A stretch of 64,000 nt of DNA from Desulfosporosinus youngiae DSM 17734 (lineage in GTDB: Bacteria > Bacillota > Desulfitobacteriia > Desulfitobacteriales > Desulfitobacteriaceae), in NCBI RefSeq assembly GCF_000244895.1, contig NZ_CM001441.1, positions 2,996,226 through 3,060,225 of the forward strand. Reading direction: 5' to 3'. The notes under the pieces were generated by a model, which did no database searches, had not been told where the DNA came from, and was given only the letters and a program-made list of their open reading frames with translations. The translations under genes and the position numbers were made by a program. Shown here piece after piece: positions 1-64,000 of the stretch. The stretch's first letter is position 1, and the number at the start of each line of letters is the position of its first letter.

Positions 1-280
1 TAACAGTAAGTATTAGTTGCCTACTGTTCAGAAACCATTATTTGAAGAACCATGGTTTATGATCGAAAATAGGGTGCGTTTAACCACATGGATCTGCCGG
101 CATAAAGAACTATGCCTTTCAAAATACTCACCGCATCCTCGAACTAGACCTTTTAGGCGGAGGTAAACTCTGTAATTAAACTATTTACTCCTTAAATACA
201 AGATAATTCCTTCCTTGTTAAATAGTTTCCACGTTAAACCTACATTTCCTGCCAAGAATCGAAAATAAAAATCCTGAATA

Positions 281-310
281 GAAAAATAAGACCGTTTTAT
301 AACGATCTTA
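281..310 (-). terminator. Probable terminator of the Cys-rich protein gene
   Basis: An imperfect 10-bp inverted repeat (arms 287-296 and 301-310, loop TTAT, one mismatch) lies about 45 bp past the stop of the minus-strand gene. On the minus strand it is followed by a T-rich run. In the first 350 bases I see no gene; this hairpin is the only structure there that I would name. Confidence 0.45.
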
Positions 311-353
311 CCCATTCATGCACATCATATACCCAAATTTTTGGCTTTACGAG

Positions 354-608
354 TCAATCTATCGAATGGCTCTTTGATTTAACCTTATAACGACTCCCAG
401 GTCCTCTAAACCGATGATCGGTTGTTTTGTCCTGAGTATTGATTAATACATCCTCAATCTCAATTTCAGCATAGTCTCCCTCGGGGGTTTTAATACACTG
501 GCAGCAGCTATCACATTGTTTAGCCGGATCTAAATCACAAACATCACATTCACCGCATTCAGTACAGACACGCTCCTCTAAAACACAGGGCTCTCCAAAG
601 TTATTCAA
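354..608 (-). CDS. Small cysteine-rich protein, function unknown
   Basis: An 84-residue acidic protein with a TTG start preceded by GGAGG at 9 bp. The first half contains nine cysteines, mostly as CxxC pairs (CTECGEC, CDVC, CDSCCQC) at residues 15-38. This suggests a bound metal, either zinc or an Fe-S cluster. The second half has no cysteine and ends in a basic tail. I do not recognise the family. It stands alone between an empty 5' region and a carboxypeptidase gene. Confidence 0.7.
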   Translation of the reverse strand: MNNFGEPCVLEERVCTECGECDVCDLDPAKQCDSCCQCIKTPEGDYAEIEIEDVLINTQDKTTDHRFRGPGSRYKVKSKSHSID

Positions 609-653
609 TCTTAAAATCCTCCATCAGATAATTCCTGAGTAAATTCAGGCAGG

Positions 654-1655
654 CTAAAAAATTCCCGGACTTAAAATAAGGGACCTGGGGTCTTTGACCA
701 AACCTTTCAGAGCTGCTTCCGAACGCTGCTCAGCCCAAGCGTTATCCAGCAATTTAATAGTGTCTCCGTAGCGCTGCTTGCTTCCCAATAAGACTAACAA
801 TAGATCCCCGTCAGGCCGTGAGACATAAGAAACAAGACACTGTCCTGCTTCGGTTGTCGTCCCCGTTTTTAAGCCCCGGTCTCCCGGATAAGCAGTGAGA
901 AGACGATTAGTATTATACAGATCAGCTTCACGCAGCATCCCTTGGGCATCCTTCCATTGGACATGAGCGCTGGCTAATTTCACATACTCCATCAGTTCCT
1001 CATTCTTGAGAAATTGAACAGCAATCTTACTCAGATCATTGGCCGTAGTGTATTGATCAAGGTCGGGCATTCCATGGGGAGTTGTAAAATTTGTAGTTTG
1101 GCACCCCAGAGCAGCGGCATATTCGTTCATTTTCTGAGCAAACGCCGGAATTGAACCACTGATTTTTACTGCCAAAGCGGCTGCGGCATCATTGGAACTG
1201 TTGACATATAGGGCGGTAAATAACTCATGGACTGATATTTTATCCCCTGGTCTCAGTCCGAGGCGAGACCCTTCGACATTTACCTCCGAACCAACTTGGA
1301 TGATATCCGTCTTCTTCAAGGTCTCTGAGGCTATAAGTCCCGTGATGAGTTTTAAGGTACTGGCAGGGGCGCGCTGAATATCAGCATTATGAGATTGCAG
1401 GATTTCATTGGTTTGAGGGCTGATCATTACATAGCTTAGATCTTGGGTTGAAAGTGTTGAAAGATTTACCTGGGAAGAGTCTGATTTTGATGATTCGGGT
1501 TTTGTTTCAGCAATGGCTGATTTTAAAAGAAAGCTGGTGTCTGCTGTGCTCAAATAGCGAAATCCTGCCAGCAATAGAATAACCGTCATCATTAACATTG
1601 TTATTCTCATAGTTTTAGATTTCGCCCTTGAAAAATCTTGGTTTGGTTTTTTCAC
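654..1655 (-). CDS. D-alanyl-D-alanine carboxypeptidase (PBP5/DacA type)
   Basis: A low-molecular-weight penicillin-binding protein of 333 residues that trims the terminal D-Ala of peptidoglycan stem peptides outside the membrane. All three active-site motifs are present: STLK (SxxK), SSN (SxN) and KTG. One hydrophobic segment near residues 15-33 can act as signal or anchor. I place the start at GTG 1655 because AGAGGG lies 6 bp before it; an upstream ATG at 1691 in the same frame has no good ribosome site. The C-terminal PBP5 beta domain is short. The M23 peptidase gene lies just upstream, so both are cell-wall enzymes. Confidence 0.88.
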   Translation of the reverse strand: MKKPNQDFSRAKSKTMRITMLMMTVILLLAGFRYLSTADTSFLLKSAIAETKPESSKSDSSQVNLSTLSTQDLSYVMISPQTNEILQSHNADIQRAPASTLKLITGLIASETLKKTDIIQVGSEVNVEGSRLGLRPGDKISVHELFTALYVNSSNDAAAALAVKISGSIPAFAQKMNEYAAALGCQTTNFTTPHGMPDLDQYTTANDLSKIAVQFLKNEELMEYVKLASAHVQWKDAQGMLREADLYNTNRLLTAYPGDRGLKTGTTTEAGQCLVSYVSRPDGDLLLVLLGSKQRYGDTIKLLDNAWAEQRSEAALKGLVKDPRSLILSPGIF

Positions 1656-1706
1656 GATAATCCCTCTTTTGCGACAAGTAAACAACGACATTATAACCCA
1701 ATTTCA

Positions 1707-2504
1707 TCAATCCAGGCAAGTTTCCCCCCACATTTGCCAAACCGTTAAAAACGGATAGGGATTAATCCATTGCCCGTTGGGCAGTTCAATACCAAGATGA
1801 AGATGATCAGGAGTTGTCAGAGCATCACCGGTATGTCCCATTCCTCCTATAAATTCTCCCGCTTCAATTCGTTTACCTTTAACAAGTTCCGGCGCGATGT
1901 ATTGCAGGTGAGCATAATAATAATAATTTCCATCGTCTCCACGAACCCCGACACGTTCACCCCCTAATCGGTTCCAGCCCAGTTGTTCGATAATACCTCC
2001 GCAGATATTAATGATAGGGGTACCTTCTTTGCCGAAAATATCCGTTCCTTCATGTCTTCGGGCCCCGCCTTCCCGATCTGCCCCAAAACTATCGTCATAC
2101 CAAAATTTCCCTGAGACTGGGAAGTGATAGATGTTTGGTTGAAAATAGGTAAACTTTTTTAGAATATCATGACGGCGCAGCAAGACTTTAACCGTACCCT
2201 TCGGCAATAAACCCCACTCCAGCTTTGAGAAAGCAACATTGTCTTTCAGCTGTTTGACAAGGGCTTGAGCCTCATTATCTGAGAGTGTGGAACGAATTGC
2301 CAACAGATCCTCATAAGGGATTGAAGAAGTGCCTTTTTCCTCTATACATTGTTTGACCAGGGTTGGAGTTATTGAATTAAGATAGGGATAGACATCTGGA
2401 GCTATGTTTGGCGGGCGGTGAAGAACCTGCCATAAAATTACCCCCAATAATATGAGCAGGCTAAGCTGAACGAAGCTTAAAAGACGTTTCATAGGAATTT
2501 TCAT
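1707..2504 (-). CDS. M23 family metallopeptidase, membrane-anchored
   Basis: A 265-residue zinc endopeptidase of the lysostaphin/LytM fold that probably cuts peptidoglycan cross-links. An N-terminal hydrophobic segment (about residues 8-26) anchors or exports it. The M23 zinc motifs appear as HxxxD (HEGTD) and HLH (DHLHLG), with a YAHL element between them. The ATG at 2504 has GAGAGGAG 6 bp upstream, better than the in-frame GTG at 2522. Its middle part is not a domain I recognise. It is co-directional with the downstream carboxypeptidase gene and divergent from lexA, so a role in wall remodelling is likely. Confidence 0.85.
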   Translation of the reverse strand: MKIPMKRLLSFVQLSLLILLGVILWQVLHRPPNIAPDVYPYLNSITPTLVKQCIEEKGTSSIPYEDLLAIRSTLSDNEAQALVKQLKDNVAFSKLEWGLLPKGTVKVLLRRHDILKKFTYFQPNIYHFPVSGKFWYDDSFGADREGGARRHEGTDIFGKEGTPIINICGGIIEQLGWNRLGGERVGVRGDDGNYYYYAHLQYIAPELVKGKRIEAGEFIGGMGHTGDALTTPDHLHLGIELPNGQWINPYPFLTVWQMWGETCLD

Positions 2505-2544
2505 GGTTTTCTCCTCTCTCACTTAAAGAAATAACCACTTTTCA

Positions 2545-2584
2545 CGAACATTTGTTTGCACTTTGAGGCAATGGGTGGTACAAT
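2545..2584 (+). promoter_or_regulatory. lexA promoter with SOS box
   Basis: CGAACATTTGTTTG at 2545-2558 matches the Bacillus DinR/LexA box CGAACRNRYGTTYG at 13 of 14 positions. It overlaps a -35 TTGCAC (2556-2561), followed after 17 bp by a -10 TACAAT (2579-2584). LexA bound here would block its own promoter. The divergent M23 gene starts 40 bp to the left and might be affected. Confidence 0.85.
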
Positions 2585-2611
2585 ATTCCTGAAAAGATGG
2601 GGGGTTGTTCT

Positions 2612-3226
2612 ATGTACCCGGATTTATCACAGCGGCAAACAAAGATTTTGGAATTTATAAAAGCTCAAATACGAAAAAAGGGATATCCTCCTGCCGTTCG
2701 GGAAATTGGCGAAGCTGTCGGGTTGCTGTCCAGCTCTACTGTGCATGGCCACCTCCAGACGCTGGAAGACAAAGGATATATCCGACGGGATCCCACGAAG
2801 CCAAGAGCTATCGAGATCTTAGATAGTTCCAGTGAAACACCCGAAATTCAGAAAGTTGTTCAGGTCCCTATCGTAGGGCATGTTACTGCCGGCCAGCCTA
2901 TTACGGCAATCGAGAACATCGAGGGTTCCTTTCCCCTTTCGGCTGATTTTGTCCGCCAGGACAACATGTTCATGCTTCGTGTGCAAGGAGAGAGTATGAT
3001 TGAAGCCGGAATTTTAGATGGAGATTATATCATAGTCCGTCAGCAGAACGAGGCTCGAAACGGTGAAATTGTTGTCGCCTTAATTGGTGATGAAGCTACC
3101 GTCAAACGTTTTTTTAAAGAAAGAACACTTATTCGGCTTCAGCCGGAGAATTCGGCTATGGAACCAATTTACTCTCAAGATGTTTCAATCTTAGGCAAGG
3201 TTGTCGGTGTTTTCCGCACACTCTAA
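2612..3226 (+). CDS. lexA: LexA repressor
   Basis: The SOS repressor, 204 residues. The N-terminal winged helix binds SOS boxes. The C-terminal S24 peptidase domain self-cleaves when stimulated by RecA. The cleavage pair Ala-Gly is seen in GHVTAGQP, the catalytic serine in GESM and the lysine in VKRF. ATG 2612 has a GGGGGG Shine-Dalgarno 7 bp upstream and gives the usual LexA N-terminus; the longer frame from 2597 is less likely. It is the only plus-strand gene in the first 22 kb and carries its own SOS box, so it is autoregulated. Confidence 0.96.
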
Positions 3227-3314
3227 TACCTTAGGTCTGCTTATTAACAAAGATATGCACTGGAAGAACAAGTTAAGATTATAATTAATCTGTTCGAGAA
3301 AAAAGAATTGCGCT

Positions 3315-3357
3315 AAAAAGCCGGTGTGCCTTTTTTAAAAAGGCACACCGGCTTTTA
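3315..3357. terminator. Bidirectional terminator between lexA and ddl
   Basis: A perfect 20-bp inverted repeat (3316-3335 with 3337-3356) with GC-rich centre GCCGGTGTGCC and A/T tails on both sides sits between the converging ends of lexA and ddl. It serves both strands. Confidence 0.9.
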
Positions 3358-3365
3358 GCCTGAAC

Positions 3366-4469
3366 TTAACCGAGTGAAATCTTGCAATTCTGTTTGTCCT
3401 GAAAACGTTCCAAACCCAGCGATATTAAACGGTCAATCAATTCCTTATAGGGAATCCCTGTGGCTTCCCACATCTTAGGATACATTGAGATTTCCGTAAA
3501 ACCAGGTAAGGTATTAATCTCATTAAGGATAATCTCATTTTCTGCGGTTACAAAAAAGTCAACCCGGCTCAAGCCATTAGCTTCCACAGCCTGAAAGGCT
3601 TCAACAGCCATAACCTGTAGTTTTTTTACAACCGATTCATCCAAAACCGCTGGAATCAAAAGACTTGAGCCGATATCCGAATACTTTGCTTCATAGGTAT
3701 AGAACTCTTCTGCCGGTAAGATTTCTCCGGGGACAGATGCCATAGGTGTGTCATTTCCCAGCACGGAAAGTTCGATTTCGCGGCCGATGATGGTTTCTTC
3801 TATGACAAGTTTACGATCAAAGACGGACGCCGTCTTCAGGGCGTCTAACAGCTCTTCACGATGGTGAGCTTTGGATATACCCACACTAGACCCCAGGTTA
3901 GCAGGCTTCACAAAGCAGGGATAACCGATCGTTTCTTCAATCCGATTAAGACATGTCTCCATACTGCCAAGGACTTCTGAGCGCAGGAGAGTAACATAAC
4001 GAGCCAAAGGCAGATGTTTCTCCAAAAAGACCGCTTTCATCCGATCTTTATCCATACCAAGTGAGGAACCTAATACTCCTGATCCAACATAAGGAGCATT
4101 GGCCATCTCTAATAATCCCTGGAGAGTGCCGTCTTCTCCATAAGGACCATGAAGAACGGGAAAAATAATATCAAAGGTTCCCTGGTTGGGAAGAGAATGT
4201 CCGTCCAGGGAGATAAAATGCGGGTTTGTAGGGTCGATAACCAGAGTTACCTGAATAGCCTCATCAGGCTTAGGGAACCCATTCTTAATAAGCTCCTCCG
4301 GTAAAACCCCCCAAAACCACTGTCCCTGTTTACTGATTCCGATGGTTTCTACATTGTAACGGTTTCGGTCTATTGCTTTGTAAATCGAGTGTGCTGAATT
4401 CAAGGAAACCTCATGTTCACCTGAGCGACCGCCAAAGAGAAGAACCACTTTTAGTTTATGATCATCCAC
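3366..4469 (-). CDS. ddl: D-alanine--D-alanine ligase
   Basis: An ATP-grasp enzyme of 367 residues that makes D-Ala-D-Ala for peptidoglycan. The N-terminus LKVVLLFGGRSGEHEVS is the family signature. ATP-grasp elements follow: KPANLGSSVGISK, the EE pair before the lid, and NEINTLPGFTEISMYP near the C-terminus. I choose GTG 4469 because GAGAGGG lies about 7 bp before it; the in-frame TTG at 4487 runs into that site. It converges on lexA and follows signal peptidase I on the same strand. Confidence 0.95.
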   Translation of the reverse strand: MDDHKLKVVLLFGGRSGEHEVSLNSAHSIYKAIDRNRYNVETIGISKQGQWFWGVLPEELIKNGFPKPDEAIQVTLVIDPTNPHFISLDGHSLPNQGTFDIIFPVLHGPYGEDGTLQGLLEMANAPYVGSGVLGSSLGMDKDRMKAVFLEKHLPLARYVTLLRSEVLGSMETCLNRIEETIGYPCFVKPANLGSSVGISKAHHREELLDALKTASVFDRKLVIEETIIGREIELSVLGNDTPMASVPGEILPAEEFYTYEAKYSDIGSSLLIPAVLDESVVKKLQVMAVEAFQAVEANGLSRVDFFVTAENEIILNEINTLPGFTEISMYPKMWEATGIPYKELIDRLISLGLERFQDKQNCKISLG

Positions 4470-4539
4470 ACTGCCCCACCCTCTCAATTAAGTAATGATA
4501 GTAATTTGTATGTGCGTCATTGATAAAGTATATGCTTAA

Positions 4540-4574
4540 AAAAGCAAAAAGCTCCCGCCTAACGGGCAAGAGCT
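4540..4574 (-). terminator. Terminator of signal peptidase gene
   Basis: The minus-strand transcript can form GCCCG-TTAG-CGGG extended by AGCTC/GAGCT pairs. The hairpin overlaps the lepB stop codon and is followed by TTTTTGCTTTTTT. The stem has a small bulge. Confidence 0.6.
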
Positions 4575-5104
4575 CCGATTTGATCAATCGGCCAATAACG
4601 GAAAAGAGTTCTTCCTGTAATATTTTCCACGGGCAGGAATCCCCATTCTCTGGAATCGGCACTGTTGTTGCGATTATCACCCATGACAAATACATAATCG
4701 TTGGGAACAACCGTCATGCTGAAATCGTTCATGGTTGTTTCAAACAGATAAGGTTCATACAGAGGCTGGCCGTTTACATAGGTTTTATTATTTTTTATTT
4801 CAACTGTATCCCCGGCTAAGCCCACGACACGTTTAATATAGTCATCTGTCGCATGAGCACTGGGCGGCGGATGAAAAACAATAATATCTCCGGGACTAAT
4901 ATGATCAAACCGTTTGAAGAAAAACTTGTCCACAATGACCCGGTCTTCAAGCTGAATCGTCGGAAGCATCGAACCTGTCGGAATTTTACGTGCTTCAATA
5001 ACATAGGTGCGCAAAACCCAGGAAAGCGCAAAGGCTATAAGGACGATTTCTATGAGTTCTATTAAAAAACGAACTGAACTTTTTGGTTTCTCCGAACTTT
5101 CCAT
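4559..5104 (-). CDS. lepB: Signal peptidase I
   Basis: A membrane serine protease (181 residues) that removes signal peptides from exported proteins. One N-terminal membrane segment (about 12-31) is followed by the catalytic serine in GSMLPT and the catalytic lysine in YIKRVVGLAGD. Box E is GDNRNNSADSR. It has the short single-anchor layout of Bacillus Sip proteins. The ATG has AGAGGT upstream. It lies between ynbB and ddl on the same strand and ends in a hairpin. Confidence 0.95.
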   Translation of the reverse strand: MESSEKPKSSVRFLIELIEIVLIAFALSWVLRTYVIEARKIPTGSMLPTIQLEDRVIVDKFFFKRFDHISPGDIIVFHPPPSAHATDDYIKRVVGLAGDTVEIKNNKTYVNGQPLYEPYLFETTMNDFSMTVVPNDYVFVMGDNRNNSADSREWGFLPVENITGRTLFRYWPIDQIGALAR

Positions 5105-5171
5105 AAATGCACCTCTTTCTATCCATTATAGTAACATAAATTTCAGGAAGTTTAAAATCTGATCCGGAAAC

Positions 5172-6440
5172 TCATGAGCTGAGGAGCCCTTTTTGCCACA
5201 AATTCAGGGCCGCTAAGATGTTGCCCATCTGAACATAAGTACAGGATATGCCCCCTTGCTGATAGACAATATAGGGTTCCCGGAGGGGTCCATCCGCAGA
5301 GAATTCACTGGTTGAACCTTGGATAAAGGTTCCGCCGGCCATAATGATTTCATCTTCATATCCGGGCATTCCGGATGGAACAGGCAAAACATGAGAATCG
5401 ATGGGCGATCCTTTTTGGAGTCCCTGACAGAAGGCGATCATTTTTTCCCGTGAACCGAGTTTAACAGCCTGAATAAGGTCCGTTCTGGGCGTTTCCGGTT
5501 CGGGATGTACTTCAAATCCCAGAGCCCGCCAAAAGGCTGCCGAAAAAACAGCCCCTTTAATCGATTCAGCAACCGTTAAAGGGCTGAAGAATAGTCCTTG
5601 ATAAAAAAGGCGCTGCCATTCCAGGGTTGCCCCCATATGTCCGCCAACTCCCGGGGCCGTTAAGCGCTGAGCGCTGAGCTCAATTAAATCAGAACGCCCG
5701 GCCACATATCCCCCCGTTGGGGCCAGACTGCCTCCTAAATTTTTAATCAGTGATCCGGCCATTAAATCCACGCCGATATCACCTGGCTCCAGGGCTTCGA
5801 CCAATTCACCATAACAGTTATCGACAAAGATAAGCAGATGGGGATAGTTCTCTCTGACAAAATCCACCAGTTCCTTTAACTGACGGATCATCAGAGCATT
5901 TCTCCAGGCATAGCCCCGTGAACGCTGAACCAGCAGCATTCGGGTTTTATCGGTAATGTTCTCTTTAATAAGGGCATATTGCAATTTGCCCTCGGAGTCC
6001 AAGGGAACTGTAGCATGGGATATGCCAAAATCCATTAGACTCCCCTGTCCTTTTCCCCTCAGACCGATGACTTCTTCCAGGGTATCATAAGGGGTCCCGC
6101 TAACCGAGAGGACATGGTCTCCCGGCCGCAGAACGCCAAATAAGGCAGCCGCTATAGCATGGGTACCTGAAACGAACTGACCACGGACCAGCGCTGCTTC
6201 TGTGCCTAAGATACGAGCAGCTACCCGATCCAGGACTTCACGCCCGGAATCTCCCAACCCATATCCGGTCGTTCCCTGTAAATGATAGGCTGATACACGT
6301 TCTTCTTGAAAGGCATTCAGAACCTTTTCGTGATTTTTCTGAGTGATTTCTTGTAAGGCAGGTAATTGAGCAAAGAGTGCTTCGTCTGCTTCAGCTGCTG
6401 CCTTGCTGATCAGCTTTGGCCATTTTGGATTGGAATACAA
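5172..6440 (-). CDS. ynbB: Methionine gamma-lyase-like PLP protein (YnbB / aluminium-resistance family)
   Basis: A 422-residue fold-type I PLP protein. The likely PLP lysine is in AGSLIKNLGG; GTHAIAAALFG and DNCYGELVE are cofactor-pocket elements. The family is annotated as cystathionine/methionine gamma-lyase-like or aluminium resistance, but its true reaction is unsettled. The start is TTG 6440 with AGGAGGA 6 bp upstream. The order spoVK-hflX-ynbB is the Bacillus subtilis order, which supports the assignment. A stable operon partner role with hflX is likely but unproven. Confidence 0.88.
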   Translation of the reverse strand: MYSNPKWPKLISKAAAEADEALFAQLPALQEITQKNHEKVLNAFQEERVSAYHLQGTTGYGLGDSGREVLDRVAARILGTEAALVRGQFVSGTHAIAAALFGVLRPGDHVLSVSGTPYDTLEEVIGLRGKGQGSLMDFGISHATVPLDSEGKLQYALIKENITDKTRMLLVQRSRGYAWRNALMIRQLKELVDFVRENYPHLLIFVDNCYGELVEALEPGDIGVDLMAGSLIKNLGGSLAPTGGYVAGRSDLIELSAQRLTAPGVGGHMGATLEWQRLFYQGLFFSPLTVAESIKGAVFSAAFWRALGFEVHPEPETPRTDLIQAVKLGSREKMIAFCQGLQKGSPIDSHVLPVPSGMPGYEDEIIMAGGTFIQGSTSEFSADGPLREPYIVYQQGGISCTYVQMGNILAALNLWQKGLLSS

Positions 6441-6477
6441 ACAACATCCTCCTAAATATAGAAACTTAAATCGATGA

Positions 6478-8094
6478 CTAACTCAGTAACGAACCAAGGA
6501 TCTTCCATACCGGTTTCAGAGTATCTCCACGTTTAAGGGATATCTTGACCGGGTAAGGAAGGTATCCGGCCAACTCATTCAGATCATCTTCATTCCTGAT
6601 TTTATCAACCTTATTAAGCAAGGTCAGCATAGGTTTATCGGCACATTCCAGCTGGTTCAGAACCTCTTGAACGGTTTCCGCGTGTTGGAATGCTTGGGGA
6701 TGACTTGCATCAATAACATGAATCAAAACATCGGCTTGCCGAACCTCTTCTAATGTCGCTATGAAAGCGCGGAGAAGCTGGGTCGGTAATTTCCGGATAA
6801 ATCCCACGGTATCACTTAAGAGAATTTCTAAAGAAGGGTCTATTCTAATGCCTCGCACAAGGGGGTCCAAGGTAGCAAATAATTTATTTTCACCGGCGGG
6901 TAAGTCAGACCGGCCGCCGGTTTGTTCCATGGCCTTCTTCATAAACGTGGTTTTTCCGGTATTGGTATACCCTACTAAAGCGACCATCGGAAGTCCGCTT
7001 CTGGTTCTTTGCCGGCGTTGTACGTCACGGTGTTTTAAGACGAGCTTCAACTCTTTTTCCAGTTGGTTTATACGATCACGCATTCTTCTTCGATCCAGTT
7101 CCAGCTTCGTTTCTCCGGGTCCGCGTGTGCCTACTCCTCCGCCTAAACGAGAAAGAGCTTGTCCCTGTCCGGTCAAATAGGGCAAGAGATGTTTCAACTG
7201 CGCCAATTCGACTTGAAGTTTTCCTTCCCGGGACTGAGCGCGCTGAGCAAAGATGTCCAGGATCAATCCCGTCCGGTCAAGCACCTTCAGTCCGGTTTCC
7301 GTCTCTAAGGTTCGCAGTTGAGTGGGAGATAATTCATCATCACAGATCAACACGTCAGCGTCTGTTTCCTGCAGACGATGAACCAGTTCTTCCAGTTTCC
7401 CGCTTCCAAAATAACTGCGTGACTGGCCATAACGACGGAGCTGGACCAGTTGACCAACCACATCCACGCCTGCTGTCCGGGCCAGTTCACGCAGTTCCAG
7501 CAAATCGTCATTGGTTTCTTGTTCATTGTCTACCAAAGCGATCAGGAAAGCTTGTTCCTTTCCTTGAGCGGTCTTGGTTTTAGGCCTTTCCGGTATACTC
7601 CGGGAAAGGCAGGCCAGACTTTCCGTATAATCAAACTCAATCCAGTTTTGGGGACTCAGGTTAACGATCAATGGTTCCCCTTCTCCCGCCCGATAGGCTA
7701 TCTGTATCCCGGTAAGCTTGCCCTCGCCAACTCCGAGGGAGGTCATGCTTTCAAGCTGAAGGGATGCTAAAGCACTATGATCTAAGGGACTCAGCCGGTA
7801 GTTTCCGTTCGGATGCGTATGGATACAGCGCAGATGTTTCCCCAGAGCTCTTCCCTTAATTGGGGGAAGAGTAACCGCGGCATGACGGCCGACCGCAGCC
7901 GCCAGCAGCGTACCGGAACGGGACAGATATACGGCAATTTCCCGATTCCAGAGCTGAGTCAGGCGGATAAGCTCTTTAAGAATTTCAGGATGGATTAGCT
8001 CGGAACGTTCAGTTTTGAGGTCCGATAAATTTTTAAGTTCTTGTAACTGACTTGCCCGTATCCCGGACAAGTCCCCCGAAATATCCATAATCAT
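6478..8094 (-). CDS. hflX: GTPase HflX with extra N-terminal JAMM-like domain
   Basis: A ribosome-associated GTPase, 538 residues against about 420 in B. subtilis. The C-terminal two thirds are classical HflX: the N-domain with GSGKLEEL, a long coiled coil with GPGETKLELDRRR, then G1 GYTNTGKT, G3 DTVGF and G4 NKVD. The first ~180 residues are additional. They contain HTHPNGNYRLSPLD (residues 92-105), an exact HxH-x7-S-x2-D pattern of JAMM/RadC-type metalloproteins, with a possible partner Glu near 52. I choose ATG 8094 because GAGG lies 6 bp upstream; the in-frame TTG at 8112 lacks one. Confidence 0.93.
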   Translation of the reverse strand: MIMDISGDLSGIRASQLQELKNLSDLKTERSELIHPEILKELIRLTQLWNREIAVYLSRSGTLLAAAVGRHAAVTLPPIKGRALGKHLRCIHTHPNGNYRLSPLDHSALASLQLESMTSLGVGEGKLTGIQIAYRAGEGEPLIVNLSPQNWIEFDYTESLACLSRSIPERPKTKTAQGKEQAFLIALVDNEQETNDDLLELRELARTAGVDVVGQLVQLRRYGQSRSYFGSGKLEELVHRLQETDADVLICDDELSPTQLRTLETETGLKVLDRTGLILDIFAQRAQSREGKLQVELAQLKHLLPYLTGQGQALSRLGGGVGTRGPGETKLELDRRRMRDRINQLEKELKLVLKHRDVQRRQRTRSGLPMVALVGYTNTGKTTFMKKAMEQTGGRSDLPAGENKLFATLDPLVRGIRIDPSLEILLSDTVGFIRKLPTQLLRAFIATLEEVRQADVLIHVIDASHPQAFQHAETVQEVLNQLECADKPMLTLLNKVDKIRNEDDLNELAGYLPYPVKISLKRGDTLKPVWKILGSLLS

Positions 8095-8147
8095 ACAATA
8101 CCTCGAATTCAACGGATTATTAGTTATCAGCCTATAGAGAGCCTGAG

Positions 8148-9149
8148 TCAGAGATTTTCCAAGTTGATATCTTCAGGCAGAATCCGGATAAGTTCTTCCC
8201 GGCTGGAGCTTGGCTTTTGAAACAAACGAACTGCCTGTTTTCGTATGGTCTTTTCCACGAGGTTCCGTACAAGCCGCGCATTACCGGCATAACGATGAGA
8301 ACTTAGCAGACTATGCAGGTGAAAACGGAGGGCATCCTCAGCTTCCTGGGTTAATTCATATTGCCGGGTTTTAAACATCAATTTTCCGATAGCTAACAAT
8401 TCGTTGAGTGTGTAATCCGGGAAATCGATATGTATCGGGAAGCGTGAACGAAGTCCCGGATTGGTTTGCAAAAACCAGTCCATTTCCTGACTATACCCCG
8501 CTAAGATTAAGACGAGATTGTCTTTATTGTCTTCCATAGATTTGACTAGGGCATCAATGGCTTCCTTGCCAAAATCCTTTTCTCCTCCCCGCGCTAAGGA
8601 ATAGGCCTCATCGATAAACAGGACTCCGCCTAAAGCCTTCTTGATCTGATCGCGGGTCTTCTGGGCGGTATGACCGATATATTCACCGACAAGGTCGGCA
8701 CGCTCACATTCGATGATATGACCTTTTTGCAGAACACCCATTTCTTTAAACAGTCGCCCGACCAAGCGTGCCACTGTTGTCTTGCCCGTGCCGGGGTTCC
8801 CTTTAAAAATCATATGGAGAACAAGGGGCTCAGCGATCAGCTTCTCCTGAGTTCTTCGCTTCTGAATTTCCACGAAGGCCTGCAGATCCCGGATAAGACG
8901 CTTCACTATGACCAGGCCAATATAGGACTCTAATTCAGCGAGGATTTCCGCAATTCTGTCCCTGTCTTTATCCCTATCTTTATCCTTGTCTCTCTCCTTG
9001 TCCATGGAAGAGGAGTTAGTTTTACGCGCGCGCCCAATCCCCGGTTTTTCCGGCGCAGGAGTAAGCTGCTGTTCAGTTTTGGGGGGCAAAGGAGTCTTGA
9101 TAACCGGGGGAAATTGATTGTCCGGTCCAAACATTATTTTAATGGTCAT
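8148..9149 (-). CDS. spoVK: SpoVK-like AAA+ ATPase (CbxX/CfxQ family)
   Basis: A 333-residue AAA+ ATPase of the CbxX family. Walker A is GNPGTGKTT, Walker B is GVLFIDEAYSL, and arginine-finger and sensor regions follow (RSRFP, GNARLVRN). The location beside hflX and ynbB matches B. subtilis spoVK, which acts late in sporulation. Residues about 50-68 form a repeated K/D/R tract (DKDKDRDKDRD), apparently a flexible charged linker between a proline-rich N-terminus and the ATPase. ATG 9149 has GGGAGG at about 11 bp; the GTG at 9161 overlaps that site. Confidence 0.85.
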   Translation of the reverse strand: MTIKIMFGPDNQFPPVIKTPLPPKTEQQLTPAPEKPGIGRARKTNSSSMDKERDKDKDRDKDRDRIAEILAELESYIGLVIVKRLIRDLQAFVEIQKRRTQEKLIAEPLVLHMIFKGNPGTGKTTVARLVGRLFKEMGVLQKGHIIECERADLVGEYIGHTAQKTRDQIKKALGGVLFIDEAYSLARGGEKDFGKEAIDALVKSMEDNKDNLVLILAGYSQEMDWFLQTNPGLRSRFPIHIDFPDYTLNELLAIGKLMFKTRQYELTQEAEDALRFHLHSLLSSHRYAGNARLVRNLVEKTIRKQAVRLFQKPSSSREELIRILPEDINLENL

Positions 9150-9222
9150 ATGTACAGGCACCTCCCATCCTTATTACTATACGCAAGTAAAGACGAAAGG
9201 TGTCCGGTAAAACCTGATGTTA

Positions 9223-11046
9223 TTATTTCCCTGTTAAACTCTTGGCATAGCGTACACGAGATGTGTGATCCAGGAATTTTTTACGGAGCCGGACACTCTT
9301 CGGAGTGATTTCCACCAATTCATCGTCGTTAATGAATTCCAAGGATTGCTCCAGGGATAGTTCTCTGGGCCTATCAAGGCGCAAAGCCTCATCCGCCGCA
9401 CTGGTACGCATGTTTGTAAGCTGCTTTTTCTTACAAACATTTACTTCAATATCCTGCTCACGCTTATTCTCTCCAACAATCATGCCCCCATATACGTGGA
9501 CACCGGGATCTACAAACAAAGTGCCGCGCTCCTGGGCCGAATAAAGGCCATAGGCGTTGGTTTCACCCTCTTCAAAAGCGATGAGTGCACCGCGGTTCCG
9601 GCCCGGGATATCCCCCTTATAGGGTTCATACCCCAAAAACATGTGACTCATCATTCCCTCTCCGCGGGTTTGGGTTAAAAATTCCCCCCGGAATCCAATC
9701 AAGCCTCTCGCCGGAATTTTAAATTCCACACGCAGCTGAGTTTCCGAGAGATTGGTCATGTTAGCCATTTCGGCCTTACGCTTTCCTAACAGTTCCATGA
9801 TTGAACCTAAGGTGCTTTCATGAAGGTCACAGATTAAAAATTCCATAGGTTCACATTTGACACCGTCAATCATTTTATAAATGACTTCAGGTTTTGATAC
9901 TTGAAGCTCGAACCCTTCCCGGCGCATATTTTCGATCAAAATCGAAAGGTGAAGTTCCCCCCTGCCGGATACTTGAAAACAATCGGCGGAATCGGTCTCC
10001 TCAACTCTTAAGCTGACATTGGTTTCAACCTCTTTCCAAAGACGTTCACGTAGTTTGCGGGAGGTTACGAAATGTCCTTCACGCCCTGCGAACGGGCTGT
10101 TATTAACCATGAAATTCATGGACAAGGTTGGTTCATCAACCTCAATGGTCGGTAAGGCTTCCGGGTTTAGAGCGCAGGCGACGGTTTCCCCGATATTTGC
10201 ACTGGTCAATCCGGTCAGCGCCACGATTTCTCCGGCTGAAGCCTCTTGAACAATTTCCCGCTTTAAGCCTTCAAAGATCATGACTTTACCGACTTTAGTA
10301 CGTTCGAAACTTTCATCCCTTTTGATTAAAGTCACATTTTCATTTTGATGAATTGTCCCGCGGACAATTCGGCCAACCACAATCTTGCCCACGTAATCAT
10401 CATAGTCCAGAGTGGTAACCAGCATTTGGAACGGTGCTTCAAGATCGACAACGGGTGCCGGGATATGCTCCATAATAACCGAGAATAGAGAGGCTAAAGA
10501 GTTCTCCAGCCCATCAGGCGAGAGTCCCGCTATTCCATTGCGAGCGGAGGCATAAACTACCGGGAAATCTAATTGATCATCGTCTGCACCAAGCTCAATA
10601 AAGAGATCCAGCACCTCGTCCACCACTTCAGCCGGGCGCGCATCCGGCCGGTCTATTTTATTAATGACAACAATGGGGACCAGCTTGAGTTCTAAAGCCT
10701 TGCGCAATACGAACCGGGTTTGCGGCATCGGACCTTCGAAGGAATCAACAATCAGAAGCACTCCATTCACCATCTGCAGGACCCGTTCCACTTCACCGCC
10801 GAAGTCGGCATGCCCCGGAGTGTCAATAATGTTGATCTTCGTTCCCTGCCAGTGTACCGCAGTATTTTTTGATAAAATAGTAATTCCACGTTCACGTTCT
10901 AAATCATTGGAATCCATAACACGTTCGATTACTTGCTGATTAGCCCGGAAGGTTCCGCTTTGTTTTAACATAACATCAACAAGCGTGGTTTTACCATGAT
11001 CAACGTGAGCGATAATTGCAATGTTTCTTAAGTTTCGAGTTTCCAT
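9223..11046 (-). CDS. typA: Translational GTPase TypA/BipA
   Basis: A ribosome-binding GTPase of 607 residues involved in ribosome assembly and stress growth. G1 is AHVDHGKTT, the switch I region RGITI, G3 DTPGHADF and G4 NKID; domains III, V and the BipA-specific C-terminus follow. The protein starts as [14 protein letters not shown], as in other BipAs, so I place the ATG at 11046. The Shine-Dalgarno AAGGA is 13 bp away, and an in-frame ATG at 11085 is an alternative. It sits between hfq and spoVK on the same strand. Confidence 0.95.
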
Positions 11047-11128
11047 AGTTGGGTTGAGTTCCTTTCTTTCACTAAATATAGACATATCACTTTAAGATAT
11101 CATAGTTGAGTAATGAATTCAAGCACAA

Positions 11129-11161
11129 AGAACTAAGTCCGGATAGGCCGAACTTAGTTCT
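11129..11161 (-). terminator. Hairpin after hfq
   Basis: A 10-bp perfect inverted repeat (AGAACTAAGT at 11129-11138 with its complement at 11152-11161), with further inner pairs, lies 43 bp downstream of the hfq stop. The T run after it is weak, so it may be a terminator or an mRNA-stabilising stem. Confidence 0.5.
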
Positions 11162-11204
11162 ATATACTTGGATCATGTATTATTGCGGTTAATCTCTAAA
11201 TTAC

Positions 11205-11450
11205 TTAGGTTTGATTTCCTGCACTCGCCGCGGCAAAGTTAATCGGGCGGATCGGCATAACCGTCGATATGGCATGTTTGTAAACCATTTGTTGTCTGCC
11301 TTCAAATTCAATGACAACAGTGAAGTTATCAAATCCTTTAATATGCCCCTTAAGCTGAAACCCGTTAACTAAGTATATGGTCACAGGAAGGTTTTCCTTA
11401 CGCACTTGATTTAAAAAGGTATCTTGTAAATTGATGGGCGATTTGTTCAT
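11205..11450 (-). CDS. hfq: RNA chaperone Hfq
   Basis: An 81-residue Sm-fold hexameric RNA-binding protein. The Sm1 motif is in [21 protein letters not shown], with [14 protein letters not shown] after it, and Sm2 is YKHAIS. Length and order (miaA then hfq) are those of many bacteria. GGAGG precedes the ATG by 7 bp. It is read just after miaA and is likely in the same transcript. Confidence 0.97.
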
Positions 11451-11487
11451 ATATTTTCCTCCATCACCTTATATTTCAACACTAAAT

Positions 11488-12429
11488 CTATTTTACACGA
11501 GATTGACTGGCTCTGCAAGCTTGAACGGCAGACTCCAGTATAGTGCTGAGACCAGCCTCAATGTCATACCAGCTGATTCTTGGGTCCCGCCGGAACCAGG
11601 TTAGCTGTCGTTTGGCAAAATGACGTGTATCTCTTTGGAGTATACGCAGCATTTCCGGCTGGGTGACAAGCCCTTTTAAGTGCCAAATCGCATGACGATA
11701 CCCGATGCTTTGTAAGGGCTTTAGGGCTGGAGAATAACCATCTGTTATAAGTTCAAGAGTTTCTTCGATTAAACCTTGGGAAAGCATTGCTGCGCATCTC
11801 TGATTAATACGTTCATAAATCAGCTCGCGGGGAGCCGTTAATCCGATATACACAATTGACGGATCAAGGGGCTGATATTCATCATCTCTGAATTGACGCT
11901 GGCTGGAAAGAGTTTTACCCGTTAATTCGAAAACCTCAAGGGCTCGTATGATTCGTAAAACATTGTTCGGGTGCAGCTGCTCAGCAGTTTCCGGATCCCG
12001 TTTCTTAAGTTCCTCATGCAGGAGCAGGTTTCCGTGTGCTTTGGCAAACTCATTCCATTTAATGCGTATTTCTTCACAGCCTTCCAGAGAAAACTCGTAG
12101 GGATCCAGCAAGGAACGGATATACAGTCCGGTTCCGCCGACCACAATCGGTACATGTCCACGGTTTCTTATCTCTTCCATCTTGGAGATTGCCATGGTTT
12201 TAAATTGAGCTGCCGTAAAAGGCTCTGCCGGATCCAGGAAATCTATCAGGTGATGGGGGACAAGTTCCAGTTCCGCACTCGACGGTTTAGCTGAACCAAT
12301 GTCGAGTTTCCGATAGACCTGAACAGAATCTCCGGAGATGATTTCTCCGCCGATTTTCTGGGCCAAGGCCAGGCCAAGGGCTGTTTTGCCGATGCCGGTC
12401 GGGCCGATAATTATTACTAGGGGAAACAC
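11488..12429 (-). CDS. miaA: tRNA dimethylallyltransferase MiaA
   Basis: Adds the isopentenyl group to A37 of tRNAs reading UNN codons; MiaB (also in this window) then methylthiolates it. 313 residues. The P-loop is GPTGIGKTAL. GGEIISGDSVQVYRKLDIGSAK is the substrate motif and VGGTGLYIRSL the prenyl-transfer loop. The start is GTG 12429 with GGAGATGG just upstream. It lies between mutL and hfq, the usual order. Confidence 0.97.
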   Translation of the reverse strand: MFPLVIIIGPTGIGKTALGLALAQKIGGEIISGDSVQVYRKLDIGSAKPSSAELELVPHHLIDFLDPAEPFTAAQFKTMAISKMEEIRNRGHVPIVVGGTGLYIRSLLDPYEFSLEGCEEIRIKWNEFAKAHGNLLLHEELKKRDPETAEQLHPNNVLRIIRALEVFELTGKTLSSQRQFRDDEYQPLDPSIVYIGLTAPRELIYERINQRCAAMLSQGLIEETLELITDGYSPALKPLQSIGYRHAIWHLKGLVTQPEMLRILQRDTRHFAKRQLTWFRRDPRISWYDIEAGLSTILESAVQACRASQSRVK

Positions 12430-12525
12430 CTAACCATCTCCATTTATCATAAGCTGAGGGAAAATCATGATTCGGCCTTTTCAGATTAGTATGCCCGGGT
12501 CCCAAGGCCGGCAAACTTCAAGGGC

Positions 12526-14475
12526 TTATGTGCGGTAAAAGCGTTTTTCTAATTCTGAACGGGTCATTGTAATCATCGTAGGCCGTCCGTGCGGGCAGGT
12601 ATATGGATTTTGAGTACGGCTGAGACTGGCTATGAGTTGTTCCATTTCAAGCAGGTTAAGTGAATCATTCGCCTTAATCGATTCCTTGCAGGCTAACATA
12701 TAAATCCACTCTTCCAATATTTTATCGAAGGTCGGAGGGGAGTTTTTTAGTAAGACCTGATCAATAAACTGGCGGAGCAAATCATCGGCCTGGAAGGCCC
12801 CTGTCTGAGCAGGTACGCCACGGAGCAGATAGGTCCGGGAGCCAAACTGTTCCAGAATGAAGCCCATTTCATTGAGAATCCATAAGTTTTCTAAAAGCAC
12901 TTGTTCTTCCTGAAGAGTAAACTCCATAGGCAGTGGAATCAGCAGAGCTTGGCTGGATTTTTCCGCTTGTTTGAACTCTTTCAATAATCGTTCGTAATTA
13001 ATTCGCTCATGGGCGGCATGTTGATCTATCATAAGCAGGATTTTACCGTCCGTAGCCAGGATATAGGTGTTAAAGAGCTGAGTTAAGGGCCATATATGGC
13101 TTAAGGATTGACCCGATGGTTCAGGTTGGTCAGAGGGACTCTTCTGTAGGTTTAAAGTCTCGTCTGTTTTTAGCGTGAATGGATCGGAGTCTTGCCGGTC
13201 AGCTTGCTGCAGTGCAGGGCTGTCAGCTGCTTGCCTGTCTGAAACGAGAGGTTCCGGATGTTTATAAACTTGAGTTGGCTGCTGAGGGAATTTGATTTGT
13301 GGCTGACTATAGGTTTTAGGTGCTTCGGATACACGAATTTCCGACTTTTCAGCAGAGGGATTGTGGTCAGGACGAGGGATTGATTCAGAATTAGAACTAC
13401 GTGTCCCGGGGAGCTTGGTTAAAGTGTTTGCAACCTTAGCTAAAGGAGTAAGGTCGGCCTTGGTTTGAATTGAAGGCAGGGGTTTGCTCTTAATCAATGT
13501 GTTATAGACCGCCTCACGTATAAAAAGAGTTAACTCTTGCTCTTCTTTAAACCTTACATCCATTTTTGTGGGGTGAACGTTCACATCATAATCTGAAGGC
13601 GGAACCGACAAATGAAGTACAGCAATAGGATGAAGCTTGGCCGGAATAAGAGTGTGATACCCTTCGGCCAGGGCACGGCTTAAGAGCGGTGAGCGAATAA
13701 TCCGTCCATTGATCATAAAATATTGGGCTTGTCTGGAGGATCGGACCAGGCTCGGCGGACTGATAAAACCCTGAAGATGCCATTTTTCATGATGCACGTT
13801 GACGGGAATAAGTTGCCGGGCGATAGCATGGCCAAGGACTGCAGCTATGGCTTCCCGCAGATCTCCACGTCCGGAGGTTTGCAATACAACCTGATGAGGA
13901 TGGGTTAAAGAAAAGGCAATATCCGGGTGGGCAAGGGCAATTCGCCCGACTGTATCGCTGATCAGGCCAAATTCAGTGGGTGTGGATTTTAGAAATTTTA
14001 AACGGGCAGGTGTATTGAAAAAAAGATCCCGGACAGTCACGCATGTTCCGGCGGGGCAGCCGATTTCTTTCATCTCTTCTTGTTCTCCGGCGTTAAGGGT
14101 CAGACTTAATCCGGCAGGTTGATCAGCAGGACGTGACGAAATTTCCAGCTTGGAAACCGAAGCAATACTGGGGAGTGCTTCCCCCCGGAAACCGAGAGTT
14201 CGCAATTGATCCAAGTCTTCAATCTGAGTGATCTTACTTGTGGCATGCCGGATGACAGCTAAAGGCAAGTCTTCACTTCCAATGCCATTGCCATCGTCCC
14301 GCACCCGGATTAAGGGTACCCCGTTTCCTTCAACGGTTATGTCGATATGGTTTGCCCCGGCATCTAAGGAATTTTCGACCAGCTCTTTGACCACTGAGGC
14401 GGGACGTTCAACCACTTCTCCGGCAGAGATTTGGTTTGCCGAGTGAGCATCAAGTATATGAATTAGCGCTGTCAA
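12526..14475 (-). CDS. mutL: DNA mismatch repair protein MutL (nicking type)
   Basis: The mismatch-repair matchmaker, 649 residues. The GHKL ATPase motifs are ELVENSLDAGA, DDGNGI and TLGFRGEALPSI. A long low-complexity linker (about 335-445) joins the C-terminal dimer domain. That domain carries the endonuclease metal motif DQHAAHERINYE, ACKESIKAND and CPHGRP, so this MutL should nick DNA, as expected in bacteria without MutH. The start is TTG overlapping the stop of the upstream gene (TTGA), which implies translational coupling. Confidence 0.95.
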   Translation of the reverse strand: MTALIHILDAHSANQISAGEVVERPASVVKELVENSLDAGANHIDITVEGNGVPLIRVRDDGNGIGSEDLPLAVIRHATSKITQIEDLDQLRTLGFRGEALPSIASVSKLEISSRPADQPAGLSLTLNAGEQEEMKEIGCPAGTCVTVRDLFFNTPARLKFLKSTPTEFGLISDTVGRIALAHPDIAFSLTHPHQVVLQTSGRGDLREAIAAVLGHAIARQLIPVNVHHEKWHLQGFISPPSLVRSSRQAQYFMINGRIIRSPLLSRALAEGYHTLIPAKLHPIAVLHLSVPPSDYDVNVHPTKMDVRFKEEQELTLFIREAVYNTLIKSKPLPSIQTKADLTPLAKVANTLTKLPGTRSSNSESIPRPDHNPSAEKSEIRVSEAPKTYSQPQIKFPQQPTQVYKHPEPLVSDRQAADSPALQQADRQDSDPFTLKTDETLNLQKSPSDQPEPSGQSLSHIWPLTQLFNTYILATDGKILLMIDQHAAHERINYERLLKEFKQAEKSSQALLIPLPMEFTLQEEQVLLENLWILNEMGFILEQFGSRTYLLRGVPAQTGAFQADDLLRQFIDQVLLKNSPPTFDKILEEWIYMLACKESIKANDSLNLLEMEQLIASLSRTQNPYTCPHGRPTMITMTRSELEKRFYRT

Positions 14476-15806
14476 AACTCCCTCAGTCCTTCTTTCCTAT
14501 TCCAAACATAGTATCTATCCTGCAGTTGATTCTGGAGAAAACCACTTTTGATATCATCTTTGGAATGCTGCAGCTGTTCCCAAAGGTCATAGCCTGCTTG
14601 CTCGCAGCTTGAGCAGGCCTGAAAAGGGATTCTCACGAGGATTGATTTCTGAGTATACCGTCTGGTTTCTATATAGACAGTTCCGGCACAATTACGGCAC
14701 TCACGAATGTAATCTTGCCGGGATTCCTGGAATCCATCTGTATCATAATAAACCGAATGAGGTATAGAAATCCATTTTCCGTCAGGAAAATCGGATTTCT
14801 TCCGGACTGTAAACGTCGGTTTAACGGCTTGCTGCTGCTTTTTCAACTCTTGAATGTAGGGTTTAAGAGCATCTAAGGCTAACGTAGGCCGTTTCTGTTT
14901 CTGAGGTTCACGAACATGGTGATAGTCTTCTCCGGCAAGGGCCAGCAGGATGGCCAAATTGACATACGGCAGGGCTCCTTCAATGGAATAACCGCCTTCA
15001 AGGACGGCCAGATCAGGCTGAAGAAGTTCAGTTATTCGACCGTACCCGTCCGCGCTTAGGTTCATGGAAGCCAGGGGATCTGTAAAGTGATTATCCTGCC
15101 CTGCCGAATTAATAATAAGTTCAGGCGCAAAAGCCTGCAGGCGGGGCAGAACCCAATTTTCCAGGACATAGTGATAACCCTCATCCCCTGTACCCGGCGG
15201 AAGGGGAATATTTAAGGTCTGATCCCAGGCATTAGGCCCTCCTTTTTCATGAACAAATCCGCTTCCGGGATAAAGTGTGCGCCCATCCTGGTGAAGAGAA
15301 ATAAAGAGAACATTGGGATCATGATAAAAGATATCCTGGGTTCCGTCCCCGTGGTGAACATCTGTATCAACAATAGCTATTCTCTTCACCCCGAAACGGG
15401 CCCGCAAATGGTTTACCAAAATAGCTTCATTATTTAGGGAGCAAAATCCGCGGTTTCCCCATACCGTAGCTCCGGAATGATGACCGGGAGGGCGTACCAG
15501 CACAAAGCCATTTTTTATCTCCCCCTTCACTTGCGCCTCTCCCAGCAGGATTGCACTTCCTGCTGCAATGAGATGGGGATCTAAGTTATCGGTATGCTCC
15601 CCTGGTGTAGGTAATATGGCCTGCGCTCCGAGGACATTTTTTATGGTGGCTACACGGGGGGAAAACTGTTTGATTTGAGGCAAATCCAGAATCCCTTCTT
15701 CAAAAAGCTGTTCCTGAGTATAGAGAAGACGTTCCTCACGTTCCGGATGAGTGTCACCTAATGACCAGTCAAAGGCTGGAAAAAATAATAGTCCTGTTCG
15801 CTTCAT
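14472..15806 (-). CDS. Histone-deacetylase-fold amidohydrolase with C-terminal CxxC extension
   Basis: A zinc deacetylase of the arginase/HDAC fold (AcuC and acetylpolyamine amidohydrolase relatives), 444 residues. Catalytic elements are intact: RPPGHHSG, zinc ligands in DTDVHHGDGTQ, SAGQDNHFTDPL and EGGYS. After about residue 310 a ~130-residue extension carries two CxxC pairs (CRNC and CSSC) resembling a zinc ribbon. Its substrate is unknown. It overlaps the upstream hydantoinase gene by 4 bp and mutL by 4 bp, so the three are translationally linked. Confidence 0.88.
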   Translation of the reverse strand: MKRTGLLFFPAFDWSLGDTHPEREERLLYTQEQLFEEGILDLPQIKQFSPRVATIKNVLGAQAILPTPGEHTDNLDPHLIAAGSAILLGEAQVKGEIKNGFVLVRPPGHHSGATVWGNRGFCSLNNEAILVNHLRARFGVKRIAIVDTDVHHGDGTQDIFYHDPNVLFISLHQDGRTLYPGSGFVHEKGGPNAWDQTLNIPLPPGTGDEGYHYVLENWVLPRLQAFAPELIINSAGQDNHFTDPLASMNLSADGYGRITELLQPDLAVLEGGYSIEGALPYVNLAILLALAGEDYHHVREPQKQKRPTLALDALKPYIQELKKQQQAVKPTFTVRKKSDFPDGKWISIPHSVYYDTDGFQESRQDYIRECRNCAGTVYIETRRYTQKSILVRIPFQACSSCEQAGYDLWEQLQHSKDDIKSGFLQNQLQDRYYVWNRKEGLREF

Positions 15807-17470
15807 TCGTGTACCCTCCCCACGACACCAGGCCGCAAATGAACCGCCCCGCGGACAATTTGGCCTACGGTTTGATAATTTTGAACGATGGGAAAGAAAT
15901 CAAAAGGTTCCTTTTCCAGATCTTGAATCTCAATTCCATAGTGTGCAGCTTGCTGCTGAACAAGGGTTGCCAAAAAATCGTCAATTTCCCGGTAAGGCCG
16001 CAGAGATCCTGTCCACTTCCCCTGTTCTCCGGTTTCTTCTACGCGATACTGTTTCATATAGGTATCCAGATGAAGAGTACAGTCAAAGGTAGGTCTGGCT
16101 AAAGCTGTACCGAGGGCATTGGAAACCTCCGGGAAAGCGCCGAGGCGAACGGGGGTTTTCAGACTTTTTCCTAAGGCACCTGCAATTCCTCTTGCGCCCC
16201 CGCCGGTGACTAAGGTGTTAAACTCCTTGCTTTCATGAGGATGAAGAACCTCCCAGACTTTATAGGCCGGTTCTTCCTCCCACTCCCGCTTAAGGGAATG
16301 AACGGCTTTCGTGATTCGGTCAACCATTCTGTCGATAATTTCAGTCGAGAGATCATGCAAGTGCTGAGGGGTTCTTTGGTCAGGGGGTAATAGAGCGGCC
16401 AGTCCTTCCTCCGCAAGCTGTGGGTTTCCATAGTCAATAAGCCCCAGATAACGCATGGCATCCGTCGGAGTCGGTACATCTCCGCCCAGACAATAAGCCG
16501 GACCAAGCCGGTAGTTTTCTATGCTGAAGCCTTGATCGTTTCTGCGCAGCACAGAGTCTCCTCCCACTGGGATGGAACGGACCGCAAGTGAGCGGACAAG
16601 AGTAGCAAACTCGCCGATTCGGGCTCCTTTTGAACTAAGTAAGGGAACTCCGGATAGACTAAGACCAATATCTGTCGTTGTACCGCCGATATCTACGATA
16701 ATTGTCGAAGAAGCAGGGTCGGTTTGGGTCAGAGCTGCCAGCACACTTGCAGCGGGTCCGGAATAAATGGAATCAATGGGCCGCAGCTTGGCAAGGGGTA
16801 TACACCCGCCGTCTGCTTTTAAAATGAAAATCTGAGCCTGACTATTCCGAGCACCTATTGCCGTCTGCAGTTGACGGGCGAATTGCTGATAAAGATCAGT
16901 TACGCCTAAATTCAGATAGGTCGTCAAACTGCGGCGATAAAAATTGGCCTGTCCCCATTCATGCCCCAGGGCAATCTTAAGTGAGGGGGTGTGTTCTTTT
17001 AAATAGGCAGCCAGTTGTTCCTCGTGAAGACGGTTTCTGTGGGAAAACTTACCGACAATTGCAACATGATCTAAATGATCCTGCCCCATCGACACTTGGA
17101 GTCTCTCCCATTCTTTCAGATCGGGAACCTCAACTTCCCTGCCCCTGAAGTCCATTTCTCCCCTTAGTTCTGTATAGCTTACCGGCCAGGGAAGTGCATT
17201 GATGTTCATCCCCTTGCCTGAGAATAAGAGTAATTCAACCGGGGAAATACGATTTTCAAGAATTGCATTGGTTACCAGTGTCGTACTGACCGTGATTTGA
17301 TTAATCTCCTGCTCATTTGAGATCTTTAACCCATCAAAAGCCTTCATAAGGGTTTCTACTAAGTTCTCTGATTGGGTGGGTACCTTGGCAGTGGTTTGGA
17401 TATGTCCATTGTTAATAAACACTGCATCCGTATAGGTGCCTCCCACATCAATACCGACCCGGTTAAACAT
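15803..17470 (-). CDS. Hydantoinase/oxoprolinase family protein
   Basis: A 555-residue protein of the ASKHA-fold HyuA type. The N-terminus RVGIDVGGTYTDAVF and the second phosphate loop DIGGTTTDIGLS are the nucleotide-binding motifs. GGGARGIAG and LGTALARPT complete the fold. HyuA-type enzymes open cyclic amides with ATP, usually with a HyuB partner, but no HyuB is seen here. It may act with the overlapping deacetylase-fold gene on an unknown N-acyl compound (inference). GGGGGG lies 5 bp before the ATG. Confidence 0.82.
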   Translation of the reverse strand: MFNRVGIDVGGTYTDAVFINNGHIQTTAKVPTQSENLVETLMKAFDGLKISNEQEINQITVSTTLVTNAILENRISPVELLLFSGKGMNINALPWPVSYTELRGEMDFRGREVEVPDLKEWERLQVSMGQDHLDHVAIVGKFSHRNRLHEEQLAAYLKEHTPSLKIALGHEWGQANFYRRSLTTYLNLGVTDLYQQFARQLQTAIGARNSQAQIFILKADGGCIPLAKLRPIDSIYSGPAASVLAALTQTDPASSTIIVDIGGTTTDIGLSLSGVPLLSSKGARIGEFATLVRSLAVRSIPVGGDSVLRRNDQGFSIENYRLGPAYCLGGDVPTPTDAMRYLGLIDYGNPQLAEEGLAALLPPDQRTPQHLHDLSTEIIDRMVDRITKAVHSLKREWEEEPAYKVWEVLHPHESKEFNTLVTGGGARGIAGALGKSLKTPVRLGAFPEVSNALGTALARPTFDCTLHLDTYMKQYRVEETGEQGKWTGSLRPYREIDDFLATLVQQQAAHYGIEIQDLEKEPFDFFPIVQNYQTVGQIVRGAVHLRPGVVGRVHE

Positions 17471-17485
17471 AAGTTCCCCCCCTTA

Positions 17486-17682
17486 TTCGATGTTCGAAGT
17501 TCGAGGTTCGAGGCACGACTTTTAAACTGAAACGTCGTACTGCAAACTTCGAACGCGAACCTGTATTTTAGACTCTATCCCACTAATTAATATTGGATCA
17601 CTTAACTCTGAATTCCAATTAAGAACTCAAATCTTCGACCTTCGAACATCGAACATCGAACATCGAGCCTCGTACCTCGCGT
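17486..17682. repeat. Inverted pair of heptad (NTCGANN) arrays before mutS stop
   Basis: The 214-bp gap between the hydantoinase gene and mutS holds two arrays of 7-bp units. The left (17486-17520) reads TTCGATG, TTCGAAG, TTCGAGG, TTCGAGG, CACGACT. The right (17634-17682) reads TTCGACC, TTCGAAC, ATCGAAC, ATCGAAC, ATCGAGC, CTCGTAC, CTCGCGT. The two arrays are inverted relative to each other, and another partial unit lies near 17547. The right array abuts the mutS stop codon. The origin and role are unknown. Confidence 0.75.
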
Positions 17683-17684
17683 AC

Positions 17685-20237
17685 CTACATGGTTTCTTTC
17701 GAAAGTATGCGCTCACGTAAATCAAAGAGATATTGAAGGGCTTGGCGTGCTGTCATATCGTCCAAGGGAAGAGTTTCGATTTCTTGTAATAATGGATGGG
17801 TTTGCGGAACATCAAATAGGGTGAACTGAGTAATAACTTCGCTTGGTTTTGCCAGAGTATGCGCAGGCTCAGAAGACTCTAATTTTAATAATAAGGTTTT
17901 AGCACGCTGAATCAAATCATGAGGCAGACCGGCCAGCCGGGCAACCTGTATTCCATAGCTGCGGTCTGCGCGGCCGGGTAATATCTTGTGTAAAAAAACG
18001 ATATCTTCCCCTCGTTCCTTGACGCCTACATGAAGGTTGAAGAGTCCCGGAAATTCATCTTGCAGCTGGGTCAGTTCATGATAGTGAGTGGCAAAAAGGG
18101 TTTTAGGGTTGAACTGAGGATCTTGAACAAGATGTTCAGCAACAGCCCAGGCGATACTAAGTCCATCGTAGGTAGCAGTCCCCCGTCCAATTTCATCGAG
18201 TATAATCAAGCTGTTTTTGCTGGCATAGTTTAAAATATGGGCGACTTCCTGCATTTCAACCATAAATGTGCTTTGACCCGCCGCTAAATCGTCGGATGCC
18301 CCTACCCTGGTAAAAATCCGGTCAACCAGAGCAATACTGGCCTTGTTGGCCGGAACAAAGGATCCCATATGAGCCATAAGAACAATCAGAGCGACTTGGC
18401 GCATATACGTTGATTTTCCAGCCATGTTCGGACCTGTGATAAGAGCTAAATGCTGGCTTCCGGACATGTGAGTGTCATTGGGAACAAAGGCACCCTGTTC
18501 CAGCATTTCTTCAACAACCGGGTGCCGCCCCTCAATGATGATAATTTGACCGTCTTTTTTGAGCTGAGGGCGTACATAATGGTTACGAACTGCTGCTTCC
18601 GCTAAACTGACAAATACGTCAATTTCGGCTAATACCTGAGCTGCACGGATAATTCGCTTCGTATTCCTGCGAACCTCTTCCCGCAAAGCTAATATCAGTT
18701 CATATTCCAGGTCTTTTAGTTTTTCCTCAGCGCCGATGATTTTTAATTCATATTCCTTAAGCTCGGGGGTAATGAACCGTTCCGCATTGGAAAGAGTTTG
18801 TTTGCGTTGGTAATCCGACGGAATAAGATGGGCATTGGCATGGGTTATTTCGATATAGTAACCAAACACTTTGTTATACCCTATCTTTAGGGAACGAATT
18901 CCGGTACGTTCCCGTTCGGAGTTTTCCAGCTGAGCCAGCCACTCTTTGCCGCCGGCTGAGATCAAACGCAACTCGTCAACCTCTTGGGAATACCCTGTTT
19001 TGATAATATTGCCCTCTTTTAAAGACAGGGGGGGATTAGAATTCAGCGCACTTTGCAATTTAGTGACAAATGGCTCAAAGCCATCCAGATCAGGAAGCCT
19101 GACTTTTAGGGATTCTGCGGAACTTGAATCGAAAAGTGTGCGTATTTCAGGCAGCAAGGCTAAGGTTTGGGTTAAGGATAATAAATCTTTGGCATTGGCG
19201 GTTCCATAAGACACCTTCCCCATCAGGCGTTCCAGATCATAGACTTCTGAAAGAAGTTTTTGTAAATCTTTACGCAGAAATGAGTCGGATACTAATTCTT
19301 CAACCGAGTTGAGCCGTCCCTCTATTTCATCTTGCCTAAGCAAGGGCTTGTCAATCCAATGTTTTAAAAGTCTTCCTCCAAAGGCGGTTTGAGTTAAGTC
19401 AAGGACCGAAAGCAAGGTTCCTTTCTTTCCGGCTCCCCGGAGGGATTCGGTCAGTTCCAGGTTACGCCGGGTCCATTGGTCCAGGAACATCCAGCGTTCG
19501 GAACGATAGGTTTTTATTTCCACGATATGAGTAGGATCAACCCCGGGCAAGGTCTCTAGTATGTAATTCCATAAACCCGCAGCGGCTTGGGCGGCTATGG
19601 GAAACTCTTGGAATAACTCCCTTTGCCCTTCAAAATGATCACGCATGGTTTGGTCCTTAAATGTCTGTCTATCCCGCACGGTACAATAATATCCCGCCCA
19701 AAGTTTAGGTTTTTTAGTTAAGTCGGGCGGCAGCAATACTTCAGCAGGGTTGATCCGGGCTACTTCGGTGAGAAGAACATCCTGATCCGTCGTTTGAAAA
19801 ATGGTAAACTCTCCAGTGGATAAATCCAGAAAAGCCAACCCCCAGTGTTCAGCATAATAGACACTCGCTAAATAACGATTTGAACGTTCTGAGGCGGATT
19901 CGGTCAGTGTACCGGGAGAGACAATCCGAATAATATCACGTTTGACAATTCCTTTAGATTCTTTGGCGTCTTCCACTTGTTCGCAAATTGCCACTTTATG
20001 ACCCGAATTAACAAGCTTAGACAAATAATTATCGACGGCATGATAAGGAACTCCACACATAGGAATTCGTCTTCCTTCTCCCGCGTCCCGTCCTGTCAAA
20101 GCGATTTGCAGAATAGGTGCAGCGACTTCGGCATCTTCGCCAAACATTTCATAAAAATCACCCAGCCGAAAGAAGAGAATGGCATCGGGGGCCTTTTCTT
20201 TAATACTTCGATATTGCTGCATCATCGGGGTAGTCAT
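17685..20237 (-). CDS. mutS: DNA mismatch repair protein MutS
   Basis: The mismatch sensor, 850 residues. The mismatch-reading Phe-x-Glu is in GDFYEMF near the N-terminus. The ATPase has Walker A TGPNMAGKST and Walker B ILDEIGRGT, with the helix-turn-helix dimer region after it. Length matches the family. GGGGAG precedes the ATG by 8 bp. It is separated from mutL by two accessory genes, unlike the direct mutS-mutL order of B. subtilis. Confidence 0.97.
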   Translation of the reverse strand: MTTPMMQQYRSIKEKAPDAILFFRLGDFYEMFGEDAEVAAPILQIALTGRDAGEGRRIPMCGVPYHAVDNYLSKLVNSGHKVAICEQVEDAKESKGIVKRDIIRIVSPGTLTESASERSNRYLASVYYAEHWGLAFLDLSTGEFTIFQTTDQDVLLTEVARINPAEVLLPPDLTKKPKLWAGYYCTVRDRQTFKDQTMRDHFEGQRELFQEFPIAAQAAAGLWNYILETLPGVDPTHIVEIKTYRSERWMFLDQWTRRNLELTESLRGAGKKGTLLSVLDLTQTAFGGRLLKHWIDKPLLRQDEIEGRLNSVEELVSDSFLRKDLQKLLSEVYDLERLMGKVSYGTANAKDLLSLTQTLALLPEIRTLFDSSSAESLKVRLPDLDGFEPFVTKLQSALNSNPPLSLKEGNIIKTGYSQEVDELRLISAGGKEWLAQLENSERERTGIRSLKIGYNKVFGYYIEITHANAHLIPSDYQRKQTLSNAERFITPELKEYELKIIGAEEKLKDLEYELILALREEVRRNTKRIIRAAQVLAEIDVFVSLAEAAVRNHYVRPQLKKDGQIIIIEGRHPVVEEMLEQGAFVPNDTHMSGSQHLALITGPNMAGKSTYMRQVALIVLMAHMGSFVPANKASIALVDRIFTRVGASDDLAAGQSTFMVEMQEVAHILNYASKNSLIILDEIGRGTATYDGLSIAWAVAEHLVQDPQFNPKTLFATHYHELTQLQDEFPGLFNLHVGVKERGEDIVFLHKILPGRADRSYGIQVARLAGLPHDLIQRAKTLLLKLESSEPAHTLAKPSEVITQFTLFDVPQTHPLLQEIETLPLDDMTARQALQYLFDLRERILSKETM

Positions 20238-20312
20238 ATGGTTTTCTCCCCTTTTAGTTTGTGTTCTGGATTATGGGGTATCTTTGTAAATAAGTAAACT
20301 AATATAACCCTA

Positions 20313-20345
20313 AAAGGGAAGAGCTTTGATTCAGCCCTTCCCTTT
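20313..20345 (-). terminator. Hairpin between the ymcA-like gene and mutS
   Basis: A 13-bp inverted repeat with one mismatch (AAAGGGAAGAGCT at 20313 with AGCCCTTCCCTTT at 20333) lies 27 bp past the YmcA-like stop. Only four Ts follow on the minus strand, so termination may be partial. Confidence 0.5.
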
Positions 20346-20371
20346 CCTAAGGTTCGGTAGGTTGTCAGGGA

Positions 20372-20782
20372 TTAGTTCCCGCAACCACAACCTCCGCTTC
20401 CACAGCCGCCTGGACTGCAGCTGTCATCCGCACAGGAACAACCGTTTGAGTCGCCTGCGATAGCACCGGCGAGGATAGCGTTAACTCTATCCAGCATTAC
20501 TGTGAATTCGTCTTGCGCTTTCATATAAGCTGCAATGGCGGCATTCGCCTCTACTTTAGCTTCAATCTCATCGACCGCTTGTTTATCAGCTTCAGAAGGC
20601 TCTTCACCATTTTGTTGGGCCAGCATAAACCGTTCTTGAGCTTTCTGTAATTCTGCAATCAATTCTTGTGCTGAAGGATCAGCAGCCATTGCATCTTCCT
20701 TGCTGTGTAATTCGGCAAGTTCAGAGCTTCGTGCAATAGCATCAGCCAATAGTTGGGCATTTTCAATAATTTCGTTTGTCAT
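20372..20782 (-). CDS. ricA: YmcA/YlbF family protein with Cys-rich tail (RicA-like)
   Basis: A 136-residue helical protein of the YlbF/YmcA family. In B. subtilis the related RicA/RicF/RicT complex binds Fe-S clusters and works with RNase Y. The position between miaB and mutS matches ymcA. Unusually, the last ~25 residues are a Gly/Cys tail with seven cysteines (CSC, CxxxxC and CGSGGCGCG patterns), which could hold a metal or cluster. ATG 20782 has GGAGG 7 bp upstream; the GTG two codons earlier is less likely. Confidence 0.8.
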   Translation of the reverse strand: MTNEIIENAQLLADAIARSSELAELHSKEDAMAADPSAQELIAELQKAQERFMLAQQNGEEPSEADKQAVDEIEAKVEANAAIAAYMKAQDEFTVMLDRVNAILAGAIAGDSNGCSCADDSCSPGGCGSGGCGCGN

Positions 20783-20862
20783 CTTCACACCTCCATTTAT
20801 TACATTCTACATAGAATAGCATGATTCCTGCTATAAAGTACAGGCTCAAACAAATTCTAAAA

Positions 20863-22188
20863 TTAGCTTTCAATAACTCCAAACAATGTCCATGAGCCGG
20901 CTTCTGTGATCCGGACATTAACTAAAGAGCCGATTTGTTCCGGCTGTCCCTCAAAAACGACAAGTTCATTGCCGCGGGTTCGTCCGACTAAGCGCTCAGG
21001 GTTCGTCTTACTAGGTCCCTCGGCCAAGATTTCAAAGATATTGCCGATCATCTGCTGCCGCCATTCCAAGCTTTTTTGGTTTTGCACACTCATTAATCTC
21101 TGTAAACGCCGCTTCTTAACGTCAAGAGGTATTTGATCTTCCATTTCGGCTGCCAGCGTACCTGATCGTTTCGAATACATAAATGTGAAGGCTTGGCTAT
21201 AATGGATTAAGTCCATTGTTTCTAACGTCAGTTCAAAATCCCTTTCACTCTCGCCTGGAAAACCAACAATAATATCCGTTGTCAAACTCGCCTGGGGCAG
21301 AAAGGCATGAATCTTTTCAACCCGACCTAAATAGTATTCCCTTGTGTATTTTCGATTCATGCGCTCTAAAATGAAATTACTGCCTGATTGGATAGGAAGA
21401 TGAAAATGTTCGCAAAGCTTTTTCCCATGAGCAACCGTTTCAATCAGCTTATCGGATAAATCCTTGGGATGAGACGTAATAAAGCGTATCCGTAAAAGGT
21501 CCGGTATTTGATCGACCTCTTGAAGTAAATCTGCGAAGTCATACCCAGGAGAAAATTCCTGACCATAAGAATTAACATTCTGACCAAGCAACGTTACTTC
21601 CCGGCAGCCGCTGGAGACAAGGTCTCTGATTTCCTGAATGATTTCTTCAGGTTTACGGCTTCTTTCTCTCCCGCGTACGTGAGGAACAATGCAATACGAA
21701 CAGAAATTATTGCAGCCGTACATGATATTTACATTAGCTTGCAGCTTGCCTTTTTCGGCTTGCGGCGTCGATTCTATGGTCATCTTCGGTTCTTCCCAGA
21801 CTTCCGCAACCTTTTCTCCCTGTTCAGCCTGATGCAGAAGTGCGGAAAAATCATGCAAATTGTGAGTCCCGGCCCAAATATCAATATGAGGGGCTCGTTT
21901 TTTCAAACGTTCCAAGGCACCAGGCTGTTGGACCATACACCCACTAATCGCAATTTTTAAGTTTGGATTTCTTTCTTTAAGTCGTTTTAGTTCACCGATT
22001 TTCCCGAGGATTTTATTTTCGGCACTTTCTCTTACACAACAGGTATTAATGATGACTAAATCGGCATCCATAAGATCATCTGAACTCGTGTAGCCCTCTT
22101 GCCTTGTAATTTGGGTCAATGTTTCGGCATCACGTTCAGACATCTGACAGCCGTAGGCCAATGTCACAACCTTTTTGTCCTTCTTCAA
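20863..22188 (-). CDS. miaB: tRNA methylthiotransferase MiaB
   Basis: A radical-SAM enzyme (441 residues) that adds the 2-methylthio group to i6A37 made by MiaA. The N-terminal MTTase domain carries cysteines in YGCQMS, NTCCVRE and SGCMVQ. The radical-SAM cluster is CNNFCSYC, and a C-terminal TRAM domain follows. The TTG start has GGGAG at 10 bp. A good promoter lies 41 bp upstream. It is read into the ymcA-like gene. Confidence 0.97.
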   Translation of the reverse strand: MKKDKKVVTLAYGCQMSERDAETLTQITRQEGYTSSDDLMDADLVIINTCCVRESAENKILGKIGELKRLKERNPNLKIAISGCMVQQPGALERLKKRAPHIDIWAGTHNLHDFSALLHQAEQGEKVAEVWEEPKMTIESTPQAEKGKLQANVNIMYGCNNFCSYCIVPHVRGRERSRKPEEIIQEIRDLVSSGCREVTLLGQNVNSYGQEFSPGYDFADLLQEVDQIPDLLRIRFITSHPKDLSDKLIETVAHGKKLCEHFHLPIQSGSNFILERMNRKYTREYYLGRVEKIHAFLPQASLTTDIIVGFPGESERDFELTLETMDLIHYSQAFTFMYSKRSGTLAAEMEDQIPLDVKKRRLQRLMSVQNQKSLEWRQQMIGNIFEILAEGPSKTNPERLVGRTRGNELVVFEGQPEQIGSLVNVRITEAGSWTLFGVIES

Positions 22189-22228
22189 GAATGTTCAACT
22201 CCCAATGTACCCATAATTCATATATCCC

Positions 22229-22257
22229 ATTATACTGGTTTATTAATGCAAGAACAA
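22229..22257 (-). promoter_or_regulatory. Probable miaB promoter
   Basis: On the minus strand, -35 TTGTTC (22252-22257), a 17-bp spacer and -10 TATAAT (22229-22234) lie about 41 bp before the miaB start. Confidence 0.65.
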
Positions 22258-22372
22258 ATTCTGATCAGTTCACCAATCTACTCACTGCTTTTCAGCGTAA
22301 TAAGCAGGCTACTTTTGGTCACCCTGAAAAAGACCTCAAAAACATTCAAAGAATCTGTAGACCTCAAAGGAA

Positions 22373-22657
22373 GGCAGCTTCTCCCACAGAAGTGAACTCA
22401 TTGCATGGAGAGACGTTAAAATCCCACAAGCCGGCGCGGGGAAACGTAGCCACGGGTTCACATCAAAGGTACTACCCGGAGGTTTGGCACGAAAGTGTCC
22501 GGTGGACAGTTTCGCCGAAGCGGCTGTCTACAAAGAATACTTATCCGCTGAAGGTAGCTCCCACGCCGGTGAGTGGGCAAGCCTCGGAGTGCTGAGGTAC
22601 GAAGACACTGTCTTCGCACGAATTAACTAATCTTGCACGGATGTGGGAGAAGCTGCC
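22373..22657 (+). ncRNA. Structured RNA, tandem copy 1 (raiA-like candidate)
   Basis: A 285-nt element closed by a perfect 16-bp stem: GGCAGCTTCTCCCACA (22373-22388) with its complement at 22642-22657. Inside are a GAACTC/GGGTTC pairing with one G-U, a GGCGCGGG/CCCACGCC pairing with one mismatch, and the segment ACGTAGCCACGGGTTC, which is identical in copy 2. About 75 nt of extra hairpins are inserted relative to copy 2. No protein is plausible across it. Size and conserved core recall the raiA RNA class from memory; I am sure of the structure, less of the family. Confidence 0.75.
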
Positions 22658-22765
22658 CGACCCAAAGGACCTATTTTCATCATCTGATGGTGCAGTAGGC
22701 GGTATGGGCGGCTACACTGAAAAAGGCCCTAAAGACACGCAGAAAAGTCCCCAGACCCGCAAGCA

Positions 22766-22948
22766 GGGCAGCTTCGTCCACAGAAGCGAACCCATTGCAT
22801 GGAGAGGCGATAAAAGCCCACAAGACGGTGCGGGGAAACGTAGCCACGGGTTCACATCAGGTACTACCCGGAGGTTTGGCGAAGTCCCGCACCGGCAAGT
22901 GGGCCAGCCTCGGAATGCTGCGGTGAGTGGATGTGGATGAAGCTGCCC
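22766..22948 (+). ncRNA. Structured RNA, tandem copy 2 (raiA-like candidate)
   Basis: A 183-nt second copy. Its 17-bp outer stem (22766-22782 with 22932-22948) contains one pair that is G-U only if read on the plus strand, which fixes the direction. Inner pairings are GAACCC/GGGTTC and a perfect GGTGCGGG/CCCGCACC. The core ACGTAGCCACGGGTTCAC and the segment TACTACCCGGAGGTTTGGC match copy 1 exactly. Homology between copies extends about 49 nt upstream (from CTGAAAAAG at 22324 and 22717) and downstream to TTTTCATC-TCTGATG, so a whole unit was duplicated. Confidence 0.78.
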
Positions 22949-23011
22949 TACCCAAGCGCACTCACGTTTTCATCCTCTGATGAGGAAGACCAAACTTTCT
23001 TCCTAAGAAGA

Positions 23012-24298
23012 TTACTTCAGCCTTGATTCATGTGAATCAAAATTACCGGATAAATTCCTTCTTCTTGTTGAGCGCCTTACTTGCCGCCGCCAATAACGAG
23101 TCCTGCGTCTTCTTTGATAACTATTAACCATAAGTGCTATAAACGAAATAGTAAGAATTGAACCGATAATCCAAGCCAGATGAGATGAGCCTACCGAATC
23201 AATTCCGGATTTCTCCTCGACGCCCCTTGAGGTTTTGAGGGGCAATGTGTTTAAGAGTGTTTCTCCCTCCAGGATTTCAACATGGCCAACCACCTGCCCC
23301 TTTTCTACAGAGGTTAATGGATTAGTGTCTTGAGTTACACGCAGATTCAGCGAGGCTTGAGGTTCGTTTAGTTTCTGGGTCATATAAATCGGATCGTCAA
23401 GAATAAGATCTACTGGTTCATTATTAACGATAATTGATGAAATAACTGACCCCCTGGACTTAAAAACCGTGCTTTTATACTGGGAAAAGCCATAGTTAAA
23501 CATAGCCTGCATATCAGTCCAAATCTCTTTTCCCGGTGACTTGAGAATCACGCCAATCAGCTGACGTCCATCTTTGGAGGCTGAGGCAACAAAACAATTT
23601 TGAGCGGCTTGTGTGTACCCTAATTTGATTCCATTGATTGAAGGGTCTTTCCATAATAATTCGTTTTGATTAACCATTAGAATGGGAACATTCTCTTTGG
23701 ATCTGGAGATAGGATGGGTTTTGGTGCGAACATACTCTGCGAACATAGGATTTCGATAAGCGGCTCGTGCTATAAGCGCGAGATCGTGAGCGGTGGTGAC
23801 ATGCCCTTCCTCTGTTAATCCGCTTGGATTCACAAAATGAGTTTGGGTTGCCCCAATATCAAGAGCCTTTTGATTCATCATTTCGACAAAGCTTGGTATA
23901 TCACCGCCGCCAATATGCTCGGCAAGGGTAACTGCTGCATCATTAGCAGAGTTTAACAAGGTAGCATAAATCAGATCTTCAAACCCTATTTTTTCCCCGG
24001 GCTCCAGGTATATCGCAGTACCATAAACCAACTTATTGTTGAGCATTGTTGAGCTGACCGTTACAATATCACTAAAATTTCCTTTTTCGATGGCCAATAG
24101 TGCTGTCATAATTTTTGTGGTGCTTGCGGGAGCTAATTGCGTATTTGGATTTTTCATAAAAAGAGCTTGTCCGGACATTACGTCTATCAAGTAGGCCCCT
24201 TCTCCGCGTATGACCGGCGGAGGTTCTTCTGCATAAACAGGGGGCGTAACACTAACCAGGCTATAAAGCATAATAAAGACTGTGATGATCAATTTCAT
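23012..24298 (-). CDS. dacF: D-alanyl-D-alanine carboxypeptidase (DacF/PBP5 type)
   Basis: A 428-residue exported penicillin-binding protein. A signal peptide ends near VYAEE (about residue 24). SxxK is STTK and SxN is SAN. The third motif reads KLG (GIKLGYTQAAQNC) instead of KTG. A PBP5 C-terminal domain (about 285-370) and a membrane segment with an Arg-rich cytoplasmic tail close the protein. This is the second such enzyme in the window. AGGAGG lies 11 bp before the ATG. It converges with the two RNA copies. Confidence 0.88.
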   Translation of the reverse strand: MKLIITVFIMLYSLVSVTPPVYAEEPPPVIRGEGAYLIDVMSGQALFMKNPNTQLAPASTTKIMTALLAIEKGNFSDIVTVSSTMLNNKLVYGTAIYLEPGEKIGFEDLIYATLLNSANDAAVTLAEHIGGGDIPSFVEMMNQKALDIGATQTHFVNPSGLTEEGHVTTAHDLALIARAAYRNPMFAEYVRTKTHPISRSKENVPILMVNQNELLWKDPSINGIKLGYTQAAQNCFVASASKDGRQLIGVILKSPGKEIWTDMQAMFNYGFSQYKSTVFKSRGSVISSIIVNNEPVDLILDDPIYMTQKLNEPQASLNLRVTQDTNPLTSVEKGQVVGHVEILEGETLLNTLPLKTSRGVEEKSGIDSVGSSHLAWIIGSILTISFIALMVNSYQRRRRTRYWRRQVRRSTRRRNLSGNFDSHESRLK

Positions 24299-24326
24299 TG
24301 ACGAAAATGCCTCCTAAAATGAAAAA

Positions 24327-25172
24327 CTACCTTTGATAAAAAAGTGCCAGGGTTCCTGGTCCCGTATGACTGCCAACAACACAGCCGACTTCACTGATCA
24401 AAATATCCTTTGTCTGGACACGCTGCCGAATTTCATGAGCTAAGAGCTGGGCATCTTCATAACAAGCGGCATGAGATATTCCTATCACTTGTTGCTCCGG
24501 GTGAACGATCTCTTGTTCCATAACATCAACTAATTTACGAATTGCCGCCCGACGGGTGCGAACTCTGGTAAAAGGCTCGATGGTTCCCTCAGGAGTAAAA
24601 TGCAAAACAGGTTTAACATCAAGCAGGCCGCCAATAAATCCGGCTGATCGGCTGACTCTTCCCCCTTTAACAAGATATTCAAGGGTGTCCAGGGTAAAAA
24701 TGTAACGCATTTTCTTTCGGTATTCTAAGATTGTCTCTTCAGCCTCTGCCCATGACGAGGCCGTTTTTAAGGTATCTTGGGCGAATAGCGCCAGCAGCCC
24801 ATGTCCGAATGAAGCACCTAAGCTATCAATAATGTGAACCCTTTCCGGAGCTGAAGTCATTTCCCGAATCATTTGTGCGGTCGAAGCGGTTGCACTTATA
24901 CCCGATGAAAGATGAATAGCTACTACCTCATGCCCTTCAGATAAGGATTTTTCATAGTGCTCCAACAGGGAATTCGGATTAGGCTGAGACGTTTTGGGCA
25001 GCTCTTTAAAGGCAGCAAATTGAGCATAAAAATCTTTGGTTTGCAGGTCAATCCCTTCCAAGTAAGTCTTATCATCGATGGTTACCGGCATTGGAACAAT
25101 AATAATTCCTGCTGAGGACGCAAGGGCACGGGGAATATCTGATGCGCTGTCAACAATTACTTTGAAGGACAT
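24327..25172 (-). CDS. DegV family fatty-acid-binding protein
   Basis: A 281-residue DegV protein. The family binds fatty acids and can serve the fatty-acid kinase FakA as FakB. Family marks are VDSASDIPRALA at the N-terminus, the SGISATASTAQ loop, the VKGGRVSR segment and the C-terminal VGSHTGPGTLAL. GGAGG precedes the ATG. No fakA is visible here. It lies upstream of dacF on the same strand and is probably co-transcribed. Confidence 0.9.
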   Translation of the reverse strand: MSFKVIVDSASDIPRALASSAGIIIVPMPVTIDDKTYLEGIDLQTKDFYAQFAAFKELPKTSQPNPNSLLEHYEKSLSEGHEVVAIHLSSGISATASTAQMIREMTSAPERVHIIDSLGASFGHGLLALFAQDTLKTASSWAEAEETILEYRKKMRYIFTLDTLEYLVKGGRVSRSAGFIGGLLDVKPVLHFTPEGTIEPFTRVRTRRAAIRKLVDVMEQEIVHPEQQVIGISHAACYEDAQLLAHEIRQRVQTKDILISEVGCVVGSHTGPGTLALFYQR

Positions 25173-25242
25173 AGTACACCTCCAACTTAAGTATAACTTA
25201 ATTTCTATTCGTGGATGAGCAGAGAATATCCTGCCATTCTGT

Positions 25243-25275
25243 ACAAAAAAATAAAGCCTATCGTTGCGATAGGCT
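25243..25275 (-). terminator. Terminator of the 38-codon gene
   Basis: A perfect 9-bp stem (AGCCTATCG at 25255-25263 with its complement at 25267-25275), a 3-nt loop and a minus-strand run TTATTTTTTTG form a textbook terminator 46 bp after the mini-gene stop. Confidence 0.85.
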
Positions 25276-25320
25276 AATCTACACTATTATATATTCTAAC
25301 CAGGTTGGGAATAGAACGAG

Positions 25321-25437
25321 CTAAATCTGTTGAATGATTGCATGCTGACCAAGGATAGCCATAACCTTTGGAAGTTCTTGCTTCTTTACGACCCGATAAT
25401 TGACTTCTTCTCCTTCGATCCAAGTTACAAGAAACAT
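25321..25437 (-). CDS. Mini-protein of 38 residues, unknown function
   Basis: A small gene supported by its signals. ATG 25437 has AAGGG (within GGAGAGAAGGG) 5 bp upstream, its own promoter overlaps a 20-bp palindrome, and a strong terminator follows. The product begins MFLVTWIEGEEVNYRVVKK and ends in an Ile/Gln-rich segment, with no cysteine and no membrane helix. I do not recognise a family. A longer frame over the same DNA (25274-25501) reads through the promoter and is not the gene. Confidence 0.65.
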   Translation of the reverse strand: MFLVTWIEGEEVNYRVVKKQELPKVMAILGQHAIIQQI

Positions 25438-25455
25438 AGAATCCCTTCTCTCCTT

Positions 25456-25497
25456 GTATTATGTATACATAATACCATGGGAAATAGGATAATACAA
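25456..25497 (-). promoter_or_regulatory. Promoter with 20-bp perfect palindrome
   Basis: On the minus strand, -35 TTGTAT (25492-25497), a 17-bp spacer and -10 TATTAT (25469-25474). A perfect palindrome, GTATTATGTATACATAATAC, spans 25456-25475 and covers the -10. A repressor or activator dimer site is likely. The regulator is not in this window as far as I can tell. Confidence 0.75.
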
Positions 25498-25519
25498 TCA
25501 CTGCATCAATAAATTTTAT

Positions 25520-25957
25520 TTATGATAAAAGCACCCCGGATTTTTTTTGTTTAGCAAAAATAGGCTGTAACCGCTGCCAAATTTCGAATTTGCGGACATC
25601 AGCAGGACGACCTTCCCGGTTAACAAAGACGTGGAACGTCTTCCCTTCCGCCACAAGGGTTTCATCGTGATAAACGTGATAAGTAAAGGCAATACTTCGC
25701 GAAGTCATTTTTTCGACTTCGGTGACTATAACAAGCTCCTCATCGTAATGAGTAGATTTACGATAGCGGCAATTAGCTTCTACTACAGCCAATCCTAAAC
25801 CTTGTTTCTCAAACTCCGTATAAGGAAGGTTTAACTCCCTGAATAATTCCGATCTTCCAACTTCGAACCAAATCAAATAATTGGAATGATAGACAATTCC
25901 CATTTGATCTGTTTCCGCATAGCGAACCCGTAAACGTGTATTAGATGACAATCCCAT
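25520..25957 (-). CDS. Acyl-CoA thioesterase, YbgC/FadM (4HBT) family
   Basis: A 145-residue hot-dog-fold thioesterase. The signature YAETDQMGIVYHSNYLIWFE carries the catalytic aspartate. It hydrolyses acyl- or aryl-CoA esters; the exact substrate cannot be told. AGAGGG precedes the ATG by 9 bp. It diverges from the DUF896 gene. The next downstream gene on this strand has its own promoter. Confidence 0.9.
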   Translation of the reverse strand: MGLSSNTRLRVRYAETDQMGIVYHSNYLIWFEVGRSELFRELNLPYTEFEKQGLGLAVVEANCRYRKSTHYDEELVIVTEVEKMTSRSIAFTYHVYHDETLVAEGKTFHVFVNREGRPADVRKFEIWQRLQPIFAKQKKSGVLLS

Positions 25958-25999
25958 TATCTATGACCCTCTTTCAGCAAATTATTGATTACACACAAT

Positions 26000-26029
26000 T
26001 TGTATACATTTTATCCAATATGGTATAAT
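26000..26029 (+). promoter_or_regulatory. Promoter of the DUF896 gene
   Basis: -35 TTGTAT (26000-26005), an 18-bp spacer and -10 TATAAT (26024-26029) on the plus strand. The -35 overlaps the palindrome TGTATACA (26001-26008), which is also the centre of the palindrome at 25456-25475. Confidence 0.7.
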
Positions 26030-26074
26030 GTGCAAAATTCAATTTTAGACAGGGTATATAGGAGGTATCTTTCC

Positions 26075-26269
26075 TTGAGCATTTCACCCATGCAAGTATT
26101 TATTGAACGTATTAATGAGTTGTCCGGAAAGCAGCGTTCTATTGGCTTAGAAGAATGGGAGCGCGCTGAGCAAGAGGCATTGCGCCAGGAATATTTGACT
26201 TATATTCGTGAACAAGTTAAAGATACTTTGAGCAAAGCTCAGGCAGCAAAGGATTCCCCTATCCAATAG
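26075..26269 (+). CDS. DUF896 / YnzC-like small protein
   Basis: A 64-residue helical protein of the UPF0291 (YnzC/YneB) family, seen in the pattern IERINELSxK...GLEEWERAEQEALRQEYL...IREQVKDTL. The biochemical function is unknown; the B. subtilis relative YneB is linked to the SOS operon. Start TTG 26075 has GGAGGT 8 bp upstream; the reading frame is open further 5' but that part has no ribosome site. It has its own promoter and a hairpin after it. Confidence 0.88.
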   Translation: MSISPMQVFIERINELSGKQRSIGLEEWERAEQEALRQEYLTYIREQVKDTLSKAQAAKDSPIQ

Positions 26270-26274
26270 CTATG

Positions 26275-26298
26275 GAGTGCAAGAACTGTCTTGCACTC
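26275..26298 (+). terminator. Hairpin after the DUF896 gene
   Basis: A perfect 10-bp stem GAGTGCAAGA/TCTTGCACTC with loop ACTG lies 6 bp past the stop. The following T run is short, so read-through into the next gene is possible. Confidence 0.6.
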
Positions 26299-26437
26299 TT
26301 GTAGCAGCCTAATACTTTAAATCCCTTTAAATAGTTAATGATTCTCCAGATCTTGAAAAACGTATTTGTTTTAATCATTGGGCAAATAATAAGAACGGAT
26401 CAAAAATCTAAGTTTAGATTAAGGAGGAGGATCATCT

Positions 26438-26725
26438 TTGCCGGAACGCATTATAAAGTACGGAGGAGTAAAATTTCGAAATCTTGTTCCCCCTGTCAAG
26501 ATAAACCGCTTTGTCAACAGTTTACCCCGCCATAAACGGGAATCGCTTTTTGAAATTGCCAGTGAACTTCAGCATGCGGGACTAATTAGAGTATTTAATG
26601 ACAGGTCACATAGTACAATTGACAAAGATATGATGGATGATCAGATGACCAACACCGGGAGCTTTTCCCATGAACTCCAAGGATTCAAACGACATAAAGA
26701 TGACTCACTAACTCTTCCCAAATAA
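26438..26725 (+). CDS. Conserved-looking hypothetical protein, 95 residues
   Basis: TTG 26438 is preceded by a very strong AAGGAGGAGG at 7 bp, which argues for a real gene. The product begins MPERIIKYGGVKFRNLVPP, is basic in the first half and turns acidic and His/Asp-rich in the second. There is no signal peptide, membrane helix or motif that I know. It follows the DUF896 gene on the plus strand and ends 25 bp before a bidirectional terminator. Confidence 0.65.
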   Translation: MPERIIKYGGVKFRNLVPPVKINRFVNSLPRHKRESLFEIASELQHAGLIRVFNDRSHSTIDKDMMDDQMTNTGSFSHELQGFKRHKDDSLTLPK

Positions 26726-26750
26726 TTGATTCAGCTAAGCATAACCAGAT

Positions 26751-26786
26751 AAACGCGAATAGTCAAACTTAAGACTATTCGCGTTT
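26751..26786. terminator. Bidirectional terminator
   Basis: An inverted repeat of about 14 bp (AAACGCGAATAGTC with GACTATTCGCGTTT) with an 8-nt loop lies between the converging 26438 gene and pyruvate kinase. Confidence 0.8.
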
Positions 26787-26818
26787 ATTAATGTAAAATT
26801 TTTTTATGGAATTTAAAA

Positions 26819-28555
26819 TCAGAGAATACTTACGGAGCCCTCATACATCATGCCGGTTAAAGCGTCGACTGTCAGTGTCTTACCGTTTTCAACCTTGGAA
26901 AACGCCTCAACAGCACCAACAATTGTCGGAATTCCATACTGTAATCCTGTGATAGCAGCATGGGACGTTAAACCTGCTTCTTCAACAACCAAAGCTCCTG
27001 CCCGGGAAATCAATGGTATAAAGCGCGCATCGGTTGACTCTGCAATCAGAATATCTCCCTCATTGAAGAGATCCGTTTCCGGATATTTAATCGTTCTGGC
27101 AAAGCCGGAATACGACCTGCGTCCAATTCCGGTACCTTTGGCTAAAATATTGCCCATTATTTGAACTTTAATCATATTTGTTGAGCCTACCTTGCCAATA
27201 GGTACGCCAGCTGTAATGACTACCACATCACCGGCATGAATTAAGTTTTGTTTTAATGATGTATTCACAGTAATTGACAACATTTCATCTGTTCCTGTGC
27301 TTTCAGGAACGATGATGGGTTTTACACCCCATTGCAATGATAGCTTTCTGGCCGTAGCCTCAAAAGGGGTTGCAGCCACAATCATGGCCAGGGGCCGGTA
27401 CTTTGAAATCATCCGCGCCGTTAGGCCTGAATGAGTTGGGGTTAGTATCGCAGCAGCCTGGAGATCTTTTGCTATTGTATAACTTGCAAAACTAATGGCT
27501 TCCGCAACGTTAAGCTGAGAATTCCGGGAAGATTGATTGTTGGCACATGTCTTCTCAGTACGTTTGGCTAACTTATCCATCATTTTTACCGCTTCGATGG
27601 GGTAAAGGCCTGCCGCAGTTTCTCCGGAAAGCATAATTGCATCCGTTCCATCCAGAATTGCATTGGCGACATCACTGGCCTCAGCTCTTGTTGGTCTTGG
27701 CTGGCGAATCATAGAGTCTAACATTTGAGTCGCAACAATAACCGGTTTGCCCAGCAAATTACACTTGCGAATCATTTCCTTTTGTCTGATCGGGACTTCT
27801 TCGACAGGAATTTCAACCCCCAGGTCCCCGCGTGCAACCATGAGTCCATCCGCGACTTCAAGAATATCGTCTAAATTATTTAATCCTTCTTGACTTTCAA
27901 TTTTGGCAATAATATGGACATCCGCACCCATTTCTTCAACGACTCTGCGTACGTCCAGAATATTTAAGGCTTTACGGGTAAACGAAGCCGCAATAAAGTC
28001 AATACCCTGTGAAATCCCAAAGCGTATATCATCGATATCTCTCTCAGTAACGGCGGGCAGGTCTATGAGCGCATTGGGGGTATTGACTCCTTTTTGTGAT
28101 TTCAGAATTCCGCCATTACGAACAATGGTATGAATCATTTCTTTGGCGACGGAAGTAACTTCTAGATCAAGCTGACCATCATCAATGAGAATGTGACTGC
28201 CTGCTTTTACCTTGGTCCATAGATTGGTATAAGTGATTCCAACTCTTCGTTGATTTCCGATGGTCTTGAGATCGGTATCCAACACAAATTCAGAGCCGTT
28301 TTCCAGAACAACCCCTGCTTCAGGAACTATCCCAGTCCGTACTTCAGGACCTTTAGTGTCCAGAAGTATGCCTAAAGGCTTCCCGATCCTGGCGGCTTCT
28401 TCTCTAAGAATCGCGATTCTTTGAGCATGTTCTGCATGAGTTCCATGAGAGAAATTAAGTCGGGCAACATCCATACCTGCGGCTAGAAGAGCTTGAACCT
28501 TTTCTTTAGACTCACTTGCCGGACCGATTGTACAAACAATTTTCGTCCTTCTCAT
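26819..28555 (-). CDS. pyk: Pyruvate kinase with C-terminal PEP-utilising domain
   Basis: Converts PEP and ADP to pyruvate and ATP. At 578 residues it is about 100 longer than the basic enzyme. The barrel motifs MRRTKIVCTIGPAS, LNFSHGTH, the catalytic lysine in IIAKIESQEG and MVARGDLGVE are present. The extra C-terminal domain carries LTSHAAITGLQYGIPTIVG, the phosphohistidine-domain signature of PEP-utilising enzymes, as in Geobacillus pyruvate kinases. GGAGGG lies 6 bp before the ATG. It follows gap closely on the same strand. Confidence 0.96.
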   Translation of the reverse strand: MRRTKIVCTIGPASESKEKVQALLAAGMDVARLNFSHGTHAEHAQRIAILREEAARIGKPLGILLDTKGPEVRTGIVPEAGVVLENGSEFVLDTDLKTIGNQRRVGITYTNLWTKVKAGSHILIDDGQLDLEVTSVAKEMIHTIVRNGGILKSQKGVNTPNALIDLPAVTERDIDDIRFGISQGIDFIAASFTRKALNILDVRRVVEEMGADVHIIAKIESQEGLNNLDDILEVADGLMVARGDLGVEIPVEEVPIRQKEMIRKCNLLGKPVIVATQMLDSMIRQPRPTRAEASDVANAILDGTDAIMLSGETAAGLYPIEAVKMMDKLAKRTEKTCANNQSSRNSQLNVAEAISFASYTIAKDLQAAAILTPTHSGLTARMISKYRPLAMIVAATPFEATARKLSLQWGVKPIIVPESTGTDEMLSITVNTSLKQNLIHAGDVVVITAGVPIGKVGSTNMIKVQIMGNILAKGTGIGRRSYSGFARTIKYPETDLFNEGDILIAESTDARFIPLISRAGALVVEEAGLTSHAAITGLQYGIPTIVGAVEAFSKVENGKTLTVDALTGMMYEGSVSIL

Positions 28556-28574
28556 AATGCGCCCTCCATCTGAC

Positions 28575-29579
28575 TTAGAATCCTTTTGTTACCATTAATT
28601 TTACTAAATCCAAAATCCGGTTTGAATAACCCCATTCATTATCATACCAGGCTAATACTTTTACCATTCGATCTCCCATCATCATTGTCGATAATCCGTC
28701 AACAATTGCACTGGCCGGGTTACCGTTGAAATCATGAGAAACCAGAGGTAATTCTGTATAAGCGAGATATCCTTTCATTCGACCATCGGCTGCCTGCCGC
28801 AGGGTAGCGTTTACGTCTTCCTTAGTCGTGGGCTTGCTTAAAAGTGCCACAAAATCAACCAAGGAAACGTTTGGAGTCGGCACCCTAACTGCGAGGCCAT
28901 TCATTTTACCTTTTAATTCAGGTATGACAAGACTAACGGCTTTAGCGGCACCTGTGGTTGTAGGAATCATCGATTGATAAGCGGCTCTTGATCTGCGCCA
29001 ATCTTTATGTTCTAAATCTAAAATCCGTTGGTCATTGGTTACTGAATGGGTTGTTGTCATCATAGCATGTTCAATGCCAAAGGCATCCAACAAAACCTTC
29101 GCCAGCGGAGCAAGACAATTCGAAGTACAAGAAGCATTGGAAATGATATGGTGTTTTTGCGGATCATATAAATTATCGTTAACACCCATGACTATCGTAA
29201 TATCTTCATCTTTTCCCGGAGCGGAGATAACCACTTTTTTAGCCCCTGCCGTAAGATGTTGTGCAGCAGCGTCTCTTTTTGTAAAGCGTCCTGTTGACTC
29301 TATGACGATATCAACTCCCAGCTTACTCCATGGCAAATCTAAGGGGCTTTTTTCTGCGAAGATTTCAATCTGCTTACCATCAATAATCATGGTTCTTCCA
29401 TCTATTTCGACTGAATTAGGAAGAACTCCATGAACTGAATCATGCTTGAATAAATGGGCCAACAAATCAGGGCTGCCTAAATCATTAATAGCAACCACTT
29501 CGAAGGGCAGAGTTTGGGTAAGGGATGCTCTGAGCGTAAGTCTACCTATCCGGCCGAAACCATTTATTGCTACTTTCAT
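28575..29579 (-). CDS. gap: Glyceraldehyde-3-phosphate dehydrogenase, type I
   Basis: A glycolytic NAD-dependent dehydrogenase, 334 residues. The Rossmann motif is NGFGRIGR, the catalytic cysteine is in SNASCTSNCLAP, and WYDNEWGYSNR is near the C-terminus. GGAGG lies 7 bp before the ATG. It is 19 bp upstream of pyk, so the two are probably one operon. Confidence 0.97.
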   Translation of the reverse strand: MKVAINGFGRIGRLTLRASLTQTLPFEVVAINDLGSPDLLAHLFKHDSVHGVLPNSVEIDGRTMIIDGKQIEIFAEKSPLDLPWSKLGVDIVIESTGRFTKRDAAAQHLTAGAKKVVISAPGKDEDITIVMGVNDNLYDPQKHHIISNASCTSNCLAPLAKVLLDAFGIEHAMMTTTHSVTNDQRILDLEHKDWRRSRAAYQSMIPTTTGAAKAVSLVIPELKGKMNGLAVRVPTPNVSLVDFVALLSKPTTKEDVNATLRQAADGRMKGYLAYTELPLVSHDFNGNPASAIVDGLSTMMMGDRMVKVLAWYDNEWGYSNRILDLVKLMVTKGF

Positions 29580-29773
29580 ACTTGTTACCTCCTCTTAATA
29601 CTAACTAATTAGATCTGTTTACGGACAGAACATAACTTATACTATATTCTCCGACCAGGAAATTAATTCCTGCGTTATTAGTATCTGCATAATAATTTAA
29701 TATTTATGAATATTACTATAAATTACAATGCAAGTTGATCCCTTATATACAGTTGATTACCATTATACTTCCC

Positions 29774-29815
29774 AAAAAAGAAAAAAACTTGCAAAAGCTT
29801 GGCACTGCAAGTTTT
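29774..29815 (-). terminator. Terminator of the double P-loop ATPase gene
   Basis: A 10-bp stem (AAAACTTGCA with TGCAAGTTTT) followed on the minus strand by TTTTTTCTTTTTT, 26 bp past the stop. The rest of the 260-bp gap to gap holds an AT-rich stretch in which I see no gene. Confidence 0.8.
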
Positions 29816-29840
29816 AACAAAGTAGTCAATTAAGAAAATG

Positions 29841-30983
29841 TTATAGTTTTGATGTCTGCTGTGAATTTACAACCGCTACTGCTTCTTCTGACGCGTACGA
29901 TATAATCGTTTCGAGCACGGACTTGAGCTTGTTTTCAACTCCTGAGAAGTCCATAGCCGGCACATAATACCCTTCCAGTAAATCATGAGTCGCTTTCGCA
30001 CTTGCAGAATGCTTGAGAGCTCTCGCTATATGTTGGTTAACCCGAACCTGACAATCTTTAATTTCATCACCGCAGTTTTCCATAAGCTGGCTCTGATTAA
30101 GGCTTTTTTCAAAATCTAAATTGATAATTTCACCGTTGAAATTTGGTTTGTATACATAGGGCTCACAGTCAATTACCAAAGCAATTCGAAGATCAGGAAG
30201 GATAATAAGATCCAAATGCTCAGGGTCAAGTGTATTATGATAGTATTCAATATCCAAACCATACATTGCAGCACGCTCGGCAATTCTGGAAAGGAATGTC
30301 GACTTACCGGCCCCCGGCTGCCCTTTCAGTATGTAGAGTGTTTCAGTTTTATTAAGTAATGTATCGATAAATTGTGTCTTACCTTGCGGTGTATGCCCCC
30401 ATGCAAATAAATGACGTTCTTTGCCATGCTCTTTAGGTGTCATTCTAAAGATTTCTCTTTGAACTTTTAAGGTCATTTGGTTAATTTGATTCCAATCCTG
30501 ATATTGAGATGTATAATATCTCCATTCATCCAAGGCATTCTTCGCTTCTTTTAAGGCAAAGTAAGCGCGGGGATAATAACTGGAAGCCTTCGAACTATAG
30601 GTTGTTATTTCTTTTCTTGATTTTTTAAGGATATCTTCGTTCCAATATTCACCGAGGTTAATGATTTCATCCACTGCACCCGGGTTTTTCGGATCCACCA
30701 CATGAGGAGCTGTGCCATCTAATAATCCAATTTTGAGTTCAGGAATAACGATTCCATCAATAGAACCGTTATCAGAAGAACAACAATGATATTCCAAATC
30801 GTAACCTCGATCCAGCATGGCTTGGGCAATTTTCTTCATAAATGACGATTTGCCTACTCCAGGTCCTCCTTTAAGTACAAATATATGGTTAGCATCTTGC
30901 TGTATCATGTAATGATAAAATGAGTAAAAACCTTCTGCTGTGACGGCGCCCGGAAACATCTTTTTAATATGTGCATTTGCCAT
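29841..30983 (-). CDS. Tandem P-loop ATPase, function unknown
   Basis: A 380-residue protein made of two similar NTPase halves. Each has a Walker A: GGPGVGKSSF near residue 39 and GQPGAGKSTF near residue 218. Each half continues with a similar HCCSSDNGSIDGIVIPEL or YHNTLDPEHLDLIILPDL segment, so it arose by internal duplication. This matches a conserved Firmicute ATPase family of unknown role that I know only as hypothetical. It forms its own transcription unit. Confidence 0.8.
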   Translation of the reverse strand: MANAHIKKMFPGAVTAEGFYSFYHYMIQQDANHIFVLKGGPGVGKSSFMKKIAQAMLDRGYDLEYHCCSSDNGSIDGIVIPELKIGLLDGTAPHVVDPKNPGAVDEIINLGEYWNEDILKKSRKEITTYSSKASSYYPRAYFALKEAKNALDEWRYYTSQYQDWNQINQMTLKVQREIFRMTPKEHGKERHLFAWGHTPQGKTQFIDTLLNKTETLYILKGQPGAGKSTFLSRIAERAAMYGLDIEYYHNTLDPEHLDLIILPDLRIALVIDCEPYVYKPNFNGEIINLDFEKSLNQSQLMENCGDEIKDCQVRVNQHIARALKHSASAKATHDLLEGYYVPAMDFSGVENKLKSVLETIISYASEEAVAVVNSQQTSKL

Positions 30984-31093
30984 ATAGAAATTCCCCTTTC
31001 TACTTTTGAGTCCGACACACCATTTTTATTCAGATAAACTAGTATTAGTTCCGGTTTTCAAAAATATTCATTGTGCGACTGCTCCTACCTCCT

Positions 31094-31136
31094 TGAAAAA
31101 AATGAAAGCCCAACTGATTCTATCAGCTGGACTTTC
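31094..31136 (-). terminator. Terminator of the etfBA-oxidoreductase operon
   Basis: In the minus-strand RNA a 15-bp stem (31104-31118 with 31122-31136) is complete, with two G-U pairs, and is followed by ATTTTTTTC. The plus strand would have mismatches, which fixes the direction. Confidence 0.85.
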
Positions 31137-31155
31137 GCCATCCTGCAAACTCATA

Positions 31156-33198
31156 TTACAAGGATTTTTCTAAGATCTCGGCTATATCTAAAGCCTTCAT
31201 TTGTTCACCGACTTCACGAGCTGCAATTCCATCAGCAATCATAGTCAGACAGAACGGGCAAGCCGTACCGACAAAATCTGGTTTTATAGCGATGGCCTCA
31301 TCTGTACGCATTTCATTAATACGTTGTCCTTCATGCTCTTCCAGCCACATTCGGCCCCCGCCGGCACCACAGCAGAAACTCTTCTCACCGGTGTGTGACA
31401 TCTCTTTAATATCCAACCCGACCGCTTTAAGCAATTCGCGAGGTTGTTCGTAGATTTCATTGTAACGGCCGAGGTAGCAAGAATCGTGATAGGTAACCGT
31501 TTTCCTGTCAGCTTTAGTCAGTTTAAGTTTTCCGGACTTGACCAGGTCTAAAAGGAATACGGTATGGTGAATAACTTCAAAGTTTCCACCGAGTTGTGGG
31601 TATTCATTCTTTAAGAAATTATAACAGTGAGGGCATTGTGTAATAATTTTCTTAACTCCATACCCATTCATAACTTCAATGTTTTCAGATGCTAAGGAAT
31701 AGAATAAATACTCGTTTCCTAATTTACGAGCGGAATCGCCGCAGCATTTTTCTTCATTCCCCAGTATAGCAAAGTGAACGCCTGCAGCTTGAAGTAACTT
31801 AACAAGGGCTGCTGAAACTCTTTGATTGCGTGCGTCAAATGCTCCGGAGCAGCCGGGCCAATACAGATACTCAGCATTGGGATCCTCTTCAAACGTCTTA
31901 ACCCCGAGACCTGTGAGATAATCTGCACGTGTACTCCAGCCGATTCCCCAAGGATTACCGTTATTCTCCATATTACGGAAGGCTAATTGTGCTTCACCTG
32001 GGAAGCGTGTCTCCATGAGGACAAGGTTACGTCGCATATCAATGGTTTTGTCAACATGTTCTACAAAGACCGGACATTGTTGTTCACAAGAACGACAGGT
32101 CGTACAAGCCCAGAGATCGTCTTCAGGGATAACTTCTCCAATCAGGGCCCGTCCTGTCCACTCTTCCGCTTCTTCAGTCTCACTTGCAACAGCAGCTTCC
32201 TGGCCGGCAGTCTGGTTCATAAACTTGTTTTGAGTTTGGAGAGCAGCACCCGTTTCTTCCATTAATACACGCATATCTTGAATAATACGCTTCGGATTTA
32301 AATGCTTGCCGCTTAAGTAAGCGGGGCAATTATCCTGGCAACGTCCGCAGCGCAGGCAAACATCGGTATTAAATAACGTCTTCCAGGAAAACTCTCGTAA
32401 TTGACTTTTTCCAAAGGTTTCAAGACTCTCATCTTCAAAATCAATAGGTTCCGGAATTCCGATAGGTCCGCGATTACGGAAGAACTGGTTAAGAGGACCT
32501 AATAGGATATGGAAAAGTTTTGAATATGGGAAGTAAGCAATGAACGCCATGGCGAGGACAAGGTGCAACCACCACAAGAAAACATGTAAGGACAAAAGTT
32601 GCGCTTCATTAAGCAATGCTTTCAGTGGAACAGACATCCATTGTCCGACAAAAGCATACCCCGCCCATGGATCCGGCAAAACAGCGATGCGTGCCCCTTG
32701 AATAATAAAGCCGGTTAATAGGATGGCAAATAATAGAGCGAGAGTGATAGCATCATCAGGTTTATTGTCTAAACGGTCCGGACGTTGGATATACCGCCGA
32801 TAAGCGGCAACGACAATACCAATTAGAGCAGCAAGTCCAAATAAGTTAGCGGTAACTTTGATAAAAAGATACAGCCAGCCATGGAATAAATTGAGGGAAA
32901 AATCAGCTTGGAGAGTAATGATGGCCGTAGCAAAAGCTAAAAATAAAAATCCAAAGAATATACTTGCATGCATTAACCCTGGATAACTATCTTTAAAAAT
33001 TCGTTTATGGGCAAAGGTATAAACAATAACGTCTTTAATCCCTGGCCAAACGTCTTTCCAGCGATTTTCTGGCTGCCCTAATTTCCAAAGCTGGAGTCGT
33101 TTGTATACTCCATACCCAAAGATAGCTAGTGAAATGATAAAGAACAGATATAGCCATATATGACCTTCAATGTTCCAATACACTTGACGTGTTGCCAT
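31156..33198 (-). CDS. Membrane Fe-S oxidoreductase (EtfAB:menaquinone oxidoreductase type)
   Basis: A 680-residue protein with a membrane cytochrome-type N-terminus (five to six helices in residues 15-250, related to nitrate reductase gamma). Two ferredoxin motifs follow: CLRCGRCQDNCP near 275 and CTTCRSCEQQCP near 365. The C-terminus is heterodisulfide-reductase-like with two CCG domains (CPGCSGAFD..CCGD and CHDSCYLGR..CCGAGGG). Proteins of this layout next to etfBA pass electrons from acyl-CoA dehydrogenases through ETF to menaquinone, as proposed in Syntrophomonas. It is last in the etfB-etfA operon. Confidence 0.85.
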   Translation of the reverse strand: MATRQVYWNIEGHIWLYLFFIISLAIFGYGVYKRLQLWKLGQPENRWKDVWPGIKDVIVYTFAHKRIFKDSYPGLMHASIFFGFLFLAFATAIITLQADFSLNLFHGWLYLFIKVTANLFGLAALIGIVVAAYRRYIQRPDRLDNKPDDAITLALLFAILLTGFIIQGARIAVLPDPWAGYAFVGQWMSVPLKALLNEAQLLSLHVFLWWLHLVLAMAFIAYFPYSKLFHILLGPLNQFFRNRGPIGIPEPIDFEDESLETFGKSQLREFSWKTLFNTDVCLRCGRCQDNCPAYLSGKHLNPKRIIQDMRVLMEETGAALQTQNKFMNQTAGQEAAVASETEEAEEWTGRALIGEVIPEDDLWACTTCRSCEQQCPVFVEHVDKTIDMRRNLVLMETRFPGEAQLAFRNMENNGNPWGIGWSTRADYLTGLGVKTFEEDPNAEYLYWPGCSGAFDARNQRVSAALVKLLQAAGVHFAILGNEEKCCGDSARKLGNEYLFYSLASENIEVMNGYGVKKIITQCPHCYNFLKNEYPQLGGNFEVIHHTVFLLDLVKSGKLKLTKADRKTVTYHDSCYLGRYNEIYEQPRELLKAVGLDIKEMSHTGEKSFCCGAGGGRMWLEEHEGQRINEMRTDEAIAIKPDFVGTACPFCLTMIADGIAAREVGEQMKALDIAEILEKSL

Positions 33199-33265
33199 TC
33201 TTTTCTCTCCTTACCCTTTTATTTAAGGAAGCGCCTTGGAGAGGCGCTTCGCTAAATGCTATTCC

Positions 33266-34255
33266 TTATTCATTGACTAGTTTCTTAAACTCTTCAGTCA
33301 ATAAGGGAACGACTTCAAATAGGTCACCAACAATACCATAATCGGCAACATTAAAGATATTTGCTTCAGGGTCTTTATTAACTGCAACAATGAATTTTGA
33401 GGACCCCATGCCGGCTAAGTGCTGGATTGCTCCAGAAATTCCGCAGGCGATGTAGAGTGTAGGCGCAACCGTTTTTCCTGTTTGTCCGACTTGGAACTTG
33501 TGCTCTTTCCAGCCAGAGTCTACAGCAGCACGAGATGCTCCAACAGCGGCACCGATTACATCAGCCAATGCTTCAAGGATGACATAATTTTCGGGACCTT
33601 TCATTCCGCGTCCGCCGGAGACAATGATATTTGCTTCAGTAAGCTCCGGACGCTTGGAAGCTGCCACTGCAACTTCCTTAAGGATAGCAGCTAAATCAGC
33701 GGAATCGATCTCTGCAGCTTCTTTGACGACTTCGGCCTGACGGGCAGCGTCCGGAGGAGCTACTGGAAACGTATTGGGACGAATCGTTGCCATAATTGGG
33801 CGAACGTTTGATGTAAGGTGAGCGAAAGCTTTACCTGCATAAATCGGACGCTTAAAGTTTAAGAAGTTATTCGAATCAATTTCCATGCCAGTGCAGTCCG
33901 AAGCTAAGCCAACTCCAAGACGTTGAGCTAAACGTGGAGCAAGGTCCTTACCTACAGCTGTGTTGCCAAGTAAAACAGCTTGTGGCTCTTCTTTACGGAT
34001 GAGTTTATTAAGCACAGATGTATAGGCGCCTGTCGTGTATTCTGCCAGCTTAGCATCATCAATTAGTATTACTTTGTCTGCTCCGCTTTCGGCAACGGTT
34101 TTAGCAAGTGCCTCAATGCCCTGACCGAGTATTACAGCTACTAAGGGTTCACCTGTTTCATCCGCAATTTTGCGGCCTTGGCTGAGAAGTTCTAATGAAA
34201 CCTTACGAATTTGTAAGTTGCGTTGTTCGACAATTACCCAAATCCCTTTAGCCAT
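33266..34255 (-). CDS. etfA: Electron transfer flavoprotein alpha subunit
   Basis: A 329-residue ETF alpha. The C-terminal FAD domain has [37 protein letters not shown] and NKDPEANIF, all FAD-contact segments. It forms a heterodimer with EtfB, shuttling electrons from acyl-CoA dehydrogenases to the membrane oxidoreductase encoded next. GGAGG lies 8 bp before the ATG. It is 14 bp after etfB. Confidence 0.96.
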
Positions 34256-34269
34256 GTTTAAATCCTCCT

Positions 34270-35043
34270 TTACAGAACCTTAGCTTCTTCACGCAAGAGT
34301 TTTGCTAATTCACTGGCGGCTTGTGCAGGTTCACCAGGAATTACACGTCCCCCCTTGCGAGGAGTAGGTAAGCTATATTCATTTATTGTCATTTTTGTGG
34401 CCAGATCTCCAGCGCTTAATCCAAGATCAGCAATGGTTAAGGTTTTTAATGGTTTCTTCTTAGCTTTCATAATGCCGGCAACGGATGGATAGCGAGGTTC
34501 ATTCAGCCCTTTTTGTGCAGTAATTACAGCCGGTAGGCTTACTTCTATTGTCTCAGTTCCACCATCGATTTCGCGGACTACTGTTGCTTGTGTTCCAGCA
34601 ATATCAAGCTTCAGAACACTGCTGACTGAAGGAATATTTAATGCTTCTGCTAAACGGACGGCAATTTGACTTGCACCGTCATCAATAGCAATACGACCAG
34701 CCAGAATTATGTCATAAGGGATTTGGGCAACTGCTTTAGCCAGAATTGCTGCTCTGCCACACTCATCTGTATTTTCTACTTCAGGATCATTGACCAATAC
34801 ACCTTTGTCAATCCCCATTGCTAATGCAGTGCGGACGGCTTCTTGGGCACGTGGGCCTCCCATACTTACAACGGTTACTTCACCGCCAAACTTTTCTTTA
34901 AGCCTGATTCCTTCTTCAATGGCAAATTCATCGTAAGGGTTGATAATTAAATTAACCCCATTGGCATCGATTTTACCGTTACCATCTAGTACGATCTTAG
35001 CCTCAGTATCAAATGTTTGTTTGATGAAAACGACAATATTCAC
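34270..35043 (-). CDS. etfB: Electron transfer flavoprotein beta subunit
   Basis: A 257-residue ETF beta. It shows the usual NPYDEFAIEEGIRLKE, ILAGRIAIDDGASQI and C-terminal LPTPRKGGRVIPGEP segments. GTG start with AAGGGGG about 6 bp upstream. It is first of the three-gene operon etfB-etfA-membrane oxidoreductase. No acyl-CoA dehydrogenase is adjacent. Confidence 0.96.
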   Translation of the reverse strand: MNIVVFIKQTFDTEAKIVLDGNGKIDANGVNLIINPYDEFAIEEGIRLKEKFGGEVTVVSMGGPRAQEAVRTALAMGIDKGVLVNDPEVENTDECGRAAILAKAVAQIPYDIILAGRIAIDDGASQIAVRLAEALNIPSVSSVLKLDIAGTQATVVREIDGGTETIEVSLPAVITAQKGLNEPRYPSVAGIMKAKKKPLKTLTIADLGLSAGDLATKMTINEYSLPTPRKGGRVIPGEPAQAASELAKLLREEAKVL

Positions 35044-35652
35044 ACTGTTTCCCCCTTACTGCAACAAAATTAATACTCAAGAATGACGATAATTAAGTCT
35101 CACCGGTACCTTTGATAGACGAGGTGACGAGCCTCCATTTAAGATAACTACGTCTTTGACTACAAAGTCCTCCTCCAAGAGACACCTAAAACACTTATCT
35201 TGTTCATAACACCCCCTATAAATGCGTGAGAAGGAATTTATTTCCAACACAAGTATTGTAGACTCTGACTAGTCCCAGGCTAAGCAGAGTTCCCAGCAAA
35301 ATCCTTGGACAACCGCATAAATAAGATAAATTTCACATATTGTCGAAATATGTGATTATAAAATATGTAATTATCAATACGACCTTAACTCAACTTTGAA
35401 CGTAATAAAATGCACAAGCTGTTATAATCTCTCTCTCCCACAAGTAAAGACTAGCATTCAGCGCTCAATAAGTCAATATGGCCATAATTAATAAATCATA
35501 TAGTACATTTATCCTACTAATGACGGTTTGGCATTGTTGGAATTTTTCTGTGTTATCAGACTATTCGACTAAAATCCTACAAATCCTCTTTTTACGACTA
35601 AACTTATTTATGATTGATACATTACCAAATATTATAAAGGAATAGTTGACCG
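35044..35652. other. Long intergenic leader region before etfB
   Basis: About 600 bp without a convincing gene. It contains an inverted repeat with 9-bp arms, TCACATATT (35333-35341) and AATATGTGA (35347-35355), a possible regulator site. On the minus strand near 35090-35215 are two short frames. One starts MNKISVLGVSW after GGGGG. The other contains VVILNGGSSPR after GGAGGAGG. Both resemble flavodoxin-fold reductase N-termini and may be remnants. Confidence 0.4.
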
Positions 35653-35682
35653 ATAAAAAGGAGTGCGCCTATGCACACTCCC
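35653..35682 (-). terminator. Terminator of the 41-codon gene
   Basis: In the minus-strand RNA, GGAGTGTGC pairs with GCGCACTCC (nine pairs, one G-U) around a 4-nt loop, followed by TTTTTATC. It lies 14 bp past the mini-gene stop. Confidence 0.8.
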
Positions 35683-35695
35683 TCTTTAGCGATAC

Positions 35696-35821
35696 TTATG
35701 GGCTTTTATGGCTTAATCGTTTCTGAATATTACGCTCTTTATGCGTATCAAACTCCTGGTAATGCGGATCTCTTACGGTTACCGGTGATTTTGGTCGCGA
35801 TACTTTCTTGTGAGCACCCAT
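35696..35821 (-). CDS. Basic mini-protein of 41 residues, unknown function
   Basis: ATG 35821 has GGGAGG 7 bp upstream, and a clean terminator follows the TAA. The product is strongly basic (MGAHKKVSRPKSPVTVRD at the start, RLSHKSP at the end), with no hydrophobic segment and no cysteine, so it may bind nucleic acid or be intrinsically disordered. I do not recognise it. Upstream (35851-35868) is a TAAACC triplication. The opposite-strand 60-codon frame here lacks a ribosome site. Confidence 0.6.
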   Translation of the reverse strand: MGAHKKVSRPKSPVTVRDPHYQEFDTHKERNIQKRLSHKSP

Positions 35822-36019
35822 TATTGATCCTCCCTTTCCGTAAGTCAAGCTAAACCTAAACCTAAACCTAGTTTTTCCTCTGGAAGTACTAGCTATGCTG
35901 CTTTTTTCTGTTAAATAGTGTAATTAATCATTCTGCGGATTCCCTGACGTGCTATAATATAATAAGGAAAGCATGACCATAAATTACAGAGAAACTTCCC
36001 GAGAGGCTGGAGGGATAGA

Positions 36020-36736
36020 ATGCTGAACGAGCAGCAACTTCGTGACATCTTAACGACTAAACTATTCTCAGGTAACATGCCCCCTGATTTCATTAATTTC
36101 TGTCTGACTCATGGAAGAATTCGTTATTATGCTCCCAAACAATATCTGTATTTCTCCGGGGATGAGGGAAATACGGTTTACTTTCTTATTTCAGGAAGAG
36201 TTCGGCTCTACTTAATGGGTGAGTTTACGGAAAAGATTATTCGCGTACTTAAACCACCTGTTTTTTTCCCTGAAATCATACTGGACGGAAAACCCTATCC
36301 TCATTCTGCGCTTTGTATTGAGGATACTGAAGTATTATCAATCGATCGGCACACGTTTATGCGCTTTATTGAAAGCAATCCATCCTTACTATGGATCTTT
36401 TATCGTGAACTTGCTTTGGATCTGCGTCGATCCTACCGGCAAATCAGAAACCTATCACTTGGGGATGCACGTTTACGTTTGGGCGCTAAACTCTTTGCTT
36501 TAGCCCATGTACATGGTTTGAAGTCTAAAAACGGGATTTTGATTACTATTCCCCTTTCCGCAACGGAACTTGCAGGCATGTGCAGTCTTGCCCGGGAGTC
36601 TGTGAGCCGCATATTAACTGAATTAAAAGAAGTAAAAATTATTGAAATTAATAAAAGAAATATTACCGTCTTAGATATGCAAACTCTGCGGGTGTGGATC
36701 CATGAACGAGCTGCCCGCTCCCGTTCACTAAACTGA
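36020..36736 (+). CDS. Crp/Fnr family transcription regulator
   Basis: A 238-residue regulator. The cyclic-nucleotide-type sensor barrel (about 25-120, with FSGDEGNTVYFLISGRVRLY) is followed by a long dimer helix and a C-terminal winged helix with LSATELAGMCSLARESVSRILTEL. It lacks the FNR iron-sulfur cysteine cluster. The layout is like the CprK-type regulators of Desulfitobacterium, but the ligand cannot be told. GGAGGG lies 5 bp before the ATG. Its 3' end overlaps the converging ferredoxin-type gene by 9 bp. Confidence 0.9.
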   Translation: MLNEQQLRDILTTKLFSGNMPPDFINFCLTHGRIRYYAPKQYLYFSGDEGNTVYFLISGRVRLYLMGEFTEKIIRVLKPPVFFPEIILDGKPYPHSALCIEDTEVLSIDRHTFMRFIESNPSLLWIFYRELALDLRRSYRQIRNLSLGDARLRLGAKLFALAHVHGLKSKNGILITIPLSATELAGMCSLARESVSRILTELKEVKIIEINKRNITVLDMQTLRVWIHERAARSRSLN

Positions 36737-37327
36737 AGAAGCTCTGCTTTCAAGGAAGTGTGTTAATCTCTCTTCCGGCTTGCTTTTCTTCATATAGTCG
36801 AGAATTATATTGCAAACCCATTCTACCACTTCTTCATCCGTCGAAACTTTTTTATCGAACGTTGCGAACCGGGGGTGTCTGCCTACTCGGCCACCAAGGC
36901 GTAAAATCCAACCGCTTTCTCCATTTGTTAAGGTCCCTGAAGGGCAAACAGTTTGACAGCTGCCGCAAGAAAGACATCGAGCTTTATCTATGCTTATTCC
37001 GCTCGGCTGCATTGATATTGCTTCTTCTAAGCAAGAGCGAACACAAGAGTTACATTTTAGACACATTGCCTCAGTGATTAGCGGAGTTACATATCCGGTA
37101 ATGCTAAAGTCTTTAATATCAGGTCGGGAGCAACCATTTGGACAGCCGGCTAAACCAACTTTCGGAAAATGGTGATGCAGCAGTGGGCGAAACCTGTTTT
37201 CAAATGTTTCAAGAATATTTAACTCGGATAAATTGGTTGTTAATGCTTCATGAAGATCATTCCATTTACGGGCAGATTTTTGACAATCCGGCCGACAATG
37301 TTCAATCTGAAATCCTGTTTGCTTCAT
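36728..37327 (-). CDS. Small siroheme/4Fe-4S sulfite-reductase-like ferredoxin protein
   Basis: A 199-residue protein. GLAGCPNGCSRPDIKDFSITG matches the second half of the siroheme-4Fe4S motif of nitrite/sulfite reductases. It is followed by two ferredoxin clusters (CLKCNSCVRSC and CLSCGSCQTVC). The full-length catalytic N-terminus of AsrC or DsrAB is missing, so it may be an electron carrier or a mini sulfite reductase. A CRPDC pair is near the N-terminus. ATG 37327 has GGGGG 7 bp upstream. It converges with the Crp-type regulator, which might control it. Confidence 0.7.
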   Translation of the reverse strand: MKQTGFQIEHCRPDCQKSARKWNDLHEALTTNLSELNILETFENRFRPLLHHHFPKVGLAGCPNGCSRPDIKDFSITGYVTPLITEAMCLKCNSCVRSCLEEAISMQPSGISIDKARCLSCGSCQTVCPSGTLTNGESGWILRLGGRVGRHPRFATFDKKVSTDEEVVEWVCNIILDYMKKSKPEERLTHFLESRASSV

Positions 37328-37441
37328 TTCCATTCCCCCAAAAATCTCCGATCATAATGAGCTTATTTTATCCTTCTGAGGTAGTGTAGCAAATATACTG
37401 AAACTAAAGTGTGGCTTAAATCACACAGTAAATTATTTACA

Positions 37442-37490
37442 AAAACAAATCGCTATGGCAGAAGAGGAATCTGCCATAGCGATTTGTTTT
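37442..37490. terminator. Long hairpin downstream of phoU
   Basis: A perfect 21-bp inverted repeat (37442-37462 with 37470-37490) with A/T ends on both sides. It may end transcripts from the phoU side. The 200 bp between it and phoU hold only a doubtful 45-codon plus-strand frame. Confidence 0.7.
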
Positions 37491-37688
37491 ATTTTGTGTA
37501 TCTAATACTTTCCAGTGACCGCAACTACTAAGGGTTTTGTGTTCAATGCCATGAATTAATTAGTTTTCTGGATATTGGCACACAGGCAAGTAACTTACGC
37601 TAGGAGACCCAAATGAATTATAGTATTGACTCAAGCTGGCCGCCCAAAGAGGGAAATACTTTACTTAAATATGAAGATGCCTTCTACT

Positions 37689-38348
37689 CTATTCGTTTAA
37701 ATCCATTCTTTTCCCATTACAAATATAGACAATTTCTTCAGCAATATTAGTGCAATAGTCCCCTAACCGCTCTAAAAAGCGACTCGCAAAGAGAAGATAA
37801 TTAGCTTGTGTTACTTTATTAGGGTCTTCCATCATCAGATCCTTAAGTTCCCCGAAGACTCCCGAATAGATTTTGTCAATCTTATCATCAATCAATGACA
37901 TTTCTGCTGCAGTACCGCAATCTTCATTAATATATGCTTTAAGTCCAATATCAATCATTTCCAGAACCAAAGCACACATGAGCGGAATATCAGTTAACGG
38001 CTTTATGAATTTTTCCTGACCTATTCTGATCGTTATCTTTGCCAGATCAACCGACAAATCGCCCATTCTCTCCAGGTAAATAGAGATTTTAAAGCCAGCC
38101 ACCAGCTTGCGTAAATCACGGGCAAAGGGCTGCTGAGTAGCTATAAGAAGAATGCATTTTTCTTCAATAATTGCTTGCAAATCATTAATCTCCAAATCCT
38201 TCACTACAATAGAGTTGGCTAATTCAAGATCTTGGTTCAGCAATGAACTTACAGCATTCGAAATTTGTTGGCTGACCATTTCCCCCAGGTTTAAAATATT
38301 TAAACGAAGTTCCTCTAATTCATTATCAAATTTCTGCCGGGTTGGCAT
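37689..38348 (-). CDS. phoU: Phosphate uptake regulator PhoU
   Basis: A 219-residue helical metal-binding protein that lowers Pst/Pho signalling when phosphate is ample. Two PhoU repeats carry E/D-rich motifs (MGDLSVDLAKI near residue 83 and LGDYCTNIAEE near 198). ATG 38348 has GGAGG 9 bp upstream; the longer frame to 38399 is unlikely. It closes the pst operon. Confidence 0.93.
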   Translation of the reverse strand: MPTRQKFDNELEELRLNILNLGEMVSQQISNAVSSLLNQDLELANSIVVKDLEINDLQAIIEEKCILLIATQQPFARDLRKLVAGFKISIYLERMGDLSVDLAKITIRIGQEKFIKPLTDIPLMCALVLEMIDIGLKAYINEDCGTAAEMSLIDDKIDKIYSGVFGELKDLMMEDPNKVTQANYLLFASRFLERLGDYCTNIAEEIVYICNGKRMDLNE

Positions 38349-38456
38349 TACAGCAGTCCTCCTCTCGATATCTAAAATTATTATAAGCGTGATTTCCACA
38401 AAAATATAGCGGTAAGCAACTTCCTCAAAATCAACAATAACAATAGACAGAGGTCA

Positions 38457-39209
38457 TTAACCAAAGCGTCCGGATATATAATCTTCGGTCTTTTTCTTAG
38501 CCGGCCGGGTAAAGAGGATACTTGTTACATCCTCTTCGATTAAATCGCCACTTAAGAAAAATGCGGTTCGATCCGAGACACGGGATGCCTGGTGCATATT
38601 ATGAGTAACAATCATGATCGTATATTTATCTTTCAACTCTGCAATTAATTCTTCAATCTTCATGGTGGAAATTGGGTCGAGTGCGGATGTAGGTTCATCC
38701 ATCAATAAGATTTCCGGACCCACTGCTAAGAGGCGTGCTATACAGAGCCGCTGCTGCTGACCACCTGAAAGCCCTAATGCGGATTCATGCAAACGATCCT
38801 TGACTTCGTTCCATAAAGCTGCATCCTTTAAACTGGCTTCAACTATTTCACTCAGTTTTTTCTTATCGGTTTCTCCATGAATACGAGGACCATAAGCAAT
38901 ATTTTCAAAGACCGACTTTGGAAAAGGATTCGGATTTTGAAATACCATGCCTACCTTTTTGCGAAGTAATACTACATCCGTATCCGATGCATAGATATTC
39001 TGTCCGTCAATATTCACTTGCCCTGTAATTCTGACACCTGGGATTAAATCTTGCATTCGATTGAGAGTTCGTAAAAAGGTCGATTTACCGCAACCTGAAG
39101 GACCAATCAGGGCAGTCACACTTTTTTCCTTCATCGATAGACATATTTTATTTAAGGCTTGTTGATCACCATAAAAAAGGTCGAGATTATCAACCGCGAT
39201 CTTATCCAT
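38457..39209 (-). CDS. pstB: Phosphate ABC transporter ATPase PstB
   Basis: A 250-residue ABC ATPase powering phosphate import. Walker A is GPSGCGKST, the signature LSGGQQQR and Walker [13 protein letters not shown]. The [29 protein letters not shown] segment is typical of PstB. It lies in the order pstC-pstA-pstB-phoU. Confidence 0.97.
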
Positions 39210-39239
39210 ATTGAATTCTCCTTACATCCCTATTGAGTA

Positions 39240-40085
39240 TTACGCCTTATTTTTCCCTTGATGCCGATATTGCAGCCAACGACTGGGCAGGGTCAAACAA
39301 ATGTTAAAGACGATCACCATGATGATTAACAGCGCAGCCGTTCCATCGGCAATTTGATCCGGATTTGTCCCTGGCAACGGATTTGACTTAACGGCGAATA
39401 AATGGACCGCTAATGTTTCTCCGGCCGCTAAAGGATTAACATCAAAGGGTATTCGTGAAACATTCATTCCCGCAGTAAAAATTAAAATAGCTGTCTCTCC
39501 CAACGCCCTGCCGGCGACAAGGGTTATTCCGGTAATAAGACCAGGAAGGGCTGTCGGCAGAATAACTTTTCGCAAGGTTTGCCACATGGTAGCTCCTAAG
39601 GCTAAACTAGCTTCTCGATAACTTCTGGGTACTGCTAACAAAGATTCTTCTGTAACACGAACTAAGATTGGTAAATTGAGTAAGGCTAGAGTAGCCGCTC
39701 CACCTAAAATAGTGAAGCCAAGACCTAACATGTTCACAAAGAGAATCATGCCGAAGAGACCAAATACTATGGATGGAACGCTCGCTAAACTCTCTGTGCT
39801 CAAGCGAATCAGGTCTGTAAGTTTATTTTTAGGGGCATATTCAGCCATATAGATTCCAGCACCCAAACCGACCGGCAGAGAAAAAATCAGCGAGAGAAAT
39901 AAAATATAAAAGGAGTTGAAAAGTTGACCTCTTACGCCATCCGGACCATTGAAGAACTCAACTGTAAGATGAGGTAGACCTTTTCCCAAAATTAGAGCTA
40001 AGAAAGCAACTAGTAAAGCGACAATAGCTAGAGCTCCTAACCAAAGCAAAGCACTGGCAAACCGATCCGCTTGATGAGCTTTCAA
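39240..40085 (-). CDS. pstA: Phosphate ABC transporter permease PstA
   Basis: A 281-residue inner-membrane permease with six helices and the binding-protein-dependent EAA loop (EASLALGATMWQTLRKVILPTALPG). It pairs with PstC. The start is TTG overlapping the pstC stop, implying coupled translation. Confidence 0.95.
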   Translation of the reverse strand: MKAHQADRFASALLWLGALAIVALLVAFLALILGKGLPHLTVEFFNGPDGVRGQLFNSFYILFLSLIFSLPVGLGAGIYMAEYAPKNKLTDLIRLSTESLASVPSIVFGLFGMILFVNMLGLGFTILGGAATLALLNLPILVRVTEESLLAVPRSYREASLALGATMWQTLRKVILPTALPGLITGITLVAGRALGETAILIFTAGMNVSRIPFDVNPLAAGETLAVHLFAVKSNPLPGTNPDQIADGTAALLIIMVIVFNICLTLPSRWLQYRHQGKNKA

Positions 40086-40963
40086 CGGGCTGCCCCCTTT
40101 CGTGAGGCTGTTCGAACAAGAATAATCATAATCAGGGCAATAATCAGAAGAATAAAGGCCATCATAAATAAAGCATTATTCCAAGTTGATCCAAAAGGAG
40201 TGTTGCCCATTTCCATAACAATATCACTGGTCAATGTGGATGTTGGACTCCCTAAAGAATCAGGGAAGCGCGGAGAATTGCCAATAACCATCTGTACCGC
40301 CATTGTCTCTCCGATAGCCCTGGCCATTGCCAAAATGATAGCGGTTAATATGCCTGGGGATGCCGCCGGTACAAGAACTTTGCGAATAGTTTGCCAGCGT
40401 GTCGCCCCTAAAGCTAGTGAAGCTTCTTTATAAGTTTTTGGTAAAGAGCGTAAAGCATCTTCCGAAAGACTAATAACCGTAGGCAAAATCATAATTGCTA
40501 ATACGATGCCTGCAGCCAACATACCATAACCGGTCGGCGAGTTCGTCAGTTTGCCTGTAAAGCTCACGATGACCGTAATACCTACGTATCCGTATACTAC
40601 TGAGGGAATTCCGGCAAATAAATCCGTGGCCGGACGCATAATAGCGCGTACCCATGGCGGAGCAATCTCAGCTAAAAATACAGCTCCCGCTAGTCCAAGG
40701 GGTCCGCCAAGCAGGATCGCGATAAATGTCGTTCCTAGGGAGCCCGCTATAAATGTAAGAGCTCCGAACTGTCCATTATCAGGGCTCCACTTGCTGCTGG
40801 TAAAAAACTCAAAGATGCTTACTTCTCGAAACGTGGATAAACCCTGCATGCCTACAAACCAAATAATACACAAAATAATCAATGAAACTAAAACTGCGCT
40901 GCTAATAAATAAATAGCGTGACAGACGATCATTGAAATATACCCAGGACTTAGGGTTAGTCAA
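40082..40963 (-). CDS. pstC: Phosphate ABC transporter permease PstC
   Basis: A 293-residue membrane permease with six helices and the loop EASLALGATRWQTIRKVLVPAASPG. It starts at TTG with GGAGG 9 bp upstream. About 265 bp separate it from pstS, with a long hairpin between. Confidence 0.95.
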   Translation of the reverse strand: MTNPKSWVYFNDRLSRYLFISSAVLVSLIILCIIWFVGMQGLSTFREVSIFEFFTSSKWSPDNGQFGALTFIAGSLGTTFIAILLGGPLGLAGAVFLAEIAPPWVRAIMRPATDLFAGIPSVVYGYVGITVIVSFTGKLTNSPTGYGMLAAGIVLAIMILPTVISLSEDALRSLPKTYKEASLALGATRWQTIRKVLVPAASPGILTAIILAMARAIGETMAVQMVIGNSPRFPDSLGSPTSTLTSDIVMEMGNTPFGSTWNNALFMMAFILLIIALIMIILVRTASRKGAAR

Positions 40964-41135
40964 CCTTTTACACCTCCGCCAATCTTAATCCATATTATCA
41001 ACTGCTGAATAGTCAACCTGGCACCGTTGAATTATTGAGCATGATTTATTCTAACTTATCTGTGTAAACTAGCAATTAAGGGAATGTAAAGTTTAGGTTA
41101 ACTTTGTGGGATCGTTTAATTCTAATTCTTCTTGA

Positions 41136-41182
41136 CCACAGAGAATAGGAGCAAGGAAAAACCTTGCTCCTATTCTCTGTGG
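41136..41182 (-). terminator. Stem-loop between pstS and pstC
   Basis: A perfect 21-bp stem with an AAAAA loop, starting 47 bp past the pstS stop. No T run follows, so it more likely stabilises the pstS mRNA end or limits read-through into pstC, keeping the binding protein in excess. Confidence 0.75.
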
Positions 41183-41228
41183 CTTATCTATAGTTCTGTT
41201 AAACTTAAACTTGCGTATAAAACCGGTC

Positions 41229-42095
41229 TTATTTCTTAAGCATACTGACAGGGATAAATCCAGTTTTTTCAACATTCTTCTCTTGGAATTCTTTGCTCAT
41301 AATATAATCTAAGAACGCCTTTACAGTTCCTGTTGGCTCTCCTTTAGTATACATGTGTTCAAAGGCATAAATAGGATACGTTCCGTTGGCAACTGTTTCT
41401 ACGCTGTATTCTACACCATTATACTTCAAGGCCTTAACAGTGTCTTTCAAGTAAGCGGCATCACAATAACCGATTGCGCCGGAGGTTTGTGCTACACCAG
41501 TAATTAAGTTTCCGGTAGAATCCTGAGCCGCTGCCGCATCTGTAAAATCTTTTCCATCCATCACAATTTTACTGATCGTTGCACGAGAACCGGACGATTT
41601 AGCACGACCGATAATTGATATTTTGGAGTCACTGCCACCAACGTCTTTCCAATTGGTAATTTTTCCGGTGAAGATATCGGTCAATTGTTCTTTGGTCAAG
41701 TTATCGACTGTGACATCTTTATTAACAATAATGAGAAAGGGTGCAACTGCAACTTGATGATCGACTAAACCTTTATCTTTTAGTTCATCCGTAACTTCTA
41801 CATCAGAGTTTCCGATATCTACAGAACCGCTGGCAACGTTATTCAGACCTGTAAATGATCCGCCGCCGCTTATGTTTACTTGTACGCCAGCATTCTTTGA
41901 CATAAACTCATCGGCTGCTAATTTGACCAGTGGCTGGAGGGCTGTTGAACCAGCAGCGGAAATAGTTTTCTTTTCAACAGTTTGTGCAGGTGTTGTCTCC
42001 TTGGTTGGTTCTGCGGTTTGGCCGCAGCCCACCAAAGCCAGTAAAGCAAATAATGTGGTACCTACAAATGCGATCTTAGATTTCGTTTTAAACAA
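41229..42095 (-). CDS. pstS: Phosphate-binding lipoprotein PstS
   Basis: A 288-residue extracellular phosphate receptor. A lipoprotein signal ends in ALVGCG near residue 24. Phosphate-binding segments AAGSTALQPL, SGGGSFTGL and GRAKSSGSRAT are present. Start TTG 42095 with AAGGGGG 8 bp upstream. A Pho-box-like promoter lies directly upstream. Confidence 0.96.
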   Translation of the reverse strand: MFKTKSKIAFVGTTLFALLALVGCGQTAEPTKETTPAQTVEKKTISAAGSTALQPLVKLAADEFMSKNAGVQVNISGGGSFTGLNNVASGSVDIGNSDVEVTDELKDKGLVDHQVAVAPFLIIVNKDVTVDNLTKEQLTDIFTGKITNWKDVGGSDSKISIIGRAKSSGSRATISKIVMDGKDFTDAAAAQDSTGNLITGVAQTSGAIGYCDAAYLKDTVKALKYNGVEYSVETVANGTYPIYAFEHMYTKGEPTGTVKAFLDYIMSKEFQEKNVEKTGFIPVSMLKK

Positions 42096-42133
42096 GTTTG
42101 TTTCCCCCTTAATTTTTTCTTGAGTGCAGATTG

Positions 42134-42188
42134 ATTATACAAAATGTTTGTAAAGTCTTAATGAATTCAATGTAAACTTTAAGTTAAA
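42134..42188 (-). promoter_or_regulatory. Pho-box promoter of pstS
   Basis: Minus-strand direct units: TTTAACTTAAAG (42177-42188), TTTACATTGAA (42166-42176), TTCATTAAGAC (42155-42165) and TTTACAAACAT (42144-42154), a 4-bp gap and -10 TATAAT (42134-42139). There is no -35 of the usual kind, as expected for a PhoB-activated promoter. The same 12+11+11+11+4 geometry recurs at the regulator gene. Confidence 0.85.
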
Positions 42189-42197
42189 GTTTTAATT

Positions 42198-42884
42198 TTA
42201 CTCCCGACGGGTAAAAAGATAACCTACTCCCCTTACTGAATCAATAACCGGTCCTAAAGGCTTTAATTTATTTCTTAAATGACTAATATGCACGTCTAAA
42301 GCTCTGGTCCCTGTGCTGGAAAGATTGCCCCAAATCTTCTGTATTAAATATTCCCGGCTAAACACCTGGTAAGGATTGGCTACAAAGAGAACTAAAAGTT
42401 CGAACTCCTTTACTGTAAGGCTTAGAGGCTGTTCATCTAAAGTAACCAGGTAATTTTCTTGCCAAATCTCTAAAGTTCCCCACCTTAAAGGACTCTTTTT
42501 GGCTTCAGCTTTTCGTTGAACTTCTCTAAGCCTCGCTTTAATTCTCGCTAATAATTCTCTGGAATTGAAGGGCTTTGTTATATAATCGTCAGCTCCCAGT
42601 TCAAGGCCGATGACTTTATCTGTTACATCATCACTATCGCTCATTATAATTATTGGAACAGATCCAAATTCATTGTGTGATCGAATGGATTTACACACAT
42701 CTAATCCATCAATAAACGGCAGAGTTTGATCTAAGATGATGATATCCGGACTTTCCCGCCTGGCCAGATCTAATCCTTGTTCACCGTCCGCAGCGATAAG
42801 TACAGTATGCCCTTCCCTTTCTAAATCATTGCGAGTAAGTTCTTGAATTTTAATTTCGTCGTCTACGAGCAAAATTTTGGCCAC
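42198..42884 (-). CDS. phoB: PhoB/PhoP-type response regulator
   Basis: A 228-residue OmpR-family regulator. The receiver has DDE at the N-terminus, the phospho-aspartate in IIILDQTLP and a Lys in ITKPF. The C-terminal winged helix has LTVKEFELLVLF and VDSVRGVGYLF. Its own promoter and that of pstS share the same repeats, so it is the likely regulator of this island. No PhoR histidine kinase gene is adjacent. GGGGAG precedes the ATG. Confidence 0.9.
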   Translation of the reverse strand: MAKILLVDDEIKIQELTRNDLEREGHTVLIAADGEQGLDLARRESPDIIILDQTLPFIDGLDVCKSIRSHNEFGSVPIIIMSDSDDVTDKVIGLELGADDYITKPFNSRELLARIKARLREVQRKAEAKKSPLRWGTLEIWQENYLVTLDEQPLSLTVKEFELLVLFVANPYQVFSREYLIQKIWGNLSSTGTRALDVHISHLRNKLKPLGPVIDSVRGVGYLFTRRE

Positions 42885-42950
42885 ATCTTAACTCCCCTCA
42901 ATAAATTTTCCTCCCTTACGAAATTTGTATCTAAAAGATCACCTACACAT

Positions 42951-43005
42951 ATCATAAGCTTTGTATGTAAAGTCTAAATGAACATAATGTAAAGTTAGTG
43001 TTAAA
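42951..43005 (-). promoter_or_regulatory. Pho-box promoter of the response regulator gene
   Basis: Minus-strand units TTTAACACTAAC (42994-43005), TTTACATTATG (42983-42993), TTCATTTAGAC (42972-42982) and TTTACATACAA (42961-42971), a 4-bp gap and -10 TATGAT (42951-42956). This implies autoregulation. Confidence 0.85.
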
Positions 43006-43027
43006 TATTGTAATCTCAGTCAGAAAG

Positions 43028-43087
43028 GTAAGATAAATAACAGCTGTCTTCTGAAATAAATTCGAAGACAGCTGTTATTTATCTTAC
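43028..43087 (-). terminator. Terminator at the end of the phn operon remnant
   Basis: A perfect 24-bp inverted repeat (43028-43051 with 43064-43087) overlaps the stop codon of the broken phnE copy. It separates the phn operon from the regulator gene. Confidence 0.8.
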
Positions 43088-43691
43088 TTTATTCATAGAA
43101 CCTGTTTCCAGAAGGATCGCTATCGCAAGAATCAAGTATGTCATAACCCCAATTTCCCCTGCTCCGGCAACCACACTCATGGAAATTGCATAAGCGAAGT
43201 TAATTTGAAATCTCATGTAAGACCAGGCTATCAAGTGGGTATTAAAGCATACTCTTCTATCTCTATTCTGAAAAAGCTCAAAATAGGGCTTAGATAAATA
43301 GCCAATCGAGTGAAATGTCATGCCAATTAGTGCCGCAGCACTGCCGAGTTCAGTAGATACTGCAAAAATAAATACCCATAATATTGTAGGAACTGGTCGG
43401 ATAATAGTGACAAGTCCTTTGATAATATTGCTAATATATTTAGAATACATATCTTGAGCGGTTAACAACCCCAAGCCCAGAGAAATTAATCCACCGCTCA
43501 AGGTCGCGAATAAAGCCAGTCCTAAAGTCGTCATAATTTTCTGAACAGCGTTCCATAAGGTAAAGCTATGAGAATACGGGTACAGAAACATCATTTTAAA
43601 ATGATCAAGTTTATCAGACAAACCCTTGAAAATCTCAATACTCTTATAATCCATCCTTAAACTAATGTAGATTGTCAATCCCGTAATAATT

Positions 43692-45358
43692 AGGGCTTGC
43701 TAACCGAATCCTTTTTATTCGTTCGATTACGCAAATACACCAATATCTGTAATTTGAAAATACCTCTTCAAAATTTGGACAAAAAGAACCCTGAGCTTAT
43801 GCTCCAAGTTCATGACAAAGAATTGCATGCTAATCATGCACTCTGCTGTTTCTTTCAATTTAGCATAAACACGATCAAGGCCATATTTCCTTTTACCCTC
43901 GCCAAACTTGCCTTCTACAGCATTACGCATCTTGGCATCCATCCGTTCAATGGCCTTCTCTACTTTTTTCAGGGCATCTCCTGAGGGCCTGCCTAGTTTG
44001 GGACCGCTGAGCCGGATGTTGTGGTTTTTGCAATACGCCAGATTTTTGCGGTTACGGTATATCTTGTCGGCCAGCACCGCCTCAGGATAGCATCCATTAC
44101 GGGCTCTGTAACGCTCTACGCTATCTATCAATGTTTCTGCTTCATTAAACGCGTCCCAAGACAATTTTTCGATGCGGCAGAATCCCTTCTCGATGCTTAT
44201 GGCTACCTTAGCCCCGAATTCTACTTTGGCACTGGCTTTGCCGCGTACAATCGGTCGGACATGATCCTGATAGAGGTTGACGATTCGATCCGGTATCTGA
44301 TGTTGTTTTGTCTTATACATTGTTTCCTGCTGCTCAATTACGGTTCGAATGGTTTCCAATAACTTGACTTGTCGGTTGCTTAAGGCTTCAAAGCCTGAGG
44401 GAATTTCTTTCAGCATTTGGTCAACGTGGCGAAGGTTTCTTTTACAATATTGCAATTGCTGCTTGATGCCTTTTCTAAGTTGCTTCTTTCTCGGACTCCG
44501 CTGTTTAGACACACTCAGATAAGCTTTTCTCGCTTTTTCACGGTAAGTTCTCGGCCGTTTGGTTGCTTTACCCTTCGCTTTATGAAGCGTATCAATGATC
44601 TCATCCAGTTTCTCGCGGGATTCGTTAAGCAGTCCGAGGTCTGTCGGATATTTTATATCGGCCGGTGTGCAGGTGGCATCAAGGATCAACATACCTTGAT
44701 TCGGTTTGGATTCTTCTGAATCAGAGTCAGCAGGGGTTTTCTTCTCTTCCTTATCCGCATCCGGAAGATTAGGTCCTTGTTGATCATCATCGTTCTTCTC
44801 GGCTTCCTTTTCAGATGTTTTTGCCGCCCGCTCAGCTAAAGCAATGCGCTCGTTGATTTTAGCCATGCGGTCTTTCTTAAAGCGCTTGCGAAATTTCACC
44901 AGGGCGACTGGAGTCAAAGGACGAGTCAATTGAAACTCCTTGAGGCCTATGAACCATTGGAGATAAGGATTCTCCGTAATCTGCTGAACCGTTTCACGGT
45001 CAGTATAACCGCAGCGAGCTTGGATGATTAACGTACCGAGTGCCATACGGACCGGTTTGGCCACATTGCCACGATCACTCGGAAACATATGGGCGTATTC
45101 TTTTTCATACTCATCCCAAGGAATTATATTAGCTAATTGAACCCAACGATTTTCGGGATCCAGTTTCCCCGAAAAAGGCAGGATGAAATCATCTATGGTT
45201 AGCTGGGGACTCGGTTTACGGTACATTTTCAACCTCCAAGTGCACGGTTTTTTTAATCTAAATTCATATTTCCTTGCACTAAAGATTCGACGTAAATGCC
45301 CAAAAACCCTTGTTAAATCAGGTTTTTCCCTGGCGTTTAGCACTCGTTAGCAAGCCCT
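43692..45358. mobile_element. IS1182-type insertion sequence
   Basis: A 1,667-bp element with 13-bp terminal inverted repeats (AGGGCTTGCTAAC at 43692-43704 and its complement at 45346-45358), flanked by AATT on both sides (43688-43691 and 45359-45362), read as a 4-bp target duplication. Since AATT is palindromic it could also belong to the repeat. It contains one intact transposase gene and sits inside a phnE copy. Confidence 0.88.
43727..45226 (-). CDS. IS1182 family DDE transposase
   Basis: A 499-residue transposase. The N-terminus MYRKPSPQLTIDDFILPF and the DUF772-like part with AHMFPSDRGNVAKPVRMALG are typical of IS1182. A charged spacer (about 150-185, EEKKTPADSDSEE) precedes the DDE domain. 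The catalytic region includes LILDATCTPADIKYPTD and the later LADKIYRNRKN. ATG 45226 has GGAGG 6 bp upstream; the longer frame runs into the right end of the element. It looks intact. Confidence 0.9.
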   Translation of the reverse strand: MYRKPSPQLTIDDFILPFSGKLDPENRWVQLANIIPWDEYEKEYAHMFPSDRGNVAKPVRMALGTLIIQARCGYTDRETVQQITENPYLQWFIGLKEFQLTRPLTPVALVKFRKRFKKDRMAKINERIALAERAAKTSEKEAEKNDDDQQGPNLPDADKEEKKTPADSDSEESKPNQGMLILDATCTPADIKYPTDLGLLNESREKLDEIIDTLHKAKGKATKRPRTYREKARKAYLSVSKQRSPRKKQLRKGIKQQLQYCKRNLRHVDQMLKEIPSGFEALSNRQVKLLETIRTVIEQQETMYKTKQHQIPDRIVNLYQDHVRPIVRGKASAKVEFGAKVAISIEKGFCRIEKLSWDAFNEAETLIDSVERYRARNGCYPEAVLADKIYRNRKNLAYCKNHNIRLSGPKLGRPSGDALKKVEKAIERMDAKMRNAVEGKFGEGKRKYGLDRVYAKLKETAECMISMQFFVMNLEHKLRVLFVQILKRYFQITDIGVFA

Positions 45359-45473
45359 AATTAATAGTATTAATTGGATAATGTAAGCAAAATTGTGCTG
45401 CTCACAAATAGTTTTTGATTCATGTCTTGTTTCTTCTTTGACTCGGATCACAAAATCACCCTTCTATGATCTA

Positions 45474-45496
45474 GGGCCTCTCTTTTAGAGAAGCCT
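45474..45496 (-). terminator. Hairpin at the end of the PHP gene
   Basis: GGCTTCTCT pairs with AGAGAGGCC (one G-U in the minus-strand RNA) across the PHP stop codon. No T run follows, so read-through into the broken phnE is expected. Confidence 0.4.
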
Positions 45497-46339
45497 CCAT
45501 CCTTCTTTTCTGGCTAACAGTTCATAAAGACATTTTACTTCCAACTCAGGACATCCCAATTCAACAGGTTTTTCCCCATAAAAGCCATGGAAATCCGATC
45601 CCCCTGTAATGACCAGTTTGTGCTTTTGCGCAAATTCCAAGGAGATTTGGCGATGATCTTGATTGTGAGTGGGATGAAACACTTCAATTCCTTCCAATCC
45701 CAACTCTACCCATTCATCAATTCCCTCGAAATTCGCAAACTGGCCCGGATGAGCAAGGACGGGAACCCCTCCGGCTTTTCTGACAGCCAAAATCGCGGCC
45801 CGAACGTCCAAGTATACGAGCGGAATATAAGCAATTCCTCGAGATTCAGGCGGGTTCCCTCTTTGGAAAAGAGTTTTGTATAGATCACAATAAATACTCT
45901 CACAATACCCTTTATCCAGTAAGGCATGCATAATATGCTGTTTAAAGACACCCGTTCCTCCTCTATAGTGCTGAACATCCTCCCAGGAAATATCATAGCC
46001 GGCGGAGCTGATCCTTTGAACCATTTCCTGGGATGTTTGGTTTCTGCTCTGAAGAAGTGGCGTACAAAGCCGATCCAAAGCGGGATGTCCCGGTTCAATA
46101 TACAAGCCGAGGATATGCACTCTCTTATTTCTGCGGAAATCATAAGCAGATAGTTCAATCCCCGGCACTATCCCTATTCCTATCTCCCGGCCAAGGTTTA
46201 TGGCCTCAGGTAAACCTATCGTTGTGTCATGATCTGTAATGGCAATATGAGTCAGTCCCTTTTCCTTAGCCAGTCGAATTACCTCTTTGGTACTTAGGGA
46301 ATTATCAGATATCTTTGTGTGCACATGTAAATCAATCAT
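45485..46339 (-). CDS. phnPP: PHP-family phosphoesterase of the phn operon (cyclic phosphate dihydrolase type)
   Basis: A 284-residue PHP metal-dependent phosphoesterase. DLHVHTKISD, ITDHDT, GIELSA, LAHPGQF and GSDFHGF supply the three-metal ligands. In Eggerthella lenta a PHP enzyme in a C-P lyase cluster hydrolyses the ribose cyclic phosphate product to ribose 5-phosphate and phosphate, doing the work of PhnP and PhnN. Neither of those is seen here, so the same role is inferred. ATG 46339 has GAGG 9 bp upstream and overlaps the acetyltransferase gene by 8 bp. Confidence 0.78.
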   Translation of the reverse strand: MIDLHVHTKISDNSLSTKEVIRLAKEKGLTHIAITDHDTTIGLPEAINLGREIGIGIVPGIELSAYDFRRNKRVHILGLYIEPGHPALDRLCTPLLQSRNQTSQEMVQRISSAGYDISWEDVQHYRGGTGVFKQHIMHALLDKGYCESIYCDLYKTLFQRGNPPESRGIAYIPLVYLDVRAAILAVRKAGGVPVLAHPGQFANFEGIDEWVELGLEGIEVFHPTHNQDHRQISLEFAQKHKLVITGGSDFHGFYGEKPVELGCPELEVKCLYELLARKEGWRLL

Positions 46340-46775
46340 TGCTGCCAACCTCTACCATAAAACTTATTCCATGCTGCATGAAGCCTAACTGTTCATAAAA
46401 TTTGTGAGCTGAAACCCTCTTTTTATTGCTGGAAAGCATTAATTTATAACATTTTTCCTCTTTTGCTAATCCCATAATAAATTGCATTAATTCTTTTCCT
46501 ACACCGCGTCCTCTGTACCTCTTACTAACGATCATACTTTCCGCAACAGCAAGTTTAGTTCCAAGATGCCCTAAGTTATCAAGCATTATGAGACTGCATG
46601 TGCCGATAAGGACTTTCTTATCTTCAGCGACAAAGATCTTATAATAGGGATATTCTTTCATCCTTTGCCATAGTTTCAACGCCTCATCGAGAGTAAGGAC
46701 TTCTTCTTCGTCCATACCCTGCAAAAGTTCTATAACTTGAGGGAGATCCGTCTCTGTAGCCTGCCTGATCAACAT
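46332..46775 (-). CDS. GNAT acetyltransferase (PhnO-like by context)
   Basis: A 147-residue GNAT enzyme with the acetyl-CoA loop RYRGRGVGKELMQ. Within phn operons, PhnO acetylates aminoalkylphosphonates. The protein fits that size and place, but its sequence alone does not prove the substrate. It overlaps phnM and the PHP gene, indicating tight coupling. Confidence 0.75.
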   Translation of the reverse strand: MLIRQATETDLPQVIELLQGMDEEEVLTLDEALKLWQRMKEYPYYKIFVAEDKKVLIGTCSLIMLDNLGHLGTKLAVAESMIVSKRYRGRGVGKELMQFIMGLAKEEKCYKLMLSSNKKRVSAHKFYEQLGFMQHGISFMVEVGSND

Positions 46776-47974
46776 ACATTATCAACTCTTTCAATCTTTA
46801 ACTCCTGAAAATCTGATTGAAAAACAGTCTTTCCGCCAACCAGAGTTTTTCTGAGAATGGGATAATTCTGATGTATCTCAACAATTATTAAATCCGCAGA
46901 TTTTCCTACCTCTATAGTTCCAACATCACTATCAATCCCTAAGGCCATAGCCGGATTTAAAGTCACCAACTTGACGGCTTCAGTCAGCTTAATCCCTTCT
47001 TTAGTCAAATGAAAAATAGCCGGAAGCATTGCGCTGGGCAGATAGTCGGAACAAACGATATCTGCCGCATTATTATTAATAGCGTCGAACGCTCTCATAT
47101 TATTACTGTGGGACTTACCACGGATAATATTAGGCGCCCCGACACAGACATGAATTCCTTTAGAACGAGCATAAAGAGCCGTTTCCAGATTGATAGGAAA
47201 TTCACTGACAGTCCCTTGGCAGGCATAAAGAGTATCTATTTTCCCTTTTGAATCATCATCATGGAAGGCCAATCTAATTCCTTTACTTCTTGCGATTTTA
47301 GCCAAAGCCATTAGCTTTAGCCAATCGATCCTGGTCTGGTTTTCAATGGTTCTATCGATCATATCCTCAACTTCCCGCTCATTTTTACCATGCTGTTGTA
47401 TGGTAAATTCCTTAAGTAACTCCGCATCTTTAAACTGGCCTTGACCAGGAGTATGGTCCATATAGGACATATAATCTATGCTCTTCTCCTTGATGAGACT
47501 TTCCAAAGCACTAACCCCAGCCAGGAAGGGCAATTCATATCTGAGGTGTATTTTGTGATGAATCATCGGACGAGTTCGCTTAAGCCGGTTTATGCTCTTA
47601 ATGATATCCAGGATCGTGCTGATGTTTCGCACTCCCCATTCATCGCTCAAGGTCAGGGAATGATACATGGTCGTAATACCACTTACCACAAGCTTTTTTT
47701 CCAGTTCATAGAAAGACATATCTATCGGGAATAACGTATTGGGCCTGGGTTGTATCTCTTTTTCAATGGCATCACTATGCAGATCAATCATGCCGGGCAT
47801 GATATAACAACCTTCCCCATCAATCATCGTGATATCTGAATAACACTTGACCCTTGGGAAATCACTTTCCTCTATCTCTGAAATCTTATTACCATCGATT
47901 ACAATATGTCCCTTGACAACATCATTAGGCAAAATGATCAATGCATTATAAATACATACCCGCTCAGTTCTCAT
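46769..47974 (-). CDS. phnM: RPnTP hydrolase PhnM
   Basis: An amidohydrolase-fold enzyme of 401 residues that removes diphosphate from ribose-1-phosphonate-5-triphosphate before C-P cleavage. The metal motif is MPGMIDLHSDAIEK. LAFHDDDSKG and ICSDYLPSAML-like segments (VCSDYLPSAMLPA) follow, and NPAMALGIDSDVGTIEVGKSADLI is the typical end. It follows the transporter genes in the operon. Confidence 0.93.
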   Translation of the reverse strand: MRTERVCIYNALIILPNDVVKGHIVIDGNKISEIEESDFPRVKCYSDITMIDGEGCYIMPGMIDLHSDAIEKEIQPRPNTLFPIDMSFYELEKKLVVSGITTMYHSLTLSDEWGVRNISTILDIIKSINRLKRTRPMIHHKIHLRYELPFLAGVSALESLIKEKSIDYMSYMDHTPGQGQFKDAELLKEFTIQQHGKNEREVEDMIDRTIENQTRIDWLKLMALAKIARSKGIRLAFHDDDSKGKIDTLYACQGTVSEFPINLETALYARSKGIHVCVGAPNIIRGKSHSNNMRAFDAINNNAADIVCSDYLPSAMLPAIFHLTKEGIKLTEAVKLVTLNPAMALGIDSDVGTIEVGKSADLIIVEIHQNYPILRKTLVGGKTVFQSDFQELKIERVDNVC

Positions 47975-48056
47975 GTCAATACTCCTTCTATTTATTGTGA
48001 GCTGCCTGATTAATCCTTTATCAATCTCCAGTGAGCTTGTTCGGCGAACGAAGACC

Positions 48057-48923
48057 TTACGAACTCTTTTGGAGTCTGCGTTTAAACTGAGTTGAAACTA
48101 CTTCGAGAACAATTGCAATAGCAATAATCAAATAGGTGATAAGGCCTACTTCATGTAAATCGAAGTAGAAATCCCCTGCCATAAACAAATCAAATCCAAT
48201 TCCGCCTGCTCCGGCCGCAGCCCCCATCGCAACTGCATTAGCAAAATTGATTTCAAACCTCAAGAAGCTCCAGGAGAGCAAATAAGTTAGAGAGGAGGGC
48301 AGAACCGCTTGAAAAACAATCTGCCACCAATTAGCGCCACTCGCCATTAACGCTTCAATAACACTTCTATCCAGATCTTCGAAGGATTCAGAATAGGCCT
48401 TAGTCAAATAACTAACCGAATGAAAACTCATACCGATAATCGCCGCAGCACTGCCCAGTCCGGCAGCAACCGCAAAGATTAAAACCCATAAAATTGTAGG
48501 CACTGCTCGAATAATCGCGACAAAACCCTTAATTATATGGGTAACTTGTTTGGGCGCTAAATTCTGAGCAGCCAGCAATCCTAAAAACAACGCGACAATT
48601 CCGCCGATTAAAGTCGTCAGAAAAGCTAGACCCAAGGTCACGACAACATTATAGAACGCCTCCCCTAAGGTAAAACGATGTGACGAAGGGTGCAGAAAGA
48701 TTGTCATAAAATTGACAACTGTATCGGCAAAACCCTTCATTAGATCAATACCCTGATAATCAATCGTCAAGAAGAAATAAATTGTTATAGCACTTAAGGC
48801 AAGCAAGACAACCCGCATGGCAATACCGGATTTGTTCAGGGGTTTGATAGGCGCAATGCTTATACTTTTTAGGTTATGGCCTACTTGCTCCCATCCGCGG
48901 ATTGATTCTTCAAACTGCATCAC
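48057..48923 (-). CDS. phnE: Phosphonate ABC transporter permease PhnE (second subunit)
   Basis: A 288-residue membrane permease, intact relative of the broken copy at 43079. The coupling loop is EALMASGANWWQIVFQAVLPSS. It has a longer N-terminal cytosolic part than its partner. Its start overlaps the upstream permease stop (GTGATG). It forms the channel with the other PhnE. Confidence 0.93.
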   Translation of the reverse strand: MMQFEESIRGWEQVGHNLKSISIAPIKPLNKSGIAMRVVLLALSAITIYFFLTIDYQGIDLMKGFADTVVNFMTIFLHPSSHRFTLGEAFYNVVVTLGLAFLTTLIGGIVALFLGLLAAQNLAPKQVTHIIKGFVAIIRAVPTILWVLIFAVAAGLGSAAAIIGMSFHSVSYLTKAYSESFEDLDRSVIEALMASGANWWQIVFQAVLPSSLTYLLSWSFLRFEINFANAVAMGAAAGAGGIGFDLFMAGDFYFDLHEVGLITYLIIAIAIVLEVVSTQFKRRLQKSS

Positions 48924-49705
48924 AAAATCACCCTTCTGATTTTATTTGATATAACTTCAATGGTAATAACAGTAATCACGATAAAAAGTACGACTAGACT
49001 AGCTTCGTGATACTCGAACCTTTTGTAATACAAATCAAACAAAAACCCGATACCTGTTCCGGTAAGTACTCCAACCAAAGTAGCGTCACGAATGTTGGTT
49101 TCAATCATGTACAATAACCAGCTAATCATTTGAGGCATGCCGGCAGGTAACACAGCTTGAAAGATAATATGAAAATAACTGGCTCCGGACGCTTGCAGAG
49201 CTTCAATTGAGTTATTGCCAACTTCATCAATCGTTTCCATAAAAGCACGTGTCAGAAACCCAAAAGAACCCAAAAACAAGGCCAAATAACCAGTCAGCGG
49301 GCTTTGGTTGAACGCCAGCATTAACACCATGGCCCAAGCCACCAGGGGTATGTTCCGAAAAAGAGAAGCAATTCCCCTGCTAATAATACTAAATGCCCAA
49401 TTTATCCTTGTTGTTTGAGAACCTGCCAAAGATAAGCATAAGGCAAACAGGGCAGCAACCGTTGTTGCCGCAATAGACATCAACACGGTTTCCTTCAATT
49501 TAGGCAATATCTCAGGTACGATTCTCAATGACTCAACATCAGGGTAAAAATTTGCTCCTCCCCAAGCCATCGCTTTCCATATGCTGAAAAATCCTTTCCT
49601 CACATCGTACTCAGTAATGATAATTGAACCAAAGGAAAGCACTAAGAGTAATGAAACAAAGACCAGCATGTTATTTCTTCGTTTGTTGAAAATGTCATCC
49701 CGCAT
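48920..49705 (-). CDS. phnE: Phosphonate ABC transporter permease PhnE (first subunit)
   Basis: A 261-residue membrane permease with the loop EALQASGASYFHIIFQAVLPAGMPQ. It overlaps phnC by 11 bp and the next permease by 4 bp. Paired PhnE proteins are common in Firmicutes. Confidence 0.93.
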   Translation of the reverse strand: MRDDIFNKRRNNMLVFVSLLLVLSFGSIIITEYDVRKGFFSIWKAMAWGGANFYPDVESLRIVPEILPKLKETVLMSIAATTVAALFALCLSLAGSQTTRINWAFSIISRGIASLFRNIPLVAWAMVLMLAFNQSPLTGYLALFLGSFGFLTRAFMETIDEVGNNSIEALQASGASYFHIIFQAVLPAGMPQMISWLLYMIETNIRDATLVGVLTGTGIGFLFDLYYKRFEYHEASLVVLFIVITVITIEVISNKIRRVIL

Positions 49706-50480
49706 GTCGTTCTCCTAAATCCGGCATCAAATCATCGGACTCTGAGCCATAAATCTCACGAATCTGTAGAGGGGTCAAATTCTCCGGAAATCCATCAAAC
49801 ACAACCTTTCCTCGATTAATGCCGATAATTCTGTCCGAATACTTCAGAGCTGCCTCTACTTGATGCAAATTCACAATGACCGTTATTCCCATTTCCTTGC
49901 AAATAGTTCTTAAGTGATCCATGATAATCTTTGCAGAATTAGGATCCAAGGAGGCAATCGGTTCATCGCAAAGAATTATCTTAGGATTTTGCACCAAAGC
50001 GCGGGCAATGCCAACCCGCTGTTTTTGACCGCCACTTAACTGATCGCACCGCTTATAGACTTGCTCCTCCAACCCCAAAATCTTGATAATGCGGAAAGCC
50101 TGAGCTTTTTCTGTTTGACTGTACTTGCCAAAGATCCCCGCCAATGTCGATTTATACCCGAGCCTGCCGTGGAGCACGTTCTCGATCACTGTCAGCCGGT
50201 CCACCAGGTTATAATGCTGAAAGATCATACCGATCTTTGTTCTTAGCTTTCTTAACATTTTCTTGCTCAGACTTGAAGTAATAACGCCGTCAATGGAGAT
50301 TTGGCCTTTGTCTATTTCTACCATCCGGTTAATACAGCGCAGAAGAGTGGATTTCCCCGCTCCGGAAGGACCAATAATGGATACAAACTCCCCTTCATCG
50401 ACGGAGAAACTAACATTATCTAGAGCACAAAATTGGCTGTTATAATTTTTTGTGACATGGTTCAATTCTAATAAAGCCAT
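49695..50480 (-). CDS. phnC: Phosphonate ABC transporter ATPase PhnC
   Basis: A 261-residue ABC ATPase. Walker A is GPSGAGKST, the signature LSGGQKQR and Walker B IILCDEPIASLD. LRTKIGMIFQHYNLVDRLTVIENVLHGRLG is typical of PhnC. It lies after phnD with a hairpin between. Confidence 0.95.
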   Translation of the reverse strand: MALLELNHVTKNYNSQFCALDNVSFSVDEGEFVSIIGPSGAGKSTLLRCINRMVEIDKGQISIDGVITSSLSKKMLRKLRTKIGMIFQHYNLVDRLTVIENVLHGRLGYKSTLAGIFGKYSQTEKAQAFRIIKILGLEEQVYKRCDQLSGGQKQRVGIARALVQNPKIILCDEPIASLDPNSAKIIMDHLRTICKEMGITVIVNLHQVEAALKYSDRIIGINRGKVVFDGFPENLTPLQIREIYGSESDDLMPDLGERHAG

Positions 50481-50507
50481 ACAATCTTCCCCTGTCCATC
50501 AGATTAT

Positions 50508-50543
50508 GAGTGGCAGCATCTAAGAAGTTGATTGCTGCCACTC
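50508..50543 (-). terminator. Stem-loop between phnD and phnC
   Basis: An 11-bp inverted repeat (GAGTGGCAGCA at 50508-50518 with TGCTGCCACTC at 50533-50543) without a T run. Like the pstS-pstC hairpin, it probably favours the binding-protein message over the transporter message. Confidence 0.65.
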
Positions 50544-50587
50544 CTCACCTATACAAAAGACTAATCAGGAATGGTCATCCCGCCCCT

Positions 50588-51604
50588 TTATTTGCTTAGA
50601 TCACGGATAGGCTGATAAAAGGAATCTTCTACTGTAAGAAAACGCTGCGGTGCATTGAAAAACCCTTTCATTTTAGAGTCTTTAGGGATAAAGATCTTTT
50701 CATTATTAGTAACTTCATCTGAAGTGAGCGCCTGAATCATAGCGTCGATGGTTGCCTTGCTTAATTCGCCTGAATTAACAGCAAAGGGTGGGTTAATAAC
50801 CGGGGTTGAGTCAATGACCACAAATTGCTTTCCCGCTAATTTGCTGAACGGATCTGTAGCATCTTTTTTAACAGTATAGACTGCCCCGGGAGTGTTGTCT
50901 TTTCCCCCTGCAAGCTCTACATAACTGATTACATCAATATCATCGACCGCAGAGACTTCGGATTTATCTGTGAGCACGTTGACTAAGGATAGTTGGTGAG
51001 ACCCTCCAAAAATTACTTGACTAAAAAGTTTATCACTGCCGCCTTGAAGCAGGTTTTCTGCTTTGAGGTCCTTCCACTTGTCTTGTTTTGAGAAATGAGC
51101 TACGATACCGGCTGAAGGCACTTTAAAACCAGATGTTGAACTCGTTGAAACAAAGGAGAACCTTTTCCCTGCTATGTTTTCCAACGAATAATCCATACCG
51201 GATTTGTATTGATCTTCATTGCCTTTTTTAACAACAATCCGACTATAATACATGGCATCTTGCAAAGTACCCGATGAGCCGCTGTTCACTACAAGCGGAA
51301 TAACCTTACTATTTTTTTCATGAGCCTCTACATATGATTCCCCTCCGAGAAAGGCAATTTGGGCATTACCGCTGGCTATCGCCTCAACCGCAATGGCGTA
51401 ATCTGTGGTCAATTTGTCCGCCACTTTTTTGCCTGTAGCTTTTTCGATAACCTTACCGATTTCGGCCCGGGTATCCTTGAAATCTTCTGCAGCATTATTC
51501 GGCAGCCAGGCGATAGTGATAGTATCCGGTTCTTTTGCCCCACACCCTACTAAAAGGAACGCAACCAGAATGACAACCAGAGCAAATACTCCTGCTTTTT
51601 TCAC
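50588..51604 (-). CDS. phnD: Phosphonate-binding lipoprotein PhnD
   Basis: A 338-residue extracellular receptor. The lipobox is LLVGCG near residue 21. The body has IAWLPNNAAEDF, IAFLGGESYVEA and VSTSSTSGFKVPSAG, as in PhnD. GTG 51604 has GAGAGGAG 7 bp upstream; the longer frame to 51655 is unlikely. It starts the transport part of the operon. Confidence 0.93.
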   Translation of the reverse strand: MKKAGVFALVVILVAFLLVGCGAKEPDTITIAWLPNNAAEDFKDTRAEIGKVIEKATGKKVADKLTTDYAIAVEAIASGNAQIAFLGGESYVEAHEKNSKVIPLVVNSGSSGTLQDAMYYSRIVVKKGNEDQYKSGMDYSLENIAGKRFSFVSTSSTSGFKVPSAGIVAHFSKQDKWKDLKAENLLQGGSDKLFSQVIFGGSHQLSLVNVLTDKSEVSAVDDIDVISYVELAGGKDNTPGAVYTVKKDATDPFSKLAGKQFVVIDSTPVINPPFAVNSGELSKATIDAMIQALTSDEVTNNEKIFIPKDSKMKGFFNAPQRFLTVEDSFYQPIRDLSK

Positions 51605-51704
51605 GTCTATTCTCCTCTCAACTTTAAAAATGATTATACCCTTGGATAACCGCACTCTTATTTTACCTGAGAATGATTAAGCCCCTATTATGTCACTGTA
51701 ACTA

Positions 51705-52418
51705 TTAGGTTAAATTTTCAATATCCTCCAATTTCCCATTTCGCATCGTGTATTCCCGACTGCAGAGATTTTCCATAAACTCAAGATCATGAAAGATTCC
51801 TATCATGGTTGTTCCTTCTCGTTTTAATTGCTCGATCAGTTCTCTTACTTTTAATTTGGAGGCATGGTCCAAACTTGCTGTAGGTTCGTCCAAAAGCAAC
51901 AGCCTTGGACGCTTTACCATCGCTCTGGCAATATTCAAACGCAGCTTTTCCCCTCCGGAAAACGTGCTCGGATAGCAGTCCCATAATCCTCTGTCCAATT
52001 CAAAATGCTCCAGCATACTATTGGCTTCCCATTCTGCGTACTCTTCTTTGTGTCCCATCTCCAAGACGGCATGCTTGACCAGCTCCTGAGCCGTTGTCCG
52101 GGGCATAGTGTTTAAAAATTGAGATACATAGCCAATCTCATGTTTCCTGAGATAAACCATTTGTCGTTCAGATAGTTCCGCTATGTTTACAAGTCCAAAG
52201 TTTTTGGATTGATACCATATACTCCCTTTTTGCGGTATATAAGTACGATAAATGCACTTAAAAACAGTTGATTTCCCGCTGCCGCTTTTCCCTGTGATTC
52301 CGACAAATTCACCTTCTCTCAAGTCAAGACAAATATCCCGCAATGCTTCAATTTGCTTGCCTAAATTATGGATCATAAAAGATTTCGATAAGTGCTTAAT
52401 GGTTAGTATCTCCTGCAT
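51705..52418 (-). CDS. phnL: C-P lyase accessory ATPase PhnL
   Basis: A 237-residue ABC-type ATPase that is not a transporter but part of the C-P lyase machinery. Walker A is GKSGSGKST, the signature FSGGEKLRLNIARA and Walker B LLLDEPTASLD. Its start adjoins the stop of the hexapeptide gene. Confidence 0.93.
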   Translation of the reverse strand: MQEILTIKHLSKSFMIHNLGKQIEALRDICLDLREGEFVGITGKSGSGKSTVFKCIYRTYIPQKGSIWYQSKNFGLVNIAELSERQMVYLRKHEIGYVSQFLNTMPRTTAQELVKHAVLEMGHKEEYAEWEANSMLEHFELDRGLWDCYPSTFSGGEKLRLNIARAMVKRPRLLLLDEPTASLDHASKLKVRELIEQLKREGTTMIGIFHDLEFMENLCSREYTMRNGKLEDIENLT

Positions 52419-53042
52419 TTACTCACCCGCTCTATAATGCTTGTCAATGAATTCATTAATAGGAAGGCAAAAGTCATCAAGCCTTGCTTTAATGGTCTCA
52501 TAGGGCCAGTCCCACCACTTAATAGCTTCCAGTTTGCTTAGGATATCCTCAGCAAATCGCCGCTTGATTGGTTTAGCCGGCACTCCAACTACGACCCTAT
52601 AGGGATCAACATCTTTCGTCACCACTGCACCACTCCCTACAACCGCTCCATTGCCAATCCTCACACCAGGCATGATGATCGCACCATGTCCAATCCAGGT
52701 ATCATGTCCAATATAAGCTTTTTGCTCTCTTCGCCATTGATAGAACAACTCATCATCTGATTCAGCCAAACCATACTTTATCCGCCGGTAAGTAAAGTGG
52801 TGCAGAGTCGGCCTTTCTACAGGATGAAACACCGGGCCGATTCTTACCATGTCGGCAATATTAGAAAACCTGCCGATTTCAACGTTTTGTAAGGTACAAA
52901 AGCGGCCGGTATAGGAGAAATCCCCCAATACAACATTTTCGAAAACGTTATAAAGTCCAATCTCGGTATACCTACCTAACTCAGCATTGTACAATTGACA
53001 GTTCTCATGGATGGTTGGAGCTTCGCCAAGTCGAAGGATCAT
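52419..53042 (-). CDS. Phosphonate-operon hexapeptide-repeat acetyltransferase
   Basis: A 207-residue left-handed beta-helix protein. Hexapeptide repeats appear as [20 protein letters not shown] and [16 protein letters not shown], with HHFTYR and [11 protein letters not shown] near the ends. Such proteins are frequent in phn operons and are thought to acetylate an operon metabolite; the substrate is not fixed. Confidence 0.88.
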
Positions 53043-53163
53043 TTTTCCTCAGTCCTTTCACATTTATCCAATCCTACCTGCAAGCGGGCATAACAGCCTC
53101 ATATTCTGTCTTTTCATAAGGAACATTTTGCAGCCTTGGCTAATAAAATTCCCTTCTATAAAA

Positions 53164-54009
53164 TTAAAGGAGGGATTGTACTAACTGCTGTGTATAAGGA
53201 TGCTGAGGATCTTCCAGGATCTGGTCGGTCAAACCTTGTTCAATAATCCTTCCATCCAACATCACAATGGTTCGGTCCGCCAGCATTCTAATCACGCCTA
53301 AATCATGGGAAACAATGACTACTGTAATCTTCAACTCTCTCTGGATACTCTTGATTAAATCAAGGACACTGGCTTGTACCGACAAATCCAGCCCCGTTGT
53401 TACTTCATCGAGCAGGAGCAGGGAGGGATTATTGGATAATGCTTTAGCAATTTGAACCCTCTGCTGCATTCCGCCTGAGAAGTTCTTGGGAGCTTCTTTC
53501 ATACGGTAAACCGGTATGTTGACGTGCTCCAGTAATTTTTTTCCTCTCTCTTCCATCGTTCCGACACGCCTGTTTCCGGCAGAAATTAGTTTCTCGGCGA
53601 TATTGCCAATGGATGAAACGTTCATCTTTAAACCCATACGCGGATTCTGGTAGACTTTTCCCATCCTATGATTTCTTATATATCGTTTTTGTTGGGACAA
53701 TTCTGCCAAGACATTCGCTTTTCCGTCCTTGTGGGAGCTAATATAAACCTCTCCGCTGCTTACCCCCTGGTCGAAATACAGACAATCCATTAAGGTTGAC
53801 TTGCCGCTGCCGCTTTCACCGACAATTCCTAATATTTCTCCCCCATACACCTCAAACCGGATATCCCTGCAGGCGTAGACCGTACCGCAGGCAGGACAAT
53901 AATTTTTTAGCAGATTGTTTCTTTTTGAATCTCTGCAGGACACACACCCGCTGCCATATTGTTTATTTAGATTGCGGATAGACAAGACAGGCTGTTCAAA
54001 AACTTCCAT
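53164..54009 (-). CDS. phnK: C-P lyase ATPase PhnK with four-cysteine insertion
   Basis: A 281-residue ABC-type ATPase that docks on PhnJ in the C-P lyase core complex. Walker A is GESGSGKST, the signature FSGGMQQR and Walker B LLLDEVTTGLD. Between strand 1 and the Walker A, residues about 19-48 add a loop with CVSC and CPAC pairs plus one more Cys, absent from E. coli PhnK, which looks like a zinc knuckle. The phnJ stop directly precedes the ATG. A 121-bp gap with no clear feature follows. Confidence 0.93.
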   Translation of the reverse strand: MEVFEQPVLSIRNLNKQYGSGCVSCRDSKRNNLLKNYCPACGTVYACRDIRFEVYGGEILGIVGESGSGKSTLMDCLYFDQGVSSGEVYISSHKDGKANVLAELSQQKRYIRNHRMGKVYQNPRMGLKMNVSSIGNIAEKLISAGNRRVGTMEERGKKLLEHVNIPVYRMKEAPKNFSGGMQQRVQIAKALSNNPSLLLLDEVTTGLDLSVQASVLDLIKSIQRELKITVVIVSHDLGVIRMLADRTIVMLDGRIIEQGLTDQILEDPQHPYTQQLVQSLL

Positions 54010-54864
54010 TTACGCTCCCTCATCCTCTTGATTTTGGTTCAATTTCTGCAAACAATAGCTGGAATCGTTGCATTGATAAAAGGTTTCACCCGTTGCATCA
54101 TTCAGTATTTCATCTAGAAATACTCCTTCCGCCCCACACAATCTGCAGCACTTATCCCGGAATGATTCAACTTCAAAAGGATAATCTTCAAAATCAAGTG
54201 ATACAACCTTTGTATAGGGTGGCACAGCATACACCTTCTTTTCACGGCCCGCACCTAAAAGTATCAATGCCGGAGAACTATTCAGCTTAGGATTATCAAA
54301 TCTCGGGATAGGGCTGGGAGCCATAACATACCTGTTATGAACCATAACCGGATGGTCTGCACCCGTTGATGTTGTTCCATAGTTCATGATTTGCTCAAAT
54401 AGCATGAGCCATCCGCCACTATACTCTTGTTCGGCATGAAGCTTTTTAGTTTCATATTCACTCGGCTCATAATATCTCAAGGGTTCTGGCAGCGGTACCT
54501 GAAGAACGAGAATCTGACCAGTTTGCAGTGGGATTTCCGGTATTCTATGTCTTGATTGAATAATGCTTGCTTCTGATGTTTCGTTGGTTACTGCGATACC
54601 GGTTGTCGCGGCAATGAGCTTCTTAATATTGACGGCATTAACGGATTCATCTGAGCCTTGGTCGATGACTTTAAGAACATCCTCTTTGCCCACAAGGGAA
54701 AGGGTCAACTGAAGTCCTCCCGTTCCCCAACCTCTGGCAATGGGCATCTCTCTTGAAGCGAATGGAACCTGGTACCCGGGAATAGCAATCGCTTTTAAAG
54801 TCGCTCGTCTAATTTCCCGTTTTGACCCTTCGTCAAAAAAGGCAAAATTATACTTGTTATTCAT
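54010..54864 (-). CDS. phnJ: C-P lyase radical-SAM subunit PhnJ
   Basis: The catalytic subunit (284 residues) that breaks the C-P bond of ribose-1-phosphonate-5-phosphate with SAM and a 4Fe-4S cluster. The non-canonical cysteines of PhnJ are present in CRLCGAEG and in QCNDSSYC (E. coli positions 241, 244, 266 and 272). The N-terminal FAFFDEGSKREIRRATLKAIAIPGYQVPF is diagnostic. Gly-radical segments lie in RGWGTGGLQ. Confidence 0.96.
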   Translation of the reverse strand: MNNKYNFAFFDEGSKREIRRATLKAIAIPGYQVPFASREMPIARGWGTGGLQLTLSLVGKEDVLKVIDQGSDESVNAVNIKKLIAATTGIAVTNETSEASIIQSRHRIPEIPLQTGQILVLQVPLPEPLRYYEPSEYETKKLHAEQEYSGGWLMLFEQIMNYGTTSTGADHPVMVHNRYVMAPSPIPRFDNPKLNSSPALILLGAGREKKVYAVPPYTKVVSLDFEDYPFEVESFRDKCCRLCGAEGVFLDEILNDATGETFYQCNDSSYCLQKLNQNQEDEGA

Positions 54865-54868
54865 TAAT

Positions 54869-55990
54869 TCAGCTCCTAATGGTTTTCACAGTGTTCTCGC
54901 TTTTTGACTTACGGACACTGTCAAGTTTAGACTGAAAGGTCACATAGTGAGGTAACTTAAGATGGGAAATAAAACCTGTCGATTCAACCGAGTCAATATG
55001 CAAAAGGACAAATTCCTCGTTATGAGTCGGGTACTCTTGATTACCTGTTTCCAGACAATGGTCCAAGATACTCATGGCAATCGCCTTAGTTTCATTTTGT
55101 CCATAACAAATTCCATACCCCAAGCTGAACTCAATCTCTTTTTGCCCATTTAATCTTTGAACATCTTTCGGAAACACCGTCTCTACTTCAGTCAGTTTGA
55201 TTTCTCCGATATAATAAGCCTCTCCGTCCTCATTCCGTTCGTCGAAGGGATTATCAACATAGATGGGCAGGTTTCCAATCCGTAATTCTCCTACCGTCGG
55301 ATGCAGTGCCCCATAACTGCGCAGGGCTGCATACCCTAATGCAGCAACAGCACCCGTCTGCCCCCGCGTTAAAATCTGAAGTCTCTCACTGCGGCTGGCA
55401 GGAAACTGCAAACTCTCTTTCGTAACATCGTCGGGCTCGCTATCATCATTTTCACAAGCTGAAATCAGACCTTCCTCCCGCAGATAATCCAAAACTTTAG
55501 GGAGATTGGCTAAATCAGCCGTTTCTTCGTCACATCCACTTTCCCAGGCATAGTCGCGTACCCAGTTAATGACCTCTTGGTCTGTTTCTTCGCTTAACTT
55601 AAAGTCGATTAAGCGATGAGTATAATCATTGGCCGCACCTAAGATCTGTCCACCGGGAATGTCTTTAAAACTTGCCGATATTCTTCGTTCCACCAGCATA
55701 TCTGAGCCCTCAAGCGTCCGCGAATAATGCTTGCGCGGCAAGGTCGAACGATAGGCCCTCATGAGAAAGACTGCTTCCTCAGGACTTCCTTCGGCCTGCT
55801 TAATCGCCAGCGCTGCCAGAGTCTCATCGTAGAGACTGCTTTCCGACATAACCTGGTCAATCAGACAGCGCATGCCCCCTTCAATTCTGTCACAATCCAA
55901 AACTATGCCCTTTTTCAGCCGTTCATATTTAAGTCGTTTGATGGACTCTTCAATAGCAGAAGTTCCACCTTTTATTGCTACATAGCCCAT
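54869..55990 (-). CDS. phnI: C-P lyase subunit PhnI
   Basis: A 373-residue core subunit that joins phosphonate to the ribose of ATP, displacing adenine. It has the typical MGYVAIKGGTSAIEESI start, a GSDMLVERRISASFKDIPGGQILGAA-like core and a LGYAALRSYG...HPTVGELRIG segment. It lies between phnH and phnJ with 4-bp gaps. Confidence 0.95.
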   Translation of the reverse strand: MGYVAIKGGTSAIEESIKRLKYERLKKGIVLDCDRIEGGMRCLIDQVMSESSLYDETLAALAIKQAEGSPEEAVFLMRAYRSTLPRKHYSRTLEGSDMLVERRISASFKDIPGGQILGAANDYTHRLIDFKLSEETDQEVINWVRDYAWESGCDEETADLANLPKVLDYLREEGLISACENDDSEPDDVTKESLQFPASRSERLQILTRGQTGAVAALGYAALRSYGALHPTVGELRIGNLPIYVDNPFDERNEDGEAYYIGEIKLTEVETVFPKDVQRLNGQKEIEFSLGYGICYGQNETKAIAMSILDHCLETGNQEYPTHNEEFVLLHIDSVESTGFISHLKLPHYVTFQSKLDSVRKSKSENTVKTIRS

Positions 55991-56587
55991 CTATTGAACC
56001 ACCTGTTTGAGGATTTGTGTTGTACGCGGAAGACATAAAATGTTGTCGTTTGGATCCGTAAAGATAAGATCGATTCCCAAGGGATATTCAGAATTTTTCT
56101 CAGACCGTAAATCTACCCAATCATCTATCGTCTTTACATTAATATAGCGTTCATTTGCGATGCCCGGACCTGTTAAGGTTAGCATTCGATCATTGCTTAG
56201 AGATTCCGCTTCAACGATAATAGTTGCTGCTGCATGAGGGTCCAGCAAATCTCCCGGATAGGCCTTTCTAAAGGCCTTCTCAAAATCCTCTGGTTTAGAA
56301 TCCTTCAAAACCAGAATATAATTTGCACTCTCAGCTTCTGTCGCTTTAGCATAGGTTAACTGGTTAATGAGCTTATTAATTTCGGCTTCGCGTTCGGAAT
56401 ACACCTTAAACTTCACTTCGGTATCTAATAGCATCATTACCATCACTAAGGTTGAATTTAAACAACCACTCTCTATATTCACCTTGTCTGCCTGATTACG
56501 GATATTACTGATCAAGCCCGGCCTTGACATCGAATCCAGCGTTTTACGATAAGCTGCTTGTATATCATGAACTAAATCGAGTTTCAT
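55991..56587 (-). CDS. phnH: C-P lyase subunit PhnH
   Basis: A 198-residue core subunit of the PhnGHI complex. Family signs are AYRKTLDSMSRPG at the N-terminus and TGPGIANERYINVK plus YPLGIDLIFTDPNDNILCLPRTT near the C-terminus. Adjacent to phnI without a gap. Confidence 0.95.
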   Translation of the reverse strand: MKLDLVHDIQAAYRKTLDSMSRPGLISNIRNQADKVNIESGCLNSTLVMVMMLLDTEVKFKVYSEREAEINKLINQLTYAKATEAESANYILVLKDSKPEDFEKAFRKAYPGDLLDPHAAATIIVEAESLSNDRMLTLTGPGIANERYINVKTIDDWVDLRSEKNSEYPLGIDLIFTDPNDNILCLPRTTQILKQVVQ

Positions 56588-56604
56588 CGGCTTCCTCCTC
56601 TTAC

Positions 56605-57027
56605 CTAAACCTTCATAGTGTCAAAGTTGACTTTTGTTTTGAGGACTTTGTTCTTTAGCCCTTCACATTCTTCATTAATGCAGGCTTCTTCCCGCAATAA
56701 AATCTCTGTCCAAGCCTTTGTCTGTGGTAAATTCGCATTATATGCTGCATCAATCATTGCCAGATTGTAGGCAAGTGCGGGTTCATGTCCCTTGACCATA
56801 CCGATTCCTAAGGATTCATTGATCATAACCTTACATTCCGTAATCAATATCTCACCTAAGTAGAATAAACTTCGTTTAGCACTTTCCCGCACTTTAACCA
56901 TCACCAGACTCGTATTGGGTTCCTCAATGATCTTTACATCATAGCCGGTTTTTATTTCTTGGGCTAACTTTCCTGAAACCTCTGCCGAACCTTTGATTAA
57001 TATCTCAGTTCTTTTATTCCTAATCAT
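56605..57027 (-). CDS. phnG: C-P lyase subunit PhnG
   Basis: A 140-residue core subunit, first gene of the long phn operon. TSLVMVKVRESAKRSLFYLGEILITECKV and GIGMVKGHEPALAYNLAMIDAAYN are the family segments. GGGAGG lies 7 bp before the ATG. A Pho-box-like array is about 40 bp upstream. Confidence 0.95.
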   Translation of the reverse strand: MIRNKRTEILIKGSAEVSGKLAQEIKTGYDVKIIEEPNTSLVMVKVRESAKRSLFYLGEILITECKVMINESLGIGMVKGHEPALAYNLAMIDAAYNANLPQTKAWTEILLREEACINEECEGLKNKVLKTKVNFDTMKV

Positions 57028-57064
57028 TAATCAGCCTCCCTTGGCATACGTCTGCCACAAAAAC

Positions 57065-57129
57065 ATCATAACTTGTTGCCAAGTTGGCGTTGTTAAAGCT
57101 TTGTATGTATTAGGTTAAATCTCTGTAAA
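57065..57129 (-). promoter_or_regulatory. Candidate Pho-box promoter of the phn operon
   Basis: On the minus strand, 11-bp units: TTTACAGAGAT (57119-57129), TTAACCTAATA (57108-57118), CATACAAAGCT (57097-57107), TTAACAACGCC (57086-57096) and a degenerate AACTTGGCAAC (57075-57085). After a 4-bp gap comes -10 TATGAT (57065-57070), identical to that of the regulator gene. The units fit less well than at pstS. Confidence 0.6.
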
Positions 57130-57130
57130 C

Positions 57131-57165
57131 CTAAAAAACCAGGGCTAATAGCTTAAAATAGCCCT
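57131..57165 (-). terminator. Terminator of phnF
   Basis: AGGGCTA pairs with TAGCCCT (57141-57147 and 57159-57165), followed on the minus strand by GGTTTTTTAG. It separates phnF from the phnG operon. Confidence 0.7.
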
Positions 57166-57208
57166 ATGCATAAGCATAAAGCTATTTCCTGAGCGAACCT
57201 TTATCCAT

Positions 57209-57913
57209 TTAGGGTATAACACACGAAAAACAATCACTTCTATAATAAATCCTTACATACTCCAATACTCTGCCGGTCTTTTTATCCGTACAGCCCGATT
57301 CCAAGACCAAAAGCGGTATGAATGAATTACAATTCAACACTTGTCGTTGCAACTTAGTCGGCAAGGAAACGCTAAGGATGCTGGGTTTTGAACAAAATTC
57401 TGTATATCCTTTGCTATTGTAGTATTTGAACATAGACGAAATTTCCATACCCACTGCATCGATATCGTTAAATACTGATTTTGCTACATAGGAAATATGA
57501 AGTGCAATGGGTTGTTGTTCAATATACCTCAGTCTCCCTATTTTGAAAACTCTTTCCTCTTGCTCTGTTTCTAAATAGTTATAAATCTTCTTGATATAAT
57601 TAATCTCCCGACAGAATAATGTTTCCGATTGAAAATCATACCCTTTTTCTATCATTTTCTGACTGAAACTCACATCCCCGGATAGAACAAGCTCGATTTG
57701 CTTATTTCTGTCTTTGACATAGCTTCCTTTGCCCTGCTTTTTATAGATATATCCCAATTCTTCGAGTCTTTCATAGGCCTTCCGGGCAGTAGTTCTAGGC
57801 ACCTGGTATTGATCTGCCGCCTCATTTTCCGACGGCAGTTTATCATGAGGGTTATATTTACCTGAGAGAATCTGAGAAACTAACTTATCTGCTATTTCAA
57901 TTGAATTTGACAT
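57209..57913 (-). CDS. phnF: GntR/HutC-family regulator PhnF
   Basis: A 234-residue repressor. The N-terminal winged helix has LPSENEAADQYQVPRTTARKAYERLEELGYIYKKQGKGSYV. The C-terminal UTRA ligand domain is longer than 150 residues. PhnF regulators control phosphonate or phosphate genes. It lies 20 bp after the PHP phosphatase gene, probably in one transcript, and directly upstream of phnG. Confidence 0.9.
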   Translation of the reverse strand: MSNSIEIADKLVSQILSGKYNPHDKLPSENEAADQYQVPRTTARKAYERLEELGYIYKKQGKGSYVKDRNKQIELVLSGDVSFSQKMIEKGYDFQSETLFCREINYIKKIYNYLETEQEERVFKIGRLRYIEQQPIALHISYVAKSVFNDIDAVGMEISSMFKYYNSKGYTEFCSKPSILSVSLPTKLQRQVLNCNSFIPLLVLESGCTDKKTGRVLEYVRIYYRSDCFSCVIP

Positions 57914-57933
57914 TTTTAATGCTCCTGCAGCCT

Positions 57934-58704
57934 CTAAGCAATGCTTCGCGTATGCTTGATCGATCGTTGGTTGGAATCTGTACGTTGTTTACGCCGTAAA
58001 GCCAAATACTCCAAAACCCGTTCAGGCGAAGTGTTAAGAATCAGATAGTCAGAAATCCCGACCTCACGAACTAATTCTACCGCTTCGCTAAACTCACCGA
58101 CCCGATCCCAAAAATGAGCATCACTTCCTAAAACAACCGGACCTTTATACTTTGCCATATAACGGGCAATAGAACGGCAATTATCCCGCGCTCTGGCCTT
58201 TTCTGTAATCGTCGCTAGTGAACTATTATTAATTTCGAGCGGAATATTCAAACGAGCCGAAGCGTGTGCAATCTTTTCAAGATCCATCTCGAAATCAGGT
58301 CTTCCAGGATGGACCATTATATCTGTATAAGGATTTTCCATTGCCTTTAGATACGCTTCAGTATTTTGTTCGCTGGTCCCACCCTGATAACAGATCGGAT
58401 GCAACCCAACAAGTATGAGCTTCAACTGCTCCAAATATCTTAACGGCATATCCAACTCGCCTTCATGGTTCGTGATATTAGCTTCAACACCTGGTAATAT
58501 CCTTACTCCGGATATTTGATCAGGAATAATGGACAGGTTGCCAAAATGGTAAAGGTCAGGAGCACCCGGCATGCTTGGGCCGTGGTCTGTCATACCTAAT
58601 AATTTGAGTCCTCTATTTGAAGCCGCAAGTGCATTTTCTGTCAGCGTACTGTACGCATGTCCGCTTGTAATAGTATGAGTATGCAAATCAACCAGCAATT
58701 CCAT
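57934..58704 (-). CDS. PHP-family phosphatase (YcdX type)
   Basis: A 256-residue PHP metalloenzyme: DLHTHTITSG, MTDHGPSMPG, GVEANI, MVHPGRPDF, EINNSSL and GSDAHFWD carry the metal ligands of the YcdX group. It belongs to a different subfamily from the PHP protein at 45485. Co-location with phnF suggests a phosphate-releasing step, but the substrate is unknown. ATG 58704 has GAGGT 8 bp upstream, better than the GTG at 58719. Confidence 0.82.
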   Translation of the reverse strand: MELLVDLHTHTITSGHAYSTLTENALAASNRGLKLLGMTDHGPSMPGAPDLYHFGNLSIIPDQISGVRILPGVEANITNHEGELDMPLRYLEQLKLILVGLHPICYQGGTSEQNTEAYLKAMENPYTDIMVHPGRPDFEMDLEKIAHASARLNIPLEINNSSLATITEKARARDNCRSIARYMAKYKGPVVLGSDAHFWDRVGEFSEAVELVREVGISDYLILNTSPERVLEYLALRRKQRTDSNQRSIKHTRSIA

Positions 58705-58750
58705 TTCGACATACCTCACTTACTTCTTACTAAGTATTACCCCTTGAATC

Positions 58751-58773
58751 ATCATATGGTACTTGTTAACAAG
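58751..58773 (-). promoter_or_regulatory. Palindromic operator candidate before the PHP-phnF pair
   Basis: The perfect 12-bp palindrome CTTGTTAACAAG (58762-58773) lies 5 bp upstream of a minus-strand -10 TATGAT (58751-58756). It could be a PhnF site for autoregulation (inference). Confidence 0.45.
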
Positions 58774-58795
58774 GAGATTGAATTCCTTAACCTTC

Positions 58796-59017
58796 TTACG
58801 CATGTTGATAGTGATACCCTTCCTTAATCAACATCTTCTTAACTTTAGTCAGCTCCGCAGGATCGAAGAAATGTACTTCTTTTCCGCTGCGCAGAGTCCA
58901 AATCTGTGGATTCAATTGCCCTTCTTTAATAAGCTTTTTAAATTTAAAACTTGACACTTCGAGATAATAGGTAGCTTCTTTAGTGTTCAATAAAGAATAT
59001 TTATATTGCGGGGTCAT
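58796..59017 (-). CDS. Small helix-turn-helix (excisionase/MerR-like) protein
   Basis: A 73-residue protein. LLNTKEATYYLEVSSFKFKKLIKEGQL is a winged-helix excisionase-type reading head, then a basic tail. AAGGAGG lies 7 bp before the ATG. It stands between the glycosyltransferase gene and the PHP gene. No integrase or phage gene is nearby, so it is more likely a small regulator than an excisionase. Confidence 0.7.
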   Translation of the reverse strand: MTPQYKYSLLNTKEATYYLEVSSFKFKKLIKEGQLNPQIWTLRSGKEVHFFDPAELTKVKKMLIKEGYHYQHA

Positions 59018-59108
59018 TATCCAGCCTCCTTTTAATTAGTCTGGTATTCACTTTGGAAAAATGAATCTTTTGAACCCTACGCGTCAATGAATTAAATTAT
59101 AACACTAT

Positions 59109-60257
59109 TTATCCGATTTTTTGCTCTATTCTCAATTCTGGAACTAATTGCAGCAAAGCCTCTACGGCTCGTTCTGCAGACCGGCCGGGCAGAACTGCCG
59201 CTGCTTTTTTCTTCAATTGTTCTCTACCCTTCGGATAATTTGAGAAACAATCCAGAAGCTTTTCCAATTCCTCTTCACTTCCAGCGACAAGCCCCGCGCC
59301 TTGCCGCTTCACAAACTGTGCATTTTCTACTTCCTGGCCTGGAATCGGCTTAAATATTACCAAAGGCAGGTGCTTCGTTAATGCTTCAGTAACCGTTAAC
59401 CCACCGGCCTTTGTGACAATCAGATCGGAAACCTCCATTAATTCCTCAACATTATCAATATACCTGAACCGTACGATGAGGTTACGAGCCTGTGCACTTA
59501 GATCTTCTAAAGATTGATAAAGCTTTTCATTCTTTCCACAAACGACCAGAGACTGAATTGGAACCTGAGAATCTGTAAGCTGCTTGCAGATTCTTTTTAC
59601 TATTTCCCCCTCGTACACTCCGCCCATTACTAAAAAGGTTGGCAGATCCGGATTCAAGCCGAATTTGGAAATGATCTGCCCGCGATCTATTTTCCTCTCG
59701 AATTTCGGACTGACCGGGATCCCCGTAACACGAACCCGCTGCCCTTCAATTCCCCAGGACACTAAGCTGTCCTTTACTTCCTTACAAGCCACCATGTAAC
59801 GATCAACCCCTGGATGAACCCAATGACTGTGAACTGCATAATCCGTGATTACCGTAATCACAGGAACGTGCAGGATACGTTCCTGCCTAAGCTGCGCTAA
59901 TACTGAGGAAACTGTGGGATAAGTGCATACAATAAGATCCGGTTCAAACCCTTGAATATATTTAAGAAAATCACTGCGGCCCAGCTGATTCAGAAAACGC
60001 TGCATTATAGACTTAGGCTGCAGCTTGGCTGTTTTATAATAAAACGTCCCCCAGAGCCTCGGGGTATGTTTAATCATCTCCATGTATAAACGCTTAGCTA
60101 CGGTGTTCAAACGCTTATTCAAAAATTCGCCAAAATCCAAATGGATAATTTCGGCATCAGGCTCCTTTAACTGTATCCCTTCAACCACAGCTTCTGCTGC
60201 CCGAAAATGTCCGTTTCCAAACCCTGCAGAGAATACAAGAATCCTTAACTGCTTCAA
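59109..60257 (-). CDS. UgtP/MGDG-synthase-like glycosyltransferase
   Basis: A 382-residue GT28-family enzyme. The N-terminal MGDG-synthase domain has FSAGFGNGHFRAAEAV; the C-terminal donor domain has MGGVYEGEIVKRI and TKAGGLTVTEAL. Relatives glucosylate diacylglycerol to make glycolipids; others act on other acceptors. The start is TTG with AAGGAGAG 8 bp upstream. It follows the phospholipase C gene by 49 bp, probably as one operon. Together they could turn phospholipid into diacylglycerol and then glycolipid. Confidence 0.82.
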   Translation of the reverse strand: MKQLRILVFSAGFGNGHFRAAEAVVEGIQLKEPDAEIIHLDFGEFLNKRLNTVAKRLYMEMIKHTPRLWGTFYYKTAKLQPKSIMQRFLNQLGRSDFLKYIQGFEPDLIVCTYPTVSSVLAQLRQERILHVPVITVITDYAVHSHWVHPGVDRYMVACKEVKDSLVSWGIEGQRVRVTGIPVSPKFERKIDRGQIISKFGLNPDLPTFLVMGGVYEGEIVKRICKQLTDSQVPIQSLVVCGKNEKLYQSLEDLSAQARNLIVRFRYIDNVEELMEVSDLIVTKAGGLTVTEALTKHLPLVIFKPIPGQEVENAQFVKRQGAGLVAGSEEELEKLLDCFSNYPKGREQLKKKAAAVLPGRSAERAVEALLQLVPELRIEQKIG

Positions 60258-60306
60258 CTCTGTATCTCTCCTTTCAACATCCTCTCCAAAAAATTAAGGA
60301 ATCCAC

Positions 60307-61017
60307 TCAAGTCGTAAATCTTAAATCGAATAACCGTTTACCCGCAAAATCCAAAAATCCGGCTGAAGTGGAAATTGTCAGAGGAATCAAGACTTTAGAA
60401 GCCCTTCTGTAGCTCTCTTCTGAACACCCCTTCTCAAGTGATACCAAGTGATAGAGCGGAGCGGAGACTTTGGCATTATGATCTATCCATTGAGCGGGGT
60501 GAGATAATGGCAAATACATACCACTGGCTGCAGGAAACTTGCTCCAATTGTCAGTAGCCCAGGTCTCGAACTCCTTATGTCCATCGAAAAGAATTCCCTG
60601 AGAATGGTGCGGTACACACATGTCTTGTACCAGATGCAACGCCGCTCCTAAAAAAAACATGCCTTTATCGATATTCTTTGGAAAGAGGGTGAAAGCCTTA
60701 TTGAAATAATACTGACACTCACCGGTAGCCCCAGGCCATCCTATAAAACCTTGTTTGCCTGGGTCGGTATAAAAATGATTGACATTTTTCCAGCCCCGGT
60801 CAGCCCAAAATAATCCTTTCGCCAGCGCAGAATGATGTGACTTGAATAATCTTGCCATATCCTCTTTGCCATCTTGCTTCAGAACAACGTAAGTTTGTTC
60901 CAGGCAATGAACATGAGTTAAACCCGGGGAATCGAAAAAGCATTGCAGTGGGCCTGCCGAAGCAAGAAGCAGCTTAGTCATCTTAGACAGTGTCTGACCA
61001 ATTATCCTTTCATTCAA
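60307..61017 (-). CDS. Zinc-dependent phospholipase C-like protein
   Basis: A 236-residue protein of the zinc phospholipase C / alpha-toxin fold. Likely zinc ligands are THVHCLEQTY, the HLVQDMCVPHH segment (H-x3-D-x5-H, as in the Bacillus enzyme) and HKEFE (H-x3-E). It has no clear signal peptide, so it may act inside the cell on membrane phospholipids or use another target. TTG start with GGAGAGG 12 bp upstream, which is long. A Pho-box-like array precedes it. Confidence 0.78.
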   Translation of the reverse strand: MNERIIGQTLSKMTKLLLASAGPLQCFFDSPGLTHVHCLEQTYVVLKQDGKEDMARLFKSHHSALAKGLFWADRGWKNVNHFYTDPGKQGFIGWPGATGECQYYFNKAFTLFPKNIDKGMFFLGAALHLVQDMCVPHHSQGILFDGHKEFETWATDNWSKFPAASGMYLPLSHPAQWIDHNAKVSAPLYHLVSLEKGCSEESYRRASKVLIPLTISTSAGFLDFAGKRLFDLRFTT

Positions 61018-61051
61018 GTTAAGTCAACACCTCTCCTTCGTTCTTGAGATA

Positions 61052-61116
61052 ATTTTAAGACATGATTGTAAAGAACGTATTATTTACAAGTTAAAAATAG
61101 AGTAACTCTTGTTAAA
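61052..61116 (-). promoter_or_regulatory. Candidate Pho-box promoter of the phospholipase C operon
   Basis: On the minus strand: TTTAACAAGAG (61106-61116), GTTACTCTATTT (61095-61106), TTAACTTGTAA (61084-61094), ATAATACGTTC (61073-61083) and TTTACAATCAT (61062-61072), then a 4-bp gap and -10 TAAAAT (61052-61057). The last unit, gap and -10 fit pstS exactly; the third unit is weak. Confidence 0.5.
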
Positions 61117-61195
61117 TTTACGTTATTTATTCTAAAGTTTTTAAAACTTTTCAAATTACTTTATATCCTAAGCCTTTTGGCTCAAGGAAGACAGA

Positions 61196-61250
61196 TTTAA
61201 CATTATATTAACATTCAATTCATTAAATCTTTACAGTCGTGAGTTACTCT
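61196..61250 (+). promoter_or_regulatory. Candidate Pho box of the GGDEF-EAL gene
   Basis: Plus-strand units TTTAACATTATA (61196-61207), TTAACATTCAA (61208-61218), TTCATTAAATC (61219-61229) and TTTACAGTCGT (61230-61240): the same 12+11+11+11 layout and nearly the same words as pstS and the regulator gene. After the 4-bp gap the hexamer TACTCT (61245-61250) is a poor -10, so strength is uncertain. Confidence 0.65.
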
Positions 61251-61324
61251 TAGAATTGTAGGGATATACATAAAAACAGACTCGGGGTCAGTTTTCAGGC
61301 TTGGTCTCAAGAAGGGGTTTTCAA

Positions 61325-63484
61325 ATGTTTAAATCGGTAGATATCAGACAACGAAAGCTATACCGTCTACTGAAGGAAGAGAAAACTATCTGGGTGCTAT
61401 ATCTTGATATTGTTAAATTTAGCGAAGTGGAATTTCGATACGGTTACAGGATCTGCAGACAAATCTTAGACGAAATTGAAAAAGAGATTCATCATACGAT
61501 TAAGCTGCAGCGTAATCTCTATCTGTTTTCTCATTACGAAAGCAGAGGCGGGGACGACTTTGTTGTTTATTTTGTTCCGGGAAAAAATACGGACTGGACT
61601 ATTACAGAAGTCATTAAAGAATGGGTTCTCCCTCTGGAAGAACGATTCAATCAGAGGATTAAGAAACTAGTATACGAGAAAATATGCCTGCGTTCCGGGC
61701 TTGCTCAATGTGTCAGCGAAATCGGCCGAAGTGCAGATTATCTGCTGTATGCAGCTGTGAAAGAGGCCTTCCTTCTGAACAAAGCAGAACCAGATCCAAA
61801 TTTCTTTGCTCGCCGTGAAGAAATTACCCACCTCATCGAAGAACCCGACAAGTACCTTAAAGCAGCTTTTCAACCAATCATTGAGACTCGAAGCGGCGAG
61901 GTGTTTGGTTTTGAAGCGTTAGCCCGTATACCAAACTCCACTTGTTTCAACAATATTGCTGACCTCTTTCCATTTGCCGAGAAGATAGGACAGCTTTATC
62001 CAGTCGAAACACTCTGTCGGCGCCAGGCAATTACATCCTACCCTCCGATTGCCCAAAACAATGAGAAACTCTTCCTTAATATTAACCCCCTGGTCCTCAT
62101 CGACCCCGAGTTTGCTTCAGGACATACCAGAAAACTACTCAATGAACAAGGACTGGCTCCAACCGATGTTGTGCTGGAAATAACCGAACGAAGTGCCATC
62201 GAGGATTTTTCCACATTCCGAGATGCCCTGGAACATTATCGTAATCAAGGTTACCTTATTGCCCTGGATGACGTTGGTGCGGGCTACTCTTCTTTACAGT
62301 CTGTAGCCGAACTGCATCCCGACTTTCTGAAAGTGGACCGCTCTCTAATACAAGGTGTAAATGCCGACTCAATCAAATGGGCCATGTTGGAGACATTTGT
62401 CACCTTTTCCAAGCGTATAGGCTGCCGGATAATTGCCGAAGGTGTGGAAACTATCGAGGAAATGCGCACAGTGATCCAATTAGGGGTAGATTTCATTCAG
62501 GGGTACTTTATAGCAAAACCCTCTTTTGAACGTAAGTCCATTAATCCCGCCGTTAAGGAAATTTTAGATCCGAAACGCCGGCTTAAATCCATAGAGAAAC
62601 ACCCTATTCTTTCTATGGTAGAACCCTTGCCACTCTTCAATACCCATACCCTGGTCAATGCCGTTGAAACTTACTTTCGTGAACATCCCCATCAATGGTT
62701 AGTAGGGATCACTGAGGACTCCCGTCTGGCTGGTGTAATGCAGCGCGACAGACTTTTTGCAGCTCTAGGCACGCGCTACGGTAATTCTCTTTATTTAGAA
62801 CGCACAATTCCAATTTTGATGGATAAAAATCCTCTCATAGTAGAAGACACCACTCCCATAGAAGTGGTGTCTAGTTTAGCTATGCAGCGTACGGATGCTC
62901 AGTTGTATGACGGAATTATTGTTGCTAACCAGCGCAAGCCGATTGGTATGGTCTCAGTCGCAAATTTAATCAAAACCATGTCTGAGAGGCAGATCCAGAT
63001 AGCCCGAGGTGCTAACCCCCTTACCGGGTTGCCTGGCAATCTGCTCATTGATCAGGAAATCCGACAACATTTAGAACGGAATATAACCTTTGGCCTTATT
63101 TATGTCGATTTAAACAAATTCAAATATTATAACGACTTATATGGTTTCCAGCAAGGAGATGCAGCCATCAAGACCTTAAGCGATGTTTTGCTGAATGTCT
63201 CCTATAGTGCCGCCGAGGAAACCTTTGTTGGGCATATTGGGGGAGACGATTTTATTATAATCTCTACCCCCTCGGACCTTGAAAAATTAGCAATTAACAT
63301 AATCACCCGGTTTGAACAATCTTGCGAGCAGCTGCCCGGCACCGGGAACCTAAGCATTGCTCTGGCCGGCCTCATTATAAACCCCCATGACCAGCTTTGG
63401 ACTCCCTTGCTCGTCTCTGAGCGAGCCGCCCATATCAAAAAAGAAGTTAAGGCAATGGGAGGCAACTCATTTTTACTACGCTAG
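61325..63484 (+). CDS. Cyclic-di-GMP enzyme GGDEF-EAL-CBS-GGDEF
   Basis: A 719-residue soluble protein. An N-terminal GGDEF-like domain (GGDDF near 80) is followed by an EAL phosphodiesterase domain (about 175-420) with FEALARI, LNINP, LEITER, DDVGAGYSS, KVDRS and AEGVE all intact. Then come a CBS pair (about 440-560), which often binds adenine nucleotides, and a C-terminal GGDEF domain (NPLTGLPGN, GGDDF). Both GGDEF sites read GGDDF. ATG 61325 has AAGGGG 7 bp upstream. The next gene (membrane sensor) follows at 17 bp. Confidence 0.92.
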   Translation: MFKSVDIRQRKLYRLLKEEKTIWVLYLDIVKFSEVEFRYGYRICRQILDEIEKEIHHTIKLQRNLYLFSHYESRGGDDFVVYFVPGKNTDWTITEVIKEWVLPLEERFNQRIKKLVYEKICLRSGLAQCVSEIGRSADYLLYAAVKEAFLLNKAEPDPNFFARREEITHLIEEPDKYLKAAFQPIIETRSGEVFGFEALARIPNSTCFNNIADLFPFAEKIGQLYPVETLCRRQAITSYPPIAQNNEKLFLNINPLVLIDPEFASGHTRKLLNEQGLAPTDVVLEITERSAIEDFSTFRDALEHYRNQGYLIALDDVGAGYSSLQSVAELHPDFLKVDRSLIQGVNADSIKWAMLETFVTFSKRIGCRIIAEGVETIEEMRTVIQLGVDFIQGYFIAKPSFERKSINPAVKEILDPKRRLKSIEKHPILSMVEPLPLFNTHTLVNAVETYFREHPHQWLVGITEDSRLAGVMQRDRLFAALGTRYGNSLYLERTIPILMDKNPLIVEDTTPIEVVSSLAMQRTDAQLYDGIIVANQRKPIGMVSVANLIKTMSERQIQIARGANPLTGLPGNLLIDQEIRQHLERNITFGLIYVDLNKFKYYNDLYGFQQGDAAIKTLSDVLLNVSYSAAEETFVGHIGGDDFIIISTPSDLEKLAINIITRFEQSCEQLPGTGNLSIALAGLIINPHDQLWTPLLVSERAAHIKKEVKAMGGNSFLLR

Positions 63485-63501
63485 AGGAGGAATTCAAATC
63501 A

Positions 63502-64000
63502 ATGAAGTGGTATAAGTTCGAATGGTTTAACTTTAAGCGGTTTAAATTTAAATGGCCTAAATCCAGGGGGATCAAATTTAGTTGGTTTAATAACTGGAAG
63601 ATGTTCCATAAGATTAACGCTTTAGTCTTTGTCATGGTCGTCTTTATGCTCGGATTAAGTTCGATGGGTTATTATTATTATCGGCAAGCCAACCTGGCCA
63701 TGAATGAAGTCTATACAAATTCCCTGATGTCTGTAAAACTCATCAATGAAACCAATGCCAATGTTCGAATGATTCGTAGTGTCAATATAGAGTTTCTCTT
63801 AGCCCCTCTTGACTCTTCAAAAAAGCAAAGCCTGCTCATTCAGGCCATAGTCCTCAAAGGCTTTATTATGGAATCCCTCGATAATTATTCTCCCCTTGCT
63901 CAAGATCCATTTAAAGCCGCCAAGCTGGCACAAGTAAGAGATACTCTCCAAAGATACGATGAGGGATGGCAAAGGATTGTTGCTTTAATGGAGATGGGCG
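63502..64000 (+). CDS. Membrane receptor N-terminus (methyl-accepting protein or sensor kinase), partial
   Basis: The first 166 codons of a protein cut by the window end. A peculiar basic-aromatic leader (KWYKFEWFNFKRFKFKW and more, residues 2-38) precedes a membrane helix (about 40-60). A four-helix-bundle-like extracellular sensor with regular heptads follows. This looks like the start of a chemoreceptor or histidine kinase; the signalling part is outside the window. GGAGG lies 11 bp before the ATG, just after the GGDEF-EAL gene. Confidence 0.7.
   Translation, partial: MKWYKFEWFNFKRFKFKWPKSRGIKFSWFNNWKMFHKINALVFVMVVFMLGLSSMGYYYYRQANLAMNEVYTNSLMSVKLINETNANVRMIRSVNIEFLLAPLDSSKKQSLLIQAIVLKGFIMESLDNYSPLAQDPFKAAKLAQVRDTLQRYDEGWQRIVALMEMG

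Follow-up and report, generated by a model that had tools for sequence, protein, structure and literature searches.

Within the window, i.e. the whole 64,000-nucleotide stretch of Desulfosporosinus youngiae DSM 17734 (contig NZ_CM001441.1) that was analysed, the intergenic region between miaB (20863-22188, minus strand) and a D-Ala-D-Ala carboxypeptidase-like gene (23012-24298, minus strand) holds an array of two tandem copies of a repeat, here termed unit A, one in a long and one in a short form (Table 1). The array is antisense to both flanking genes and sits on the 5' side of miaB, not downstream of it as the original prediction had placed it. The predicted pair of copies with a shared core and long closing stems is borne out: the two are 87% identical over a 107-nt segment (22359-22465 and 22753-22859), they have further blocks in common (D2, D4 and D5, the last being 22 nt at 100%), and their closing arms match over 16 bp at 100% in copy 1 and over 18 nt at 94% in copy 2. 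Copy 1 does carry the extra hairpins that had been noted, but these are split between two inserts, one following GGTTTGGC (about 66-69 nt) and one near 22598-22633 (about 36 nt), rather than forming a single one of about 75 nt. The folding of both copies beats that of all shuffles (z of -5.4 and -7.3), and a covariance model built from 50 diverse copies, the window's short copy included (model R2), scores copy 2 at 192.9 bits and copy 1 at 95.8 bits (match 22369-22618). A search of the array region for a sigma-70-type promoter found none.

Table 1. Features of the array between miaB and the carboxypeptidase-like gene (positions in the window)
Feature	Position	Strand	Remarks
Whole array	22321..22991	+	Leader, unit A long form, linker, leader, unit A short form, truncated linker
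Copy 1, left-end leader (ACCCTGAAAAAGACC...)	22321..22358	+	Repeat D3; common to other copies
Copy 1, unit A long form	22359..22668	+	Closing arms 22373-22388 / 22642-22657
Copy 1, near-invariant apical loop (GGTTCACATCAAAGGTACTACCCGGAGGTTT)	22455..22485	+	
Long-form insert 1	~22489-22557	+	Hairpins; 3' side, between the apical stem and the next stem; from the 50-copy alignment
Long-form insert 2 (CGAAGACA..TCTTCG hairpin)	~22598-22633	+	From the 50-copy alignment
Linker, right-end REP-like hairpin TTTTCATC..GGTGC..GGC..TGGGCGGCTAC	22674..22715	+	Stem degenerate here
Copy 2, left-end leader	22714..22760	+	Shared repeat blocks
Copy 2, unit A short form	22763..22953	+	Closing arms 22765-22782 / 22932-22949
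Copy 2, near-invariant apical loop	22849..22877	+	
Second linker, truncated, 5' part (TTTTCATCCTCTGATG)	22967..22983	+	

Unit A folds into a rod-like structure of about 190 nt, whose tip is a nearly invariant loop of about 30 nt (consensus GGUUCACAUCAGGUAYUACCCNGAGGUUU). The alignment of the 50 diverse copies, with a mean column identity of 70%, bears out the pairing expected among relatives, with two-sided compensatory change in 33 of the 41 predicted pairs. In the consensus structure 92.9% of the cells are paired and 429 are doubly changed, as against 52-85 in slid structures; the consensus was derived from the tested alignment itself and is for that reason favoured over the slid versions, though the difference is large nonetheless. 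None of 500 shuffles reached the observed value on any measure. Judging from this alignment, matched mutations have preserved the unit A fold in several bacterial families. Apical stem pairings such as GCCA/UGGC, GGCAA/UUGCC, CACCG/UGGUG and CGCUA/UAGCG suggest that this stem encloses the invariant loop, a proposal based on such individual compensated examples only, the corresponding count test not setting it apart from a swapped control (mean of 4.92 versus 4.70). A candidate long-range GAACC/GGUUC pairing was noted by eye. The consensus energy is -47.2 kcal/mol on the plus strand and -31.5 kcal/mol on the minus strand. The earlier claim that stem differences are compensated by G-U pairs on the plus strand only comes down to a single stem position in the window's copies, yet holds in the 50-sequence alignment, where pairs with a Watson-Crick consensus show 86 G-U against 29 A-C combinations on the plus strand and, with the minus strand folded instead, 61 against 55. 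By these measures the plus strand is the structured one. What had been put forward as selection on an RNA thus stands as a conserved plus-strand single-stranded structure, whose active form could be either RNA or single-stranded DNA, these two not being separated by the analysis.

Comparison of the units with the Rfam set (4227 models, presumably including that of raiA) did not find a match for either unit at the gathering score, and relaxing the threshold to an E-value of 10 yielded only a chance-level snoRNA match outside the unit cores. The suggested kinship with raiA RNA is therefore not supported. That RNA resembles the unit A short form in length and occurs in Bacillota, whereas unit A lacks a covariance-model match at any threshold used and has a dispersed, mobile distribution. 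Integron attC sites were also considered and set aside, as inspection by eye showed no GTTRRRY/RYYYAAC core sites.

Unit A is a dispersed intergenic repeat family, present in both orientations. A DNA search of the D. youngiae genome (5,660,978 bases) found more than 40 places, with likeness to the long form in some and to the short form in others, and a covariance model built from 27 short copies of this genome gave at least 85 matches there; the copy counts come from models trained on the unit A family itself, and those per genome are minimum values. With the 27-copy model, unit A turns up in 24 of the 30 genomes that represent the genus and in 40 of the 74 that represent the order, and model R2 recovers it from 13 of the 398 genomes sampled across the phylum, three of them outside the class. 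Copy number is very uneven among related genomes, ranging from none to at least 85. All 70 copies examined in D. youngiae lie between open reading frames, with flanking-gene arrangements of ++ (31), -- (23), +- (10) and -+ (6) by simple ORF prediction; a fixed orientation to genes, apparent in a first set of distant genera, disappeared in larger sets. An exact match to the unit A core occurs in a Desulfosporosinus MAG record, and collections of phages, plasmids and viral contigs gave no unit A match. The open literature that was searched holds no description of the repeat, and its papers on REP and HUH systems do not mention these genera.

The copies are joined by a linker of about 45 nt with the form TTTTCATCNTCTGMTGGTGCYGC-N3-5-GCRGCATGGGCGGCTAC, followed by GGCTAC in most copies of this genome, where it has 102 matches as compared to none for a reversed control. 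A copy of unit A, or of the second structured unit described at the end (unit B), stands upstream of 62 of the 84 linkers that were parsed; most of the remaining 22 stand first in their array, and some are minimal or truncated at the 5' end. The left end begins near CTGAAAA/GCCCTG, and the next unit begins with ..CTGAAAA directly after the linker, an arrangement that explains why tandem copies, like those in the window, can be unequal in length. Such side-by-side copies had been thought unusual, but further arrays exist in the same genome (L009 and L038). Linkers are present in other genera of the family and absent beside copies in more distant families. The frame FSSSDGAAAAAWAATLKK stays open in many linker copies, and its TCN codons differ in ways that look synonymous; a coding role was rejected, since changes of 1 nt in loop length break the frame while keeping the hairpin. 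Some positions of the linker stem are mismatched, including in the window's linker, which counts against a mobile-repeat reading, as does the lack of linkers beside the copies in more distant families.

Evidence for mobility comes from empty sites and from exact ends. Five close relatives (miaB 83-84% identical) have no element between miaB and the carboxypeptidase gene, the exact junction being unreadable there because the intergenic region is too diverged. Judged by these relatives, the array in the window is lineage-specific. In a genome of another genus of the family (G067), which has many copies with identical scores, 25 elements of 228 bp share exact ends, and their flanks place the insertion site at CT^GA, with the left flank ending in CT in 33 of 33 cases and the right one beginning with GA in 40 of 40, without a consistent target-site duplication. 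The end that matches the linker tag reads GTCTGAC here and not CTAC. Between the same ends the core runs forward in 16 of these elements and reversed in nine, and two versions of 69-72 bp have no core at all. Thus, ends and core are separable, and inversion of the core does not stop the spread of the element. MITE-like elements are generally recognised by multiple near-identical copies, by ends that these share exactly and by relatives in which the site is empty. All three are seen in these genomes, the amplification history of the copies being read from their identity only. The elements of G067 (L223-L242 and L263-L282) sit inside arrays of a 7-nt repeat, GANTNCT, and these recall the intergenic heptamer direct repeats reported for other bacteria (PMC4679880); they may be either targets or footprints of insertion.

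The family shares several traits with REP, BIME and REPIN repeats and their RAYT transposases, viz., short intergenic multi-copy sequences with a hairpin beside GTAG/CTAC (observed in D. youngiae), boundaries at CT, tandem or mosaic arrays and a non-autonomous nature. It differs in being a large structured unit (~190-290 nt) with a near-invariant loop and no associated RAYT, and in that the core, not the end hairpin, is conserved between families. Miniature elements derived from IS200/IS605 are likewise similar in their subterminal hairpin, the lack of a consistent target-site duplication and a specific short insertion site; unlike them, unit A has an interior that covaries across genera, and no matching autonomous element was found among the copies examined. 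Three Y1_Tnp genes, one of them RAYT-like, are present in D. youngiae, and none was detected in two copy-rich genomes (G003 with at least 62 copies and G035 with at least 27). Where Y1 or RAYT genes do occur, they are not flanked by linker or unit A repeats, and on these two grounds they were rejected as the mobiliser. No version of the element bearing an open reading frame was seen among the copies examined in D. youngiae and G067. The RAYT-like transposase gene of D. youngiae (L120, 5111000-5117500) has a different repeat of 128 nt nearby, with copies at L120:1-128, 3687-3814 and 5509-5636.

In our view, the array in the window is probably a tandem pair of mobile repeats of a non-autonomous, REPIN/MITE-like kind, each carrying a deeply conserved single-strand structure. 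Since it resembles REP/REPIN or IS200/IS605 elements but has no RAYT, and its best-conserved part is a large internal fold, we group it under non-autonomous mobile repeats. A trans-acting enzyme would cut at CT beside the hairpin and paste the unit elsewhere, and tandem arrays would arise by insertion of a unit at the CTAC/CTGA end of a linker that is already in place. TnpA-REP is documented to cleave at CT beside a GTAG-tagged hairpin (PMC8266576). A trans-acting enzyme of the HUH/Y1 type is therefore an attractive candidate, and mobilisation in the single-strand manner of REP/RAYT and IS200/IS605 may perhaps be entertained on this analogy, albeit at somewhat less than even odds. The least certain step is the role of the core, which may work as RNA or single-stranded DNA recognised by mobilising or host machinery, because it is the core and not the ends that is preserved across families. 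On the other hand, the occurrence of the core in either orientation to the ends indicates no fixed relation between the conserved strand and a transposition strand; this speaks against the preferred reading, as does the failure to find a mobilising gene linked to the repeats. A bolder and rather doubtful extension is that unit A represents a new class of selfish structured nucleic acid, a bacterial counterpart of SINEs, in which an RNA or single-stranded DNA core rather than terminal repeats would signal to the mobilising enzyme and could be captured between different ends in either orientation. The core may also be a new structured RNA class. A fold of about 190 nt that is maintained by compensatory change across families, reaches about 85 copies in a genome and is absent from Rfam is unusual in any case, since in bacterial miniature elements it is normally the ends, rather than an elaborate interior structure, that are conserved. 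A functional RNA in the core would mean that an RNA class has gone unrecognised in dozens of genomes, and a mobility signal would point to mobilising machinery yet to be recognised. The exact-ended copies within one genus make both ideas testable.

It is also conceivable, though improbable, that unit A represents a family of functional host ncRNA genes in their own right, encoding for instance a sequestration or RNP RNA, which became amplified and whose mobile ends are incidental. That the core is deeply conserved between families, with compensatory changes, fits such a family, as do the persistence of the core where linkers are absent and the seemingly orthologous positions of some copies in two genomes (L149/L128 and L139/L141). 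The many near-identical copies with exact mobile-element boundaries and the range of copy number among related genomes argue against it, and at the window's locus the site is empty in relatives and no promoter-like site was found in the region. With about 85 dispersed copies in the genome, an empty site in close relatives and no promoter-like site found in the region, the original view that this locus holds a dedicated pair of RNA genes is likewise not supported.

Dispersed structured repeats that are numerous within a genome and frequently lack an ORF are also typical of HEARO, the omega-RNA of IscB, and unit A may be compared with these as a guide-type RNA that would serve, in trans, an RNA-guided nuclease from the IS200/IS605 group and be spread as protein-less copies. 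Many copies adjoin an IS605-like right-end hairpin, and a TnpB-like ORF was recognised by eye in D. youngiae (L121). We regard this possibility as very remote, given that unit A matches neither HEARO nor any other Rfam family, that its units have no significant similarity to TnpA/TnpB loci, that its core occurs either way round relative to the ends, and that no RRXRR (IscB-type) partner was detected in D. youngiae, in a search that gave no match in any control genome either. That each copy is a cis-acting UTR element (a terminator, mRNA stabiliser or regulator) selected at its own site would agree with their intergenic location, often near stop codons, but is scarcely credible for copies lying in both orientations to genes, in the arrangements counted above, and without consistent neighbours. 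A non-autonomous mobile repeat with a conserved internal structure remains our preferred reading of unit A.

Unit B, a second structured unit unrelated to unit A, measures about 387 nt with an optional insert of about 55 nt, and was aligned from nine copies. It lies upstream of unit A at nine loci of D. youngiae (L014, L020, L026, L030, L031, L032, L033, L039 and L040), gives no match to Rfam, and is framed by the same kind of leader and linker. At the first of these loci, a T-box leader (RF00230) is present at L014:23-308 on the minus strand.

Follow-up and report, generated by a model that had tools for sequence, protein, structure and literature searches.

Introduction

In Bacillus subtilis, PhoP boxes follow a consensus of TT(A/T/C)ACA-type repeats and PhoP is autoregulated. 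The Pho box is made of 11-nt direct repeats (PMC4415409). RapA of Pseudomonas fluorescens is a Pho-controlled EAL phosphodiesterase (PMC3032545), and glycolipid replacement under phosphate limitation is described for PlcP-Agt (PMC9239053) and for Agt of Desulfovibrio alaskensis (PMC5193443). In the open literature we found no paper on a Pho response that combines uptake, lipid and c-di-GMP functions in the lineage of Desulfosporosinus.

We analysed a stretch of 64,000 nucleotides of the Desulfosporosinus youngiae DSM 17734 genome (the window). The repeat arrays found in it are genuine and well conserved, and they belong to a known kind, Pho boxes. Like the PhoP boxes of B. subtilis, they consist of four 11-bp TTAACA/TTTACA-like repeats (two dimers) that replace the -35, and they are present at pstS and at the promoter of a regulator. 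Unlike in B. subtilis, the third unit is consistently TTCATT/TTAATT, a separate box lies inside the pst operon before pstC, and the regulator gene is unpaired with phoR. At the level of sequence, the analysis establishes the geometry of the operator, the conservation of this geometry at five promoters, the confinement of the strong sites to one island of the genome and the enzyme families encoded there. We consider it probable that the arrays are PhoP/PhoB-type Pho operators driven by low phosphate, with the regulator (RR1) acting on its own gene, and that they couple phosphate uptake to lipid replacement and c-di-GMP breakdown.

The pstS and regulator promoters share one architecture

The two promoters and their genes lie as follows.

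41229 to 42095, minus strand: pstS, phosphate-binding protein (TIGR02136, 251.6 bits, over cut-off)
42134 to 42188, minus strand: Pho operator and promoter of pstS (43.5 bits with the box profile, 58.3 bits with the relatives-only matrix); units TTAACT 42187-42177, TTTACA 42176-42166, TTCATT 42165-42155 and TTTACA 42154-42144, gap TTTG, -10 TATAAT 42139-42134
42198 to 42884, minus strand: RR1, OmpR/PhoB-family response regulator (Pfam Response_reg and Trans_reg_C)
42951 to 43005, minus strand: Pho operator and promoter of the RR1 gene (48.2 bits with the box profile, 62.1 bits with the relatives-only matrix); units TTAACA 43004-42994, TTTACA 42993-42983, TTCATT 42982-42972 and TTTACA 42971-42961, gap AGCT, -10 TATGAT 42956-42951

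On the minus strand, the pstS promoter (42188-42134) is TTTAACTTAAAG TTTACATTGAA TTCATTAAGAC TTTACAAACAT TTTG TATAAT and the RR1 promoter (43005-42951) is TTTAACACTAAC TTTACATTATG TTCATTTAGAC TTTACATACAA AGCT TATGAT, which confirms what the sequence-only reading had described, the same words in the same order, a 4-bp gap and a -10 at both. The first unit of 12 bp in that reading had to be corrected. Spacing counts over 40 island loci give 11 bp for all four units, and the longer unit was a register artefact in which one extra 5' T had been counted. In the 11-bp register the promoters read T TTAACTTAAAG TTTACATTGAA TTCATTAAGAC TTTACAAACAT TTTG TATAAT and T TTAACACTAAC TTTACATTATG TTCATTTAGAC TTTACATACAA AGCT TATGAT, respectively. 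Across the 40 loci, the distance from TTAAC to the second word peaks sharply at 11 (88 cases vs 3-10 at each other distance from 6 to 18), and the second and third word-to-word distances have their maxima at 11 as well (65 and 61 cases); counts at distances other than 11 range from 1 to 17 over all three word intervals. The 11-bp direct-repeat spacing of a Pho box is thus found at every interval.

The hexamers located 17 bp upstream of the -10 at the two promoters are ATTAAG and ATTTAG, neither of which is TTGACA-like, indicating that the box replaces the -35. This supports the proposed architecture, in which direct repeats spaced by 11 bp take the place of a -35. The distance to the -10 is fixed as well, TTWACA-N9-TANNNT being present in 55 of 55 boxes collected.

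Further operators lie within the same island

The two boxes had been described as twins. This did not survive a search of the rest of the window, which revealed the same geometry at pstC and at an EAL gene and, in addition, a fifth array; the idea of an isolated pair at pstS and RR1 was rejected, since five arrays are present.

37689 to 40963, minus strand: pstC, pstA, pstB and phoU (ORFs; phoU, TIGR02135, 192 bits, over cut-off; order kept in relatives)
41048 to 41102, minus strand: third Pho operator, located in the pst operon after pstS and before pstC and followed by a -10 of its own, TAGAAT (42.9 bits; 46.3 bits with the relatives-only matrix)
43079 to 58719, minus strand: phn (C-P lyase) cluster, together with a transposase gene and a degenerate phnE-like ORF, located between the RR1 gene and PLC-GT
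59109 to 60257, minus strand: GT, diacylglycerol glycosyltransferase of the MGDG-synthase/UgtP type, 3' of PLC (PF06925, 131 bits)
60307 to 61017, minus strand: PLC, zinc-dependent phospholipase C family protein (PF00882, 35.4 bits, over cut-off)
61052 to 61127, minus strand: fifth array, longer and degenerate, 11-bp, upstream of the PLC gene (11.5 bits, weak by score)
61196 to 61250, plus strand: fourth Pho operator, 5' of the EAL-GGDEF gene (40.8 bits; 52.3 bits with the relatives-only matrix; conservation footprint)
61301 to 63484, plus strand: EAL protein with CBS and GGDEF domains, predicted c-di-GMP phosphodiesterase (PF00563, 170 bits)

The box before pstC is kept across the genus, in almost every island locus whose pst operon is complete. 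The EAL box has the 11-bp units and the 4-bp gap seen at pstS and RR1, followed by a weak -10, TACTCT, which is TATTAT in most relatives. Divergent from the EAL promoter is the PLC array, with the words ATAAC, TTTAAC, a degenerate unit, TTAAC, ATAAT and TTTACA, the gap GTCT and the -10 TAAAAT (61057-61052). Its words and register are kept in 13 relatives, in the region between PLC and EAL, and conservation of this spacer in the 13 is essentially confined to the two arrays.

By inspection, the catalytic motifs of the EAL protein are intact (EAL, NIN, ITE, DDVG, KVD, GVE, Q-G). Like RapA, it is a predicted EAL phosphodiesterase behind a Pho box and would be expected to lower c-di-GMP at low phosphate; unlike RapA, it has an EAL-CBS-GGDEF arrangement with an N-terminal GGDEF-like part and belongs to another phylum. 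The best NCBIfam match of GT is PRK13609, diglucosyl diacylglycerol synthase, below its cut-off. PLC and GT are adjacent in the island behind a conserved promoter array and resemble PlcP-Agt, in that neighbouring genes for a phospholipase C-type enzyme and a diacylglycerol glycosyltransferase appear tied to phosphate limitation. They differ from it in family, a PF00882 zinc-family phospholipase rather than PlcP with a transferase of the MGDG-synthase/UgtP family, and in host, an anaerobe of Gram-positive lineage, in which the lipid change is a prediction.

In relatives, EAL, PLC-GT, RR1, pstS and pstCAB-phoU are contiguous. The phn cluster stands between RR1 and GT in the window, which puts the fourth and fifth arrays at a distance of 18 kb. 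Upstream of RR1, phn genes also occur in one other genome (G012) and phn fragments in another (G019). At the junction of phn and RR1, the degenerate phnE-like ORF (43079-43678) adjoins the transposase gene (43727-45343). The box-profile scan found no Pho box inside the phn cluster, where the best site of the relatives-only matrix reaches 13.5 bits (51660-51714), and the cluster was rejected as a Pho target because no box was found in it.

Searching the 5.66-Mb genome with the box profile (150 of 3706 candidates scored) returned four strong sites, at 48.2, 43.5, 42.9 and 40.8 bits, with the next at 16.7. All four strong sites among these candidates fall in the one island inside the window, at RR1, pstS, pstC and EAL. 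The second pst operon of the same genome carries at its pstS2 gene a half box only, TTTAACGCAAAC TTTACA (L204), which is fuller in several relatives.

Targets of the box in relatives

The boxes 5' of the regulator, pstS, pstC and EAL genes, and the related array 5' of PLC, are kept in the genus. The expectation that boxes would be conserved upstream of pst genes in related genomes was borne out, at pstS and pstC across the genus and at pstS2 in others. The word set also proved usable for scanning, as had been proposed: in other genomes the box profile recovered pstS2 (G004, G008, G009, G010, G015, G025), phoU (G025), pstC (G005), an alkaline-phosphatase-like gene (G014, identity read from sequence), an operon of PLC-like, glycosyltransferase and UDP-sugar-dehydrogenase-like genes (G023, identities read from sequence) and further EAL genes. 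In some relatives it also found chemoreceptor-like or CheW-like genes, again identified by reading the sequence. Genes resembling those for methyl-accepting chemotaxis proteins adjoin pst in one locus (L190) and follow Pho boxes in four (L183, L189, L273, L279), hinting at phosphate-linked chemotaxis.

Candidate regulators of the boxes

By its position RR1 is the obvious candidate for the protein that binds the boxes, and its autoregulation appears likely, but the lack of an adjoining kinase, a PhoB score below cut-off and four genomes that keep boxes and have no close RR1 call for caution. It has a receiver domain (PF00072) and an OmpR-type winged helix (PF00486), both over cut-off, and the window copy possesses the phospho-acceptor Asp, the acidic pocket and the Lys. 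Against the PhoB family TIGR02154 it scored 192.2 bits, below the cut-off of 296.2, and among the matches listed (25 families) no equivalog reached its cut-off. We found no kinase (HK2) match anywhere in the window, and none adjoining RR1 in the genus loci that carry it; the sole HK2 match in RR1-bearing island loci is outside the genus (L194), more than 3 kb from RR1. In one genome (G001, L159) Asn replaces the phospho-acceptor Asp of RR1 and also occurs in its acidic pocket; the DNA-binding helix is intact, and the boxes of this genome are intact and among the best-scoring.

Elsewhere in the genome, at C1:4782335, a second regulator (RR2) is paired with a PnpS/PhoR-like kinase, which reaches 394.8 bits against PnpS (cut-off 400). 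This pair offers a possible though doubtful alternative, in which the boxes are Pho operators bound mainly by RR2, RR1 has a secondary or modulating role, and the RR1 gene is a target without simple autoregulation. The nearly qualifying kinase speaks for it, as do the lack of a kinase near RR1 and the absence of the phospho-acceptor Asp from the G001 protein. Moreover, four genomes (G008, G009, G015, G025) have no close RR1, their best match, at 46-47%, being the RR2 orthologue, and they keep boxes at EAL and pstS2; another OmpR-family regulator can therefore apparently use the same word, and RR2 may share the operator word of RR1. On the other side, it is RR1 and not RR2 that lies next to pst in the island, both throughout the genus and in related genera; RR1 is flanked by two boxes and adjoins pst in most of the genus. 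RR2 itself scores against YycF at least as high as against PhoB. The recognition helices also differ (RALDVHISHLR in RR1, RTVDVHVRHLR in RR2), and it is the RR1 helix, DVHISHLR, that we take to resemble that of B. subtilis PhoP. A related-locus search with the regulator as query returned unspecific OmpR relatives. The notion that PLC is lost along with RR1 was rejected, since PLC homologues occur in the four genomes that have no close RR1.

A related promoter precedes a family of candidate small RNAs

Within about 500 bp of the site at 16.7 bits, C1:649123, there is no protein gene for it to drive. Downstream lies an element of ~100 nt (C1:649123-649285; L209, L314) with a 5' hairpin CCGYU...RGCGGUU, a pyrimidine-rich stretch and a terminator, of which further copies were collected (L315-L363). 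The promoter has the same 11-bp geometry with other words, TTAACA, TTCACA, TTCATG and GTAACA. At a loose threshold, box and element match in 29 of the 29 genus genomes; matches are strong or near full-length in ~20, and some genomes hold several copies. The candidate has no Rfam match at the gathering threshold. It recalls the csRNAs of the CiaR regulon in streptococci (PMC3091779), as multi-copy, ~100-nt, pyrimidine-rich candidates behind a direct-repeat promoter of response-regulator type; sequence, operator and host differ, and the small RNAs described here are predicted from sequence. The same promoter type precedes tiny hydrophobic ORFs, for example MKLIILLVLLGLIPSL-like ones, in several loci (L345, L347, L351, L353, L354, L355, L357, L281); these may be genes for small peptides that pair with the small RNAs. 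Near the small-RNA copies of one genome (G002) lies a c-di-AMP riboswitch (RF00379, 87.7 bits, L281 3888-4027).

The multi-copy family of candidate small RNAs, whose annotation has no connection with phosphate, stands behind a four-unit 11-bp array much like these. Together with the boxes at chemoreceptor-like and CheW-like genes, this might suggest operators of an OmpR-family regulator that answers a non-phosphate signal, with the pst neighbourhood incidental. We regard this as very improbable, given that the recurrent targets are pstS, pstC, pstS2, phoU, the alkaline-phosphatase-like gene and the PLC-GT operons.

Conservation and matrix scores of the arrays

The relatives-only matrix was built from boxes of relatives, leaving out the sites of the window, on which it scores 62.1 (RR1), 58.3 (pstS), 52.3 (EAL) and 46.3 bits (pstC); in 60 dinucleotide shuffles of the window its highest score was 2.0 bits. 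A 28-bp core with at most one mismatch has matches in 25 of the 29 genomes of the genus, and the reversed control of this core gave zero matches in the 29. The 55 boxes were collected with a seed that spans columns 13-40 only; as many of their promoters are orthologous, they do not count as 55 independent events. Outside the seed, all 55 have the same TAAC in unit 1 and the same T-A...T in the -10, which independently supports the fourth unit and the -10. The boxes are only 18-28% G+C, a composition in which repeats form readily; a chance resemblance among AT-rich promoters is nevertheless refuted by the conservation of the columns outside the seed, by the gap between 2 and 46-62 bits and by the empty reversed control, and was rejected as virtually inconceivable.

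Discussion

If the arrays are low-phosphate Pho operators with RR1 as the binder, the reading we favour, their layout suggests how they would act. Four half-sites one helical turn (11 bp) apart occupy the -35 position, with the last word 9 bp before the -10, and by analogy with the established biochemistry of PhoB and PhoP, two head-to-tail dimers of the phosphorylated OmpR-family regulator would bind there and recruit RNA polymerase. Low phosphate would be the signal, upon which the regulator would turn on its own gene and pstS. The phosphoryl group would be supplied by a kinase from another locus, for which the PnpS/PhoR-like kinase next to RR2 is a candidate. The internal promoter before pstC would serve as an extra promoter for pstCAB-phoU, boosting the membrane and ATPase parts of the Pst importer. 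As the predicted lipid output, PLC would split phospholipid into diacylglycerol and a phosphate ester, and GT would convert the diacylglycerol into glycosyl-diacylglycerol, sparing phosphate, while the EAL phosphodiesterase would lower c-di-GMP at low phosphate.

A broader picture for the genus is offered tentatively: its Pho response may be run from this one island, under a PhoB-like regulator that lacks a kinase and whose operator is also used by a second regulator of the PhoP type, with uptake coupled to glycolipid replacement and c-di-GMP breakdown and a related 11-bp operator driving the multi-copy small RNAs.

What this work adds to the known kind is a branch to lipids and c-di-GMP and a regulator that has no kinase beside it. 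The analysis provides a conservation-checked operator matrix for the Pho regulon of a little-studied anaerobic lineage. It also predicts a testable link, within one island, between phosphate shortage, the exchange of phospholipids for sugar lipids and signalling by c-di-GMP, and the kinase-less regulator raises the question of how phosphate is sensed in these organisms.
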